The notes under the pieces: model-generated | Told to the model about the DNA's origin: nothing | Seen by the model: the letters and a program-made list of their open reading frames with translations, nothing else | Databases searched by the model: none | Translations under genes and position numbers: made by a program | In this document: positions 1-64,000 of the stretch, one piece after another | Layout of the letters: each line of letters begins with the position of its first letter | Position numbering within the stretch: position 1 is the stretch's first letter | Assembly (NCBI GenBank): GCA_963556145.1 | Contig: OY744465.1 | Coordinates: forward strand, 5,022,001 to 5,086,000 | Origin: Hygrocybe punicea | Taxonomy: Eukaryota; Basidiomycota; Agaricomycetes; Agaricales; Hygrophoraceae | Direction of reading: 5' to 3' | Length of the DNA stretch: 64,000 nucleotides

Positions 1-2
1 AC

Positions 3-923
3 CTCGCATGGTATGGCCCTTACAACAAGTTTATGCCCACCAAGCAGGTCCACCTGCTCGGCCTCTGGGATGACCTCGGGATCCCCCATGAGGAGAAGAA
101 ACAGGAATGGGGGGAGTCCCTCATGATCATCGGCTTCCAGGTTGACCCCAACGCTCTCACCATCACCATGCCCCCCGACCGCCAGACCGAACTTCTCGAT
201 GCCCTCCGCTCGTTTGCCACCCCTGGCCACCGCTATCCCCTACGCGACTTCCAACATATGGCTGGCTGGGTGAATTGGGCACTCAATGTTTACCCCCTTT
301 TACGCCCTGGCCTGTCGTCTTTGTATCACAAGATGTCTGGGAAGTCCGTTCCGCACGAACGTCTCTGGGTGAACTCTGCAGTCGTCCACGAACTCTCCTG
401 GATCGCTTCACACGTCAAGGCATCCGCAGGTATCCACCTGCTCTCCTCTGTTGCTTGGTCTGCATCTGATGCCGACTTTACTTTATTTTTGGATGCCTGC
501 CTGACCGGGATGGGTTTCTGGTCCCCGTGCCTACTTTGCGGTCACCAGTGCCTGTTCACCGTCCCCGACCAACGGATCTTCTACCTCGAGGCCCTCGCCA
601 TTCTCTCTGCCCTCCATTACACTCTCCTCAACGTCCGCCCCATTCCCTCACGCGTTGCTCTGTTCACTGACAACTCCAACACCGTCGACGTTTTCAACAC
701 CCTCCATGCCCTGCCCTCCCATAACCCCATTTTGATGGCCGCGGTTGACCTCTCCATCCGCTTCAATGTCCACTTCCGAGTCTTCCACATACCTGGTGTC
801 GACAATGTGATCGCAGATGCTCTATCACGTGGCCGCAACGACGTCGTTCACTACTCTGCCCCGATTATGCGCATCGTTTCATTTGAACCCCCTCGTCTTC
901 CGCTGGGGGCAGCACCATTATGA
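3..923 (+). CDS. DIRS reverse transcriptase / RNase H, C-terminal part (truncated by window edge)
   Basis: This open frame enters from the left edge. It starts just after the RT catalytic box and runs through the thumb (LWDDLGIPHEEKKQEWG, GFQVDPNA) into an RNase H-like domain (LFLDACLTGMGFWS, an EALAIL helix, LFTDNSNTV, IPGVDNVIADALSR). The D-E-D pattern and the terminal VIADALSR motif are typical of the RNase H of DIRS pol. It aligns block by block with the second DIRS copy at 9480-10465. The stop overlaps the start of the recombinase frame (ATGA at 920-923), so the two products are probably translated from one transcript by reinitiation. No internal stop is seen in this portion. Upstream gag and the RT palm are outside the window. 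Confidence 0.85.
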   Translation, partial: LAWYGPYNKFMPTKQVHLLGLWDDLGIPHEEKKQEWGESLMIIGFQVDPNALTITMPPDRQTELLDALRSFATPGHRYPLRDFQHMAGWVNWALNVYPLLRPGLSSLYHKMSGKSVPHERLWVNSAVVHELSWIASHVKASAGIHLLSSVAWSASDADFTLFLDACLTGMGFWSPCLLCGHQCLFTVPDQRIFYLEALAILSALHYTLLNVRPIPSRVALFTDNSNTVDVFNTLHALPSHNPILMAAVDLSIRFNVHFRVFHIPGVDNVIADALSRGRNDVVHYSAPIMRIVSFEPPRLPLGAAPL

Positions 924-1903
924 CTCCAGCGACCCGTTCGGCCAGGCAACCCCGTAGGGTCCCTTGGCTGCTGTCGCGTCTGCAGCATGAACGTGCAGTT
1001 GCGATGGGCTGCGCGATCAAACGTAGTACCGCAGCCGCGTACTCTTCCGCCCTTGAATCTTATCTTTCTTTCTGTTCTGACCACCAATTCTCACCTGCCT
1101 CGACCGCGGACACCTTCAGCTTCTATATTGTTTACATGTGTTCGCATATTAAGCCCCAGTCCGTCGACAACTACCTTTCCGGCATCTGCAACCAACTCGA
1201 GCCGTTCTACCCTGACGTTCGCGCCCTCCGTCGCCACCCCCTTGTCGCCAAGACCCTTGCTGGTTGCAAGAAGCTCCGTTCCACCGCCGTCACATGCAAA
1301 CGTGCCCTCTCCCGGACGGAGCTCTCCTCCCTCTGTGACTCTTACCCCGTCCACCCCTCTCATGACGATGCCCTCTTCCTCACACTCATCTCGACGGCCT
1401 TCCACGGCCTCCTCCACCTCGGCGAACTCATTTGGCCGGACTCGCTCGCCCTCCAGGACTACCGCAAGGTCGTGATGCGCGGCTCCGTCTCACTTCACCC
1501 CCACTCGTTCGACTTCTTCCTGCCTGGACACAAGGCGGACCGTTTCTTTGAGGGCTCCCGCGTTCTTCTTCATCACACCACGACCCCGGACGACCCCCTG
1601 CATCTCTTCACCCATTATCTCGATTCACGCGATCGCCTTTTCCCTTTCCACGCCGAACTTTTCCTCCGCTCTGACGGTTCCATTCCCACCCGTTCCTGGT
1701 TCCTCCAGTACTTACGCCGCCATTTCCCAGATCCCTCCATCGGTGGCCACTCCCTGCGCTCCGGTGGTGCCACCGACCTCGCCTCTGTGGGCGTCCCACC
1801 TTATCTGATTCAATGCATTGGCCGCTGGGCCTCTGACGCCTGGCAAATCTACGTGCGCAAACATCCCACGCTTCAGGCGGCATTCTTGTTTGCCCAGCGC
1901 TGA
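920..1903 (+). CDS. DIRS tyrosine recombinase, first catalytic arginine replaced
   Basis: A 327-residue tyrosine recombinase that would replace integrase in integrating the element's DNA circle. An N-terminal SAM-like helical domain (about 25-120; TAAAYSSALESYL, SVDNYLSGICNQLE) precedes the catalytic domain. The box II motif HSLRSGG (the H-x-x-R pair) and GRWASDAWQIYVR with the nucleophile Tyr are intact. The box I arginine, however, is His: FHGLLHLGEL here against FHGLLRLGEL in the second copy. CGN to CAN is a CpG transition, so this enzyme is probably inactive although its frame is open. The start ATG overlaps the RT stop. After the stop the sequence is non-coding until the direct repeats. 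Confidence 0.88.
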   Translation: MTPATRSARQPRRVPWLLSRLQHERAVAMGCAIKRSTAAAYSSALESYLSFCSDHQFSPASTADTFSFYIVYMCSHIKPQSVDNYLSGICNQLEPFYPDVRALRRHPLVAKTLAGCKKLRSTAVTCKRALSRTELSSLCDSYPVHPSHDDALFLTLISTAFHGLLHLGELIWPDSLALQDYRKVVMRGSVSLHPHSFDFFLPGHKADRFFEGSRVLLHHTTTPDDPLHLFTHYLDSRDRLFPFHAELFLRSDGSIPTRSWFLQYLRRHFPDPSIGGHSLRSGGATDLASVGVPPYLIQCIGRWASDAWQIYVRKHPTLQAAFLFAQR

Positions 1904-2091
1904 CCTCTTCCGGTGCTCACCATCACCCTCTTGGGTTCACCTCTTCATCTCCCTGTTTTCTTGGACCTTTTACTACAGTTTCTCGCCTATGCTCGGACAC
2001 CTTTCTTCTCATACAGACTTTGAACTTTTCTACAACTTCCCACTTCCAACCTTCCTTTTTATCTCTCCCCTACCAATCCTTTTAGCTTTTA

Positions 2092-2212
2092 GCACCGCAC
2101 CGGTTCTTCTCGTGTTGTACAATACTTATCAATTCTGGGCCTTGCCGCTGTTTCAGGGCAAGGCCGCATTCACTTACCTCTTTCACCAAAAAACTGAAAG
2201 GTGCTTGATTAG
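2092..2212 (+). repeat. DIRS-1 internal direct repeat (B1)
   Basis: A 121-bp unit, identical by eye to 2548-2668. It contains a stem-loop with 9-bp arms (2138-2146 and 2157-2165) and ends in TTGATTAG, the partial inverse of the CTAATCA left-end motif. In split-direct-repeat elements this is the internal copy used as template for regenerating the terminus. Confidence 0.8.
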
Positions 2213-2547
2213 CTGAGTTTAAAGTTTTCTTTATTGTAGTCTAATCATGCCCGACATTACGGTTCAAGACTCGCACGGACTGCACTCGCCTCCGCGATCA
2301 AGAGCCCTTGCGCCTCTCCTTTCCTCGAGTTTCACCCCGGGGTTTCCACCCCTTTTTCCCACGTCGTGGTTTCAGTTTCCCTTTCTTTATTTACTTCGGA
2401 GGAGACGTTTACTGCTACCAGTCCTTTCGTCTCCTCCAAAGTATGTTGTTCCTTATTTTTCTCTAGTTACTTCTGATCTCTCGTAGCCTTTAGTTTTTTG
2501 GTTTTCTCGCACCCACCCTTACCACATCCCTTTCTTTCTTTTGTATT

Positions 2548-2668
2548 GCACCGCACCGGTTCTTCTCGTGTTGTACAATACTTATCAATTCTGGGCCTTG
2601 CCGCTGTTTCAGGGCAAGGCCGCATTCACTTACCTCTTTCACCAAAAAACTGAAAGGTGCTTGATTAG
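2548..2668 (+). repeat. DIRS-1 terminal direct repeat (B2)
   Basis: Second copy of the 121-bp unit, at the right end of the element, with the same stem-loop and the terminal TTGATTAG. Flanking sequence beyond 2668 is unrelated to that beyond B1. Confidence 0.8.
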
Positions 2669-2695
2669 TCGACTGACAACCCCTTGGGTAGTGGG

Positions 2696-3273
2696 AGGAC
2701 CCCCGACTATCTCTACCAAGGCCAGATCACAAAAACTCGAATTTTGATTTTCATGTCCGGATAAAAAATGGCCAATTTTGGCCAATTTTGTCCGGACTTT
2801 GATCTGGCCTGCCAATTTCAGTAAATTTTGTCCGGATTAGCAATCTAGCCTACTAGGAAGGTGGAATTTCATACTTCTTGGATCCTTGGTGTAGATCCAT
2901 GAACATCTTAGTGTTCTCCACCGAAAGCTCAATGTTACCTTTAGATAAGGATTTCACACCAGATTGGAGATTCAGTAGACAGAGGATTGAGATTGAGGGT
3001 AACAAAGCATAATGCTTCGTTTGCATGCAAGCTGTGACCTCCAGGATGGCTCGAAATTAATTATTAATCAATTAAAATTTCTTGCAATGTCCCCCTGTTG
3101 TCCGGATTTCTAACTGGCCTCAGGTTAGCTGGGGGGCCCCTGTCCGGACTTTGGAACTGGCATTTTTGCCACCTGGAGCGGTTTTGTCCGGACTTTACCC
3201 TGGCATTTTGTGCTAAAACCTCAAAATTTGTCCGGATTTTGATCTGGCCTTAGTAGAGATAATCGGGGGTCCT
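2696..3273. mobile_element. hAT-type MITE, 578 bp, TSD GTAGTGGG
   Basis: Terminal inverted repeats begin AGGACCCCCGA and read the same from the other end for roughly 33 bp with few mismatches. They are flanked by exact 8-bp duplications GTAGTGGG at 2688-2695 and 3274-3281. The interior is AT-rich with no coding sequence, and GTCCGGA recurs on both sides in subterminal position, usually followed by (A/T)TTTGATCTGGCC-like sequence. Recurrent subterminal motifs are typical transposase binding sites in hAT elements. TSD length and lack of coding capacity make it a non-autonomous hAT-type element. Confidence 0.85.
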
Positions 3274-3559
3274 GTAGTGGGTTCGGATTGATTTGAAACT
3301 CAGCAGCCACCCGGCATCACCGGCGTAACCGGTGGTTAAGTTCCGTAAGCTACATTACCCCTTTTATGTGCTAGTCTCATCGTGACAGCATCATTTTGTT
3401 GGTGATATGCTGGCGGTGTGAACGTTTCTTCTAGAGATCTTTCTTTCTTTCTTTCCATCCTTTATATCGCAGAGCACAGGCTGTCGCACAAGTCGACGCC
3501 ATTGCAATTGCCAGGTGCAAGCCTCCCCTTTGTTTTCCAAATTTCAACCAACTTCTACG

Positions 3560-4573
3560 ATGACATCCACGCAACCATCATCCTCTTCATCTTCATCTTC
3601 ACGTTTACCGTCGCCAGTGACGCCCACACAGGATGATGTACAACAGGCAGCGCCTTTACCTTTTAAACGGGGCGAGATTGGTTATCGGGAGGAAGAACAT
3701 GGGCGGGTTGACAGACATGAGGACAGCATCGCGCAGGCTCTACCAGCCAGACATCCAGCCGATAGGGACACTCCGACGTCCTCACCACCGTCAACCATTA
3801 ACCAACCGTCCCAAAATCCAGCTTCTCAGCCTTCACAAAACGGCCCCGATACCTCTTCTACCCATTCATGCGAGAAGCCAAGCATCATCTCGTTTTTCCG
3901 ATGCCGAAAAATTCCCACTTACTTTGGCATCCATCTCACGTCTTTGATGGCTATCACCCTCCAAATCCTACTCATGAGTGGTACCATCGCGCTCTGGGCC
4001 TTCTCTGCAAGACGGATGGCGAAAAGTTTATCTGACCAAAACCAAAGCAGTCAGGGTGCTTCCCTGCTCATCTCAATACATGTCCTCTTCAGTATCTTCA
4101 TGCTCGGGCAGCTCGTTCTCATGGAGCGCCGTGTCTTTCACATACGAGCCGAGCGATACATGCACCTTCATCCCTCTGAGATATTGCCATCCTCCAGCCG
4201 CCGCACCTCGGCCACGTATATGCCCCTGGCTCCCTGGAACCGCCCCCCGCTTCCAACGTATGCTGCGACATTGGCGCAAAGCGGACATGGCACGGGCGAC
4301 GTTGAGGACCATCTGATCGCAGCTCCGCCGCCACCAGCCTATGGAAACACTCGTGGGAGTACGCTCCTCCTCTCCGGGTTCTTGAGAGAGAGCTTGCGAG
4401 CGCAGCGCCCACGCTCGGAGCAGAGTCAGATGGGTGCACGGAGCGACAGACCGCTCAGTTACAAGAGCACTGACGAGGAATGGGAGACGATATGTGATGC
4501 CGAGAGAGCGAGACGGCTTGAGGAGACATTGGCCACTTTGGAGTCGAGGTCGCAACGGGGTGCGACGATGTAA
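3560..4573 (+). CDS. Agaricomycete two-TM hypothetical membrane protein
   Basis: An intronless 337-residue frame. The N-terminus (about 1-115) is Ser/Pro/Gln-rich and probably disordered. Two hydrophobic segments follow: FGIHLTSLMAITLQILLM and the next residues (about 128-155), and GASLLISIHVLFSIFMLGQL (about 172-195). The long C-terminal tail is rich in Pro, Arg and Ser and has a PPPPAYGNTRG block that I associate with a recurrent family of uncharacterised Agaricomycete membrane proteins. No enzymatic motif was seen. The start chosen is the first ATG in frame; the frame is open upstream but lacks another ATG. It lies in tandem with the arrestin-like gene 300 bp downstream, and a MITE sits about 290 bp upstream, in its likely promoter. 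Membrane topology is inferred only from hydrophobicity. Confidence 0.75.
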   Translation: MTSTQPSSSSSSSSRLPSPVTPTQDDVQQAAPLPFKRGEIGYREEEHGRVDRHEDSIAQALPARHPADRDTPTSSPPSTINQPSQNPASQPSQNGPDTSSTHSCEKPSIISFFRCRKIPTYFGIHLTSLMAITLQILLMSGTIALWAFSARRMAKSLSDQNQSSQGASLLISIHVLFSIFMLGQLVLMERRVFHIRAERYMHLHPSEILPSSSRRTSATYMPLAPWNRPPLPTYAATLAQSGHGTGDVEDHLIAAPPPPAYGNTRGSTLLLSGFLRESLRAQRPRSEQSQMGARSDRPLSYKSTDEEWETICDAERARRLEETLATLESRSQRGATM

Positions 4574-4873
4574 ACGATGCTTTGCCAGCCGTCTTTTTCT
4601 TTCTCATTTCTTGAATTCCTGTATCCCTTTACCACCGTCTGTATTGCTATCGCAATCGTATACCGCCCCGGCTTCATTGTTAATAATCTGGTCCGGTACC
4701 GGCGTCACCTGCACAGGGGATCGGACTGCGGACCGCAGTCAATGCCGATCTCGGCGGATGCTTCTGGCTGTTCCTGAATGTCATTTCACTGCCCTGAATA
4801 TGAGTCAGCTTTCGCCAATATTAGCTGTTAAGTGTCCAATGTCGCGAAACCCTCTCAGTTGTTCGTCCCTCAC

Positions 4874-6464
4874 ATGGACGACATTTCACCACCTTATACG
4901 TTGTCGTCTCCTGCCCCTTCCTATTCCCTAGACCCTTCGGCCGATGAGGAACGCCTTGCATTTACACATCGTTCTCGTCGCCCCCGAACCGGGAAGTACT
5001 ACACCAACAAGTCTGGACATATCACTATTATCCTGCGCGAACAAGACGATGCAGCCCAGCTCCCATCCTACGGTCGAAATTCCCTTTTGAGTGGCACAAT
5101 CTGTATTGCCAAACGTAAAGAGATTTCTAAAGTCACCTTGAAGGTAAGTTTATTCCTAATAAGTGTTGTCTCTGTAATATACAACCCAGGCTACAAAACG
5201 TCAATTTTTGCAGCTTGAATGTTGGTTACACCTGGCTGAATCAACATCCTTCTCGGAATCGACGAAGATATTATCGGATAAATACACGTTGTGGAAACGA
5301 TCCCCAGGCCAAACTTGCCCAACCGCAATCCATTCTTTCGACTGCGTATTCCCGTCAGTGTGCGAAACAAGTGGGCGGACCCGACCGTTGCCCCCTTCGT
5401 ACAAGATTGCATTACCAGGTGGATTTGCGGCGGAATGTGTTTATACTCTGACTGCCAAAGTCACCAGGAGGGCCTTCTGGAAACGGCCTGAAATGTAAGT
5501 CTTAGGTACCATTACGTTTTGATTGGTGACCCCAAGAACTCAGAACGCTCTGTTACTTTAAAATAACAAGTCTCAGCGTCGTTCTCGATTACCGTCCGCG
5601 GAACCGTCCACCTCGCCCAATCTCCGCTGTTTCACTGCTATCCACCATCAAACCTGATCCTGTGGAGTGGTACCAAATCCTTTCGACAACACAGACCCGT
5701 CCAGAGTCTGGAATTACCCCCATCGTTTGCAACGTGGGTCTCCACCACCTCCAGCTGAGTGGAGCATTGCGCTGATTTTTAGTAATGAACTAGCTATTTA
5801 TCCCATCCGCACAAATATACGCGTATTCGGACTCCATACCTTTCCACATACAACTCTCGGCCCCTCTATTGTCGATGCAAGCACTTTTCATGCCCTGCCC
5901 CCCTCCTCCCTCACCGTCAACCACAAGCCCTTCTGATTCCTCAACGGACAAACCCCTCAATCCTGCGCGCGGAACAAGCGGGCTGCGTGTGTTCCTTTTG
6001 CGTGAAATAATAACGGGCGTCCACGGCCATAAGACGAAACGAACACTCGACATTGGGGAGGGCTCGGTTCGAGCCTTGCCTCCTGCCGCATCATCGAACG
6101 ATGTCAGTCATGTACCGTCCAACGAACAGGAAGAAGTGGTCCTGGACTGGGAGGGGGAAGTTCGATGTCTAAAGGGTATTACTAGTACCGGTGGATTTTA
6201 CACCGATCTCCTTGTCGTCAAGGTGTGTTCGTGTTCCCGACATCACACTGCCCTTTCGACCACTGACGCCAAATAATATTAATTTTTCACCGTATGGATT
6301 TTTTTTTTTTTTCGTGATACTGTTATAAATCCCAGGACTATATTGTGCTTTCATTGGCACCGCCTCATCCTCAGACCTCACCACACCTCGCTTTCCAGTA
6401 TGCTCATCCAATCAGGCTAGTTACGGATTCCTGGGGGTTGGATGGGCACCCCGATGATCGGTAG
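4874..6464 (+). CDS. Arrestin-like protein 1 (5 exons)
   Basis: The splice model joins 4874-5143, 5214-5494, 5577-5733, 5794-6222 and 6336-6464. All introns are GT-AG and 60-113 bp, and the frame is continuous for 421 residues. The N-terminus is Pro/Ser/Tyr-rich (SPPYTLSSPAPSY). A beta-rich core follows with the block LPPSYKIALPGGF and a short VVLDYRPR stretch. The C-terminal end has DYIVLSLAPP and HPIRLVTDSW, which recur in the other two paralogues of this window. The repeated short beta strands and the LPPSY element resemble fungal arrestin-like (alpha-arrestin) proteins, which act as ubiquitin-ligase adaptors at membranes; that role is inferred from the family. The N-terminus has PPY without the PPxY spacing, and PPSY occurs inside the core. 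Paralogue 2 was originally the next gene downstream. Confidence 0.72.
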
Positions 6465-7292
6465 TAGGCGATGTTACTTACTTGTGACAGTCGGATGAAT
6501 GTATTTGTACGTGTCTTATAATATATAGCCGAGTTGCCGGCAGTGCATTTCAGCTTCAAATATTTAATATTTAATAACTCGTGTGCTTCTTGTGCCTTTT
6601 GGCCCCTTATTATCTATGCAGGTCATTAGAGACAAGTCCTGACCGATAAGTCCTGACCGATATCATTCCGCTACATTTCAACTGAGACTACACTCAGTGT
6701 TGGGCTGTTGGCGCAATAATGCTGAAGTTAGTGTCGGCAACACACAACATGTTGCCAAACATATTACCAACATTTGTACATAACACATCAGGACTTTCCA
6801 CATTTAGTCGGGATCTAAAGTGATTTCTAAAGTTAGCACCAAAATATAATCTTTAGATTTACATTTAGGCCTAGCCTAAATATTGAATTTAAGTCACAAA
6901 TAAATGTATATCTAAATTATTTATTTATTTTCATCTTTAGGTTATTCTTGCAATCAAAATAATTATCAGATCTATATTGTAAGGGGAAAGTATAATTTAG
7001 TTGTTTTTAAATAAAATATTTACTATAGTCTAATCACGCTCGAAAGAGCTTCGGAGGGACCCCCCTCAGTCAACCACTGCTTGACTCGGAGCCCATGCGT
7101 ACTCCCTCTTCATCTTGAGCCCATGCCCCCTTTTTCTTTGGCACCTCGAACATTGTCTCACTTAACCCCTTTTATCTTACTTTACCCCTTTCACATTATA
7201 TAAACACTTCTCGAGGTAGACTCCGGTTCTCAGGACCTCTCAGTCTCACCTCGAGTAAGCTGTCTTTCCTCCGTTTTTCTTTTCTCATTCTT

Positions 7293-8615
7293 ATGTCCCA
7301 TTTTCAGTTGCCTGCCGTTTCACGTTCTCCATTGTCGTGCCTCCCATCAATAAATTTCATGACTAATAATGAAGAATCTGTCGAGGTACAGACGCAAACG
7401 CAAAGCTCATCTTATAACGGAGGAACCACTACTGCCTCTGCAAAGGTCAGAAATGACTGCAACAGAATTGTGCAGGAATACAGAAGCAGAAGTCGAGACA
7501 AAATCTCAGCCATCCTCGAACTCACGCTCATCCTGCCCTTCAATCAAGATGACGACTATGCATCTAGACAAGCCTTTAGATCCTACTGCAGGATGCTTGA
7601 CGACTTCGACAAATTACGCAGCAAGGGGCAATCCCGAGGTGAAGCCACAAACCCGTTGGCTGAACTTGATGATGAGTTCCAAGAGACTGAAAACCAGGCT
7701 TCACGAGCCAACCAAACCATCTCGCCTGGATTATTCGGCGAGCATGACCAGCCTTCCCAATCGAGGGAGCCTGCTAGAGTGACTAAGCGCACCCTTGGAA
7801 CAGATGACGACGAAGATGAAGAAGACACTCACGCTCCAAAACGGCGAGTCAATGTCTCTCTACTTCCATGGGTCATCAGGCAATCGATCCATCCTACGGA
7901 ACTCCCTGTTTCGCTCCAAGAAGCGAGAACCTCCATCGAAAACTTCACAAGAGATGTCAAATTCACTGTCAATTCCATCCTCAACTCCCCGGACTGTCCA
8001 CAATTTCCAGTCTCGGAATGGACGAACCTCGTTTCAGGCAGATCCGTTGATCTCGACCACGTCATCTCCGGACTCTTCTCAGTTTCAGACCCCAAGCGAC
8101 ACGAACATATCGGTTCCCTTGAGATCTCCATTGGGAACACGACAGCTGCCAAAAGTGTCGCATCCCATGGGGAATGGATTACAGCCTGGGAACCCACCGT
8201 CGAAACTACAGTCTACGTATTCCCACTGTGACACAGTGAGCTCCGCAAGTATGGAAAGTATATCTCTGGGCTCTTCGCAGCCCTCCCAGTCGACCAGCAT
8301 CAACGGATCATCCACTTCGATAAAGGAATCCGTGTCAGAGTTGCGCAACGACGGGACCTCATGCTTACCAATGTCCATGAGTTTGCTGACCTTCAACTGC
8401 ACTGGATCCAGTCCTGGGATGGACTACGAAGCCGTCGAGGTGACGCCAGAAGTGAACGGCAACCTTTCCACAAGCGCAACCCGTGCCGCCGCTGGAACGA
8501 CGGAAAATGCCCAAACAATGGGGCCAAATGTAACTATGCGCACGTATGCGCAAAATGTAATAACACCAGCCACCGATCGACGGATTGTCCCTCGACAACC
8601 ACCCGGAAGGTTTAG
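7293..8615 (+). pseudogene. DIRS-2 Gag-like protein with one in-frame stop
   Basis: One frame from ATG 7293 to 8615, broken only by TGA at 8229-8231 (VFPL-stop-HSELRKYGKYISG). The sequence resumes in the same frame, so a single substitution such as CGA to TGA explains the lesion. The middle region (PQFPVSEWTNLVSGRSVDLD, VISGLFSV) matches the pattern of Agaricomycete DIRS gag-like proteins. The C-terminus has a CCCH-like finger followed by a zinc knuckle: CRRWNDGKCPNNGAKCNYAH, then CAKCNNTSHRSTDC. These fingers are expected to bind element RNA. The N-terminal third is charged and low in complexity. The downstream RT frame overlaps the end of this frame. Confidence 0.78.
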
Positions 8616-10465
8616 TCATTGGGCTAACAAATCTAAACACGCAAGGGATTTCGTATGGGACCCAGTAATCCACCCCAAATTGACGACGGGCTTGGCGAGC
8701 ACGTTGGAATCACCACTCCCCTGTGTGCCCGACAACGAATTACACAACGCTTCCGCCAACAACACCATTCACCAACATCCTGACCTCTTTCGCATCGTTA
8801 CCCTGATTAAAGTTGACGTCTTCGAATCATATCTCAGTACTCACCCGAATCGCCCCTTTGTACTCTCCGTGTGCCATGCTTTGCGAGAAGGTTTCTGGCC
8901 GTGGGCACAAACTGACGACCCTTCCTACCCTGTCACTCATGACAATTCCTTCCGCCCTATCAACGACCCTGACCATCATGCTTTCCTTTTAGTACAACAA
9001 GATGCTGAGATCGTGCTGGGACAAGTGTCACCGCCCTTCGGGAAACATCTTCTACCAGGAATGCACAGCATGCCCCTCGGCGTTGTGTTGAAACCACACT
9101 CCACCGACTTGCATCTCGTCGTCGACCAAAGCGCTGAACCGTTCGCGCAAAACTCTTTGATCCCAAAGGAGGACCGTTTCGTTCGCATGGACAATCTCCA
9201 TCATCTTGGCCATGCCCTGCGCAACGCTCACGCCAAGCACCTCAACCGCAAGCTTATCGTCTTCAAATCCGATGTTTCTTGAGCTTATCGCCTGATGCCC
9301 ATGGCACCGCATTGGCAAATCCGGCAAATCATGACTTTCGACAGCGACCGTTGCGTTAATCGTTGCAACCATTTCGGGAACAGTGCCGGTGGTCGTGTCT
9401 ACGCGAGCTTCGCTTGCTTGGTCACTTGGATCGCGATCTACATCCTGTTTTTAGCCGATCTCTTTACATACGTTGACAATAACTTCTCTTGGGATTTTGC
9501 TGACAATCTCCTTTGGTACGAACCATACCATAAATTTATGCCAAGGAAACAAGCCATTCTCCTTCAGCTCTGGGACGACCTTGGGATACCACACGCCGAG
9601 AGTAAACAGGAATGGGGCGCCACCCTCTCCATCATCGGCTTCACCGTCGACCCCAACGCCATGACGATCACTATGGACTCCGACCGCTGCAAGGAACTAG
9701 TCGCAGCCCTCCATTGCTTTGCATCAGTAGGGCAATGTCGCCCTCCATTGCTTTGCATCAGTAGGGCAATGTCGCCCTCTTCGTGACTTTCAGAAGATGG
9801 CCGGTTGGGTCAATTGGGCCCTCAACGTCTACCCTTTGTTGCGCCCCGGTCTTTCCATGACTTATTTCAAGATGTCGGGTAAATCTGAACCACATAAACC
9901 TATCTGGATTAATAGCACCATGAGTAAGGAGTTATTCTGGATCGCGGATGAAATGGAACGCTCCAACGGCATCTACATCTTGGACTCCACTACCTGGTCC
10001 GCAGACGAAGCCGACCTCTCCCTTTACTCTGACACCTGCCCTACCGGCCTCGGCTTCTGGTCCCCTTTTCTTGGCACTGGGCACAAGTACGCGATCGCTC
10101 CTGGCGACACCACGAACATTTTTTACCTCAAAGCACTCGCCGTCCTGTCTGCCTTGATGCACGTCATCTTACATGTTCGTCCTTTGCCGCGACGCATCAC
10201 GGTGTATTGCGACAACACGAATACTGTCGACATGTTCAACACCCTTCGTGCCATGCCTGAATATAACCCAATCCTTATTGCCACTGTTCGACTTTGCCTC
10301 ACACATGACTACACTTTCCGTGTGCACTTCCTTCCCGGTACCTTTAACGACATTGCCGACGCCCTATCTCGTGATCGCGATGACATTGCACTCTCTCTCG
10401 AACCACATCTGTCCATTGCTCTCTTCGAACCCCCTCATGTGCTGCTGGGGGCGGTCCGATGTTGA
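8590..10465 (+). pseudogene. DIRS-2 reverse transcriptase / RNase H (stop, frameshift, mutated active site)
   Basis: RT reading starts around PPGRFSHWANKSKHARDF and continues through HPDLFRIVTLIKVD, LREGFWPWAQTDD, LLPGMHSMPLGVVLKPHS and VFKSDVS. A TGA at 9280-9282 interrupts it, and AYRLMPM follows in the same frame. The catalytic box reads YVDN where YVDD is expected. A 34-bp tandem duplication at 9707-9774 then shifts the frame by +1; RNase H continues from 9797 in the new frame (MAGWVNWALN to DIADALSRDRDD). The final stop (10463-10465) shares a base with the recombinase ATG. At least three independent lesions make this pol dead. The frame is open leftward to 7795, but that part overlaps gag. 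Confidence 0.83.
9707..9774 (+). repeat. 34-bp tandem duplication causing a frameshift in DIRS-2 pol
   Basis: Positions 9707-9740 and 9741-9774 are identical, each beginning CCCTCCATTGC and ending CAATGTCG. Thirty-four is 1 modulo 3, matching the frame change between the two RT/RNase H segments. With one unit removed the text would read CRPLRDFQKMAGWVN, like DIRS-1 YPLRDFQHMAGWVN. Confidence 0.92.
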
Positions 10466-11430
10466 TGTCAGCAACACAATCGACCAGGCAGCCCTCACGG
10501 CAACCCTGGTCGATTGACAGCCTCAGGCACAAGTGTGCTATCACGATCAGCTGTGCCATTGAGCCCACGACTGCTGCCACCTACTCCTCTGCTTTACATT
10601 CATACATTACCTTTTGCGCTAACCACAACCTCCCAAACACCCCGACACCCGACTCCCTCAGTTTCTTCGTCATCTACATGTCCCACCACATCAAGCCACG
10701 CTCCGTCGATAACTACCTCTCCGGAATTTGTAATCAACTCGAAGCCTTCTACCCCGACGTCTGCGCTACTCGTTGCCATCCACTCGTCGTCAAAACCCTC
10801 ACTGGCTGTAAGAAACTCCGTGCCGCCAGTACTCACAGGAAACGACCGTTGACGCGTGGCGAACTCGATCACATCACTTCTCTGCCCGCTTGCCATGACG
10901 ACCTTCTCTTCGGCGCCATTACCACCGTTGCCTTCCACGGCCTGCTTCGTCTCGGTGAACTCGTGTGGCCCGACTCTTCCACATTACAAGACTACTGTAA
11001 GGTCATCCTGCGCCACACCGTTCATCACAACGCGACTTCCTTTGACTTCTACTTGCCTGGACACAAAGCCGACCGCTTTTTCGAAGGCAGCAAAATACTG
11101 ATACATGCTCGCGACTGCCAACATGACCCCCTCTCTATTTTTCTCAACTACCTCAACTCTCGCGACCATCTCTTCCCAACTCATCCCAAACTTTACCTGC
11201 ATGCGGACGGCAGTATCCCCACTCGTTCGTGGTTCCTGCGGCGTTTCCGCACATACTTCGTCGACCCTTCGTTAGGTGGTCAGTCACTTTGTTCTGGCAG
11301 TGCCACTGACCTCGCAAATGCCAGTGTCCCTCCTTATTTAATCCAAAGCATCGGCCGCTGGGCCTCCAACGCCTGGCAGGTGTACATACGTCGACACCCT
11401 GCGCTTCAGGCCGCCCTCCTTTTCGGATGA
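10465..11430 (+). CDS. DIRS-2 tyrosine recombinase with lost H-x-x-R box
   Basis: A full-length open frame of about 321 residues, homologous throughout to the DIRS-1 recombinase. The box I arginine is present (FHGLLRLGEL), and the nucleophile region GRWASNAWQVYIR is kept. Box II, however, reads QSLCSGS where HSLRSGG is expected, so both the His and the Arg are replaced. It is probably catalytically dead despite the open frame. An alternative ATG lies 6 bp upstream at 10459; I chose 10465 because it matches the DIRS-1 start and overlaps the RT stop (TGATG). Confidence 0.85.
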   Translation: MSATQSTRQPSRQPWSIDSLRHKCAITISCAIEPTTAATYSSALHSYITFCANHNLPNTPTPDSLSFFVIYMSHHIKPRSVDNYLSGICNQLEAFYPDVCATRCHPLVVKTLTGCKKLRAASTHRKRPLTRGELDHITSLPACHDDLLFGAITTVAFHGLLRLGELVWPDSSTLQDYCKVILRHTVHHNATSFDFYLPGHKADRFFEGSKILIHARDCQHDPLSIFLNYLNSRDHLFPTHPKLYLHADGSIPTRSWFLRRFRTYFVDPSLGGQSLCSGSATDLANASVPPYLIQSIGRWASNAWQVYIRRHPALQAALLFG

Positions 11431-11899
11431 CGTTGATTATTCTGCTGCTTCCCATCACGTTTCCCGCTCACTTTACCTTTCCTACGATCCCACACAAGAA
11501 CAAAATAAAAAAAATAAAAAAATAATTTAATAGCCTCTTACGGTTCCGCAGCTCCTTTATGTTACTTTCGTTCTTATGACTGTGTATTACTTCTCAGTCT
11601 TATATTATTTCTGCTTCGGCCTGGATCCAGCTTCTGAATTCAGAGCTGGATTGCAGACACCTTATTCCACTCAAAGGACAAACTGAGTAAGCGTGATTAG
11701 AGCATTATAAAACTTTAGTTCCAAGTTTACTCAAATTTCTAGTCCAAATTTAGGCATCACCTAAAGGCAGGCCAAAATTAAAACTTTCGGTAGCGTTAAA
11801 ATAATAAAATTAATAATTATCAAAATGTAAGATTTTCGGCAGCTATTTAAATTCAAAGTTGTTGTTAGATCTAAAGCTATTGCCCGTGCCATTGCCCGC

Positions 11900-13065
11900 T
11901 CGTTGCCCGCCCATTGCCCACCCACTGCCCACCCATCTCCCAATCTTACCTCACGAGCCCAGCTCCAACGTCAATTGACATGGTGGTGGGGTTCGTGAGG
12001 TGATGACAGAGGTAGGGGGGAGAGGCAGATGGGGGAGATGGCGGGGGCGACAAGGGTGTACGGGGGCACGACAGAATGAGAGCGGGGAGATGGCGGGGGC
12101 ACGATAGGATGGGAGGGCGACGAGGGTGTAGGTGATGAGGTGTGGGAGATGGCGTGGGCATGGCACGATGGGATGGGAGGAGATGGCGTGGGGGACGAGG
12201 GAGTGGGAGGGTGAGGAGATGGCATGGGCGTGGGCATGGGCGACAAGGGTGTGGCGTGGGCGATGAGGGTGTGGATGACGAGGGTGTGGGAGATGGCGTG
12301 GGGTGTGGGCGAGGGAGGTGATGGCGGAGGTGGCTTGGCGGGAGATGGCGTTGGCGATGAGGGTGTGGGAGATGGCGTGGACATGGGTGAGGGAGATGGC
12401 GGGGGCACGATGGGAGGGCGACGAGAGGGTGTGGGAGATTGCGTGGTGATGGGATGGGATGGTGGGGAGATGGCGTGGGTGTGGACGAGGGAGATGGCAC
12501 AGGCATGGCCATGGGGGATCCAATTTTGGATGGGTTAGATGTGGGCGACGAGAGCGTGGGCGACGAGAGTGTGGCGATGAGAGTGTGGGCGATGAGAGCG
12601 TGGCGACGGCGTCGCAATGAGAGCGTCGCATGTGTGACGAGGGTGCGGCATGGGCGACAAGGGTGTGGGAGATGGCGAGTGTGAGGAGAGATGGCGACGA
12701 TGACGAGGGAGATGGGAGATGGCGTGGGTGTGGACGAGGGAGATGATGGGGAGGGCGGAGGTGTGGGCGACAGCTTGGCAGGAAATTGAGGGTGGGAAAT
12801 GGTGGCGAGGGTGAGGGAGATGGCGTGGGGTGTGGGAGATCGTCATACTTGGGCAGGGGAGATGCCGGGGATGGGATGAACGGGAGCGGGAGAGATGGCG
12901 AGATGGCGTCACGGTGGGTGTGAGGTCGAAAAAAGAAAATTGATTGGTTTTGTCAACGTCGGAGCTGGGTTCAGGTCATGATTGGGAGGTGGGTGACGGG
13001 TGGGCGACGGGTGGGTGATGGGTGGGCGATGGGTGGATGACGGGTGGGCGATTGCGCGGGCAATA
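11900..13065. repeat. G-rich minisatellite (GGGAGATGGCGTGGG-type units)
   Basis: About 1.1 kb of degenerate units built from GAGATGGCG, GTGGGCGA, GACGAGGGTGTGG and similar. It is bordered on both sides by inverse CCCACCCAT/GGGTGGGCGA runs that belong to the TIRs. The + strand is strongly purine- and G-rich. Long open frames on both strands here (for example His/Pro/Ser-rich frames on the minus strand) come from the repeat and are not taken as genes. Confidence 0.8.
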
Positions 13066-13598
13066 GCTTTAGTTCTGATTGAAATTTGGAATGTTGATAA
13101 CCGCCAAAATCTTTTTTTTTGATAACTATTAAATCCATTATTTTAGTCACACTGAAAGTTTAAATTTTGGCCTGCCTTTGGATGATACCTAAATTTAGAC
13201 TAGCAAATTTGAGTAAACTTGTAGCGAAATTCTGTTTTCCTTCCACAATTTAGAACAGGTCATCATTTTAATTGTAAAACTAGTCTAAAGATGAAACTAA
13301 ATAAATACTTTAGATGTACATTTATTTGTGACTTAAATTCAATATTTAGGCTAGGCCTAAATGTAAATCTAAAAATTATATTTTTCTGCTCACTTTAGAA
13401 ACCACTTTAGACCCCAACTAAATGTTGGAACTCCTGAGGTGTAAGCAACCATACATTTGCCTACTTGCCTCTTTTGGCACATCAGCGTGATCAGCACCTT
13501 TGATAAGGCGCTCAGTCAGTCACAGAAACTTGATGATTATCAGATCCTGATAAAGCTCCTTGGCCCAGAAGGACACCGCTTCCCCCTCTCTTCACACA

Positions 13599-16500
13599 AT
13601 GAGTTCCAGAGCAAGAAGGTGGTGGCAAGATTACTTCCATGACCATCCTTGATTGCACATTCGTCCAAAGGATCCAGAGGCATGGTTTTCATCTGGACAT
13701 TCATTGACTAGGGTATATTGTAAGCAGTGCTTTCGCCACCACAAGGCTGAGGTCTTGCAGGAGCAGCAAATGGAGATCTCAACAGGATTGCGACAAGAGT
13801 TACAGCCCTTAGAAGGAATTGAGTCTTTTCGTACATCTCTCCCACTCATTATGCAGGCTTTTAATAACCAGTATTGAATTTGAAGTGTGGACGCAAAAAT
13901 GTGCTAAAGACCAGCGGAGGGGTTGGCTTCCAGCATGAGCTGGGACTCTTATCATACATCTCAGATCCTGCACATACCAGCCTCCCAAAGTCAAGTCACA
14001 AGCTGAACAAGAGCGAAGTGAAGAGTCACCCCAACCTATATGCACTCACTCTTACCAACCAACAAACATGCCTCCTCCTCCCAATTTTCATCTGGGCCCT
14101 TCTGGATTTGCACCTAGCCCAATGTTGTTAAATCCACCATTCCCTCGAGATCCAGCTGCAAGCTCATCAACTGGACCTGGAACAAGTAATTACTATCCCC
14201 TCCGAAGCACTCCCACCTCGGCGCAATGTTCACCATTACCTTCCCCATACCTTGGAACCTTTTTGGACGCAGGACTATCGAGAGCTACAAGTCCAGCTGT
14301 TTCGGAGTCTGGCTCGCTAACATCTGCACACTCTCAGCCTCACCTTGTTAAGTGTAAAGCATCATTACAACTCACCCGCACATTCCCACCATTTAACCAG
14401 CCACGTTTTGAAGAGTACATTGCTCGCCTCACAGCTTCCGCAGGACTTCCCCTCTCATGGGTAGAAAACCCCGATTGGCTTTCTTTTATAGATGAGTTTA
14501 TTCCCGCAGCCATATCACCTTCTCGGAAGGTTCTTACTGGACGGCTTCTCCCTCAAGCTGTTATCCACCTTCGAGAAGACGCTATTAAATGAGCAAGAGG
14601 TCATTTGGCGACTCTCCAAGCAGATGGTTGGACTGGAGAAAACCATCACCATCTCATCGCATTCATGATGAGTGCAAATCACGAGGTAAGCACCTTGTCA
14701 TCTCTCACCCCTGGAAACTGATGCATCCTGTGGAAAGATCCATACATTGCATGTCCACGATGCATCTGGGGAGCGAAAAACGGCCAAAAACCTGTTGCAG
14801 CTCATGGTTGAGGTGATCGAACTTGCAGAGAGTAAATGGGGTGTAACTGTGATTGCCTTTGTGACTGATGCTTCTGGGGAGTCTCGCAAAGCGCGAAGGC
14901 TTCTCGTCATTAAATTCCCTCACATTATAGTGTTAGATTGTTACGCTCATCAAGTTTGTTCACTAACCTTGTTCGATTTTGCTTAAAATCTAATATTGGT
15001 ATTAGGTGAATCTCGTGGTCGGTGATTACTTCAAATGCTCGGATGGTTTTCTCCACTACTCGGATCTGGCCAACGACCTCATAACCTGGCTTCGAAGCAA
15101 AACTTATGTGCTTGCATTAATTCAGGACACCCAAACTGAACTGACTGGTTCAGCTTTGGCTGTTATTCAGGCTGTCCTCACTCGGTAGACTGCTCACTAC
15201 CTTGCCTATTCTCAGCTTCTTTCTCTTCGACCTTGTCTTCTCACCCTTGTCAACCGCGATGAGCTTCTCCCTGTTGCCCAGGGAAAGCTTGTCCAATTGT
15301 CAGCAGATGTAAAGTCACGAACTAAATCTGAACAGATGGTTCAGATAATGAATAATGCTTCATTCTGGGTACATTTAGCTCGGTAATTTACCTTAAACTT
15401 TGTCACAACCTACCCTTATTATTCTATTTCAGAATTAAACGACACCTCGAGCCTCTCGCAGTTGCTGCCAATATCGCTCAAGGTGCCTTCTGCTGAGTTG
15501 ATGAAGTTCTTTTGACTTTCGGAGCATTGTATATCCAATTCTGTGGCTTCAATGAGCTGGATGAGCTTGCTCTCCGAGATGCCATCCTAACCAGCCTCGA
15601 GAAGCGGTGGAGCAAGGCTGACCAGGACATTTTCATTGCAGCTGTAATTCTGAATCCCTATACCCGTACCACTCCATTTGTTGCCCATCGCATCTTCTCC
15701 ATTGCCGAAATCTGGGGACTGTTGAAGTGTCTCTGGTTGAGATTTTTTAGATCGGAGCCTTTAGCCCAACTTTTCACACTCGTCGCGGACTACATGAATA
15801 ATCAAGGCACCTTTCAAGATCTTGATTCCGTTGCAGAGACTTTGGGAATGCTTGCTAATGCCGATGTGTGTCATGTTCACCAGGGAACATTTTTCATGGC
15901 ACTTACATCCTATCCAGCAAAAAAGCCCCGATCCTCTGCTGGTCTACAAGTCGTTTGATGTTGTCGGACAGCTGCCAAATGATTTAATCAAGCTTGCGCG
16001 TCATGTTCTCTCTGTTTCTGCAAACTCGGCTTCCTGCGAACGGCTGTTCAGTGTTTTTGGAATGACACTAACAAAACTTCGTAATCGGCTTAGGAAGGAA
16101 GCACTCGAGAATCTTGCTGAGTTGAAGATGCACATTTGTGATGAGCATCTCCGGAACAAGCAGATGAAAGATCGACTTAGGTGGTTCTTTGGTAAACGAC
16201 CCCCTCAGGCCCCTCAGGCTCCTGCGGCTATTGATCCTATGGTCCCACCTGCCACCCTGCCACCTGAATCATCAGAGCCCACAGTTGAGTCAATTCCTGG
16301 GCCCAATGATGTTCTCACCAGCAACAGCTTTCGAGATATCACAACAGGTTTGATTCAACTTCTTGATGAAGATCTGGATGAGGAGCCACCTGAGGTCCAG
16401 ATTCAACATTCACATCGAAAATCTCCATCAAACTGCACAATCTTTTCAATTTTCAGAATACACACTGGATAGCAGTACAGCAACGAAGTGCGCATCGCAA

Positions 16501-16608
16501 CCTTTCCGATGAGCTTGATTTGTATGATTTGTTGAGTGCTGATGATGTAGGGGAGGTTAATGGGGATTTTGGTATGGACGATACCGCTAGTACGGTCTTA
16601 ACTACGTA
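13599..16608 (+). pseudogene. hAT transposase pseudogene
   Basis: Starting at ATG 13599, the N-terminal part (RRWWQDYFHDHP, VYCKQCFRHHKAEV) resembles a BED-type zinc finger and already has a stop at 13650. From 14066 a Pro/Ser-rich stretch leads to the hAT core: FEEYIARLTASAGLPLSWVE, then VHDASGERKTAKNL, VIAFVTDASGESRKARRLL and HIIVLDCYAHQ. A short intron (14955-15005) is followed by VNLVVGDYFKC. The C-terminal dimerisation block is LSVSANSASCERLFSVFG, then LRKEALENLAELKMHI. Lesions include in-frame stops at 15187 (TAG) and 15494 (TGA) and a frameshift near 15900-15950. The frame ends at TAG 16608. The family moves DNA by cut and paste; this copy cannot. Confidence 0.88.
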
Positions 16609-16973
16609 GAATTCCTGTATATTGCTTCAGAAAGTACGAGGTCGTTCAAGCGTCGTATGTTGTGTCATTTGTGGTTACTTAATGTTGCCAACTTTAACAC
16701 ATTGCCAACATTTCCGACATCTCAGCAACACGCACAACACTGACTACACTCCAGTACACCACCCATTACTCCAGTATACCTAGTGGTCCTATAGTATATC
16801 GTAATGATTTCTTGGCTTTGGACTCGGGCGTATCAACATGGGATGCTGTGAGCCTGTCACACGGAGACACCCATTGACAACTTTTAAGCTGCCATGTTTG
16901 ACAGACACTTGGCCTTGGCAGACCATTTTTACTTTTTTTCCCTCTTGTTCCTTCCTCGAGTTTGCTGTGAATC

Positions 16974-17714
16974 ATGGAAGATTCACCACCGTATACTTCG
17001 TCGTCTCCGGCCCCTTTCTATTCTAGGGAACCTTCAGCTGATGAAGAACGACTTGTATGCCTCTCTCTTAGCCATGAAGAACCATTGGGAAATTTCATTA
17101 AATGATTGGGAGGGATTACTCTCACGTTGTTCGACCAAGTTGATGGAATGGTCCCCCTGTACGAACAGAATTCCATTGTAAACGGGGTGATTTCCCTCGA
17201 GCGTTGCGAAGAGGTTTATTCGGTGGCCGTAAAGGTAGGTAAATTCAAAATCAAATTTCCAATCATCAGCTCTCTTGTCCAGTTTGCATGATGCGCCTCG
17301 ATGTCCTGCTTACGTGTTTGAATTTGCAGCTGGAATGCTGGTTGACATTGGCCCTATCGATAGATGACCCAGACAGAACGAAGTTGGTGTCAAATAAATA
17401 CATGCTGTGGCAACGCTCGCCGACCAAGAAATCATGTCCGGCCACCCATACTTTTGCATGTAAATTTCCATCGGTATTCAAGGCGAGATGTTAAACCCAA
17501 CAACTACCACCTTCATATGAGATTGTTCTCCCTCGCGGATTCTCAGCAAGGTGTCTCTATGTTCTGATGGTCACGATATCCAAGACTGGAAATCCACTAG
17601 TGTTTTGGAAAGAGCCTGAAGTGTAAGTCCCCTTGCTATATATATATATATTTCACTATTCTTAACATTCATGAGGATATTAGCATCAGTTTCATTCTTG
17701 ATTACCATCACCGA
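16974..17714 (+). pseudogene. Arrestin-like pseudogene 2, 5' part (exons 1-3a)
   Basis: This is homologous in sequence and exon order to arrestin-like gene 1. Exon 1 is 16974-17234 (MEDSPPYTSSSPAPFYSR), exon 2 is 17330-17622 (LECWLTLALS, KYMLWQRSP, LPPSYEIVLPRGF) and exon 3 begins at 17684 (SISFILDYHH). In-frame stops occur in exon 1 (TGA after NFIK) and exon 2 (TAA after KARC). TE-A is inserted within exon 3 directly after 17714, and the coding sequence resumes at 27491. The gene is not recognisably functional. Intron 2 contains a short TA microsatellite near 17638-17651. Confidence 0.8.
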
Positions 17715-18508
17715 TGTAGAGGGTCCTCGACCCTCTGAGGCCGTAACATCGATATCTAGCGAATCCGCTCGAACCCGACGTCTCTAGCAATCTACGTTCG
17801 AACCCAACGCAACCCGACGCAACCCGATGCATACCGACTAGCACGGCCGCTCACGTACCTGGTCGGTCTATCCCCTAAACTCGCGGAACTTCAAATATCA
17901 AAGATAGATCTCATCGGACTGGGATCCCGACATCGGACTTGCCTTATTCACGCCTAGCGTCTCCCTTATGGGGATATAGTAAAGTACTTTGCATCTTTTA
18001 CGGTTTTTTATATCTTCCACCCATTTTCCCTGTCATCGTCACCTCGCAACGCTCTTCCTACTTCCCCATTTTTATTCTCCTTTGTTTCCTCTCATCGGCC
18101 GAGGACTCTCATCCGAATCTAGGTACAGAACTTTGTAGTATAAAAACGGTGCCCAAGCGCCGTCTCAAAAAAAAGAAACCAGTTCCCCCATTTCCTCTCT
18201 CTGAGAATTAGTCTCTCAGTAAATTCCATCGCACACATTGCTCGTCGGATTCCTCGACGCCCTCCCCGTCATTCTACCGCCTTTATCTCTACGTTTCTCG
18301 TCACCCGACACCCGACCCACTGTACCCGACATCGTCGGCTTCGTCGGCTTCGATCGGTCTCGATAGAATTCAGTAGTTTACTCAGCGGCTTCTTACTTTT
18401 TATATCCTATTATCTTACTGAAGCTTGTTAGACTATTCCTAGTCACTTCTACGCTGACCCCACAGGCTTAGGATTATTATTCCGCAGCCACCCCGACCTC
18501 GCATTTAC
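17715..18508 (+). repeat. TE-A 5' LTR
   Basis: Begins TGTAGAGGG and ends TTTACA. It is repeated at 26701-27486 and, inverted, as the two LTRs of TE-B. It holds a TATA-like box at 18139-18145, which probably drives the genomic transcript. Confidence 0.93.
18135..18145 (+). promoter_or_regulatory. LTR promoter TATA-like element (GTAGTATAAAA)
   Basis: GTAGTATAAAA lies about 420 bp into the LTR and recurs in the otherwise diverged LTR of TE-C at 43619-43629. Conservation across both LTR families suggests the core promoter at the U3/R boundary. The transcription start itself is not visible. Confidence 0.6.
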
Positions 18509-18510
18509 AT

Positions 18511-18528
18511 CTGGAGCCCACCGCGAGG
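18511..18528 (+). promoter_or_regulatory. TE-A primer binding site
   Basis: TGGAGCCCACCGCGAGGA starts 2 nt after the LTR, as expected for complementarity to the CCA end of a tRNA. The same 18 nt occur in TE-B (38786-38803, inverted) and TE-C (43908-43925). I cannot name the tRNA. Confidence 0.8.
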
Positions 18529-19010
18529 AATAGTCTAGCACCACCATAGCTTCCTCTTCCCGTATCCCTCCCTCTGACCGTCGTCTTCGAGAACTTCCTC
18601 GAAGAACTCTTCAACAAGAACTCTCTTTAGTCGCCTTCGACCCGACAATCGACGACGACTTCTTCCAGCTAGTACCCGACCACCTCGCTCGACATAACAA
18701 TCTCCCGCTCGTCTCAGGGTCAAACACCCCCCTATATCTTTCATCCGACAGTCTCGAATCGGTCGATATACCGATAATTACCATTACACCCGACTCATCC
18801 GATCTCAGTTCGACACCCGCATCGCCTACGTCCCCGACTTCGACCTCACTAGAACCCCCGTCCACATCTTTGCTCTCGACATCGAAAACTCCGTCATCGT
18901 CATCGTCCCCGTCTTCGTCTTCGTCCACGCCGTCATCGCCCACGTTACCCGACCTGCTCATCGTACACCCGACAACCGCTTCATCGACATCTCAGCTCCT
19001 CCCACTCACA
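18529..19010 (+). other. TE-A 5' leader
   Basis: About 480 bp between primer binding site and the gag ATG, C/T-rich with TCGTC/CGTC-type runs toward the 3' end. The gag frame is open upstream of its ATG for at least 140 bp, but no in-frame ATG was found there. The corresponding leader of TE-B is longer because GACGATGAC-type units have expanded. Confidence 0.6.
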
Positions 19011-21266
19011 ATGACTTCGACCTCTGGATCCTCGACCGCTCCCCACGTTACCGCTCCCCATGTTACTCCACGACAAATGCCCGCTCGCGGTCACTCCACG
19101 GCCCCGACCTTCGACGGGAACCCGCTCAATTTAAACCGCTTCTTCGAAGAAGTCGAGATACTTGCTGCCGATGCCGCTCTCGACGACGCAGGACGCATCA
19201 AGCATAGTCTGCGCTACGCGTCGCTTAGTGACTACGAGCTTTGGGCAAGTTTACCTAGCGCGACCGGCGTCGATTATGCCGCATTCAAAAGGAGCGTACT
19301 CGTGCTATACCCGGGCACGGAAGACGATCACCGGTACACTATGGCGGATCTCGACCGTCTTACGCACACCCAAACCGCTTACGGTATCCGTACCCGCGCC
19401 GAACTTGGCGAATATTACAGCGAGTTCATTCGGATCTCGGGATTCCTCTTAGACAAGGGTCGGATCTCTCCCCGAGAACACAACATTGCGTATGAGAACG
19501 GCTTCCATGTCGAGCTTAAAAAGGACATCAAAACCCGTCTGCAGTACCAAAAGCCGAACCATTTCCATAGCGACCCTTACGACTTCCAGGACTTCCACAA
19601 TTGCGCCCACTTCCTGCTGGCCGGAACCGCGGCCGAACCGTCCACCGTCTCTCGTCTATCATCAACGTCGCCTGCCGCCATCCGGTACTCGACTGCAATA
19701 GAACCCGCCACCCGCTACCCGCCACCCGCTCGCTATGACCCGGTCATTCCTAAAGCGGAACCGGTCGAACCTAACGTATCCGACCTATTTCGTCTCGTTT
19801 CGCAACAACTCGCCGTCCTCACACAGGCCCTCACCGAACGCAACAACCCCCCAAAGCCATGTGCAAATAGGGCTGAGCCGACCACCGCGGGACAGGGTTT
19901 CACCAATTTCAACTGCCTCTTTTGCGACGACCCGTTCCATCGTATACGCGATTGTCCCATCTGCGAGCAGTACACTCGAGACGGGATATGCCGCAAGAAC
20001 GAGCACGGCTGCATCGTGTTGCCTAACGGAATGTATCTTCCAAAGGCTATCGTCGGCAAAAATATGAGGGAATGCTTCGACGCGTGGCACGCACAGAACC
20101 CCGGCAACCGTGCTCCCCCTGCCCGCAACCCCACAGAACCGTTCCAACGCGACCCGCCGCCTCATGTAAAAGCTAACTTCGTCTCCGCCGTCGAAATACC
20201 CACCTACGAACCAGAGGTCACCACCGAGTACGCCGACATCTTTCAGTCCACGACGTCCGACATCGACGACGACAACGAACAGATTAAGGTTCTGGAAGCC
20301 GAAGTGCAGCGGCTTTGTAAACGGGTTAGATTCGACGGTGTAGAGATCCCATCAAAGACGAAAGGCAAGTCTAGAGAAACGTTTCCCAATCTGCCCACCA
20401 CTTCCACGTCTGTCCCCGCCGCGAAACCCGCCGAGAAAACGGCCAGACCTGTCAACGAGCAGCCGATCACCATAGTCCCCCCTTCGAACACGCGGCCGAC
20501 CGAGCTGACCGCCCTTGTACCGCGCACTCCCCAGAACCTTCCCGCATCGCACCCCCAATACCGCTACCAAGCCCCCATCAAAGATCCCGGTATCGCCAAA
20601 TCCGTCATCGACCGCGCGCTCGATTCTCAAGTCTGCATTTCACAGCGAGAACTTTTAGCCATGTCGTCCGACGCCCACCGTCACATGAAGGACCTCACTA
20701 CGTCGAAAAAGGTCACCGCCGAAAGTAACAACGTCGAGGTTTTCCATTTTCACGCACCCGAAATCCCCACTCGCGCCTGTCAACACTGTCAGGAAAACGT
20801 CCCGCTCATCGTCGGCCGCGACTCAGTCCCTCTCCGTGCAGTCTACCCGCTCATCAACGGCAAATTCGTATTTGAGTGCGTCCTCGACAATGGTTCCATG
20901 ATCATCGGCATGCGACGCGATATTTGGGAGAAACTCGGTTACGGCCTCCAAAATATGAAGATGCGGATGCAGTCGGCAAATAAAAGCGACAACGACACCC
21001 TCGGCCGGATCGCCAACCTAAAATTCACTTTTGGCGACGTCGATCTTTTCCTCCAAGTCCAAGTCGTCGACGACGCCCCCTACGAGATCCTCATCGGCCG
21101 TCCGTTCTTCACGCTTTCCGAGGCTCTTACGAAGGATTATAAAAATGGAGAACAACAAGTCACGATCATGGATCCAAACACCGGCGCCGTCGTCACCTTG
21201 CCCACCATCGAGCACAACCAAAAGAACCGACGAGAGCGGTCCGACACCGGAAAGCTGGATTTTTAG
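19011..21266 (+). CDS. TE-A Gag with zinc knuckle and protease domain
   Basis: A 751-residue frame. The capsid-like region (about 25-215; APTFDGNPLNLNRFFEEVEI, YGIRTRAELGEYY, ISGFLLDKGR) is shared with TE-C gag. A Pro-rich linker leads to a CCHC knuckle, CLFCDDPFHRIRDC (about 303-316). The C-terminal third resembles a retropepsin: FECVLDNGSMIIGM and then YEILIGRPFF. The usual D-T/S-G reads D-N-G here and in TE-B. The frame ends in GATTTTTAG, and the pol frame lies at -1 and overlaps. The ATG was chosen as the first in frame and is the same in TE-B. Confidence 0.9.
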   Translation: MTSTSGSSTAPHVTAPHVTPRQMPARGHSTAPTFDGNPLNLNRFFEEVEILAADAALDDAGRIKHSLRYASLSDYELWASLPSATGVDYAAFKRSVLVLYPGTEDDHRYTMADLDRLTHTQTAYGIRTRAELGEYYSEFIRISGFLLDKGRISPREHNIAYENGFHVELKKDIKTRLQYQKPNHFHSDPYDFQDFHNCAHFLLAGTAAEPSTVSRLSSTSPAAIRYSTAIEPATRYPPPARYDPVIPKAEPVEPNVSDLFRLVSQQLAVLTQALTERNNPPKPCANRAEPTTAGQGFTNFNCLFCDDPFHRIRDCPICEQYTRDGICRKNEHGCIVLPNGMYLPKAIVGKNMRECFDAWHAQNPGNRAPPARNPTEPFQRDPPPHVKANFVSAVEIPTYEPEVTTEYADIFQSTTSDIDDDNEQIKVLEAEVQRLCKRVRFDGVEIPSKTKGKSRETFPNLPTTSTSVPAAKPAEKTARPVNEQPITIVPPSNTRPTELTALVPRTPQNLPASHPQYRYQAPIKDPGIAKSVIDRALDSQVCISQRELLAMSSDAHRHMKDLTTSKKVTAESNNVEVFHFHAPEIPTRACQHCQENVPLIVGRDSVPLRAVYPLINGKFVFECVLDNGSMIIGMRRDIWEKLGYGLQNMKMRMQSANKSDNDTLGRIANLKFTFGDVDLFLQVQVVDDAPYEILIGRPFFTLSEALTKDYKNGEQQVTIMDPNTGAVVTLPTIEHNQKNRRERSDTGKLDF

Positions 21267-21367
21267 AAGTCGAGGACCCGGAGATACCTCTCGGAAAGGA
21301 CGCACCGGGAGATGAGAAGCCGCCACTCGAAAGCGACCACACCTATACCACGAACTATGCTTCCCTT

Positions 21368-24300
21368 TTGCCGTTTCCCCTAGAAGAGGACTTATGTTTT
21401 TCTATCGATTTAGATTTCTCTTCGTCTCAGCCTCAGACTGCTGCCCAGTACATTTCATTGTTGACCGATGTACAAAATCAGCTACGTACTACCGATACCC
21501 TTCCTTCGTCTTGTTCCGTCTCCGCTCCTGCGTCACATATTTCCTCTTCGAATATTTGTAACAAAGCCTCTACTGAACACGCTACTTATATCTCGTATAC
21601 CACCCCCCCTACCAGGGACCTAAAAGGAGTCGTTACCAAGAAAAAGTATAAGAAGGTAGCCGATCGTATCCGCCCAATTTCTACCACTCTCCCCGACGAA
21701 TACCGCATCATACGCGAGATCACCGGCGACCCGCTAGCCGATTTACCCACGCTCCCGACTCACCCGCCCAACTTTACACCCGGCACCCGCTATACCCAGG
21801 AACAACACGACGCGATGCCGATGAACTCGGATGGATTCCTTTGGCCTGAGGAAGAAAAACTCGGCCACCATATCATCAAAACGCAAGAAGCTGCCTTCGC
21901 CTGGAACGAATCCGAGAAAGGCCAGTTCAATACGGACTACTTCCCGCCGATCCACATTCCCACCGTACCGCACGACCCGTGGGTCCATCGCAATATCCCA
22001 ATCCCACCCGGCATCCTTAACGAAGTCATCGGCATCATCAAAGACAAAATTAACGCCGGTACCTATGAACCCTCGAATTTGTCATACCGCTCCCGCTGGT
22101 TCTGCGTTTTGAAAAAGGATGGGAAGTCTCTTCGAATCGTCCACGATCTACAGCCGCTTAACGCCGTCACTATCTGCGATCCCGCCGTACCGCCCATGAC
22201 CGAGCACTTGGCCGAGGCCTTTGGCGGCCACTCTTGCTATGCTTCCTTCGACCTCTTCGTCTCTTTTGACCAACCCCTCGTCCACCCCTCGTCTCGTGAC
22301 TATATGACCTTTCAGTCTCCTCTCAGAACGCTTCGACTTACGTGGATTGCTATGGGATACACAAATTCCCCGCAGATCCTACACGGTGACTCCACGTACA
22401 TCCTCCGTGACGAAATCCCTCATCTTGCCGTTCCATATATGGACGATATTCCTGTCAAAGGGCCTCCAACCCGTTACGAGCAACCCGACGGTACCTACGA
22501 GACTATACCCAAGAACCCGGCAATCCGACATTTCATTTGGGAGCACTTCCAAGGTGTCAACCGCGTCATCCAGCGTTTCTGCTATGTTGGCGGTACCTTC
22601 AACGGCAAAAAACTCGAGTTGTGTCGACCCTCAGTCATCGTTGTTGGCCACCGATGCACATACGAAGGAAGAGTAGCCGACGACTCCAAAGTACAGAAGA
22701 TTCGCGATTGGCCACTGCCGACCAACCTCACCGAAGTTCGCGCCTTTCTCGGCATCTGCGGCGTCTTGCGTATTTTTATCAAGGACTTCTCGCTCCACTC
22801 CCGACCCCTCGTCCGTCTTACCCGCAAAGGTATACCCTTCGAATTTGGTGAAGAAGAAGAGACCGCCGTTGACTACCTCAAAAACGCCGTCATTACGTCG
22901 CCAGCGCTGCGCGCTATCGACTACACGCGTGAATGGGAAGTGATTCTCGCCGTCGATTCATCCGTTCTTGGAGTCGGCTTCGTTCTTATGCAAATCCGCG
23001 CCGACGGAAAGTGCTATCCGAATCGCTTTGGTTCAATATCGTGGAACGAACGCGAAGCCCGATACTCCCAGTCCAAGCTCGAACTCTACGGCCTCTTCAG
23101 GGCCCTCCGCGCCTATCGGATTTTCATTATCGGCGTCCGCAACCTCACCGTTGAAGTCGACGCGAAGTACATAAAAGGGATGCTCAACAACCCCGACATT
23201 CAGCCCAATGCAACGATCAACCGATGGATAGCCGGCGTGCTCTTATTTGACTTTAGACTCGTTCACGTACCCGCTTCCGCACACGGTGCACCCGACGGAC
23301 TCTCCCGACGTCCCCGCGCTGCAGAAGACCCCGAGGAGATCAACGACTCCGACGATTGGCTCGACCACTCCTACGGTTTCTTTATGGAAGTCGTCAACTA
23401 CCGACCCGTCCCCATACCGTCTAAGCCGATTGCCGTATGCGGCCGCTGCCGTGCCACAGCCGACCGACTCCAAGAATTACCCGCCGTCCTCGTCTACACA
23501 AATCAGGAAGCCGTATCTGACATACCGCGATCCGATAAAGCCCGCGCGGCCGACGCTCGTCTTGCCCTCGTCGAGACTTGGTTACGAGATCTAACCCGAC
23601 CCGCGAACTTCACGGACGAAGAATACCGTCTGTTCCTACGATACGCCCTTGAATTCTTCGTCACCGATAACAAGCTTTGGCGCAAAGACCGTCACGGAAA
23701 ACACAAACTCGTCATACCGCCCGACCGCCGGCTTCAGTTACTCAAAGACGCTCACGACTCTCTCGGCCACAAAGGTATATTCTCCGTCCGCGCTCGGCTA
23801 CTCGACCGTTTCTGGTGGCCGCACCTCGACCACGACGTCAAGTGGTACGTCCAGTCTTGCCATCAGTGCCAAGTACGGCAAATGCGTTATCATCACATTC
23901 CGCCCACCGTCGCTACACCGGCCTCGCTATTTCGTAAAGCGTATGTCGACACAATGTTTATGCCACGATCCGGCGGCTATCGATACATCGTCCAAGCCCG
24001 TTGCTCCCTGTCCGCCTACCCTGAGTTCCGCATGTTACACCGCGAGACCGGCTCCACCATCGGCACGTTCTTGTTCGAAGACATCTTATGCCATTGGGGC
24101 GCTCTCGAAGAAATCGTTACCGACAACGGCAAGCCGTTCGTAGAAGCGCTCGACTATCTTGCCTCCCGCTACGGTATCCGCCACATCCGCATTTCGCCCT
24201 ATAACTCACAAGCGAACGGACCCGTTGAGCGTCGCCACCTAGATGTCCGGGAGGCCATTATGAAAAGTTGTGACGGAGATGAAAAGAAATGGCACACCGT

Positions 24301-24916
24301 AACCCACTCCGTATTTTGGGCCGAACGGGTCACGACACACAAAAGCCTCGGATACTCGTCCTACTACATCGCACATGGAGTAGAACCGCTTTTTCCATTC
24401 GATTTTGCCGAAGCTACGTACATGGTTCCGACGCAAGATATGATGTCTACGACTGACCTCATAGTCATCCGCGCCCGACAACTTCGTAAACGAGAAGCCG
24501 ACCTCGATCGGGTCAAAGAAAAGCTTACCAAATCTCGGCTCGCGTCCGCCCGGCAATTCGAGCAGAAATACGCCAACACGATCAAAGTTTACGACTTCGA
24601 ACCCGGTAACCTCATTCTCGTCCGAAATTCACGTATCGAAATGTCTCTCGATCGTAAAGCAAAACCCTGGTACTTTGGACCCATGGTTGTCGTCAGGAAA
24701 ACAGTAGGCGGATCCTACATACTCGCCGAACTCGACGGTGCGGTTTCTAAATCTCGATTTGCCGCTTTCCGAGTCGTACCCTACCACGCCTGCTCAAAAA
24801 TATCGATACCGTTGGACGACTTCTTACAATACCCCGATGCCGACGATACCGATTCAAACGATCTTGACGATCCGACGTACCCGCCCTCTATAGACTCCTC
24901 ACCCGACGACGATTAA
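21368..24916 (+). CDS. TE-A Pol: reverse transcriptase, RNase H, integrase
   Basis: An open frame of about 1,180 residues in the -1 frame relative to gag. It is open leftward through the gag stop, so it has no start of its own and 21368 is only a reference point. RT motifs include WFCVLKKDGKSLRIVHDLQP, ASFDLFVSFDQ and the catalytic PYMDD (about residue 357). RNase H follows (LAVDSSVLGVGFVLMQI, KLELYGLFRALRAYR, APDGLSRRPR). Integrase has the H-H-C-C finger (HDSLGHKG, CHQC) and a catalytic triad at about D861, D919 and E954, which I count as DD34E. Relative to TE-B it carries Arg to Cys changes at TGC 22175, 22580 and 23012 and Arg to His near 24090. A chromodomain was not recognised. The frame itself is intact. 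Confidence 0.93.
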   Translation: MPFPLEEDLCFSIDLDFSSSQPQTAAQYISLLTDVQNQLRTTDTLPSSCSVSAPASHISSSNICNKASTEHATYISYTTPPTRDLKGVVTKKKYKKVADRIRPISTTLPDEYRIIREITGDPLADLPTLPTHPPNFTPGTRYTQEQHDAMPMNSDGFLWPEEEKLGHHIIKTQEAAFAWNESEKGQFNTDYFPPIHIPTVPHDPWVHRNIPIPPGILNEVIGIIKDKINAGTYEPSNLSYRSRWFCVLKKDGKSLRIVHDLQPLNAVTICDPAVPPMTEHLAEAFGGHSCYASFDLFVSFDQPLVHPSSRDYMTFQSPLRTLRLTWIAMGYTNSPQILHGDSTYILRDEIPHLAVPYMDDIPVKGPPTRYEQPDGTYETIPKNPAIRHFIWEHFQGVNRVIQRFCYVGGTFNGKKLELCRPSVIVVGHRCTYEGRVADDSKVQKIRDWPLPTNLTEVRAFLGICGVLRIFIKDFSLHSRPLVRLTRKGIPFEFGEEEETAVDYLKNAVITSPALRAIDYTREWEVILAVDSSVLGVGFVLMQIRADGKCYPNRFGSISWNEREARYSQSKLELYGLFRALRAYRIFIIGVRNLTVEVDAKYIKGMLNNPDIQPNATINRWIAGVLLFDFRLVHVPASAHGAPDGLSRRPRAAEDPEEINDSDDWLDHSYGFFMEVVNYRPVPIPSKPIAVCGRCRATADRLQELPAVLVYTNQEAVSDIPRSDKARAADARLALVETWLRDLTRPANFTDEEYRLFLRYALEFFVTDNKLWRKDRHGKHKLVIPPDRRLQLLKDAHDSLGHKGIFSVRARLLDRFWWPHLDHDVKWYVQSCHQCQVRQMRYHHIPPTVATPASLFRKAYVDTMFMPRSGGYRYIVQARCSLSAYPEFRMLHRETGSTIGTFLFEDILCHWGALEEIVTDNGKPFVEALDYLASRYGIRHIRISPYNSQANGPVERRHLDVREAIMKSCDGDEKKWHTVTHSVFWAERVTTHKSLGYSSYYIAHGVEPLFPFDFAEATYMVPTQDMMSTTDLIVIRARQLRKREADLDRVKEKLTKSRLASARQFEQKYANTIKVYDFEPGNLILVRNSRIEMSLDRKAKPWYFGPMVVVRKTVGGSYILAELDGAVSKSRFAAFRVVPYHACSKISIPLDDFLQYPDADDTDSNDLDDPTYPPSIDSSPDDD

Positions 24917-25124
24917 GCATTTCATTTATATTCTGTCCACGTTATACCCCCATTTTATTTAGTTCCTCTTAGTTTTCTAACGATATGACGAATGATGCGA
25001 ATAGTCCTATGTCTTCGGGAGCCGATCGGCTTTCCTTAGCTGGGTGAACAAGCTGACACGTCTTTTATGTACACGATATATTTTTTTATATATACAATGG
25101 GCTCGTTATTTTTATATATATATT
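24917..25124. terminator. Convergent 3' ends of TE-A pol and antisense gene
   Basis: A 208-bp AT-rich spacer between two convergent genes, with TATATATA-type runs near 25077-25125. It probably contains polyadenylation signals for one or both transcripts. No coding sequence was seen, and the same spacer is present in TE-B. Confidence 0.4.
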
Positions 25125-26530
25125 TTACAGGCGGCCGGTCTCGTAATCCCGCTTCAACATCGCCAACCTTGAGGTCGACCGTTCGAGATCGACGCGAAGC
25201 CGCTGGAACTCTTGACCGAAGTGGACGAGGTGACGATTGACGTTGGTGCCCAGGGCTCCCAGCTCCTCCATAAGGACCGCTAGCTGCGCCGACACTTGCT
25301 CGTAATTCTCCATCGTCAAAACAAACGGGTTCGCTGCCGAGGCCGTCCTAAGCCTTTTCGTCGGCCGCTCTTCCTCCGACTCCTCCTCGTCTTCGTCATC
25401 GTCCTCGACCGACTCCACATCCTCGACCGACTCCACGTCCTCGACCCGTGGTTTGCTCGTTGAGGCCCGGGCAGGCCTACTGCGGATGGGCTTTGTCGTG
25501 AACGACAACGGCTTCCTCGTGCCGGCCGCGACCTCTTTGCCCTTTCCGGTATCCACCTTGCGCCGACCCCCGCCCGTCTGGTGTGTAGCGTTAGTACATC
25601 TCTTCTTCAGCCTCCGGCATCGTTCGCACACGTAGCCCGTGACGCCTCGACACGCCTCTTGCGCCTTGACGCAGTTGGTGCAGGGTTGTAGGGGAAACAG
25701 CCCGGTGAACTGTTACCAGGATCAGTGACTAAAGAACAAATGAACCGACACAAGAACTCACCGTCGTACCAGCCAAGTCTCCGGTCTCTACGCCCGGCGT
25801 ATCTACGTCTTCTACATCGGCCGGTGTCTCTGGTGCCGGGTCAACGGGGCCTTCCTCTGGCTCAACTGTGGCTTCCCCTTCCGGAATCGACTCAGTCCTT
25901 GGTTCACCCGCGTTTGCTTCAGCTCGCCGTTCTTCGCTGAGCCGCCGCCGATACGCGGCTCCATCCCTTTCAACCCGGTCCGCTTCTTGATTCCAGTGCT
26001 GCTCGTGTTGTTCTATTCTAAGCCGCTCCCGCCTTTCCTCTGCCGCCTTTCGCCTTTTCTCCGCCTCCGCTCGTGCATTTGCCTCTGCCATCCGTCTGGC
26101 CTCCTCTTCCCGCATAGCCGCTTCTTCATCCGCCCGCCATCTGGCTTCTTCCTGTTCCTGCCTCTCCCGGTCCGCCGCTTCTTTCAGCCACTCTTCGACA
26201 TCGTTGGCGTACGATTGGCGGTCGGCCCATAACGGTGGCGTTACTGGCCTCGTACCACCAGCTCGGAGTTCCGCGACGATTCCATTATAAGCACGCTGGC
26301 GGGACGACATGAGCTATCTTAGGACACGCGTAGTCAATAAGGAAACTCACCAGCGCCTTCTTGCAGCCGCTTAACCATTGTTGGGCCATCCCCTCGTTGC
26401 CGTCCACCATCGTTACGAGGTCATTGCTATGAAACACGGTGACCGCGTTGACGGCCTCTTCGTAGTCCGCCCGGACATCGGGTTCGATGCTTTCGACGAA
26501 AGCGAGGAAGTTGTCGTAGACTTGGGACAT
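25125..26530 (-). CDS. TE-A antisense accessory gene: coiled-coil protein with Zn2Cys6-like cysteine cluster (3 exons)
   Basis: Exons on the minus strand are 26530-26351, 26295-25762 and 25709-25125. Both introns are GTGAGT...AG, phase 0, and 52-55 bp, giving 432 residues. Exon 1 encodes a conserved helical block (MSQVYDNFLAFVESIEPD). Exon 2 has EEWLKE and then a long Glu/Arg/Ala coiled coil (about 95-180). Exon 3 opens with PCTNCVKAQEAC and continues to CERCRRLKKRC: C-x2-C-x6-C-x7-C-x2-C-x6-C, the spacing of fungal Zn(II)2Cys6 DNA-binding clusters. Acidic and basic (RPTKRLR) stretches and a C-terminal helical region follow. It is not gag, pol or a typical env. Orthologous genes lie in TE-B and TE-C. 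Function is unknown; a nuclear DNA- or RNA-binding role is an inference. Confidence 0.85.
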
Positions 26531-26700
26531 TGTGAACGTGTGATGGTGTAGAGGAAAGGTCGGATCAACAACGAGAAATTTTTTTATTTTTTTACTTTGC
26601 CGTTGTTTGGCCGCTCACGTGATTGGCCACATTCGCGACCCGCATTCGGAGACCCCATATTCTCGACCACGGATGGTCTCTATTAGAAGACCCAAGGAGA

Positions 26701-27486
26701 TGTAGAGGGTCCTCGACCCTCTGAGGCCGTAACATCGATATCTAGCGAATCTGCTCGAACCCGACATCTCTAGCATTCTACGTTCGAACCCGACGCAACC
26801 CGACGCAACCCGATGCATACCGACTAGCATGGCCGCTCACGTACCTGGTCGGTCTATCCCCTAAACTCGCGGAACTTCAAATATCAAAGATAGATCTCAT
26901 CGGACTGGGATCCCGACATCGGACTTGCCTTATTCACGCCTAGCGTCTCCCTTATGGGGATATAGTAAAGTACTTTGCATCTTTTACGGTTTTTTATATC
27001 TTCCACCCATTTTCCCTGTCATCGTCGCCTCGCAACGCTCTTCCTACTTCCCCATTTTTATTCTCCTTTGTTTCCTCTCATCGGCTGAGGACTCTCGTCC
27101 GAATCTAGGTACAGAACTTTGTAGTATAAAAACGGTGCCCAAGCGCCGTCTCAAAAAAAAGAAACCAGTTCCCCCATTTCCTCTCTCTGAGAATTAGTCT
27201 CTCAGTAAATTCCATCGCACACATTGCTCGTCGGATTCCTCGACGCCCTCCCCGTCGTTCTACCGCCTTTATCTCTACGTTTCTCGTCACCCGACACCCG
27301 ACCCGCCGTACCCGACATCGTCGGCTTCGATCGGTCTCGATAGAATTCAGTAGTTTACTCGGCGGCTTCTTACTCTTTATATCCTATTATCTTACTGAAG
27401 CTTGTTAGACTATTCCTAGTCACTTCTACGCTGACCCCACAGGCTTAGGATTATTATTCCGCAGCCACCCCGACCTCGCATTTACA
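26701..27486 (+). repeat. TE-A 3' LTR
   Basis: Preceded by the purine-rich AGAAGACCCAAGGAGA (likely polypurine tract, 26685-26700). It is slightly shorter than the 5' LTR because a TCGTCGGCT-type unit is missing near 27320. Right target duplication CCGA is at 27487-27490. Confidence 0.93.
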
Positions 27487-27490
27487 CCGA

Positions 27491-28273
27491 GCGTCTCCAT
27501 GTCATCCCATTACCGTTTGTTCGCTGCTGACCACCGTCAAGATGAACCCAGAAGAGTGGTTTCAAATTATTTCTGAAATGCAGACACATCAGAAGTCGGG
27601 AATCCAACCTATTGCATGTAATGTCTGTCGATTATTTATCCCATGGGTGATTATATGTTGCTGATACAGCGTCCATCGGCTCCTCGTCAAACAGTTGTTT
27701 ATACCTTCTGGTCAAATATATGGACTCTCGGATACAATTCCTTTCCACCTCCAACTCTCTGCCCCTCTATCGTCACTCCGAGCCTTTCTCATGCCTACCA
27801 GACCCTTACCTGACACCTCTTCTTCTTTTAGTACCGCTAATCCTCTATCTGATGCAATTGAACTGCACGTGTTTCTCTCCCATGAGGTATCAATGGAAGT
27901 GCACGGGTACAGGACAAAATGAATACACGACCTCGGGAAAGGCAAGCTTCGACCATTACCGCCTGTCGCATCCAGCATTGATACTGTTGACCCTCCTGAA
28001 CATGACGTGGTTCTCAACTGGGAAGGGGAGGTTTGATGTGAAGAGATCACCTCCGCTGGATTTGCTATTGATATGCTGGCCGTCAAGGTACGTGAATAAA
28101 ACTCGGTTACAATAATAATAATAAAATTCTAACATTCTTTTGTGACGGACTGTCAGGACTTTATTGTGGTGTCCTGGACACCGCCTCATCCATGAATCTC
28201 ACAAATCCTACCATTTCGGCACACTCATTCAATCAAATTGGTCACAGATTCTTGGACGGAGCGCCCCTCCTAA
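27491..28273 (+). pseudogene. Arrestin-like pseudogene 2, 3' part (exons 3b-5)
   Basis: Coding similarity to arrestin-like gene 1 resumes immediately after the TE-A target duplication. Exon 3 ends at 27622 (NPEEWFQIISEMQT, GIQPIACN). Exon 4 runs from about 27695 (LFIPSGQIYG) to about 28087 (IDMLAVK), and exon 5 from about 28157 (DFIVVSWTPP, LVTDSW) to TAA 28273. Stops inside exon 4 (TGA after YRTK and after GEV) sit exactly where gene 1 has Arg codons, so CGA to TGA explains both. Another TGA follows PPHP in exon 5. Joining 17714 to 27491 restores the frame across the insertion. Confidence 0.8.
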
Positions 28274-28468
28274 GTAGATACTTGGAAGTAGACTATCTTT
28301 TTATCACCTGGCCATCAGGAAAATAACCGAGAGTGAGACTCTTTTTCGGATGGTAGGAATGATATTCCTAGTTTGGCTGTTATCAATGATTCTATTTTCC
28401 TCATTCTATTCTTTGTGTGTGTAAGTTGAACATACAATATAATTGATGTCAGCCTGGACCCTGTGGGG

Positions 28469-28521
28469 TAGTGTTGCCTTGACTAGGCTTTTTCCTGACC
28501 AGCTGAGTTGAGGCAACACTA
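28469..28521. mobile_element. 53-bp hAT-type mini-MITE, TSD CTGTGGGG
   Basis: The ends are TAGTGTTGCC and GGCAACACTA, a 15-bp inverted repeat with two mismatches. It is flanked by 8-bp CTGTGGGG at 28461-28468 and 28522-28529. A matching uninterrupted sequence (GGACCCTGTGGGGTGGTTCC) is present near 52949, giving an apparent empty site. Confidence 0.7.
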
Positions 28522-29356
28522 CTGTGGGGTGGTTCCACATCAGAAGGTCTACAATGTCTTATTTCAGCTTAGTGCTAGGGTTGACCACGGGTGTGGTATG
28601 GGTTGGGTTTTCCAATACTGCACCCGCACCCATGAATACCATACCCATGATGGGTAGCACCCGCCACAAACTGCACAACCCGCAGGTGCTACACAGGGCT
28701 CCGTATCATGGTGGTGGGGACTCATCGCCCTCTGTCCTGGTCAGTGGTCATTGTCGACCTCGTGAATGCCTCACCATGTCAATTGACATGCGGCTGACAT
28801 GGTTCATGAGGTCATTTGGGGGGGTCATGGTTCTGTCAACATTGTTGTTGACAGTCCCCATGGCCCTTCATCCCCTGGCCCATTCTTGTCCCATGTCGCA
28901 TCATTGCCGACCTCATCACTGTTGGCCAATTGGCTGGCATCTAGTGCTGCCAAAGTTCGGTTCAGAACCGATCCAAACCCAGTTCGAACTCCGAACCAAA
29001 CCAGAAGTTCGGTTCAGTCCAGCACCTTGGGCTGACCTGACCCCAGATCCGGTTCGGGGTTCAGGCAACCCCCGGGTTGTCTAAACGGTTGACAAGCGGT
29101 TCAGAACCGCCAAACCGATATCCACAGGTATGTATTTTGCGCTCGAAACAAAAGTTTTACTCACTTGCCAATTCGGCAAATTTCCATTTTAGTCACTAAA
29201 CTTTATTCTCAGCCACCAACCACCACTCTCAAAAGCCTCGAACGCTTGTGTTCAAAGCAAATAGGTAAGTTCTACATTCTTTATCATTTATTTCTCATTC
29301 ACTAATAGTTTTGTAGGCTCCTCTACCAACCACCACCAAGTCGGCACCACCAGATG

Positions 29357-29357
29357 G

Positions 29358-29404
<47 letters not shown>
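29357..29404 (+). repeat. (CAA)n microsatellite
   Basis: About 16 uninterrupted CAA units inside the inner hAT. Read as codons after ATG 29354 they give a polyasparagine tract, but there is no independent evidence that this is translated. Confidence 0.9.
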
Positions 29405-29405
<1 letters not shown>

Positions 29406-29755
29406 ACGAGGGGCAGCACCAGCACCAGCACCACCATAGCGGCGCATCGCCATCAACGAATAACCCCCAAATGAGAGAAAGAGAGCGGCGGGGTTGGTGC
29501 ACCCAACCCCGCTGCCCTGCGTAAGTTTGTATTTCTTATTAACGAAGTCAGCTAATACTACTATACACACCAGCCCAATGATGCCCACGACCACACCGAC
29601 ACCCTTGCCCTCACCTGCGCCAATGCTCACCCTCACGCCAATGCCCCACACCAATGGAATGGCAACGGCAATGGCAACAGCACCTGCAACTGCAACGTGA
29701 TGGCAACAACAAGGATGAGTATGACAGATCACGACGGAGGCAACGGGAGCAACGG

Positions 29756-30549
29756 TGTAAAGGCGAGGTCGGGGTGGCTGCGGAATAATAATCCTAAGCC
29801 TGTGGGGTCAGCGTAGAAGTGACTAGGAATAGTCTAACAAGCTTCAGTAAGATAATAGGATATAAAAGTAAGAAGCCGCCGAGTAAACTACTGAGATCTA
29901 TGGAGACCGATCGAAGCCGACGAGGCCGACGATGTCGGGTACGGCGGGTCGGGTGTCGGGTGACGAGTAACGTAGAGATAAAGGCGGTAGAACGACGGGG
30001 AGGGCGTCGAGGAATCCGACGAGCAATGTGTGCGATGGAATTTACTGAGAGACTTAATTCTCAGAGAGAGGAAATGGGGGAACTGGTTTCTTATTCTGAG
30101 ACGGCGCTTGGGCACCGTTTTTATACTACAAATTTGTGTACCTAGATTCGGACGAGAGTCCTCGGCCGATGAGAGGAGACAAAGGAGAATAAAAATGGGG
30201 AAGTAGGAAGAGCGTTGCGAGGCGACGATGACAGGGAAAATGGGTGGAAGATATAAAAAACCGTAAAAGATGCAATATACTTTACTATATCCCCATAAGG
30301 GAGACGCTAGGCGTGAATAAGGCAAGTCCGATGTCGGGATCCCAGTCCGATGAGATCTATCTATGATATTTGAAGTTCCGTGAGTTTAGGAGATAGACCG
30401 TCCAGGTACGTGAGCGGCCGTGCTAGTCGGTATGCATCGGGTTGCGTCGGGTTGCGTCGGGTTCGAACGTAGATTGCTAGAGACGTCGGGTTCGAGCGGA
30501 TTCGCTAGATATCGATGTTACGGCCTCAGAGGGTCGAGGACCCTCTACA
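29756..30549 (-). repeat. TE-B 3' LTR
   Basis: 794 bp, ending CCCTCTACA on the plus strand. The adjacent 30550-30565 is the complement of the purine tract AGAAGACCCAAGGAGA. Confidence 0.93.
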
Positions 30550-30717
30550 TCTCCTTGGGTCTTCTAATAGAGACCATCCGTGGTCGAGAATATGGGGTCT
30601 CCGAATGCGGGTCGCGAATGTGGCCAATCACGTGAGCGGCCAAACAACGGCAAAGTAAAAAAAGAAAAATTTCTCGTTGTTGATCCGACCTTTCCTCTAC
30701 ACCATCACACGTTCACA

Positions 30718-32105
30718 ATGTCCCAAGTCTACGACAACTTCCTCGCTTTCGTCGAAAGCATCGAACCCGATGTCCGGGCGGACTACGAAGAGGCCGTCAA
30801 CGCGGTCACCGTGTTTCATAGCGACGACCTCGTAACAATGGTGGACGGCAACGAGGGGATGGCCCAACAATGGTTAAGCGGCCGCAAGAAGGCGCTGGTG
30901 AGTTTCCTTATTGACTACGCGTGTCCTAAGATAGCTCATGCCGTCCCGCCAGCGTGCTTACAATGGAATCGTCGCGGAACTCCGAGCTGGTGGTACGAGG
31001 CCAGTAACGCCACCGTTATGGGCCGACCGCCAATCGTACGCCAACGATGTCGAAGAGTGGCTGAAAGAAGCGGCGGACCGGGAGAGGCAGGAACAGGAAG
31101 AAGCCAGACGGCGGGCGGATGAAGAAGCGGCTACGCGGGAAGAGGAGGCCAAACGGATGGCAGAGGCAAGTGCACGAGCGGAGGCGGAGAAAAGGCGAAA
31201 GGCGGCAGAGGAAAGGCGAGAGCGGCTTAGAATAGAACAACACGAGCAGCACTGGAATCAAGAAGCGGACCGGGTTGAAAGGGATGGAGCCGCGTATCGG
31301 CGGCGGCTCAGCGAAGAACGGCGAGCTGAAGCAAACGCGGGTGAACCAAGGACTGAGTCGATTCCGGAAGGGGAAGCCGCAGTTGAGCCAGAGGAAGGCC
31401 CCGTCGACCCGGCACCAGAGACACCGGCCGATGTAGACGACGTAGATACGCCGGGCGTAGAGACCGGAGACTTGGCTGGTACGACGGTGAGTTCTTGTGT
31501 CGGTTCATATGTTCTTTAGTTACTGATCCTGGTAACAGTTCACCGGGCCGTTTCCCCTACAACCCTGCACCAACTGCGTCAAGGCGCAAGAGGCGTGTCG
31601 AGGCGTCACGGGCTACGTGTGCGAACGATGCCGGAGGCTGAAGAAGAGATGTACTAACGCTACACACCGGACGGGCGGGGGTCGGCGCAAGGTGGATACC
31701 GGAAAGGGCAAAGAGGTCGCGGTCGGCACGAGGAAGCCGCTGTCGTTCACGACAAAACCCATCCGCAGTAGGCCTGCCCGGGCCTCAACGAGCAAACCGC
31801 GGGTCGAGGACGGGGAGTCGGTCGAGGACGATGACGAAGACGAGGAGGAGTCGGAGGAAGAGCGGCCGACGAAAAGGCTTAGGACGGCCTCGGCAGCGAA
31901 CCCGTTTGTTTTGACGATGGAGAATTACGAGCAAGTGTCGGCGCGGCTAGCGGTCCTTATGGAGGAGCTGGGAGCCCTGGGCACCAACGTCAACCGTCAC
32001 CTCGTCCACTTCGGTCAAGAGTTCCAGCGGCTTCGCGTCGATCTCGAACGGTCGACCTCAAGGTTGGCGATGTTGAAGCGGGATTACGAGACCGGCCGCC
32101 TGTAA
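30718..32105 (+). CDS. TE-B antisense accessory gene: coiled-coil / Zn2Cys6-like protein (3 exons)
   Basis: Exons 30718-30897, 30953-31486 and 31539-32105, 426 residues. Both splice sites and phase-0 introns match TE-A base for base. The six-cysteine cluster opens exon 3. The only notable length change is the loss of an 18-bp VEDVES-type repeat in the acidic region after the cluster. All differences from TE-A are compatible with an open frame, and the gene has stayed intact in a copy whose gag is broken. Its own promoter must lie between 30550 and 30717 or in the 3' LTR, since it runs against the element's main transcript. Confidence 0.85.
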
Positions 32106-32313
32106 AATATATATATAAAATAACGAGCCCATTGTATATATAAAAAAAATATATCGTGTACATAAAAGACGTGTCAGCTTGTTCACCCAGCTAAGGAAAG
32201 CCGATCGGCTCCCGAAGACATAGGACTATTCGCATCATTCGTCATATCGTTGGAAAACTAAGAGGAACTAAATAAAATGGGGGTATAACGTGGACAGAAT
32301 ATAAATGAAATGC

Positions 32314-35300
32314 TTAATCGTCGTCGGGTGAGGAGTCTATAGAGGGCGGGTACGTCGGATCGTCAAGATCGTTTGAATCGGTATCGTCGGCATCGGGGTA
32401 TTGTAAGAAGTCGTCCAACGGTATCGATATTTTTGAGCAGGCATGGTAGGGTACGACTCGGAAAGCGGCAAATCGAGATTTAGAAACCACACCGTCGAGT
32501 TCGGCGAGTATGTAGGATCCGCCTTCTGTTTTCCTGACGACAACCATGGGTCCAAAGTACCGCGGTTTTGCTTTACGATCGAGAGACATTTCGATACGTG
32601 AATTTCGGACGAGAACGAGGTTACCGGGTTCGAAGTCGTAAACTTTGATCGTGTTGGCGTATTTCTGCTCAAATTGCCGAGCGGACGCGAGCCGAGATTT
32701 GGTAAGTTTTTCTTTGACCCGATCGAGGTCGGCTTCTCGTTTACAAAGTTGTCGGGCGCGGATGACTATGAGGTCGGTCGTAGACATCATATCTTGCGTC
32801 GGAACCATGTACGTAGCTTCGGCAAAATCGAATGGAAACAGCGGTTCTACTCCGTGTGCGATGTAGTAGGACGAGTATCCGAGGCTTTTGTGTGTCGTGA
32901 CCCGTTCGGCCCAAAATACGGAGTGGGTTACGGTGTGCCATTTCTTTTCATCTCCGTCACAACTTTTCATAATGGCCTCCCGGACATCTAGGTGGCGACG
33001 CTCAACGGGTCCGTTCGCTTGTGAGTTATAGGGCGAAATGCGGATGTGGCGGATACCGTAGCGGGAGGCAAGATAGTCGAGCGCTTCTACGAACGGCTTG
33101 CCGTTGTCGGTGACGATTTCTTCGAGAGCGCCCCAACGGCATAAGATGTCTTCGAACAAGAACGTGCCGATGGTGGAGCCGGTCTCGCGGTGTAACATGC
33201 GGAACTCAGGGTAGGCGGACAGGGAGCAACGGGCTTGGACGATGTATCGATAACCGCCGGATCGTGGCATAAACATTGTGTCGACATACGCTTTACGAAA
33301 TAGCGAGGCCGGTGTAGCGACGGTGGGCGGAATGTGATGATAACGCATTTGCCGTACTTGGCACTGATGGCAAGACTGGACGTACCACTTGACGTCGTGG
33401 TCGAGGTGCGGCCACCAGAAACGGTCGAGTAGCCGAGCGCGGACGGAGAATATACCTTTGTGGCCGAGAGAGTCGTGAGCGTCTTTGAGTAACTGAAGCC
33501 GGCGGTCGGGCGGTATGACGAGTTTGTGTTTTCCGTGACGGTCTTTGCGCCAAAGCTTGTTATCGGTGACGAAGAATTCAAGGGCGTATCGTAGGAACAG
33601 ACGGTATTCTTCGTCCGTGAAGTTCGCGGGTCGGGTTAGATCTCGTAACCAAGTCTCGACGAGGGCAAGACGAGCGTCGGCCGCGCGGGCTTTATCGGAT
33701 CGCGGTATGTCAGATACGGCTTCCTGATTTGTGTAGACGAGGACGGCGGGTAATTCTTGGAGTCGGTCGGCTGTGGCACGGCAGCGGCCGCATACGGCAA
33801 TCGGCTTAGACGGTATGGGGACGGGTCGGTAGTTGACGACTTCCATAAAGAAACCGTAGGAGTGGTCGAGCCAATCGTCGGAGTCGTTGATCTCCTCGGG
33901 GTCTTCTGCAGCGCGGGGACGTCGGGAGAGTCCGTCGGGTGCACCGTGTGCGGAAGCGGGTACGTGAACGAGTCTAAAGTCAAATAAGAGCACGCCGGCT
34001 ATCCATCGGTTGATCGTTGCATTGGGCTGAATGTCGGGGTTGTTGAGCATCCCTTTTATGTACTTCGCGTCGACTTCAACGGTGAGGTTGCGGACGCCGA
34101 TAATGAAAATCCGATAGGCGCGGAGGGCCCTGAAGAGACCGTAAAGCTCGAGCTTGGACTGAGAGTATCGGGCTTCGCGTTCGTTCCACGATATTGAACC
34201 AAAGCGATTCGGATAGCGCTTTCCGTCGGCGCGGATTTGCATAAGAACGAAGCCGACTCCAAGAACGGATGAATCGACGGCGAGAATCACTTCCCATTCA
34301 CGCGTGTAGTCGATAGCGCGCAGCGCTGGCGACGTAATGACGGCGTTTTTGAGGTAGTCGATGGCGGTCTCTTCTTCTTCACCAAATTCGAAGGGTATAC
34401 CTTTGCGGGTAAGGCGGACGAGGGGTCGGGAGTGAAGCGAGAAGTCCTTGATAAAAATACGCAAGACGCCGCAGATGCCAAGAAAGGCGCGAACTTCGGT
34501 GAGGTTGGTCGGCAGTGGCCAATCGCGAATCTTCTGTACTTTGGAGTCGTCGGCTACTCTTCCTTCGTATGTGCATCGGTGGCCAACAACGATGACTGAG
34601 GGTCGACACAACTCGAGTTTTTTGCCATTGAAGGTACCGCCGACATAGCGGAAACGCTGGATGACGCGGTTGACACCTTGGAAGTGTTCCCAAATGAAAC
34701 GTCGGATTGCCGGGTTCTCGGGTATAGTCTCGTAGGTACCGTCGGGTTGCTCGTAGCGGGTTGGAGGCCCTTTGACGGGAATATCGTCCATATACGGAAC
34801 GGCAAGATGAGGGATTTCGTCACGGAGGATGTACGTAGAGTCACCGTGTAAGATCTGCGGGGAATTTGTGTATCCCATAGCAATCCGCGTAAGTCGAAGC
34901 GTTCCGAGTGGAGACTGAAAGGTCATATAGTCACGAGACGAGGGGTGGACGAGGGGTTGGTCGAAAGAGACGAAGAGGTCGAAGGAAGCGTAGCAAGAGT
35001 GGCCGCCAAAGGCCTCGGCCAAGTGCTCGGTCATGGGCGGTACGGCGGGATCGCGGATAGTGACGGCGTTAAGCGGCTGTAGATCGTGGACGATTCGAAG
35101 AGACTTCCCGTCCTTTTTCAAAACGCAAAACCAGCGGGAGCGATATGACGAATTCGAGGGTTCATAGGTACCGGCGTTAATTTTGTCTTTGATGATGCCG
35201 ATGACTTCATTAAGGATGCCGGGTGGGATTGGGATATTGCGATGGACCCACGGGTCGTGCGGTACGGTGGGAATGTGGATCGGCGGGAAGTAGTCCGTAT

Positions 35301-35862
35301 TGAACTGGCCTTTCTCGGATTCGTTCCAGGCGAAGGCGGCTTCTTGCGTTTTGATGATATGGTGGCCGAGTTTTTCTTCCTCAGGCCAAAGGAATCCATC
35401 CGGGTTCATCGGCATCGCGTCGTGTCGTTCCTGGGTATAGCGGGTGCCGGGTGTAAAGTCGGGCGGGTGAGTCGGGAGCGTGGGTAAATCGGCTAGCGGG
35501 TCGCCGGTGATCTCGCGTATGATGCGGTATTCGTCGGGGAGAGTGGTAGAAATTGGGCGGATACGATCGGCTACCTTCTTATACTTTTTCTTGGTAACGA
35601 CTCCTTTTAGGTCCCTGGTAGGGGGGGTGGTATACGAGATATAAGTAGCGTGTTCAGTAGAGGCTTTGTTACAAATATTCGAAGAGGAAATATGTGACGC
35701 AGGAGCGGAGACGGAACAAGACGAAGGAAGGGTATCGGTAGTACGTAGCTGATTTTGTACATCGGTCAACAATGAAATGTACTGGGCGGCAGTCTGGGGC
35801 TGAGACGAAGAGAAATCTAAATCGATAGAAAAACATAAGTCCTCTTCTAGGGGAAACGGCAA
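32314..35862 (-). CDS. TE-B Pol: reverse transcriptase, RNase H, integrase
   Basis: An open frame of about 1,180 residues, nearly identical to TE-A Pol and likewise in the -1 frame relative to gag. RT PYMDD, the RNase H region and integrase H-H-C-C plus D-D-E motifs are all present. At several positions where TE-A has Cys, His, Trp or Leu, TE-B has Arg or Ser from a CpG-containing codon (TIRDPAVPP, RFRYVGG, DGKRYPN, LCRWGAL). TE-B therefore probably preserves the ancestral state. One change goes the other way (RQLCKRE against RQLRKRE). This is the best-preserved pol of the window. Confidence 0.93.
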   Translation of the reverse strand: MPFPLEEDLCFSIDLDFSSSQPQTAAQYISLLTDVQNQLRTTDTLPSSCSVSAPASHISSSNICNKASTEHATYISYTTPPTRDLKGVVTKKKYKKVADRIRPISTTLPDEYRIIREITGDPLADLPTLPTHPPDFTPGTRYTQERHDAMPMNPDGFLWPEEEKLGHHIIKTQEAAFAWNESEKGQFNTDYFPPIHIPTVPHDPWVHRNIPIPPGILNEVIGIIKDKINAGTYEPSNSSYRSRWFCVLKKDGKSLRIVHDLQPLNAVTIRDPAVPPMTEHLAEAFGGHSCYASFDLFVSFDQPLVHPSSRDYMTFQSPLGTLRLTRIAMGYTNSPQILHGDSTYILRDEIPHLAVPYMDDIPVKGPPTRYEQPDGTYETIPENPAIRRFIWEHFQGVNRVIQRFRYVGGTFNGKKLELCRPSVIVVGHRCTYEGRVADDSKVQKIRDWPLPTNLTEVRAFLGICGVLRIFIKDFSLHSRPLVRLTRKGIPFEFGEEEETAIDYLKNAVITSPALRAIDYTREWEVILAVDSSVLGVGFVLMQIRADGKRYPNRFGSISWNEREARYSQSKLELYGLFRALRAYRIFIIGVRNLTVEVDAKYIKGMLNNPDIQPNATINRWIAGVLLFDFRLVHVPASAHGAPDGLSRRPRAAEDPEEINDSDDWLDHSYGFFMEVVNYRPVPIPSKPIAVCGRCRATADRLQELPAVLVYTNQEAVSDIPRSDKARAADARLALVETWLRDLTRPANFTDEEYRLFLRYALEFFVTDNKLWRKDRHGKHKLVIPPDRRLQLLKDAHDSLGHKGIFSVRARLLDRFWWPHLDHDVKWYVQSCHQCQVRQMRYHHIPPTVATPASLFRKAYVDTMFMPRSGGYRYIVQARCSLSAYPEFRMLHRETGSTIGTFLFEDILCRWGALEEIVTDNGKPFVEALDYLASRYGIRHIRISPYNSQANGPVERRHLDVREAIMKSCDGDEKKWHTVTHSVFWAERVTTHKSLGYSSYYIAHGVEPLFPFDFAEATYMVPTQDMMSTTDLIVIRARQLCKREADLDRVKEKLTKSRLASARQFEQKYANTIKVYDFEPGNLVLVRNSRIEMSLDRKAKPRYFGPMVVVRKTEGGSYILAELDGVVSKSRFAAFRVVPYHACSKISIPLDDFLQYPDADDTDSNDLDDPTYPPSIDSSPDDD

Positions 35863-35963
35863 AAGGGAAGCATAGTTCGTGGTATAGGTGTGGTCGCTTT
35901 CGAGTGGCGGCTTCTCATCTCCCGGTGCGTCCTTTCCGAGAGGTATCTCCGGGTCCTCGACTT

Positions 35964-38226
35964 CTAAAAATCCGGCTTTCCGGTGTCGGACCGCTCTCGT
36001 CGGTTCTTTTGGTTGTGCTCGATGGTGGGCAAGGTGACGACGGCGCCGGTGTTTGGATCCGTGATCGTGACCTGTTGTTCTCCGTTTTTATAATCCTTCG
36101 TAAGAGCCTCGGAAAGCGTGAAGAACGGGCGGCCGATGAGGATCTCGTAGGGGGCGTCGTCGACGACTTGGACTTGGAGGAAAAGATCGACGTCGCCGAA
36201 GGTGAATTTTAGGTTGGCGATCCGGCCGAGGGTGTCGTTGTCGCTTTTATTTGCCGACTGCATCCGCATCTTCATATTTTGGAGACCGTAACCGAGTTTC
36301 TCCCAAATATCGCGCCGCATGCCGATGATCATGGAACCGTTGTCGAGGACGCACTCGAATACGAATTTGCCGTTGATGAGCGGGTAGACCGCACGGAGAG
36401 GGACTGAGTCGCGGCCGACGACGAGCGGGACGTTTTCCTGACAGTGTTGACAGGCGCGAGTGGGGATTTCGGGTGCGTGAAAGTGGAAGACCTCGACGTT
36501 GTTACTCTCGGCGGTGACCTTTTTCGACGTAGTGAGGTCCTTCATGTGACGGCGGGCGTCGGACGACATGGCTAAAAGTTCTCGCTGCGAAATGCAGACT
36601 TGAGAATCGAGCGCGCGGTTGATGACGGACTTGGCGATACCGGGATCTTCGATGGGGGCTTGGTAGCGGTATTGGGGGTGCGATGCGGGAAGGTTCTGGG
36701 GAGTGCGCGGTACAAGGGCGGTCGGCTCGGTCGGCCGCGTGTTCGAAGGGGGGACTATGGTGATCGGCTGCTCGTTGATAGGTCTGGTCGTTTTCTCGGC
36801 GGGTTTCGCGGCGGGGACAGACGTGGAAGTGGTGGGCAGATTGGGAAACGTTTCTCTAGACTTGCCTTTCGCCTTAGATGGGATCTCTACACCGTCGAAT
36901 CTAACCCGTTTACGAAGCCGCTGCACTTCGGCTTCCAGAACCTTAATCTGTTCGTTGTCGTCGTCGATGTCGGACGTCGTGGACTGAAAGATGTCGGCGT
37001 ACTCGGTGGTGACCTCTGGTTCGTAGGTGGGTACTTCGACGGCGGAGACGAAGTTAGCTTTGACGTGAGGCGGCGGGTCGCGTTGGAACGGTTCTGTGGG
37101 GTTGCGGGCAGGGGGAGCGCGGTTGCCGGGGTTCTGTGCGTGCCACGCGTCGAAGCGTTCCCTCATATTTTTGCCGACGATAGCCTTTGGAAGATACTTT
37201 CCGTTAGGCAACACGATGCGGCCGTGCTCGTTCTTGCGGCATATCCCGTCTCGAGTGTACTGCTCGCAAATAGGACAATCGCGTATACGATGGAACGGGT
37301 CGTCGCAAAAGAGGCAGTTGAAATTGGTGAAACCCTGTCCCGCGGTGGTCGGCTCAGCCCTATTTGCACACGGCTTTGGGGGGTTGTTGCGTTCGGTGAG
37401 GGCTTGCGTGAGGACGGCGAGTTGTTGCGAAATGAGACGAAATAGGTCGGATACGTTAGGTTCGACCGGTTCCGCTTTAGGAATGACCGGGTCATAGCGA
37501 GCGGGTGGCGGGTAGCGGGTGGCGGGTGGCGGGTTCCATTGGAGTCGAGTACCGGATGGCGGCAGGCGACGTTGACGAGAGACGAGAGACGGTGGACGGT
37601 TCGGCCGCGGTTCCGGCCAGCAAGAAGTGGGCGCAATTGTGGAAGTCCTGGAAGTCGTAAGGGTCGCTATGGAAATGGTTCGGTTTTTGGTACTGCAGAC
37701 GGGTTTTGATGTCCTTTTTAAGCTCGACATGGAAGCCGTTCTCGTACGCGATGTTGCGTTCTCGGGGAGAGATTCGACCCTTGTCTAAGAGGAATCCCGA
37801 GATCCGGATGAACTCGCGGTAATATTCGCCAAGTTCAGCGCGGGTACGGATACCATAAGCGGTTTGGGTGTGCGTAAGACGGTCGAGATCCGCCATAGTG
37901 TACCGGTGATCGTCTTCCGTACCCGGGTATAGCACGAGTACGCTCTTTTTGAATGCGGCATAATCGACGCCGGTCGCGCTAGGTAAACTTGCCCAAAGCT
38001 CGTAGTCGCTAAGCGACGCGTAGCGCAAACTATGCTTGATGCGTCCTGCGTCGTCGAGAGCGGCATCGGCAGCAAGTATCTCGACTTCTTCGAAGAAGCG
38101 GTTTAAATTGAGCGGGTTCCCGTCGAAGGTCGGGGCCGTGGAGTGACCGCGAGCGGGCATTTGTTGTGGAGTAACATGGGGAGCGGTAACGTGGGGAGCG
38201 GTCGAAGATCCAGAGGTCGAAGTCAT
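35964..38226 (-). pseudogene. TE-B Gag, frameshifted by a 7-bp repeat expansion
   Basis: Gag starts at ATG 38226 with the same capsid-like domain as TE-A and reads in frame to about 37540. There a CCACCCG unit is present once more than in TE-A (in the CCCGCCACCCGC run, about 37500-37545), shifting the frame. The rest continues in the second frame through the CCHC knuckle, Pro-rich linker and D-N-G protease-like domain to TAG 35964. The gag-pol junction has the same GATTTTTAG. A full-length Gag cannot be made from this copy without frame correction, although pol and the antisense gene are open. Confidence 0.85.
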
Positions 38227-38249
38227 TGTGGGTGGAAGAAGCTGAAATG

Positions 38250-38785
38250 TCGATGAAGCGGTTGTCGGGTGTACGATGAGCGGGTCGGGTAACGTGGGCG
38301 ATGACGGCGTGGGCGAAGACGATGACGGGGACGATGACGACGTAGGCGATGACGATGACGGGGACGATGACGATGACGGATTATTCGATGTCGAGAGCGA
38401 AGACGGAGACGATGACGATGACGGAGTTTTCGATATCGAGAGCGAAGACGTGGACGGGGGTTCTAACGAGGTCGAAGTCGGGGACGTAGGCGATGCGGGT
38501 GTCGAACTGAGATCGGATGAGTCGGGTGTGATGGTAATTATCGGTATATCGACCGATTCGAGACTGTCGGATGAAAGATATAGGGGGGTGTTTGACCCTG
38601 AGACGAGCGGGAGATTGTTATGTCGAGCGAGGTGGTCGGGTACTAGCTGGAAGAAGTCATCGTCGATTGTCGGGTCGAAGGCGGCTAAAGAGAGTTCTTG
38701 TTGAAGAGTTCTTCGAGGAAGATCTCGAAGACGACGGTCAGAGGGAGGGATACGGGAAGAGGAAGCTATGGTGGTGCTAGACTAT
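38250..38785 (-). other. TE-B 5' leader with expanded GACGATGAC repeats
   Basis: Between the primer binding site and gag ATG. Positions about 38300-38450 are built of GACGATGACG/GGGACGATGAC units, about 90 bp more than in TE-A. No conserved coding sequence is assigned here. Confidence 0.6.
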
Positions 38786-38805
38786 TCCTCGCGGTGGGCT
38801 CCAGA

Positions 38806-39599
38806 TGTAAAGGCGAGGTCGGGGTGGCTGCGGAATAATAATCCTAAGCCTGTGGGGTCAGCGTAGAAGTGACTAGGAATAGTCTAACAAGCTTCAGTAA
38901 GATAATAGGATATAAAAGTAAGAAGCCGCCGAGTAAACTACTGAGATCTATGGAGACCGATCGAAGCCGACGAGGCCGATGATGTCGGGTACGGCGGGTC
39001 GGGTGTCGGGTGACGAGTAACGTAGAGATAAAGGCGGTAGAACGACGGGGAGGGCGTCGAGGAATCCGACGAGCAATGTGTGCGATGGAATTTACTGAGA
39101 GACTTAATTCTCAGAGAGAGGAAATGGGGGAACTGGTTTCTTATTCTGAGACGGCGCTTGGGCACCGTTTTTATACTACAAATTTGTGTACCTAGATTCG
39201 GACGAGAGTCCTCGGCCGATGAGAGGAGACAAAGGAGAATAAAAATGGGGAAGTAGGAAGAGCGTTGCGAGGCGACGATGACAGGGAAAATGGGTGGAAG
39301 ATATAAAAAACCGTAAAAGATGCAATATACTTTACTATATCCCCATAAGGGAGACGCTATGCGTGAATAAGGCAAGTCCGATGTCGGGATCCCAGTCCGA
39401 TGAGATCTATCTATGATATTTGAAGTTCCGTGAGTTTAGGAGATAGACCGTCCAGGTACGTGAGCGGCCGTGCTAGTCGGTATGCATCGGGTTGCGTCGG
39501 GTTGCGTCGGGTTCGAACGTAGATTGCTAGAGACGTCGGGTTCGAGCGGATTCGCTAGATATCGATGTTACGGCCTCAGAGGGTCGAGGACCCTCTACA
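38806..39599 (-). repeat. TE-B 5' LTR
   Basis: 794 bp. It differs from the 3' LTR at only about two positions seen by eye (for example GACGATG/GATGATG near 38980 and CTAGGCG/CTATGCG near 39360). Confidence 0.93.
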
Positions 39600-40663
39600 A
39601 CGGGAGCGGTGCACCGACCGACTCCTGCTGTACTAGGTGTGCGACCACCAGCGCCAAGGCAGAACCAGGTCCCCACCTCCAGCTAACACCTCGTGAACAC
39701 ACAGCCCGGCATCAATTGACGTCGGGGCTATGTTCGCGAGGTTACAGGGAGATGGGTGCCTCACCAGCACCAGAGGTTGAATTTTTAATAATAATATATT
39801 GAGTTTTGTAGTTAGTTAGAATAAATTGTGAAATTTTACATATAGAATACATGATAACCATAAAATTGAGTGTCCGAACTGTTCATGAACCCGGTTCGGG
39901 CCCTGAAAAAAAAATCCAAATGGTTCAGGGCGGTTCAGGTTCAGTTCACGTGAAATCCTGAAACTGAACTCCGGGTTCAGTTCAGGGTTCAGCCAAAATG
40001 GGTCTGAACTGGACTGAACTGAACTTCGGTAGCACTACTGGCATCATTGTGGCTGTTATTGTTGTGGCCATCGTCATCCTGGCCATCATCCTGGCTGTCA
40101 TCGTCCTGGCCATCATTGTTCTGGCCATCATCATGATGGCTGTTGTCCTGGCCATCGTTGTCATAGTTCTGGGCCCTTGTTGGTGCTGATTGGCTGGGCA
40201 TTGGTGCCGGCATTGTGGGATCATGGTCTGGGACACATCTAGATGCATCCTCTTGCACAGGCATGGGGTTTTGGATTGGGGTTTGCATGGTGGTGGTATG
40301 GTTGTTCAATATTATCTAAGAAAAGATAGTTAGTTTAATGTTAAATACAAAAGAAACATACCTGAGGGCACATAGCCCTGTTGTTGTCACCAACCCATCA
40401 AAAACCACAGTGTCATGGGTGCGGGTTGCAGTTTGGTTGCGGGTGCCAAATTTGGCAACCATACCCGCACCCATGCCACCTGTGACCTAAAAACTGTGGG
40501 TAAACCTGTACCCATGGTCAACCTTACTTAGAGCTTATTAATCTTGCTTATGCTTTTCTCAGCAAACTTATTGAAGCTTTTTACATGCTTCTCACTTTCT
40601 TGGTTGAGCTTATGCTTTCATATAGAGCTAACTGTTAAAATGCAATTTCATGACTATGGTGAT

Positions 40664-42380
40664 CTATATACTTGTTGATGTAGTAAGAATGGAATATATA
40701 GTGTGCTGGATGCCAAAATTACATGGCAAACACTGTTTACCATAGACAGCCATCAAATGTGCACCCTGCAGAATCATATCTGTGTGTATTACCAACATCA
40801 CCCATTGCCCTCTCACAATATGAGGTTTGACAATCCACATCCTGGTGAGCTCACAGGGCTGCCAATCAGAAGGGATGAGCCATTCAACAAGTGCACAGGG
40901 GTACAGAATGTTGGAAAATCCAAAAAAAGGCATACATGTCCAACATGTAAGCCATGGAATCCATCCTGTTCCTGGTCTTTGGTAATAAAGACTGTGTCAT
41001 ATCATGCTGCACCTTTATACCATGATGGTGTGGCTTGAATAACCTCCTGGTGCATATCACCAACTCCCAAGACATCACTAGGTGCATAATAGATTGAGGT
41101 GGCTGAATGATACACATGTACTTGGCCTGAAAACAATGGACAGTCTTCTAGAGAAATGTTGGCACCTGGAATGATGGAATCCCAATGTAATACATCATAA
41201 AGGAAGTGGCCAATATATTCTTGAAGGTGTGGTTGCTGGATGTAGAGCATGAGTACCTTCACATGGCCTGGATAACCTTATGCTGTCATGGGTTTGAGTT
41301 ATGAATTAACATATAGACACATTACATGTACCTTTGGTTCTTTCCAGTGAAACTTCACCCTCATATCTGTTTCCATCCACTGGGCCCTCGTCCACATCAT
41401 CATCATTACCTGTCTTGTTGACAGTGGGCAATGCGAGGGGAAGAGGGACCACATTGACCATCACAGGTATCCCAGTGCTTGGGCTGTCAAGCATTTTATG
41501 GTGAGTGAAGTTAACCTTAGCCGCCACAAGCTTGTCCAGTCTTTGATTAATGAGTAACATTCGGCCCAGCACTTTCCAGCGGCTCAATCATCACCAGAGC
41601 TTTTTGACAGCCTTTATGTGTTTTGACTCAGTGATTAAAGAACAAAGGCCATTGAGGGCCCCAAACTGTTGTATGCCACATTGGTAGTGGTCCAGGGAAT
41701 GTTGTTGAGGGAGTACAAAGTTGTTACAGACACCAGTGTCAACAAAGACAACACGGTCTCATCAGAAGTTGGCCAGAGCCATGTCAATTGCACATAACAT
41801 GTCCTGATCTACAACTGACCAGCATACATAATAACAGAAGTCCATAAATGAACTTATTGCATGGACCATTTGATCAGGTACATAACCAACAATCGCTGGC
41901 AAAAAGACCTGTTGAGAGCAATGAGGTATGATCATTTTATAGAGGCTATAATATAAGTGCCTTGGAATCATCACTAGTGAATAGCGTGGGTAACCCGTGG
42001 GTAATTTTGGCTGTACCCGTACCCGCACCCATTGTACCCACGGGTACAAAACCCGCGGGTTTTACCCGTCATTTTAAGCCCGGGATCGTCCAAAACGGTC
42101 AAGTATTGAGCTAGATATGCTCAAAATACTTTATTCTAGTATTTCGAGCATATCTAGCTCAATACTTGACCGTTTTGGATGATCCAGGGCTTAAAATAAA
42201 GCTGGCGGGTCCAGAAATCTGTACCCGTACCCGTATCTGTGGCTATACCCGTGGAAGAACCCGCGGGTTCACCCATACCCGCGCATTTCTCTAATCATCA
42301 CCGGTCCATTGTTTGAAGTTTTGGCCCTGGTGGAACCGATGTAGACCTGGGAAGGCAGTTGTATTTGGAGGTGCTGGAAA
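40664..42380 (-). pseudogene. Plavaka-type (CACTA-related) transposase pseudogene
   Basis: Read on the minus strand, the order is: RFHQGQNFKQWTGDDSKAL (about 42340-42290 and across the MITE), an intron-like gap, VFLPAIVGYVPDQMVHAI (about 41910), NQRLDKLVAAKVNFTHHKML (about 41540), CPLFSGQVHVYHSATSIYYA (about 41130) with PSDVLGVGDMH and TPSWYKGAARYD, then YPCALVEWL and MWIVKPH (about 40880). I recognise this series of blocks as the C-terminal half of Agaricomycete Plavaka-type transposases. Several frameshifts and stops separate the blocks, and a MITE (41975-42292) splits the GDDSKA region. The N-terminal half is not recognisable. It is a decayed fragment. Confidence 0.75.
41975..42292. mobile_element. 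318-bp foldback MITE, TSD AATCATCA
   Basis: Exact 8-bp duplications AATCATCA at 41967-41974 and 42293-42300. The arms carry GGGTAACCCG/CGGGTT-type motifs. The centre (42075-42200) is a strong hairpin including GGTCAAGTATTGAGCTAGAT and its inverse. Removing it restores the Plavaka GDDSK reading. TSD length points to hAT mobilisation. Confidence 0.85.
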
Positions 42381-42462
42381 AGTGGATAGAAAGATTTGGG
42401 TATGCTGGTCTTAACCCAAAAAACAAGAATGCAATTGATCTGGCAGAGCTTCAGTTGGACGA

Positions 42463-43054
42463 TGTAGAGGCTCCGGATCGTGTGGATCCATTTTCCCTTC
42501 ATATCAGACACCATTCCCATCCATTCCCATTCCCATATCATCAATTCCATTTGATTCTGCTCGTTTCCATTGATTCTGCTCCGGATTCCACCTCTGGAAT
42601 CGTTCCTACTCAAGATGCAATGTCCCTAACGACCCGGAATCAGTATGTATGTAGTTATATATCATGTATCTTCGTTTCCCATCTCCTAGTACATAGCACC
42701 ACTCCACCATTCCTCCACTCCACTCCCCCTATCATTTACAGCCTTCACTTGTAGTACATGGTTACTACAGCACAGGATCCCTCACAGTAGTATAAAAGTA
42801 GCACATTTATACTACAAACCATATAGAAAAATACCGACACCCACGCTTTAGTTCTATTTCTGAGTCCACTCTTCGTATCGTCTACACCGCTCATAGTCCT
42901 TTCCCCGCACTCACCCTCTGATTCTGGAACCCCTGGATTCGGGTTGGATTGACTAGACCTTTCTAAAAGAAACTAAATTCCTCTGATCACTTCTTAGCTG
43001 ATTAACCCTTTCCGTAGATTCCCATTCGGGTCTACAACAGAACTCGCCGTCACA
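42463..43054 (+). mobile_element. Solo LTR, TE-C-related, TSD ACGA
   Basis: 592 bp from TGTAGAGGCT to CGTCACA with ACGA duplicated at 42459-42462 and 43055-43058. Its sequence aligns with the TE-C LTRs, but many CG dinucleotides are replaced by TG or CA. No internal element sequence is present. Confidence 0.9.
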
Positions 43055-43292
43055 ACGATGATCTCAAATCCATGTCTGTTGAAGAATGCAAAAAAATTGT
43101 CAATCTGCACAAGGAGGCCAAGCATGCAATTCATACAGTGAGAAAATGGTCAGGTCTTTTCTTCGGGGTTGTCAATGTTAACCAATCACAGAAACTTGGT
43201 AATTGGTTCCGCCATCGTTACCATTCCCGCAAGGAAAACCAAGATGGTGTTGATAAAGTTCTACGCTCTCTCCTTGAAATTTCACAAAGTGG

Positions 43293-43905
43293 TGTAGAGG
43301 CTCCGGGCCCTCTGGACCTGAATCCTCTTCATATCCCACTTCGTCCTCGTCCATTCCCATTCACGTATCATCGATTCCACCCGTTTCCGGTCTTTTCCGT
43401 CGATTCCGCTCCGGATTCCGCCTCCGGAATCGTTCATACTCAAGATGCGATGTCTCTAACGACCCGGAATCAGTACGTATATAGTTACATATGATATATC
43501 TTCGTTTCCCGTTACTTAGTACATAGCACCATTCCCCCTATACTCCGCTCCACCTCTCTACCATCAGTTACAGCCTTCGCTTGTAGTACATAGTTACTAC
43601 AGCACAGGATCTCTCCCAGTAGTATAAAAGATGTACCCTTATACTACAACATATATATTATCATATCCCACCATATCATATTACATCCTATCGTATTGCA
43701 TCCCTTCAGTTCTACTTCTTAGTCCTCGCTTCGTATCATCTCATTAGTCTTCGTACTCCACTCCCTTCACTTCCCCTCTGATCCAGAACCCTGGATTCGG
43801 GTTGGATTGACTAGACTATAGACAATAAACTCCTCTGATCACTTCTTAGCTGATCACCCTTTCCGTAGATTCCCATTCGGGTCTACAACCACACTCGCCG
43901 TCACA
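43293..43905 (+). repeat. TE-C 5' LTR
   Basis: Starts TGTAGAGGCTCCGGG and ends CGTCACA, with a TATA-like GTAGTATAAAA at 43619-43629. The first eight bases are shared with the TE-A LTR. Confidence 0.93.
43619..43629 (+). promoter_or_regulatory. TE-C LTR TATA-like element
   Basis: GTAGTATAAAA, identical to the element in the TE-A LTR at 18135-18145, about 330 bp into the LTR and followed by a second CTTATACTACA motif. Confidence 0.6.
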
Positions 43906-43907
43906 AC

Positions 43908-43925
43908 TGGAGCCCACCGCGAGGA
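43908..43925 (+). promoter_or_regulatory. TE-C primer binding site
   Basis: Same 18 nt as in TE-A and TE-B, 2 nt after the LTR. Use of the same tRNA primer by two diverged elements fits the idea that TE-C uses TE-A-like reverse transcriptase. Confidence 0.8.
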
Positions 43926-44099
43926 GTTTATTTCTTTTGTCTTTTCATACCCTCCCCACGGTCGGCTTTGACTTTCATGACGTTTCCCTCTTCTACCCGA
44001 CTCTAGTTATTTAGTTCCGCTTACGCCTTCGACCTCGACCTCGAACCTCCTCGACCCGACCCGCTTTCCGACCCGCATCCCGATTTAGACATTCCCGAT

Positions 44100-45755
44100 A
44101 TGACGTACGGATTGATGCCTCTCCGAGGTGATCGTTCAGCCCCGACGTTTCATGGTGACGAACACGACCTTCCCCACTTCTTTGACGAAATTGACATGCT
44201 CGGCTCCGACTGTGGACTCACGGACACTATGAAGATTCACTACACGCTCCAGTACCTCGATAACGACAATTACGCACTTTGGTCTACCCTACCCGCCACT
44301 TCAGCAAAGGACTTCATTGCTTTCCGACGTGCCGTCTTCGACTTTTATCCCGGTGCTACGAATTCCATCCGGTATACGATCTCGGATCTCGATCAACTTA
44401 CGCGACGACAATCGGCTTACGGTATAGAGAACAAAGCGGACTTAGGACAATATTTCCGGGATTTCATACGCATTTCCGGTGTCTTGTTTGACAACGGCCG
44501 TCTAACGGATAAGCAACGGAACACATACTTCGCCAACGGATTCGACTCAGACCTTCGTCTACGTATTGAAGAACGCCTCCATTACCTTTTTCCCAGTCAT
44601 TACCACGACGATCCGTACCCGGTTGATATTTTCCACGACGCCGCGTTGTTTCTCCTTTCCGGTTACCGTTCCGTTCCGGAATCCGTTGTCACTGTAGCAC
44701 CCGTTGCCATTTCCAGTCCCGATTCCGGTCCTGGTCCCGTACCTGTCGCAGTTATTTCACCTCCGGAACAGATTCCGTCCTCGATCCCATCCTCGATCCC
44801 GCCCACTGTCGTTCATTCCATCCCCCACGTTCATTCCGGTCCTTCGTATACTCCGTCCCCGTCATCGTGTTCCCCGTCCCCGTCCATTCCGGTGCCTGTC
44901 GAGACCGTCATTTGTTTACAGGTATTGTCTTCCAGTCCCGTGTCGCCCCCGTCCGATCCCACCCCCAATTTATCGATGCCGGTCACCGATTTATCCATTT
45001 CATTTCCTATTTCGTCCCCCTCGTCTCCGGATTCGACCCCTCCGCTTTACGTCCACGAACTCGTACCGGACCTGCTCCCATTATCCTCGGATTCTCCAGA
45101 AATAGATATTCCGTCCCCGATATTGCCGCCATATTGTCCTCCGTCACCGTCTATCGAGATTCCGTCGACTTTGGTTGAGTATTCCGTACCCGTTCCCATT
45201 CCACCCCTTGTATTTGATTTCGATTCCGGTCCCGGTTCCGTTATGTCGACCCCTTCGTTCCCGGTTCCCCTCGTCGTTCCCGCTCCCGTATCGTCTCCGG
45301 TTCCCTCCTCGCCCACTTGGGGCACTTTGTCGTTTCCGCCCGCTTGGGGCACCCCGTCGTCTTTAGACCCGTCACGCAGCACACCCGTTATATGGGATCG
45401 TGTTGGTGTCGGCACTCCGGTTCTCAAATTTTTATTATTCCTCGTTTCTGTTTTCATTCTACTTTGTCATTGCATTCTGGACCTCCGCCCCCTCGACACC
45501 TCGCTCGAATATTTGCAAGAAGTTCTCCGCCTCCTCTTGTCGTTCCGCCTCCGACCTTCTTTCAGAAACTCTTGTGGGGATGTAGACCCGTTTCCGTCTC
45601 CTATTTTTGCGTTTTCGTCTTCCGTTCCGCTTTCCGTTCACGCTCCCGGCCTCCACTTATTTATATTTTCGTTTCCATTTATAGTTTTCCTTGTTTCCCG
45701 TTTGTTTCGATCCCATTCCGTGTCCGTTGTATTCCGGTCCCGCCCTCCACCTTGA
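44100..45755 (+). CDS. TE-C Gag-like protein
   Basis: A 551-codon frame. Residues about 8-185 are clearly related to TE-A gag: RSAPTFHGDEHDLPHFFDEI, YALWSTLPATSAKDFIAFRR, YGIENKADLGQYF, ISGVLFDNGR, ANGFDSDLRLRIEERLHYL. From about residue 190 the protein becomes Pro/Ser/Val-rich, without a CCHC knuckle and without a protease domain. The distal part (about 430-551) is translated from C/T-rich DNA and has two hydrophobic runs that I do not regard as reliable membrane segments, so the true C-terminus may be earlier. It probably forms particles with or without help of an autonomous relative. Confidence 0.8.
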   Translation: MTYGLMPLRGDRSAPTFHGDEHDLPHFFDEIDMLGSDCGLTDTMKIHYTLQYLDNDNYALWSTLPATSAKDFIAFRRAVFDFYPGATNSIRYTISDLDQLTRRQSAYGIENKADLGQYFRDFIRISGVLFDNGRLTDKQRNTYFANGFDSDLRLRIEERLHYLFPSHYHDDPYPVDIFHDAALFLLSGYRSVPESVVTVAPVAISSPDSGPGPVPVAVISPPEQIPSSIPSSIPPTVVHSIPHVHSGPSYTPSPSSCSPSPSIPVPVETVICLQVLSSSPVSPPSDPTPNLSMPVTDLSISFPISSPSSPDSTPPLYVHELVPDLLPLSSDSPEIDIPSPILPPYCPPSPSIEIPSTLVEYSVPVPIPPLVFDFDSGPGSVMSTPSFPVPLVVPAPVSSPVPSSPTWGTLSFPPAWGTPSSLDPSRSTPVIWDRVGVGTPVLKFLLFLVSVFILLCHCILDLRPLDTSLEYLQEVLRLLLSFRLRPSFRNSCGDVDPFPSPIFAFSSSVPLSVHAPGLHLFIFSFPFIVFLVSRLFRSHSVSVVFRSRPPP

Positions 45756-45883
45756 ACTCCAGATTCTGGCTTATGTAGTTACCCGTTTCTCCCTTTCCGT
45801 TATAGATTTTATTATGTACTCATTTTATTTTTATGTACATTGTCCCGCGGTTCGTTTCCCCTCCTTTTCCGTCCATTTCCCTT

Positions 45884-47454
45884 CTACTCCCTTCTCCTTT
45901 CGTTGAGTTTTGTGTCGATCATGTCGAGTTGGCCAAAGATATGGGCTTGGTTCGCGCGTAGTTGGTTCAGCTCCTTCGTCCAACGGGTTAGCTTCGAATG
46001 GACCTCCGCAACATACTCCGAGAGGCCGTCCGCGATCGTCAATATCTCCCGTTGCATTTCCGTCGCCATCTTGCGTACTGCCCGGACGTGGTCGTTGATT
46101 CCGGCTCCGATCCGCGGGTGCTTGAACGGATTTCCTCGTCTCCCTTCGTCCCGCTCCGATTCCGTATCCGGTTCAACGTCGGTCAACGTCCGCTTACTCG
46201 TCGACGCCTCTCCGGTCCGCAACCTAGGCTTCCTCACGGGCTTTGGTATCTTCTTCGCGACGACCTTTCTCTTCGGACTACCCGCCTTCGCCTTCCCTTT
46301 CCTTTCCGCTTTTCCGGATCCGGTGGCCGGTCCCTTCATCGACAATCCGCAACGTCGTTTAAGTCTTTTGCACCGATCGCACGCGTATCCCTCGATTCCG
46401 CGACAAACTGCATTGGCGGTCACGCACGCATCGCATTGCCGGATACGGAACGACTGCATGTACTACGGATTAGTTAGGCACCACGGATATACGAGTCCGC
46501 GAGATATCACTTACCCCCGGAATCTTTCCCTTCAATTCCGCGTCCTCGTTCCCGCTCGCATTCGAGAAATCGTTGCCGCTGTTGTAGTCCCCGTGAACGG
46601 TCTCGTCGTCCCGGTTGACCCTCTTATCCCGGTTGAGCTTTTTGTGTTTGATCGCGTTGAGTGCTTGAAGCCGCTCGTATTTTCGTAGTTGTTGGTTGGA
46701 CCAGGTGTCCTCCTCGTCCTCGCTTCCGTGATCGCTGGTTTGTGCAGTCTCCTCCCGGTCCCTTTTCGCGGCTGCATTATCCCTTTTTGCTGCCTCTGCC
46801 GCCTTCGCCCTTTCCGCCTCCTCGATCCGCTTCTCCGCCTCCGCCCTCCTATTCATCTCCTCTTCGTATTGGCGCGATTCCTCCGCCCGTTGCCGCTCGA
46901 TCCTTTCCGCCTCCTCGATCCGCTTCTCCGCCTCCGCCCTCCTATTCATCTCCTCTTCGTATTGATGCGATTCCTCCGCCCATTCCCGCTCGATCCTTTC
47001 CGCCTCCTCGACCTGTTGCTTCCTCGCTTCCTCCTCCTTCTCCTCCTGCAAATGTGACGCTTCCTCGACTTCCCGATGCACGGCCTCTTCCCATTCCCGC
47101 TTCTTGTACTCCTCACGATTCCGCAACCATTCCTCGACCTCGACCACCATCTCTCCGCCCATCGAGAAATCCCTCGGTTCCGTCACGTCGATTCCATTGT
47201 CTCGGATTTCCGTCAAGATTCCCCTGTAGTTCCACTGTCGCGTATCGTTAGTCCGTGCCGTTTACGGGAACGGGATCTCTTACCATGGCCCGTCGTCGTC
47301 TCACCACCCATTGCCGTGCTTCGTTCTCGAATCCGTCGCGTACGATATCGATTCCGGCCGCGTCGACTTCTAGTAACTCGGCTACGGCGCTCTCGAAGTC
47401 TTGCCGCGTTTCCGCATCGAGATTGTTGAGGAATTTGTTGTATTCCGTCGACAT
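45884..47454 (-). CDS. TE-C antisense accessory gene: coiled-coil / Zn2Cys6-like protein (3 exons)
   Basis: Minus-strand exons 47454-47284, 47234-46515 and 46453-45884, giving 486 residues with two phase-0 GTAAG...AG introns at positions matching TE-A. Exon 1 (MSTEYNKFLNNLDAETRQDF, ARQWVVRRRRAM) and the start of exon 2 (WNYRGILTEIRDNG, VEEWL) align with TE-A exon 1-2. Exon 2 then encodes a long Glu/Arg coiled coil with an internal repeat of about 32 residues (EAEKRIEEAERIERQRAEE). Exon 3 opens with QCDACVTANAVC and DRCKRLKRRC, the same C-x2-C-x6-C-x7-C-x2-C-x6-C pattern, followed by basic and helical regions. Sequence identity to TE-A is low apart from these blocks, so conservation of exon structure and cysteines is meaningful. 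Function is unknown. Confidence 0.83.
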
Positions 47455-47791
47455 CTGGTGTTGGTGTTGGTGTTTGTTGGGTTTGTTGGGCTTGTTGAGG
47501 ATGTTGTCGAGATTGTTGAAGTCGCGTTGAAAAGTTTTCTTGTTTGTATTTGTTGCCCCGTCACGTGACCGTTGTTCCTTTATCCAGCCGTTTCGCTCCA
47601 CCCTCTTTTAGTAGCTCCGGACCACTGCTTCCCGACGCTTCGATACCCGCCGGCTTCGATCTCGTTCACATTGTACCATTGTTTCCGCCCGTTTTCGACA
47701 TCGCCTCCGCTCATTTATTCCCACGACCCCGGTATCTTTGTTATTTCGTATGGATCGACCAGGGATGGTCTCTATCTGAGTCCTGACCGGA
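47455..47791. other. TE-C spacer upstream of the antisense gene
   Basis: About 340 bp between the antisense ATG and the 3' LTR, so it should contain that gene's promoter. GGATGGTCTCTAT at 47763-47775 also occurs just before the TE-A 3' LTR (about 26671-26683). TGTTGGTGTTGG repeats lie directly upstream of the ATG. No coding sequence was seen. Confidence 0.5.
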
Positions 47792-48404
47792 TGTAGAGGC
47801 TCCGGGCCCTCTGGACCCGAATCCTCTTCATATCCCACTTCGTCCTCGTCCATTCCCATTCACGTATCATCGATTCCACCCGTTTCCGGTCTTTTCCGTC
47901 GATTCCGCTCCGGATTCCGCCTCCGGAATCGTTCATACTCAAGATGCGATGTCTCTAACGACCCGGAATCAGTACGTATATAGTTACATATGATATATCT
48001 TCGTTTCCCGTTACTTAGTACATAGCACCATTCCCCCTATACTCCGCTCCACCTCTCTACCATCAGTTACAGCCTTCGCTTGTAGTACATAGTTACTACA
48101 GCACAGGATCTCTCCCAGTAGTATAAAAGATGTACCCTTATACTACAACATATATATTATCATATCCCACCATATCATATTACATCCTATCGTATTGCAT
48201 CCCTTCAGTTCTACTTCTTAGTCCTCGCTTCGTATCATCTCATTAGTCTTCGTACTCCACTCCCTTCACTTCCCCTCTGATCCAGAACCCTGGATTCGGG
48301 TTGGATTGACTAGACTATAGACAATAAACTCCTCTGATCACTTCTTAGCTGATCACCCTTTCCGTAGATTCCCATTCGGGTCTACAACCACACTCGCCGT
48401 CACA
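47792..48404 (+). repeat. TE-C 3' LTR
   Basis: 613 bp, the same length as the 5' LTR. One C/T difference was noticed near position 28 of the LTR. Confidence 0.93.
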
Positions 48405-48473
48405 GTGGCCCATGCAAAAAATCTGAACTGGCCCTATACTTGGAAACATATTATAACTCAAAACTCAAGGTGG

Positions 48474-49067
48474 TGTGACGGCGAGTTCTGTTGTAGACCT
48501 GGAAGAGGAATCTACAGAAGGGGGTGATCAGCTAGAAAGTGATCAGAGGAATTCAGTTTCTTTAGAGAAGTCTAATCAATCCAACCCAAATCTGGGGGTT
48601 CTGGAATCAGAGGGAGAATGTGGGGGAAAGGATGAAGAGAGGACTCAGAAATAGAACTGAAGTGGGATGATAAGATGTATGTCTATATGTATCTGGGTAT
48701 CTGTTTATGTGTAGTGTAAATGTACTACTTTTATACTACTATGAAGGATCCTGTGCTGTTAGTAACTATGTACTACAAGTGAAGGCTGTAAATGATAGGG
48801 GAGGAAGTGAAGAGAAGGATAGGAGGAGTGATGCTATGTACTAGGAGACATGAAATGAAGATATATGATATACAACTATATGCGTACTGATTCTGGGTTA
48901 TTAGGGACATTGCATCACAAGTAGGAACGATTCTGGAGGTGGAATCCAGAGTGGAATCAGTGGAAAAGACTGGAATTGAGTGGAATCAATGATATGGGAA
49001 TAGGAATGGTCAGGAACGGAGTGGGTTATGAAGGGGATATGGATCCACACAATCCGGAGCCTCTACA
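48474..49067 (-). mobile_element. Inverted solo LTR, TE-C-related, TSD GTGG
   Basis: 594 bp from TGTGACGG to CCTCTACA (inverse of the LTR ends), with GTGG at 48470-48473 and 49068-49071. It is heavily depleted in CG compared with TE-C and closest in sequence to the solo LTR at 42463-43054. Confidence 0.9.
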
Positions 49068-49633
49068 GTGGGTTTTGACCAAATGTGGAATGGGTGCTTA
49101 CAATGTGGTGTGCTGCCAAAGAAGAGGATTAGCCTCATCAAGAGTTTCACCCAGGAGAGTTGGTTGAACAAAACTGACACTGTGAATGATATTTGGTGGA
49201 AATTCCAGGCTAATCATGGAGAGGCTCTTGAAGCCTAGAAAGGTAGAATGGAATGGGCTGGAATGCCTGAGGAATACCAAATGTAAGTGGGCAAGCAATG
49301 ATTGACAGGCATGACTCACCAACAGCAATGTAGTGCACTCACCAATTTGGATGCAGTCTTACCTCCATTTGCAGATGCCATCTCAAAGTATACAGGGATG
49401 GTAGCAGTGGTGATGGTGCTTGGACCGTCCAGTGAGAATGGCGGTGAACTGGTTGTTTGAAGGTGAGACTATAGTACTGCTTGCTTTGTTAGGTTAACTT
49501 GAAATATCAGAAATAAACAGCACTCAATCCATCACATCCAAGGACAAAGCAAGACAAATGTGGGCCCAGCCTGATATGGCTGGATACCAGGCTTTTCAAA
49601 ATTCATTGTTCTCATACAGTTGAGCTTACCTCT

Positions 49634-50864
49634 GTGAGTGAAGGTGATAGCAGTTGTGGGCTGATACTGATCAATTCATATACACCCAATTCAGAATGCC
49701 TGTCTCACATTGTGAACAAGGTTTATCTGCCAACAACTTTGGAGTCTGCTTCATCTGTTGAGATGCATCCAATGACAGCTGGTATTCCTGGCTTGGTCAA
49801 TGTGAATGTGACTGTGGGCCATGCCTCTAACTCTCAGTTTGCCTCATCAGCTGCAAATTCCACTGTTCTCCTGCCTAACACCAACCCTAACTCTCAGATT
49901 GGCTCATTGGCTATAATCCTAACTGCCCCAAACTTTCACCTGCCTGGAAATGCCCCTCACTCTCATGCTGAAGTCAGAATCTCAAATGATGCCTTGCCTG
50001 CCCTCCTGCCTGCTGGAACCTACCCAAGATGGGAGGCCAATGATTGGAGCACTGGCGATTGGGATAATTGGCCTTCATCACTCGATCATGAGTTACTGTT
50101 ACCTGCCCAGAGCCTGTATAATCCCAGAATCCACCCCTCACCCTTCCAGTGCTATGTCAGCCGCTTGGGCTCCTGTCCCCCATCCACCACCTTCCTTTGA
50201 TTCAGCAGCATATCAGAAGAACTCAAATTTGGATAGCTCAATTCCCCACCAGTATCATAACCCTTACTTCCAAGAAGGGTTTACAGGCGCTTCCCAACCT
50301 GTCAACATTGCCAGGCCAGAAAGAACTGGAGGGGGCATGATCTCTGCAACAGGTGTTGTCTCTACACACCTAGCCCAACTGCCAACCCACCCCATCAATT
50401 CTGAAATGACCATCAAAGGGGACATACCAGCTGCTATGCTCCCAGCCCAACTGCCAACCCTCCCTCCCATTGAAGGGGACATACCAGCTGTTGTCTCTGG
50501 CCATCCAAACCAACTTTCGATGCATGAAAATATCAGTAATGGTCCATCGGATAATTCTACCAACAGGGCTCTGCTTAGTGCCAGCAACATAGCATCTATG
50601 TCTGTGTTGGTGACCAACTATTCTAACCATTCCACCAACAACAGTGCACCACCTACATCTACGGAGATATCTCCCCTGAAGGCAAATGGTAGACATGGGA
50701 AGGTATCAGCAGCTGATCAAAAGAGGAAGACAGATGTTATTGATGAAAATGCCAATGCTGGTATTGAGGATCAATGCTCCTGTCACAAATTGGTTGTGCC
50801 AGCCCATCTAGAGTGGCGAGATTACAAGCCTCCAAAAAAGGGGATGTGCAAGAAAGCAGTATAA
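49634..50864 (+). pseudogene. C-terminal low-complexity part of the same hypothetical gene
   Basis: Two overlapping open frames (49634-50200 and 49950-50864) encode Ser/Asn/Pro/Thr-rich sequence ending in CHKLVVPAHLEWRDYKPPKK. Upstream, KARQMWAQPDMAGYQAFQNSL (about 49541-49610) fits the block that follows PFADA in the family I recall. A shift or short intron near 50100-50160 would be needed to join them. There is no recognised domain. It may be the disordered tail of the gene fragmented at 42359-49480. Confidence 0.5.
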
Positions 50865-51121
50865 TCATTCTTGAGGGCCATAGTTAGTATTTACCTGGTT
50901 TAGACATGTTTTTTTCTCTTTGCCCCTTATATCACCATTTGTGTCTCTTCCAGCTGAAACACTGAGGTCAATTCTGTTGTTAACTCAAACCCATAAGACA
51001 AAATAATACATCCTATGTGATATTGGTTGGTCAACCTCCAAAAATTTAAATGGCTAATTGGTTCATTTTCAACAAGCCACTCATAAGTACTTAGAAATAC
51101 AATGCACTGTAACTGGCAAGT

Positions 51122-51420
51122 TATAATGTTCCCATTATAATGGGAGCAAGGAGGATGGATGTGCAGTGCACATTGTAATGTGCTGTGGGCAAGGACATTG
51201 CAAGGACATTGTAATGCGCCATGTTGGGTGCACTTTGTAATGTGCCATGGCTGCTGAGAACCCATTGTAATGGGGGCAAGCAGGAAGAGTGTGCATTGTA
51301 ATGGATCTGTGGTGCAAAGTGCACATTGTAATGTATGACATGTAGCTGACGGTGCACATTACAAAGTGTACGGTTGCAGAGGGCAAGGTGCAGTCATTTT
51401 AATGCACTGCTGAGTTTCTC
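51122..51420. repeat. Degenerate minisatellite with CATTGTAATG cores
   Basis: (C/A)ATTGTAATG or close variants occur about eight times at 20-45 bp spacing, with GTGCA-rich spacers. No coding sequence. Positions 50865-51121 to its left hold nothing I can assign. Confidence 0.65.
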
Positions 51421-51489
51421 TGCATTCATTACAATTATACTACAGGGATACCTCCGAAGTTTCTGTAGCTCAGCCACAGCTACCAGCCT

Positions 51490-52045
51490 ACCTTTATGAA
51501 ATATGCTGTAATTAACTAATGAAATACTGTATTGATGTTAAGGTGTGACAGGTAGGAACCATCTATTTTACAAGGGCTAGGCAGCTCCATGTGTAGTTCT
51601 GAATAATACATGTATTACAAAAGATATAAACAATTCACCTGTTTGTAGTCACCATTCTGTGTGAGACAACTCTACAACCAGATCTCAGATCATCATGGGC
51701 AAATTTTATCTATGGTTCTGGGGCTAGGCAGCTGCATAATTAATGTTGCACACTTTTTATTTTTACATAGAGTTAGGAATATACAAAATGATGAATGATT
51801 TCTTGAATAAAATGTGGGGCTGCCTAGCCCCAGAACCATAGATAAATTTTGCCCATGATGATCTGAGATCTGGTTGCAGAGTCTCATGACGGCAAACAGG
51901 TGAATTGTTTATATCTTTTGTAATACATGTATTATTTAGAAACTACACATGGGGCTGCCTAGCCCTTGTAAAATAGATGATTCCTCCCCATCACACCTTA
52001 ACAATCCATACAGTATTTCACTAGTTATTTAAAAATACAGATATT
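51490..52045. mobile_element. Foldback element with about 240-bp arms
   Basis: The left arm (about 51490-51733) and right arm (about 51809-52045) are imperfect inverse copies. They share AAGGGCTAGGCAGC, ACAATTCACCTGTTTG, AGATCATCATGGGCAAAT and TATGGTTCTGGGGCTAGG. The loop is about 75 bp and AT-rich. No transposase or clear target duplication was found. The outer arm has TGAAATACTG(T)AT, also present in the palindrome at 57646-58463. Confidence 0.75.
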
Positions 52046-52139
52046 GCTGAATTTGGTGGGCTTTTCAAGTTTAGCCAAGATTACTGAAAATGGCAATAGG
52101 TGTGGCGGCAGGGGTCCTATTTCGTCATCATTAGCTTCC

Positions 52140-52900
52140 CAATGTCATCCCCAAAAACCTCTGTCACTGTCACCGTCGATGAACTCGCACGCGCCATTGA
52201 TAGGGTGGGACTAACACCAACTGTCTCAGCGGGATTGCTCTATGAAGCAATCTTACAAATTCAGGCCTCACCAGGGCCTCCGACCACACCAGCTCAGCAA
52301 AAGGGGCTTCTTAAACGTGAGTCAAACTCACGTTGGGCCTATGTGCCAATATTTAATAATGTGCATTCCCCCACATGCGATTCTCAGAGGCCATGGAACC
52401 CTCCAAAGACCAGAGTTTACCACCCCGGCCGAGGGAGTTTGTCATGATTAAACCAAGCCCAGATCCCACGCGGCTTGAGAGGCACCGTAAGTTGTTGGCA
52501 ATGGCAAAAGCAGCATTTCCCAACGGGGTCCCGGAACCGTACACGCTACTCGATTCCTTCTCTAAAGACCCGGCTCCCATTCATATGTGCCACCATCAAG
52601 AAGACGGAGTTAGGGTGCCAGGAGTTTAAGAACGAATGGTGTTTATGTGACTCGGGCGCCCAGATCTCCTTTTTTTTGTTTGACTCTTGAGTGGATTACT
52701 GGAGGGAGGTTATGTCCAGTGAAACTTGAATGTCATGATGTAAATGGGCTCAACGCCCTCTTCTTGGTGTTCCCAGATCGTTCAACATTACTTTCCGCTA
52801 CAAGAACGAACTCCCAAACGGTGCCGACTTTATCATTTTGGGGCAAAGGGTCAGCGTACCCTAACCGAAATATTCCGGCTAACTTCATTCTTTGAAATGC
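52140..52900 (+). pseudogene. Retroelement remnant with aspartic protease-like segment
   Basis: Broken frames include MSSPKTSVTVTVDELARAID (52143 on), PEPYTLLDSFSKDPAP (about 52530), EWCLCDSGAQISFFLF (about 52637) and ITFRYKNELPNGADFIILGQ (about 52785). The last two resemble the D-S-G and ILGQ parts of a retropepsin-like domain. At least three frame changes are needed to connect them. Element type was not determined. Confidence 0.4.
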
Positions 52901-52939
52901 AAGCATCTTATTGATTGCGTCGAAACTGCCAGCACACTG

Positions 52940-54358
52940 TTACCCTGGACCCTGTGGGGTGGTTCCAGCCAAGATAAGTTGAACGAAAGCTTCTCCGTTC
53001 TGACACCCCTGAGTTGCCTCCAAATCGTTTACCAATCTGGCCGCGACCTGCCCCACCGTCAAACCAGCATCGACTACCTTGGCAATCAAATCCAAACCTC
53101 CGATGCGGTCACTGCGCAATCGCAGCTGCATTTGAACACCAGCGCGCGAGCTGGCCATCGCCATGATGATCCCCTTCACCACAGCGTTACCGCCAAATGC
53201 ACCACAACCCCATGCCCCTGCCTCGACATGGACAGGCCCTGTGTGGAATGACGGGTACACGGCACGCAATCCGACACAGCCTGCATACACTTTGCGCAGC
53301 TCGCGTTCCAAATTGTCGCCCGCCAAATCGGGCAGCCCCGTGCAAGCCTGCTGCTGATCATAGACGTCCAACTCCAGTGCGTCGATCAACATATAGCTGC
53401 GAGTTGGACGGCTAGTTGGAGAATACAATGTGGTCATATGGGCCGTCCGGTTGTGGCCTCTCCATGCTGCGTGAACCGGGATTGGCGATGTGGCCAGCGC
53501 AGCGTGAGAGGGCAATACGGGGCAAAAGAGGACGATGGGGCACAGATAAAGGGATGAAGCGAATATGCGTTCTTCTTGTGTACCGCTTGAGCCAAATCCC
53601 GGCTGGTGATTGGAAGCAACGACGACGGCGGGTGGATGTTCGAGTTGATCAGGTGGGTTCCCTGGTTCAAGTTCAGAAGGCTCGCTTTCTTCGTCGATAT
53701 GGATCAAAGTCAGTTTCAGAGGCATGTCGCAATCTGACCAGGCAATTTCCTCTGCTACATGAGTGAGATAGAAATGGGTGCGCACAGATGACGGTGTCGG
53801 CAGATTGGAGAAGTGGTTGAATAGAATCGTGAGATAACCCTCCACGGCCATCGGATGGGGATTACTGTCTGCGTACCAACAAATAAAGGTTGGAGGGCCC
53901 CACCCGTCTGCTGCTGGAGCCAAAGTCCCAAGTAATTGGTGAGCTAGAATGGCGGTTGTCTGTTGCTCGGATAGTGAAATGTTTGGATTTTGGTCAGTCA
54001 GGTAAGGGATACTATGATTGGGCAGCACGACTGGAAGGGAGAGCGCTGCTGCGAAGATGGCAGAGCACAGGTTCCGTGCATCTGCATAATTTCTTCGCAA
54101 GAAACGACGAAGGCCTGAAGTGTTGAGAGTTCCATTCCCGTGAAGCGAGTATACGAGTGTTTCGATGAGATCAGGTAAATGGCTGACAGGCGGATCGCTG
54201 GTTGATAGAATGGCTGTTGAAATAACGTCCCAGGCAGTAATAGCTGTTGTGCTGTCGTCACAAATACCCAAGGGATCTTGACAGGATATTGTAGGATGTG
54301 ATGGCAACAGGTAGGACGACATTGGGTTTCTGAAGATGGTTGGTGGAGTTGTGTTCAA
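52940..54358 (-). CDS. Poly(ADP-ribose) glycohydrolase-like protein
   Basis: Intronless, 472 residues. Regions in order: an N-terminal helical part; LSEQQTTAILAHQLLGTL (about 128-146); EGYLTILFNHFS (about 173-184); a QEE catalytic signature in GFGSSGTQEERIFAS (Gln261-Glu262-Glu263); a RSYMLIDALELD region; and GAWGCGAFGGNAVVKGIIMA (about 415-435). This order matches the PARG macrodomain fold, which removes ADP-ribose chains from proteins. The usual glycine triplet before QEE reads PGFGSSG, so activity should not be assumed. The last residues (GTTPQGPG) lie next to a short sequence also found at 28451, which may mark an old insertion edge. It is transcribed in the same direction as the DUF6593 gene 170 bp upstream. 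Confidence 0.75.
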   Translation of the reverse strand: MNTTPPTIFRNPMSSYLLPSHPTISCQDPLGICDDSTTAITAWDVISTAILSTSDPPVSHLPDLIETLVYSLHGNGTLNTSGLRRFLRRNYADARNLCSAIFAAALSLPVVLPNHSIPYLTDQNPNISLSEQQTTAILAHQLLGTLAPAADGWGPPTFICWYADSNPHPMAVEGYLTILFNHFSNLPTPSSVRTHFYLTHVAEEIAWSDCDMPLKLTLIHIDEESEPSELEPGNPPDQLEHPPAVVVASNHQPGFGSSGTQEERIFASSLYLCPIVLFCPVLPSHAALATSPIPVHAAWRGHNRTAHMTTLYSPTSRPTRSYMLIDALELDVYDQQQACTGLPDLAGDNLERELRKVYAGCVGLRAVYPSFHTGPVHVEAGAWGCGAFGGNAVVKGIIMAMASSRAGVQMQLRLRSDRIGGLDLIAKVVDAGLTVGQVAARLVNDLEATQGCQNGEAFVQLILAGTTPQGPG

Positions 54359-54529
54359 TTTCTGTCAAGACTTTACGTTCTCGTAACCGTTGATCCTATG
54401 CAGTCCATACAACGAGAAGTGAGAAGTTACTATGACATCCTACTGTAGTAACGAGCTAGATCCAAGGCGATCTCAACTACAAGGAGAGATATCGTGAGCT
54501 TGTTCGCGGAAAATCGAAGAGACAACAAC

Positions 54530-55234
54530 TCACTTGAGTAACCTCTGTCGAGTCCTGCGCAGTTTATCCAAGTACAAAAATGTCACGACAATGTCGTCGA
54601 CGATGTGCATCCCATCAGGGAATATCTTCAAATAGGCCTTGTGTTTACTCCCAATTATTCCCATATTCGATCGGTATAAATGAGCAATGTGAGTGTTGGC
54701 ATCGTCGTTTGATTTGAGCTGGGCGGTGGCGGGAATCAAGGCAATCAGAATATACGAGTTGTCAAAAAATACGACTCACGTCAAGGGTGCCGAACGTTGC
54801 AGGGCCGGCTGTCCATCTGTACGAACGTCCGTCAGACGCTGTAAAAGTACGGTCTCTAGGAAGTGTCAGCCCAGAGACTATACCCCTGATCAAGGTTACG
54901 AGACTCACAATCCAAAAATGCCCTCACTGTGGAGATAGTCGCTAGTGGCGACTTGTATCCCCTTGTATTCCAATGTCGAGGAACCAAGGTTCTTCCAATG
55001 AATTTGCGCAAGTTCAGTTAAGCCGAGGTCGTTGTCTATGTCTTCGTCGTTGACGGCTTCGTCCTCGTCGTCGCCGTAGTCAAACTTTCGATCTGAATAG
55101 TCCGGTTGAACGCGGCTGATGATAGTGGTCTGGTGGAGCAATTTGCGGGGCGTTCTGCTAGTGTACAGTGCTTGGCCGTTGTCGTTGAAGAGGACGGTGT
55201 TCATGGGGCGGTTACTGGATAATGTCAGCTCCAT
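54530..55234 (-). CDS. DUF6593 family protein (3 exons)
   Basis: Minus-strand exons 55234-54909, 54855-54780 and 54718-54530, with GTGAGT...AG introns and a continuous frame of about 196 residues. The N-terminus MELTLSSNRPMNTVLFN, then LAQIHWKNLGSSTLEYKG, FTASDGRSYRWTAGP, and the end MGIIGSKHKAYLKIFPDG and IVDDIVVTFLYLDKLRR form the pattern of the Agaricomycete DUF6593 family, which is beta-rich and of unknown function. An acidic insert (DYGDDEDEAVNDEDIDND) lies in the first exon. The last splice-like GTGAGT after LLK is not needed, since the frame stops there (TGA 54530-54532). The gene is divergent from arrestin-like gene 3. Confidence 0.78.
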
Positions 55235-55848
55235 TGTTGTTGAGAGCGACGTGGTCGTTTACGAGAGGTGTTTAGTAGTGTGGACTTGTACGATTTTCAT
55301 TGAAGTGTTGATCAAGCCAAAGTGCCACCGTAGTGCGACATGCATACTAGCCTAGCTCGCGACTGGCACCGTTTGCCCGACTTCCGTCGGACGTTCGTTG
55401 AACCTCGTTCTGGCTGAGACTCTGGCAGATCTAGAGAGTGTCTGAGAGAGCGCACGTTCAACGATCAACGTTCAACGGCTCTTTGTCATCCCGAACCAAT
55501 CTGCAAACGTTGATTCCTGCATCGATATCCATAACTCATGATAACTGTGCCATATTATTCCATACTAGGTTGGAGCCCAACAACTTGAAGTGAACAGATA
55601 ATGTCGTCTAGGTGAGCGTATGAACTCAAGCTCATTGCCATTGCCGGCGCAGCTGATTACAAGCAAATTTATTATATAAAAAGACCGTCGCGTGAAATTG
55701 GGAGGCGCAAATTTACTTGCGAATCACAACGGAACGGCGATGCACTTTTCAGTTTCGTAAATGGACGAAGCATATGGCAACTGCGCTTCCTTAAATTTAT
55801 TTAGTGATGGCCATTGGTAAGGTGTTGCCCCCTTTCTCTGCACCCACA
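55235..55848. other. Divergent intergenic region between DUF6593 and arrestin-like gene 3
   Basis: 614 bp with no open frame of note. It contains GAACGTTCAACG-type repeats (about 55390-55480) and an AT-rich stretch TTTATTATATAAAAAGACC near 55665 that could serve as a TATA region for the plus-strand gene. It is probably the shared promoter region. Confidence 0.45.
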
Positions 55849-57552
55849 ATGTCGCCGACAAGCCCTCCCAGCTACGCTACTCTGCCTTCCACACCAATCT
55901 CGTCCAATTCCGAATATTTGCTCCCTCCTTTAGGTAATTTCGTCAAGGAATCAAAAAATGGCGGCTTTAGTCTTTGTCTCACCGGCCAGGAGCACAACGT
56001 TAGCCAGCCAGTTTATGGCCGGAGAGGCCTAGTCGAGGGTACCGTCGATGTGTCGAAGCCAGAAGGTGTATCCAGTGTCGAGGTCAAGGTATTCAACATA
56101 ACCCATTGAAATGTGTTCATATTTATTCATTTCGCGTAGATCGAGGGTAAACTTGTGTTGAAAGAAATTGCTGAAGGTGGAAGTGCGACATCGGTGTTGT
56201 GTCTCAACACGGCTATTTTATGGGTTCGAGAGGGGACTTCTGCTGGTTCATCGTGTCCCCCCTCTCTGCCCTTCTCCTTGAACCTGCCCGCCACATTCAC
56301 GGTTGATAACGTCGTCTATGTGCGTATTCGACCAACCGTTCTGACCTGTGCGATACTGAATATTATTTTTGCACGAGAATACAGCTTCTCCCCCCCACAT
56401 ACGAAGCCTATCTATCAGGTCTACCGGGCTTTGTAGCCAAAATCTACTACTCCGTGAGCGCCACCGTCACCAAACCAAAGTCTGCCTTGTCCCGTGTTAG
56501 GTAATTAAAGCGGGAGTACCTGTAAATTGCACTGTTGATCCGAAACAGGACAATATCGACGCCATTCTTATATTGTCACCGAACTCGTCCTCCTGTCCCC
56601 TTACCATGTCCTTTGGTATTATCCCGCGGTGGCCTGCTCCAAACAAAGGAATGGCACCTTTTTGGGGCCAAGATACTTGCCAAGCCCAACAACGGGGAGG
56701 ACGTCATCTCACAGGTATCTTGCCCCGATGCCCACCATGTGTTGTTTGCTTAAACAAGCCCTCTTTTCAGTTGTATCTTCCCAGATCAGGTATATTCTGT
56801 GTCAAGCAAGCGATTCCGTTTCATCTCGTGTTCGAATCCTCCGCGTACTCACTTGCAATGCTGTTGCCATATGGCCCTAATGTAAGTGGAGTCGCATTGG
56901 CGAAACGGCCTATGCGTCTCCAATTGCTCCGGCAGTGCACGGTGGATGTTCGGTAGGTCGCATCGTGAACCAAGAAATCCACTTTTTTTTTTCATCGACC
57001 CTTGTAGACACAATAGCAATGCATTGGAATTGGGTATCAAAACAGATATCTGGAGGGTCGACAATATCGGTGAAGGATCATTCGTCTGGACGGTTCGTGA
57101 CTAAAAGTTATGTCTTGCGAAACTTCTGGGTTCGAATATGTAATATCTAGGGTGATGGCCCGCGGTGGGTGGCTTTCAGCGGCGAAATTACGATCAGCGA
57201 CAAAGCCACAGTTGGAAGCTTCAAGGCAGGCGGGTTGACGGTCAAGGTTTATATTCCTCCAAAGCAAGTTCTCCACACCAAGCTGATCGAGTTTAATCGG
57301 TGATATTCACAGGATTGCATCGTCTTGTCAATGTACCCTCCCGACGTTATCAAATCGCCGTTCAGTGAACTTCGGCAGGCGATTCCTGTGTTACTCACGA
57401 CCGATGCGTGGACACCAGATGGCATGAATCTTACCAGCAACAGATTTGAAGGATCCAATTATCCTTTTCCGCCGCCTCCGGAGGGTGATGAAGCAGATGA
57501 TGAAGCAGATGATGAAGTAGATTCAAAGATACAGTTTGGCTACGCCGAGTAG
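55849..57552 (+). CDS. Arrestin-like protein 3 (8 exons)
   Basis: The model joins 55849-56088, 56140-56319, 56385-56500, 56549-56714, 56771-56952, 57008-57092, 57151-57246 and 57313-57552. It is continuous for 434 residues with introns of 48-66 bp; the sixth intron uses a weak GTTCGT donor. The N-terminus is MSPTSPPSYATLPS with a PPSY motif. Core blocks are VKIEGKLVLKEIAE, LPFSLNLPATF, LLPPTYEAYLSGLPGF, RTISTPFLYCHRTRPPVP, HNSNALELGIKTDIWRV and DCIVLSMYPPD. They align in order with arrestin-like gene 1, though sequence is diverged and intron number is higher. An acidic repeat (DEADDEADDEVD) ends the protein. Likely a membrane-trafficking adaptor, by family inference only. Confidence 0.72.
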
Positions 57553-57645
57553 CAGCCCTTATATTGGTGTTCGTATCATTTGTACATGTTTGTGGCCATG
57601 TACGTCATTGGATTCAAATGATGTCACTGCACCACCAACATGATA

Positions 57646-58463
57646 TTACAGCCGTTTTTGATGATCTTGACACTTTTTGAAATTTTTTGATCATTTGAAA
57701 CAATATGGACTTGGTGAAAATTTCTGTGCTCTACTTTGTATCTCATGAAATACTGCATGGATTAACATGGTTATAGAGGGAAAGTTGTACTATTTCTTAA
57801 GGGCTATCTACTGCTGTAATTACATTTGGACAATATTTAGTGTTTGGTGACTTGTGGATGAAACAAAAGGTAAGCCAATACTTTTTGACACTCAAAATGA
57901 TATTGTCAAATCATGGCATCAAATGAGCTCCTATGAAAAAGATTGTAGGGAGAAAATTGTGCATTTTTTCAAGGGCTAAAAGTACATATACCGTGTTTTT
58001 CTTTATTTTTGTCCTTTGAGGCAATATTTCATCTATACTATGATTGTGTGCATTAGGCATGAAATGCCACAAGAATTCTTATTATGAGCTCACAAGACAA
58101 AAATAAAGAAAAACACGGTATATGTACTTTTAGCCCTTGAAAAAATGCACAATTTTCTCCCTACAATCTTTTTCATAGGAGCTCATTTGATGCCATGATT
58201 TGACAATATCATTTTGAGTGTCAAAAAGTATTGGCTTACCTTTTGTTTCATCCACAAGTCACCAAACACTAAATATTGTCCAAATGTAATTACAGCAGTA
58301 GATAGCCCTTAAGAAATAGTACAACTTTCCCTCTATAACCATGTTAATCCATGCAGTATTTCATGAGATACAAAGTAGAGCACAGAAATTTTCACCAAGT
58401 CCATATTGTTTCAAATGATCAAAAAATTTCAAAAAGTGTCAAGATCATCAAAAACGGCTGTAA
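57646..58463. mobile_element. Perfect-arm palindromic MITE, 818 bp, TSD TA
   Basis: Arms 57646-58013 and 58096-58463 are 368 bp each. I found no mismatch reading one against the inverse of the other, and the loop is 82 bp. The ends are TTACAGCCG/CGGCTGTAA with TA at 57644-57645 and 58464-58465, as for Tc1/mariner-type mobilisation. No coding sequence. It ends 30 bp before the ATG of the small gene at 58494. Confidence 0.9.
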
Positions 58464-58493
58464 TAAAGCGCCATTTTTTTCGATTCATCTCAA

Positions 58494-59075
58494 ATGGCTT
58501 CCATCCCAAATCCAAAAGACTCGGCGCCGACAGGTAGGCACCCGGCGAACAAGCCCCTTCGGTTCTCTTCAGATGGCTGATTCTGATTCTGGGCAGCGTC
58601 GGCTTCGCCTGAAGATGGTGCAGAGGCTTATACTGGTCAACAGGGGCCCGGGCAGAATTTCGTACAAGCCCCGGGACAAGCCCAGAGGAAACCATCCTTC
58701 AAAGAGCAGGTCATCGGTGCGTGCTTTTCTTGATGATCATGGAACCGTTTCTTGAGTTGAAATTCTTTTTTCTTTTTTAGGCTATGCTAAGGTGAGGAGA
58801 ACACTAGTACTGTAGGGGAGGTGGACTCATTTCGCTCATATACCATGTCGCTCTGAAGGTTACCCGCGGAACGGCTAGTATCTTGTGAACAACGCCCAAT
58901 GTGATGTACTGACATGAACCGATCATCTATGTAGTTGTTAAAGAAGGTGTGCCCTCCCCCTCCCCCTCCTCCTAATTCTGTTGAGTGAACGAGTCATTTT
59001 CAGCCCGAAGTGAAGGAACACGGATCGAAGATTCTCGAGGGACAGGCAACTGTTCATGAGCCTACTTCTATTTAA
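58494..59075 (+). CDS. Small multi-exon protein of unknown function (SFKEQVIGYAK / PEVKEHGSKILEG type)
   Basis: Well-supported exons are 58494-58533 (MASIPNPKDSAPT), 58597-58716 (EDGAEAYTGQQGPGQ, RKPSFKEQVI), 58781-58791 (GYAK) and 59004-59075 (PEVKEHGSKILEGQATVHEP to TAA). A micro-exon 58859-58873 (VTRGT) and another of 12 nt near 58941-58952 (LLKK) would complete the expected FKEQVIGYAK-x-TRGT-x4-PELKEHGEKILEG pattern that I recall from small basidiomycete proteins. One of these introns would then need a GC donor, so the middle is uncertain. The product is about 80-95 residues with no known domain. A palindromic MITE replaces the region directly upstream of the ATG. Confidence 0.6.
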
Positions 59076-59291
59076 CATGACCAACGATTCTTATTATAAT
59101 TGAGTGTGGTGAGTTGCAGACATTGGCATGGGAACCTCGATGACGCGCTCAATAGCTATTGGTATAGAGCCTGTGCAGAAAAATATGTATCAGCCTCTTA
59201 GTTGCGTGAATGATACATGTCCGGATTATTAAACGTTCCACTATTCATTTGGTATCCAAGTCAGTAATATACACAACAAGGTGAACTGGTA

Positions 59292-61415
59292 CTAAGCTCG
59301 GTCACGCAGTCCTGACAATGCGAAATGAGTACACGCTAATTTATATTGGTTAAAGGAGCTAGGCGTACCGCTGCTGACACGAATCACCTTCACAAGACTA
59401 TCCCACAACCCAATCCCGGTGACAGGCGGTATACGGTCTTTTCTAGTCGACGAGGGAACGAATACAAAGCTTGAGGCTTGCTCTAGCATCTCCAAATCGG
59501 CATGCGTATCCGAAACCAGCACCTTCATGAATCCTGTGTCTGACCGCTCCCCCTCATTCAAGAAGAAATGGAACGGGCTCACACCCGAGCTTCCTTGCCC
59601 GATCGTAAATGATTTCCCACTTCGCAGGGGTGCGTTCATCGTTGACGAGGGGGGCGTGTAGAGACAAGTGATCGAATAGTCGGATGCGTCAAAGTACAGG
59701 ATAGAACACCAGAGGTCGTCCGATGAATTGTTTTGCAATTTTATTGCATATTCAGCATAGTCATCAGATTTCAAGTCAATTATGGTATCGGTTTGGGTGA
59801 TCATATCTGATACGAGGTTATCCGGCACGGCGAAGTCGATCCGGAACAGTTCAACCGAGATTTGGTTCGCATACGGATGTGACGGGTTTTCGTGATACAA
59901 ATAGAAGTCAAAACGCGCCGCCATATTAATGATCGACCAATCGCTCTGATCACCGATGCGTTTACAAGTGATCTGGTTCGGGCAGTTTTGAGAGATAAGG
60001 GGATCACGTCTCTCGAGCACAACTTCGTCCATGGCAATGGACACAACTAGTCTCGCCTCCTCAGGTTCGGCACGGATAATGAGCATGTCGGCATCCAAGT
60101 CACTTCGACTGAGGGAAGCCCGGTTGTCGATCTCTGCTTCAAATAAAACGTGACGTCCCGAATTATTCAAGGGTGGACGGAGAGCAAACTTGAAAGGTGG
60201 GTTTGCCCAGTAGGAGACGATTGCGTAACAAGTCGGTGGAGGCATAAACCCTTCATCCTTGGGCTTCACGATAGACCAGACGCTGTTTACCTCCACGACG
60301 ACCATTTGGCCCAAAGGTTCAGAGGACCCAGAATGGAACTGGTTACGCCTGACTGTAAACTCGGTGGCTTCTGATATTCCTTGTATCAGGCCCGCTCCCA
60401 ACCTTCGTCGACTACTCCCCTTATCGATCTCCTCCATCGGAATGAGACGTTTGTCGACTCCCAATGCCTTCCCATCAAACAACACTCTACGGTGGTTTTC
60501 CTTCCTGCCTTCTAATTGTGGGTTCTGGAAGTAGGTTGTGTTTGGCCGTATCTTTATTTCAAAAGGCCCGACATCAGACATAAGGGAGATATACGATGTC
60601 CGAGGTAGGTCAACTTTCTCCAATTTAGCCAGGAGACGAGAAGTGAATAGTCCGCGGGTGACTCTGTTGGTGGATTGCTCCCATGCAAGTTCATCTTGGC
60701 GGGTGGCTGCCAAGAGAACGTGGGAGGATCCATCCCGACGATATAAGCTCGGGAGGACTTTAAGGTGACGATTGCCGGTGTGGTCGGGGTTTGCGGGAAT
60801 GTCGACAACATCTCGGAGCAACGCCAGACCAACGGGTTTCTTGATGGGCGGGGCATAGCGGGGGAAATAACCAGAAGTGTCTTGCTTAGCCTGAACATGT
60901 TCCGCCCAGTCTATCCTCGTCCCGCTGCCCGAATGGCAACAGTCCATGATCACTGTGATATTATTATCTTTGACACTGGCGAGCTCAGCCACCATGTCAC
61001 CGAGCTGCCAGTCCGCGATATCCTGAACAATTTCCCCATCGGAGCCCTTTGTATTCCTATCCGAGGGACAAATGGACTCGTAATTCCCATCGTCTGTTGG
61101 CCAATCCTTCGGGGCTGTGAAGCGGGATCCATGGCCAGCGTAGTAGAACACGATAGGATCGCCGAACCGGATGGAGCTATTTTCGACGAGGTGGGTTTGG
61201 AAGGTGGAAAGAATCTCTGAGTAAGTGGCTTGTCCGTCGGTTAGAAGGCGAATGTTCTGGGGCGGTACTTGGAGTCGTTCACGGAAGAACTTATTAATAG
61301 TTGTAGCGTCCTCTACGGCGCACTTGAGGTCTGGTAACCCAGAATCTAGGTAGCGATCTATGCCTATGATGAGGGCAAACAAAGATGCTGAAGGGGTGTC
61401 ATCGTGGGGTTGCAT
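59292..61415 (-). CDS. Metacaspase with long C-terminal extension
   Basis: Intronless, 707 residues. The N-terminal caspase-like domain (about 10-300) begins SLFALIIGIDRY. It has the catalytic His in FYYAGHGS (His95) and the catalytic Cys in IMDCCHSGSG (Cys160), followed by HVLLAATRQDELAWE. This makes it a clan CD cysteine peptidase that would cleave after Arg or Lys, as known for metacaspases. There is no N-terminal Pro/Gln prodomain, so the start at MQPHDD leaves only about 10 residues before the first strand. The remaining 400 residues form a C-terminal region rich in beta strands (DLWCSILYFDASDYSITCLY, FHFFLNEGERSDTGFMKVLV) that I have seen in Agaricomycete caspase-like proteins but cannot name. 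Likely role: stress or programmed cell death, by family inference. Confidence 0.85.
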   Translation of the reverse strand: MQPHDDTPSASLFALIIGIDRYLDSGLPDLKCAVEDATTINKFFRERLQVPPQNIRLLTDGQATYSEILSTFQTHLVENSSIRFGDPIVFYYAGHGSRFTAPKDWPTDDGNYESICPSDRNTKGSDGEIVQDIADWQLGDMVAELASVKDNNITVIMDCCHSGSGTRIDWAEHVQAKQDTSGYFPRYAPPIKKPVGLALLRDVVDIPANPDHTGNRHLKVLPSLYRRDGSSHVLLAATRQDELAWEQSTNRVTRGLFTSRLLAKLEKVDLPRTSYISLMSDVGPFEIKIRPNTTYFQNPQLEGRKENHRRVLFDGKALGVDKRLIPMEEIDKGSSRRRLGAGLIQGISEATEFTVRRNQFHSGSSEPLGQMVVVEVNSVWSIVKPKDEGFMPPPTCYAIVSYWANPPFKFALRPPLNNSGRHVLFEAEIDNRASLSRSDLDADMLIIRAEPEEARLVVSIAMDEVVLERRDPLISQNCPNQITCKRIGDQSDWSIINMAARFDFYLYHENPSHPYANQISVELFRIDFAVPDNLVSDMITQTDTIIDLKSDDYAEYAIKLQNNSSDDLWCSILYFDASDYSITCLYTPPSSTMNAPLRSGKSFTIGQGSSGVSPFHFFLNEGERSDTGFMKVLVSDTHADLEMLEQASSFVFVPSSTRKDRIPPVTGIGLWDSLVKVIRVSSGTPSSFNQYKLACTHFALSGLRDRA

Positions 61416-61639
61416 GTTAACCTGATCCTTACCTTCTTGTGTGCAAGCGCTGCTCTTAAGAGCAGCCTTCAGGCAGTGTCGGCAGTGTCAGGTACGCGTG
61501 GTCACTGTATAAGGCGCCTGGGACTGTATTCCTTTTACAGTAAACAGCTCACCTTGTCTTTCTCGATGGTTGGATATTGAACGTTGAACCTCCTGCCAGT
61601 CATTTCCGCGGACGGGCTGGGCAATTCAGCGACCGTGAC

Positions 61640-62300
61640 AAGCCCCAGTCTTTACATCAAAATCCATCGCGTTTCAAAGTGGACGAGTGCGCAGCAGTAA
61701 AATTTATTTGGCAGTGCTGGTAGTGGTCAGCCTCCCATTCTCTCGCTCCGGGTCTTTCATGATTCAACTATTCGGGATGTCTTCTCGGGTAGTGTCGATG
61801 TTGATGTTGGAACACTTTCTTGCAAGGGCGACAGAGGTATGTACTATTGTTATATCGTCCATAAAACACAGCTTCTAACTACCACACACCAGACATCGAG
61901 TTGACGCTTGGGCCTCGATAACCGGGACTTCAGTCTAGTCGGGAGATCAATCATGATTCACTTTCTAAGCAAGGGACGCTTTCCAGGCGGGCGCCGACGA
62001 TCTCGAAACGGCTGGAAAATCTATCAAAGTCCCGGGCCAGCGATTTGGGAAGCGTGGCGGCCTTCGCAAGAGACAAAATCGACGAGGCCGCAGGATTGGC
62101 ATGCCAAACAGTACACTGCTCGTGTCGTATGAGCATAAACGTGCGAGCGTTCGAAAGTATCAGCGCTCGAGCACTGCCATTCGCGTATGGGATATCCGGA
62201 TGTTGAAGCTTTGAAGCTTTGAAGCTCGCTCCTATATGCCAGATCATCCTCAATAATAACTTGAATGAGTGGGTTATGCACACCAAGACTCAGCAATACT
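61640..62300 (+). pseudogene. Possible C2-domain-like gene fragment
   Basis: On the plus strand one reading gives LYIKIHRVSKWTSAQ (from about 61655), then LSLRVFHDSTIRDVFSGSVD (about 61745-61805), an intron-like GTATGT...CAG (61838-61891) and DIELTLGPR with a stop. A helical stretch follows (SKRLENLSKSRASDLGSVAA, about 62000). The strand-like pattern around DSTIRDVF resembles C2-type beta sandwiches, but stops break it and the minus strand is open too, so this is tentative. The remaining 61416-61640 holds no gene that I can see. Confidence 0.3.
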
Positions 62301-62722
62301 TCCGTTAGGATCCGAAAGCGGATTGTTCATTATGCGCTTCCCCTTACTGTCCTGAAGTAAGTAGAGAAAATCAGCGTACGTGTTAACGTTATGGCACATT
62401 TAACTGTACACGAAAACTTATTATGCGACGAGTATTGTTGCAGTATCATGGATTCGAGTCCCAATCAGGAGTGTTCTAACTAAGTGTGGAAAATTATGGG
62501 AGGCCAAGAAATTTCATGACACCATCACGGCGGGGAAGGAGCAGCTGCTCCTGCGAGGCAACAGAAGCCAACGAGGCACCAAGGTCCACAATTTGACGGG
62601 TAGAGGTAGATGATGAGGCGCTTCGAGGATTGAGACCGGTGATGAAATCATTCCTCATACCTGGTATATCATGAATTCAATAAACTTTGATTGCTCAATG
62701 TGTCAATGTCTAAGATGATGGC

Positions 62723-63001
62723 ATGGACATGGTTGGTATTTGCCTGAAGCCATTCCCTGAGACTCCTCCAAGGAGATATTTCGGTTTCAAAACCAGCCAA
62801 CGCATCATCCAAGAAGACCTGCAATTTTGGCAGTGCGGCTGTATGAATGGTGCCTGGCTATGGGGTGTTGAGCTACCGGAAGAGTACGTACATCCTGTGA
62901 ATGATCGCATTGAGCAAGAGACTTGGCGGCGGGAGCAGATCACATACAGATTCATGCAAAGTTTCAAAGATATCTATGACAGTGGTGTGACTTCTGCTTA
63001 G
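62723..63001 (+). other. Open frame of unknown function (fragment)
   Basis: A 92-codon frame, MDMVGICLKPFPETPPRRYF with LPEEYVHPVNDRIEQETWRR and FMQSFKDIYD. Amino-acid composition looks protein-like, and a partly similar segment (ITDATTRIDG-type helix, then FQRIYDGFLDEGVP) is readable at about 63315-63420, hinting at a broken internal duplication or a spliced gene. I do not recognise the family. Confidence 0.35.
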
Positions 63002-63457
63002 TCTACCGACGCGAAATGCGAGTTGGCCGTTATCATTTCCCACCACCGAGTCGGTCGGACGGGAGGAGCTGTGCATGAAGAAATCTACCATTCTCCAGGT
63101 ATAAGAGATAGAAGCCATTACCATCCAAGAAAGCACCTTGGTCGTTTCTCAGATAGCGGTTCAATCAAGCCAAGCATCTTGGAGGTGTCTGGTCCTATCG
63201 AAGCATCGTGCGCGCAGTGATATGTTCTCGGATGTATGCGTGAAGGCAATCGTTAACGTGTGGGAAAGATCTAACGGCCCAGAAGACTCTCAACCGCATT
63301 GCTGCACGCATCAAGAAAGTTACGGATGCAACAACCCGAATCGATGGCTCATGTCATAATGCCTTCCAAAGAATCTACGATGGATTCCTGGATGAAGGGG
63401 TGCCAAATATAGCATGCTTGATTAGACCTTCATGCACAGTGCAATGCCCGCAACTTC

Positions 63458-63927
63458 TTGGATAAACCTGGTATCCGATTCCCAAGGATCCTCCTCAGCC
63501 TAAGGCGGTTGATCATAAAGAACGGACCCGATGTCACAAAAGATGATTTACTCGAGATCTGCACCGACGACCAGTTGATCAAACAGGAACCCCAGTATAC
63601 CGATGGAGTGACTGATAAAGAGGACGTGGGGGAGGACCAGTGGTGGTTGCGGATTCCAGAAGGCGAGTAATAATCCAAATGGTTTTCTTGCACTTATCAC
63701 ATTTCGGCACCGCAGTGGTTGTAGCCCTGGCTAACAGCACCCACATTCCACCATCTGACCCAAGTTTCAATTCCGATGCCATGATTGTCGTAGATTCGAA
63801 GAAGAAGCGGCGCGCAAGACTTAACCATAAAGCCGTCGACAAGAAGAAGAGGAAAACGGACAGCGGTGAAGATCTCGAGCCCAAAACTACGCCCATGAAA
63901 CCCATGGTGAAGGTAGAAAAGGTGTAA
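63458..63927 (+). other. Open frames near window end, unknown
   Basis: 63458-63670 reads IRFPRILLSLRRLIIKNGPD and KDDLLEICTDDQLIKQEPQY. An overlapping frame 63640-63927 is Lys-rich (DSKKKRRARLNHKAVDKKKR) like a nuclear localisation segment and meets a GTAAGT at 63925. They could be exons of one gene running beyond the window, but no homology was recognised. Confidence 0.3.
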
Positions 63928-64000
63928 GTTCCGAGCCAAACAGCGAGCAGGTGAACCTGTCAACGATGGACACAGTCGTAAGTCTCACCAATTGTCTTGT

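Follow-up and report, generated by a model that had tools for sequence, protein, structure and literature searches.

The window analysed here is a 64 kb stretch of Hygrocybe punicea DNA within a 92.2 Mb assembly, and three LTR elements, TE-A, TE-B and TE-C, lie in it. TE-A (17715-27486, plus strand, ~9.8 kb) is bounded by a 5' LTR at 17715..18509 and a 3' LTR at 26701..27486, which are 97.2% identical and flanked by the TSD CCGA. Its ORF1 (18534..21266, plus strand) encodes gag, with DUF4100 and an aspartyl protease match below the cut-off, and includes a C-x2-C-x4-H-x4-C motif read by eye. ORF2 (21143..24916, plus strand) carries RT, RNase H and integrase in the Ty3 order; the RT of TE-A is recognised by its YMDD motif alone, with no report from Pfam RVT_1. 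This domain order, which was searched on TE-A only, together with the LTRs, PBS and TSD, identifies a Ty3-type element. TE-B (29756..39599, minus strand, 9.8 kb) has LTRs at 29756-30549 and 38806-39599 that are 99.75% identical, with the TSD CCGT.

TE-C (43293..48404, plus strand) is shorter and has LTRs at 43293-43905 and 47792-48404 (99.8% identical; TSD GTGG). It encodes a gag of 582 aa (44007..45755, plus strand) with no pol after it; across 214 aa this gag shares 42% identity with that of TE-A (E = 1e-54). Searching the internal region of the window TE-C copy with TE-A pol gave a best match of E = 1.2, and this copy, which has only gag and an antisense gene between its LTRs, is therefore not an autonomous Ty3-type element. 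The sequence-only reading had placed the antisense gene opposite gag-pol, which holds for TE-A and TE-B, whereas in TE-C the gene stands opposite gag alone. In the 46 TE-C gag copies linked to the gene, gag directly adjoins it, so no pol lies between the two. All three elements have the LTR start TGTAGAGG, an identical 18-base PBS two bases past the 5' LTR, and GATGGTCTCTAT preceding the 3' LTR. Given these common features, a TE-A-like pol could plausibly mobilise TE-C.

Several other features were observed around these elements. Five TE-C gag copies on contig C35 of G000 (1852585-1871627) lie at an exact spacing of 4334 bases, which suggests a tandem array of TE-C-like units. Just left of TE-C in the window is a lone LTR-like stretch (42461-43054) with 77% identity to the TE-C LTR. 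An inverted repeat at 57644-58465 has 377-base arms that are 99% complementary and 68 bases apart. Open frames at 52940-54364 and 59292-61487 match poly(ADP-ribose) glycohydrolase and a caspase-fold domain (Peptidase_C14) and are probably host genes.

Structure of the antisense gene

In all three window copies, a gene lies beside the 3' LTR on the strand opposite to the element. In TE-A, positions 25125-26530 of the minus strand are the exact ATG-to-stop extent of this gene, which encodes 432 aa; its exons measure 180, 534 and 585 bases, the last counted with the stop, and its introns 55 and 52 bases. Exon 1 (26351..26530; 60 aa), the N-terminal block, runs from the ATG to a GT donor, and a TE-C exon 1 query retrieves A-type exon 1 at ~30% identity. 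Intron 1 (26296..26350; 55 nt, phase 0) has the form GTGAG..CAG, with its acceptor set by alignment with TE-C exon 2. Exon 2 (25762..26295; 178 aa) is, by the gene model and helix statistics, a charged single-helix segment, and it is followed by intron 2 (25710..25761; 52 nt, phase 0), again GTGAG..CAG. Exon 3 (25125..25709; 194 aa plus stop) contains a six-cysteine cluster, an acidic stretch and a C-terminal coiled coil, as placed by the gene model, alignment and a heptad test. The TE-B gene (30718..32105, plus strand) encodes 426 aa and has introns at 30898-30952 and 31487-31538. The TE-C gene (45884..47454, minus strand) encodes 489 aa in exons of 171, 720 and 579 bases, with introns of 49 (47283..47235) and 52 (46514..46463) bases. 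Both introns are GT-AG, phase 0 and at matching positions in the three copies, and the gene models agree in place and layout with the three-exon antisense gene with two phase-0 introns of the sequence-only reading.

The same architecture recurs through the genome. Copies were picked as best-scoring or deliberately diverged, not at random, and the set of 68 distinct copies leaves out the window copies (L001, L006, L012, L018), same-place loci (L037, L038, L030, L029) and L067, which gave no match in splice modelling. A two-intron GTRAG..AG model fits 62 of these 68 copies. The spliced frame is open from end to end in 37 of them (21/39 A and 16/29 C); 25 are broken, four are incomplete, and L047 and L048 have no splice model. 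The intron 2 donor reads GT[AG]AGT in 51/51 rows (duplicate places included), and the intron keeps a length of 49-53 bases with diverged interiors. Intron 1 varies in length in one-base steps and measures 54-56 bases in the majority of A copies. Exon 2 comes in 13 different whole-codon lengths between 408 and 720 bases, and in 56/62 models its length is divisible by three; the count over all models is the fair figure, since open status already requires whole codons. A 93-base tandem duplication (31 codons) at 46809-46994 of the window lengthens the charged helix of TE-C exon 2 in frame. Introns that are antisense to an element are not spliced out of its sense RNA; they stay in that RNA and hence survive retrotransposition.

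Linkage to the element and selection on the protein

An integrase query gave 103 listed matches, 76 of which have a listed antisense gene, in every case on the opposite strand (76/76) and, among the matches listed, mostly 206-216 bases downstream of the integrase match. Of the 27 integrase copies for which no gene was listed, 18 were inspected directly, and 17 of these have all three exons; the exception is L067, where the element match ends ~150 bases past the pol stop. The presence of the gene in other family members, on which the sequence-only reading depended, is thus borne out in 93 of the 94 integrase copies examined among the 103 matches listed. For TE-C gag, 75 matches were listed and 46 have a listed gene, always on the opposite strand and at 134-144 bases in 44/46. 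The gene lies on the antisense strand in the interval that separates the last sense ORF from the 3' LTR, occurs in the majority of copies and is conserved to a degree comparable with the other genes of the element. In these sequence attributes it agrees with the antisense additional ORFs found between pol and 3' LTR (aORF-3R). As read from the sequence, it is a gene of the element and travels with two related LTR-element families.

Relatives also exist beyond this genome record. A profile search with exon 3 found four JGI metagenome proteins: P0001, which is TE-C-like and 87% identical to TE-C exon 3; P0002, judged TE-C-like by eye; P0003, a more distant relative at 43%; and P0004, a fragment that resembles TE-A but lacks the cysteine region (59% identical across 72% of the query). 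The full-length TE-A protein had no match at E 0.001 among the best 8000 candidates from a 5.8-billion database, and no relative was found in the viral contigs scanned.

Codon-level comparisons by Nei-Gojobori counting indicate that the protein is under selection. In the gene frame, dN/dS is 0.14-0.24 between TE-A and the diverged copies L041 and L043-L046, and 0.24-0.30 between TE-C and L047, L048, L053 and L054; A-to-C dS is saturated in most comparisons. The sequence-only reading had named a ratio near 1 across intact copies as evidence against it; the values among diverged pairs (0.14-0.30) lie below 1. The five A relatives with the lowest dN/dS are broken or incompletely modelled copies, and of the C relatives L053 is open; such decay in most of the compared relatives should move the ratio towards 1, not away from it. 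Constraint is weaker among the young TE-A copies L002-L008 (0.36-0.58, with 20-24 differences each), and L028 gives 0.61. A piece of pol in six A relatives has a dN/dS of 0.09-0.38, comparable with the antisense gene. A comparison with TE-C gag also favours the antisense gene, whose ratio is below that of gag in 25/26 rows (21/22 distinct places, the exception being L028), but we place little weight on it because the gag alignments contain low-complexity stretches, the alignment of the gag core is clearly wrong in L015 and L016, and the order is reversed in L010 and L014 (gag core 0.18, antisense gene 0.20 and 0.29).

Could the true frame lie on the opposite strand, or could the long frames arise from composition? 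There are features that such an artefact would account for. A 162 aa open sense frame crosses TE-A exon 2 (25744-26232), one opposite frame of TE-C exon 1 is open in the window copy, and the wobble-aligned frame on the opposite strand also has a low dN/dS. In the five A relatives the other frames give 1.28-1.87 except for this mirror frame at 0.24-0.32 (0.24-0.36 over L040-L046), and in the four C relatives they give 0.75-1.85, with the mirror frame at 0.32-0.47. Moreover, the mirror frame of TE-C exon 3 is open in 15/29 copies, against 24/29 for the gene frame. However, the gene frame has the lowest ratio in all nine diverged pairs (9/9), every opposite-strand frame of each TE-A exon has a stop, the mirror frame of TE-A exon 3 is open in 0/39 copies against 33/39 for the gene frame, and cysteines and splice sites are invariant. 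An artefact of this kind is barely conceivable.

Two further alternatives meet the same evidence. One holds that the antisense RNA itself matters, through double-stranded RNA or interference, and that the protein is incidental. Sense and antisense genes do converge, and RNA roles of this kind are discussed for plant elements in passages of a review (PMC7264820). Nevertheless, selection on amino acids (dN/dS 0.14-0.30), the whole-codon lengths of exon 2 (56/62) and the open frames (37/68) are not what an RNA-only role predicts; this codon-level signal largely refutes it, leaving it very unlikely. The other holds that a host gene was captured by transduction as a passenger and has no role for the element, and the retained introns are as expected of a captured gene. 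Against it, the gene is present in 93/94 examined integrase copies, occurs in metagenome relatives as well as in two families whose exon 3 is 28% identical, and is under purifying selection. The codon evidence led us to reject the passenger reading as stated, which is extremely improbable, while an ancient capture of a host gene that was later put to use is possible. We are nearly certain that the antisense gene is a functional protein gene of the element.

Two of the diverged copies, L041 and L046, are mosaics. Their exon 3 (82-85% identical) and pol piece are close to those of TE-A, and exons 1-2 are only 51-60% identical, with a high or saturated dS. This pattern suggests recombination or template switching within the antisense gene.

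Protein anatomy and the upstream region

Exon 3 is 28% identical between TE-A and TE-C and contains six cysteines with the spacing C-x2-C-x6-C-x7-C-x2-C-x6-C. This spacing, as first noted from the sequence alone, is invariant in 11/11 aligned exon-3 proteins, and the cysteines and other fixed positions are kept across A, C and the metagenome proteins P0001-P0003. The number and spacing of the cysteines fall within the range of the Zn(II)2Cys6 class (PF00172), to which the sequence-only reading had likened the cluster. The likeness holds only that far. The Pfam Zn_clus profile scores 14.7 bits on TE-A exon 3 and 19.6 bits on a TE-C second-half fragment, below the gathering cut-off of 21, and it matches 9/11 exon-3 members at E up to 1 (best 0.013), likewise under the cut-off. 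In the matches shown, the second C-x2-C-x6-C aligns to profile positions 1-14 or 2-14, and fragments of the first cysteine half match no Pfam family. In the Gal4-type order the basic half, C-x2-C-R-x2-K-x-K-C, comes first; here the basic half is second. Because the second half aligns to the start of the profile, the two cysteine halves appear reversed relative to Gal4. The predicted cluster would bind zinc, and the domain may be a separate zinc-cluster arrangement missed by current profiles. A profile search of solved structures gave weak matches only, the best at E 0.057, and most of them fell in the coiled-coil stretch at the C-terminus.

The other parts of the protein were compared with shuffled sequences. 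Exon 2 had been described as a long coiled coil, a candidate that we rejected: its proline/glycine-free run shows no heptads, with hydrophobic a/d fractions of 0.38 and 0.39 against 0.45 and 0.38 in shuffles. Instead, charged i/i+4 pairs are in excess (22 against 11.9, and 33 against 20.3; reached in 0/2000 shuffles), a pattern that characterises single charged helices. A coiled coil is predicted at the C-terminus, where the last 70 and 67 residues have hydrophobic a/d fractions of 0.80 and 0.79, reached by at most 1/2000 shuffles. The antisense protein also has an acidic stretch and basic patches.

Upstream of the antisense ATG, each window copy has a CACGTG within TCACGTGA, the form also seen in the other copies displayed. 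It lies at 26616..26621 in TE-A, 91 nt upstream of the ATG and with a CCAAT beside it; at 30629..30634 in TE-B; and at 47562..47567 in TE-C, 113 nt upstream. The whole window holds six CACGTG, and three of them are these sites. Among 47 distinct copies (54 rows minus seven duplicate places), 41 from both families have CACGTG 88-114 bases upstream of the ATG, and L009, L011, L021, L026, L040 and L041 are the six without it. The upstream regions of the two families otherwise differ. Since related copies are not independent, this conservation amounts to at most two lineages sharing a site. The site resembles fungal bHLH/Cbf1 sites.

Triplets of CGG are the usual target of Zn2Cys6 proteins, and the LTRs were considered as a target in this sense. 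CGG/CCG triplets in the LTRs are not enriched over shuffles (31 against 29.3 in the TE-A 5' LTR; 20 against 15.5 in TE-C), a result that bears only indirectly on binding to CGG-type DNA. In the A/B LTRs (17715-18509 in the window), a 10-base tandem motif creates four to five CGG-N7-CGG repeats on the antisense strand, a count reached by at most 1/300 shuffles, and the TE-C LTR has one. With triplets within the shuffle range and the repeat confined to the A/B LTRs, the idea of a CGG target was dropped, and the repeat, missing as such from TE-C, is not used as evidence of a target.

A proposed role and comparison with known antisense genes

From the gene, splice sites, selection, linkage and absence of pol read in the DNA, a mechanism can be proposed in which transcription, splicing in vivo, zinc binding, nuclear location and target are all predictions. 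The gene would have a promoter of its own, located in the 3' LTR or immediately internal to it, with CACGTG ~90-115 nt upstream of the ATG. Splicing would occur only in the antisense direction, so that the introns outlast retrotransposition. The putative protein would combine an N-terminal block, a stiff charged helix as a spacer, a cluster of the Zn2Cys6 kind with reversed halves, a stretch that is acidic and has basic patches, and a coiled coil at the C-terminus, and it would dimerise in the nucleus. Dimerisation of HBZ, the antisense factor of HTLV-1, is mediated by its zipper, and an HBZ-like role is the one favoured here: the protein would specifically control its element, at the level of transcription (LTR or antisense) or through the RNA or Gag that the element itself makes. 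The action would probably be family-specific (own LTR, or own RNA or Gag) and not that of a general host-wide factor. The sequence-only reading had proposed a nuclear, perhaps nucleic-acid-binding factor, carried by the element under an antisense promoter, that could regulate LTR transcription, shield the element from silencing or aid integration. Purifying selection, the always-antisense linkage, the conserved introns and CACGTG favour a probably regulatory protein carried by the element in its own antisense unit; a plain Zn2Cys6 identity is not supported. As a whole, that the gene is maintained by the element and encodes a nuclear, element-specific regulator is a reading in which we have slightly less than even confidence, the regulator role included.

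TE-C is a natural experiment that narrows the function, in that pol is missing and gag and the antisense gene are kept. As the gag and antisense gene of TE-C have diverged and are nevertheless maintained by selection, both functions seem not to be supplied by the donor of pol. If an element can borrow pol, it could do the same with a factor that acts in trans; that TE-C kept its own version argues for element specificity. The retention of both genes also fits a partner of Gag or RNA, which is the main rival. In this alternative the antisense protein would act in the particle or in nuclear entry, by packaging the RNA of its element or by carrying the pre-integration complex, and not in transcription; basic patches and the cysteine cluster could allow RNA binding. 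However, a separate antisense transcript gives no fixed ratio to Gag, the cluster is more like a DNA-binding class than a CCHC knuckle, and ORF1 already has C-x2-C-x4-H-x4-C. We consider a Gag or RNA partner unlikely, though to be taken seriously.

TE-C also bears on the suggestion that the protein blocks host silencing of the element by RNAi or chromatin. The fast evolution of exon 2 would suit such a counter-defence. So would the substitutions in diverged copies compared with young references: C>T plus G>A make up 29-56% of the differences and the reverse changes 21-29%, in 11/11 copies, with a gap of only 1-3 points in L041 and L046. This excess is a modest sign of decay or host silencing. 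On the other hand, a host-directed factor acts in trans and TE-C could use that of TE-A, yet TE-C keeps its own, 28% identical in exon 3. Counter-defence therefore seems improbable.

Returning to the element-specific regulator, a bolder extension is that an HBZ-like system evolved in a retrotransposon lineage: the dimeric product of a spliced antisense gene would bear a new Zn2Cys6 cluster with its halves in reversed order, and the target specificity of this factor would have diverged with the LTR, RNA or Gag of each family. Pol-less elements could then parasitise the enzymes of another family but would have to bring their own factor, which would act as a determinant of family identity. This extension is speculative, and we regard it as possible but doubtful. 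Antisense genes of LTR elements have long been noted without an assigned function, and strong evidence of protein-level selection is now provided here. The question of antisense accessory genes thereby becomes testable, as LTR control versus Gag or RNA specificity.

Among fungi, an antisense gene, brtn, was reportedly described by Zhao et al. in 2011 in Boty-like Ty3/gypsy elements of Botrytis cinerea and Sclerotinia sclerotiorum. The brtn gene of Boty is also mentioned in passages of three papers (PMC8365987, PMC4227169, PMC5987419). For Grande, RIRE2, Retand, PvRetro13 and Boty of Botrytis/Sclerotinia, a review describes antisense ORFs of unknown function that follow pol and precede the 3' LTR, and it recommends a search for antisense and spliced transcripts (PMC7264820). 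The statement in the sequence-only reading that LTR elements normally encode only gag-pol (sometimes env) therefore understates what passages on plants and fungal Boty describe (PMC7264820, PMC11963269). Compared by description only, Boty-like elements resemble TE-A in being fungal Ty3-type elements in which an additional antisense gene separates pol from the 3' LTR (PMC7264820, in part), whereas their gag-pol has a chromodomain (PMC4227169, in part) and Pfam reported none in TE-A at E up to 1. In the plant aORF-3R elements (Grande gene23, RIRE2, Retand TRP28), most copies likewise have a conserved antisense ORF in this position; the Grande protein is described as nuclear and the Retand protein as predicted to bind DNA, and some Retand members are non-autonomous (passages of PMC7264820 and PMC11963269). 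Antisense TRP28 ORFs occur in 97% of Retand clusters (PMC11963269, in part). The plant proteins have other domains (TRP28, Smc), in contrast to the two introns and six-cysteine cluster found here, and the words 'intron' and 'zinc' are absent from the main texts of PMC7264820 and PMC11963269.

Among the top-ranked literature matches, none named an LTR element with an antisense gene that is spliced or encodes a zinc cluster. Fungal Zn(II)2Cys6 proteins (PF00172) share with the present protein six cysteines in two C-x2-C-x6-C units, one half of which scores against the profile; they differ in that the present cluster falls below the cut-off, has its basic half second and belongs to elements whose LTRs lack CGG enrichment. 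Relative to the aORF-3R genes described in these matches, what appears new is the introns, the reversed zinc cluster and the retention by a pol-less element, and the protein is not a canonical Zn(II)2Cys6 protein. A similar arrangement is that of HBZ of HTLV-1, which in passages of the literature is antisense, spliced, located at the 3' LTR and codes for a bZIP factor (PMC3736048, PMC12313066) that is nuclear (PMC11963269). HBZ is a bZIP protein of an exogenous retrovirus, whereas a zinc cluster is predicted here, so the likeness is one of arrangement and homology is not claimed. If the proposed role is true, retrotransposons and deltaretroviruses would have reached a similar design independently.
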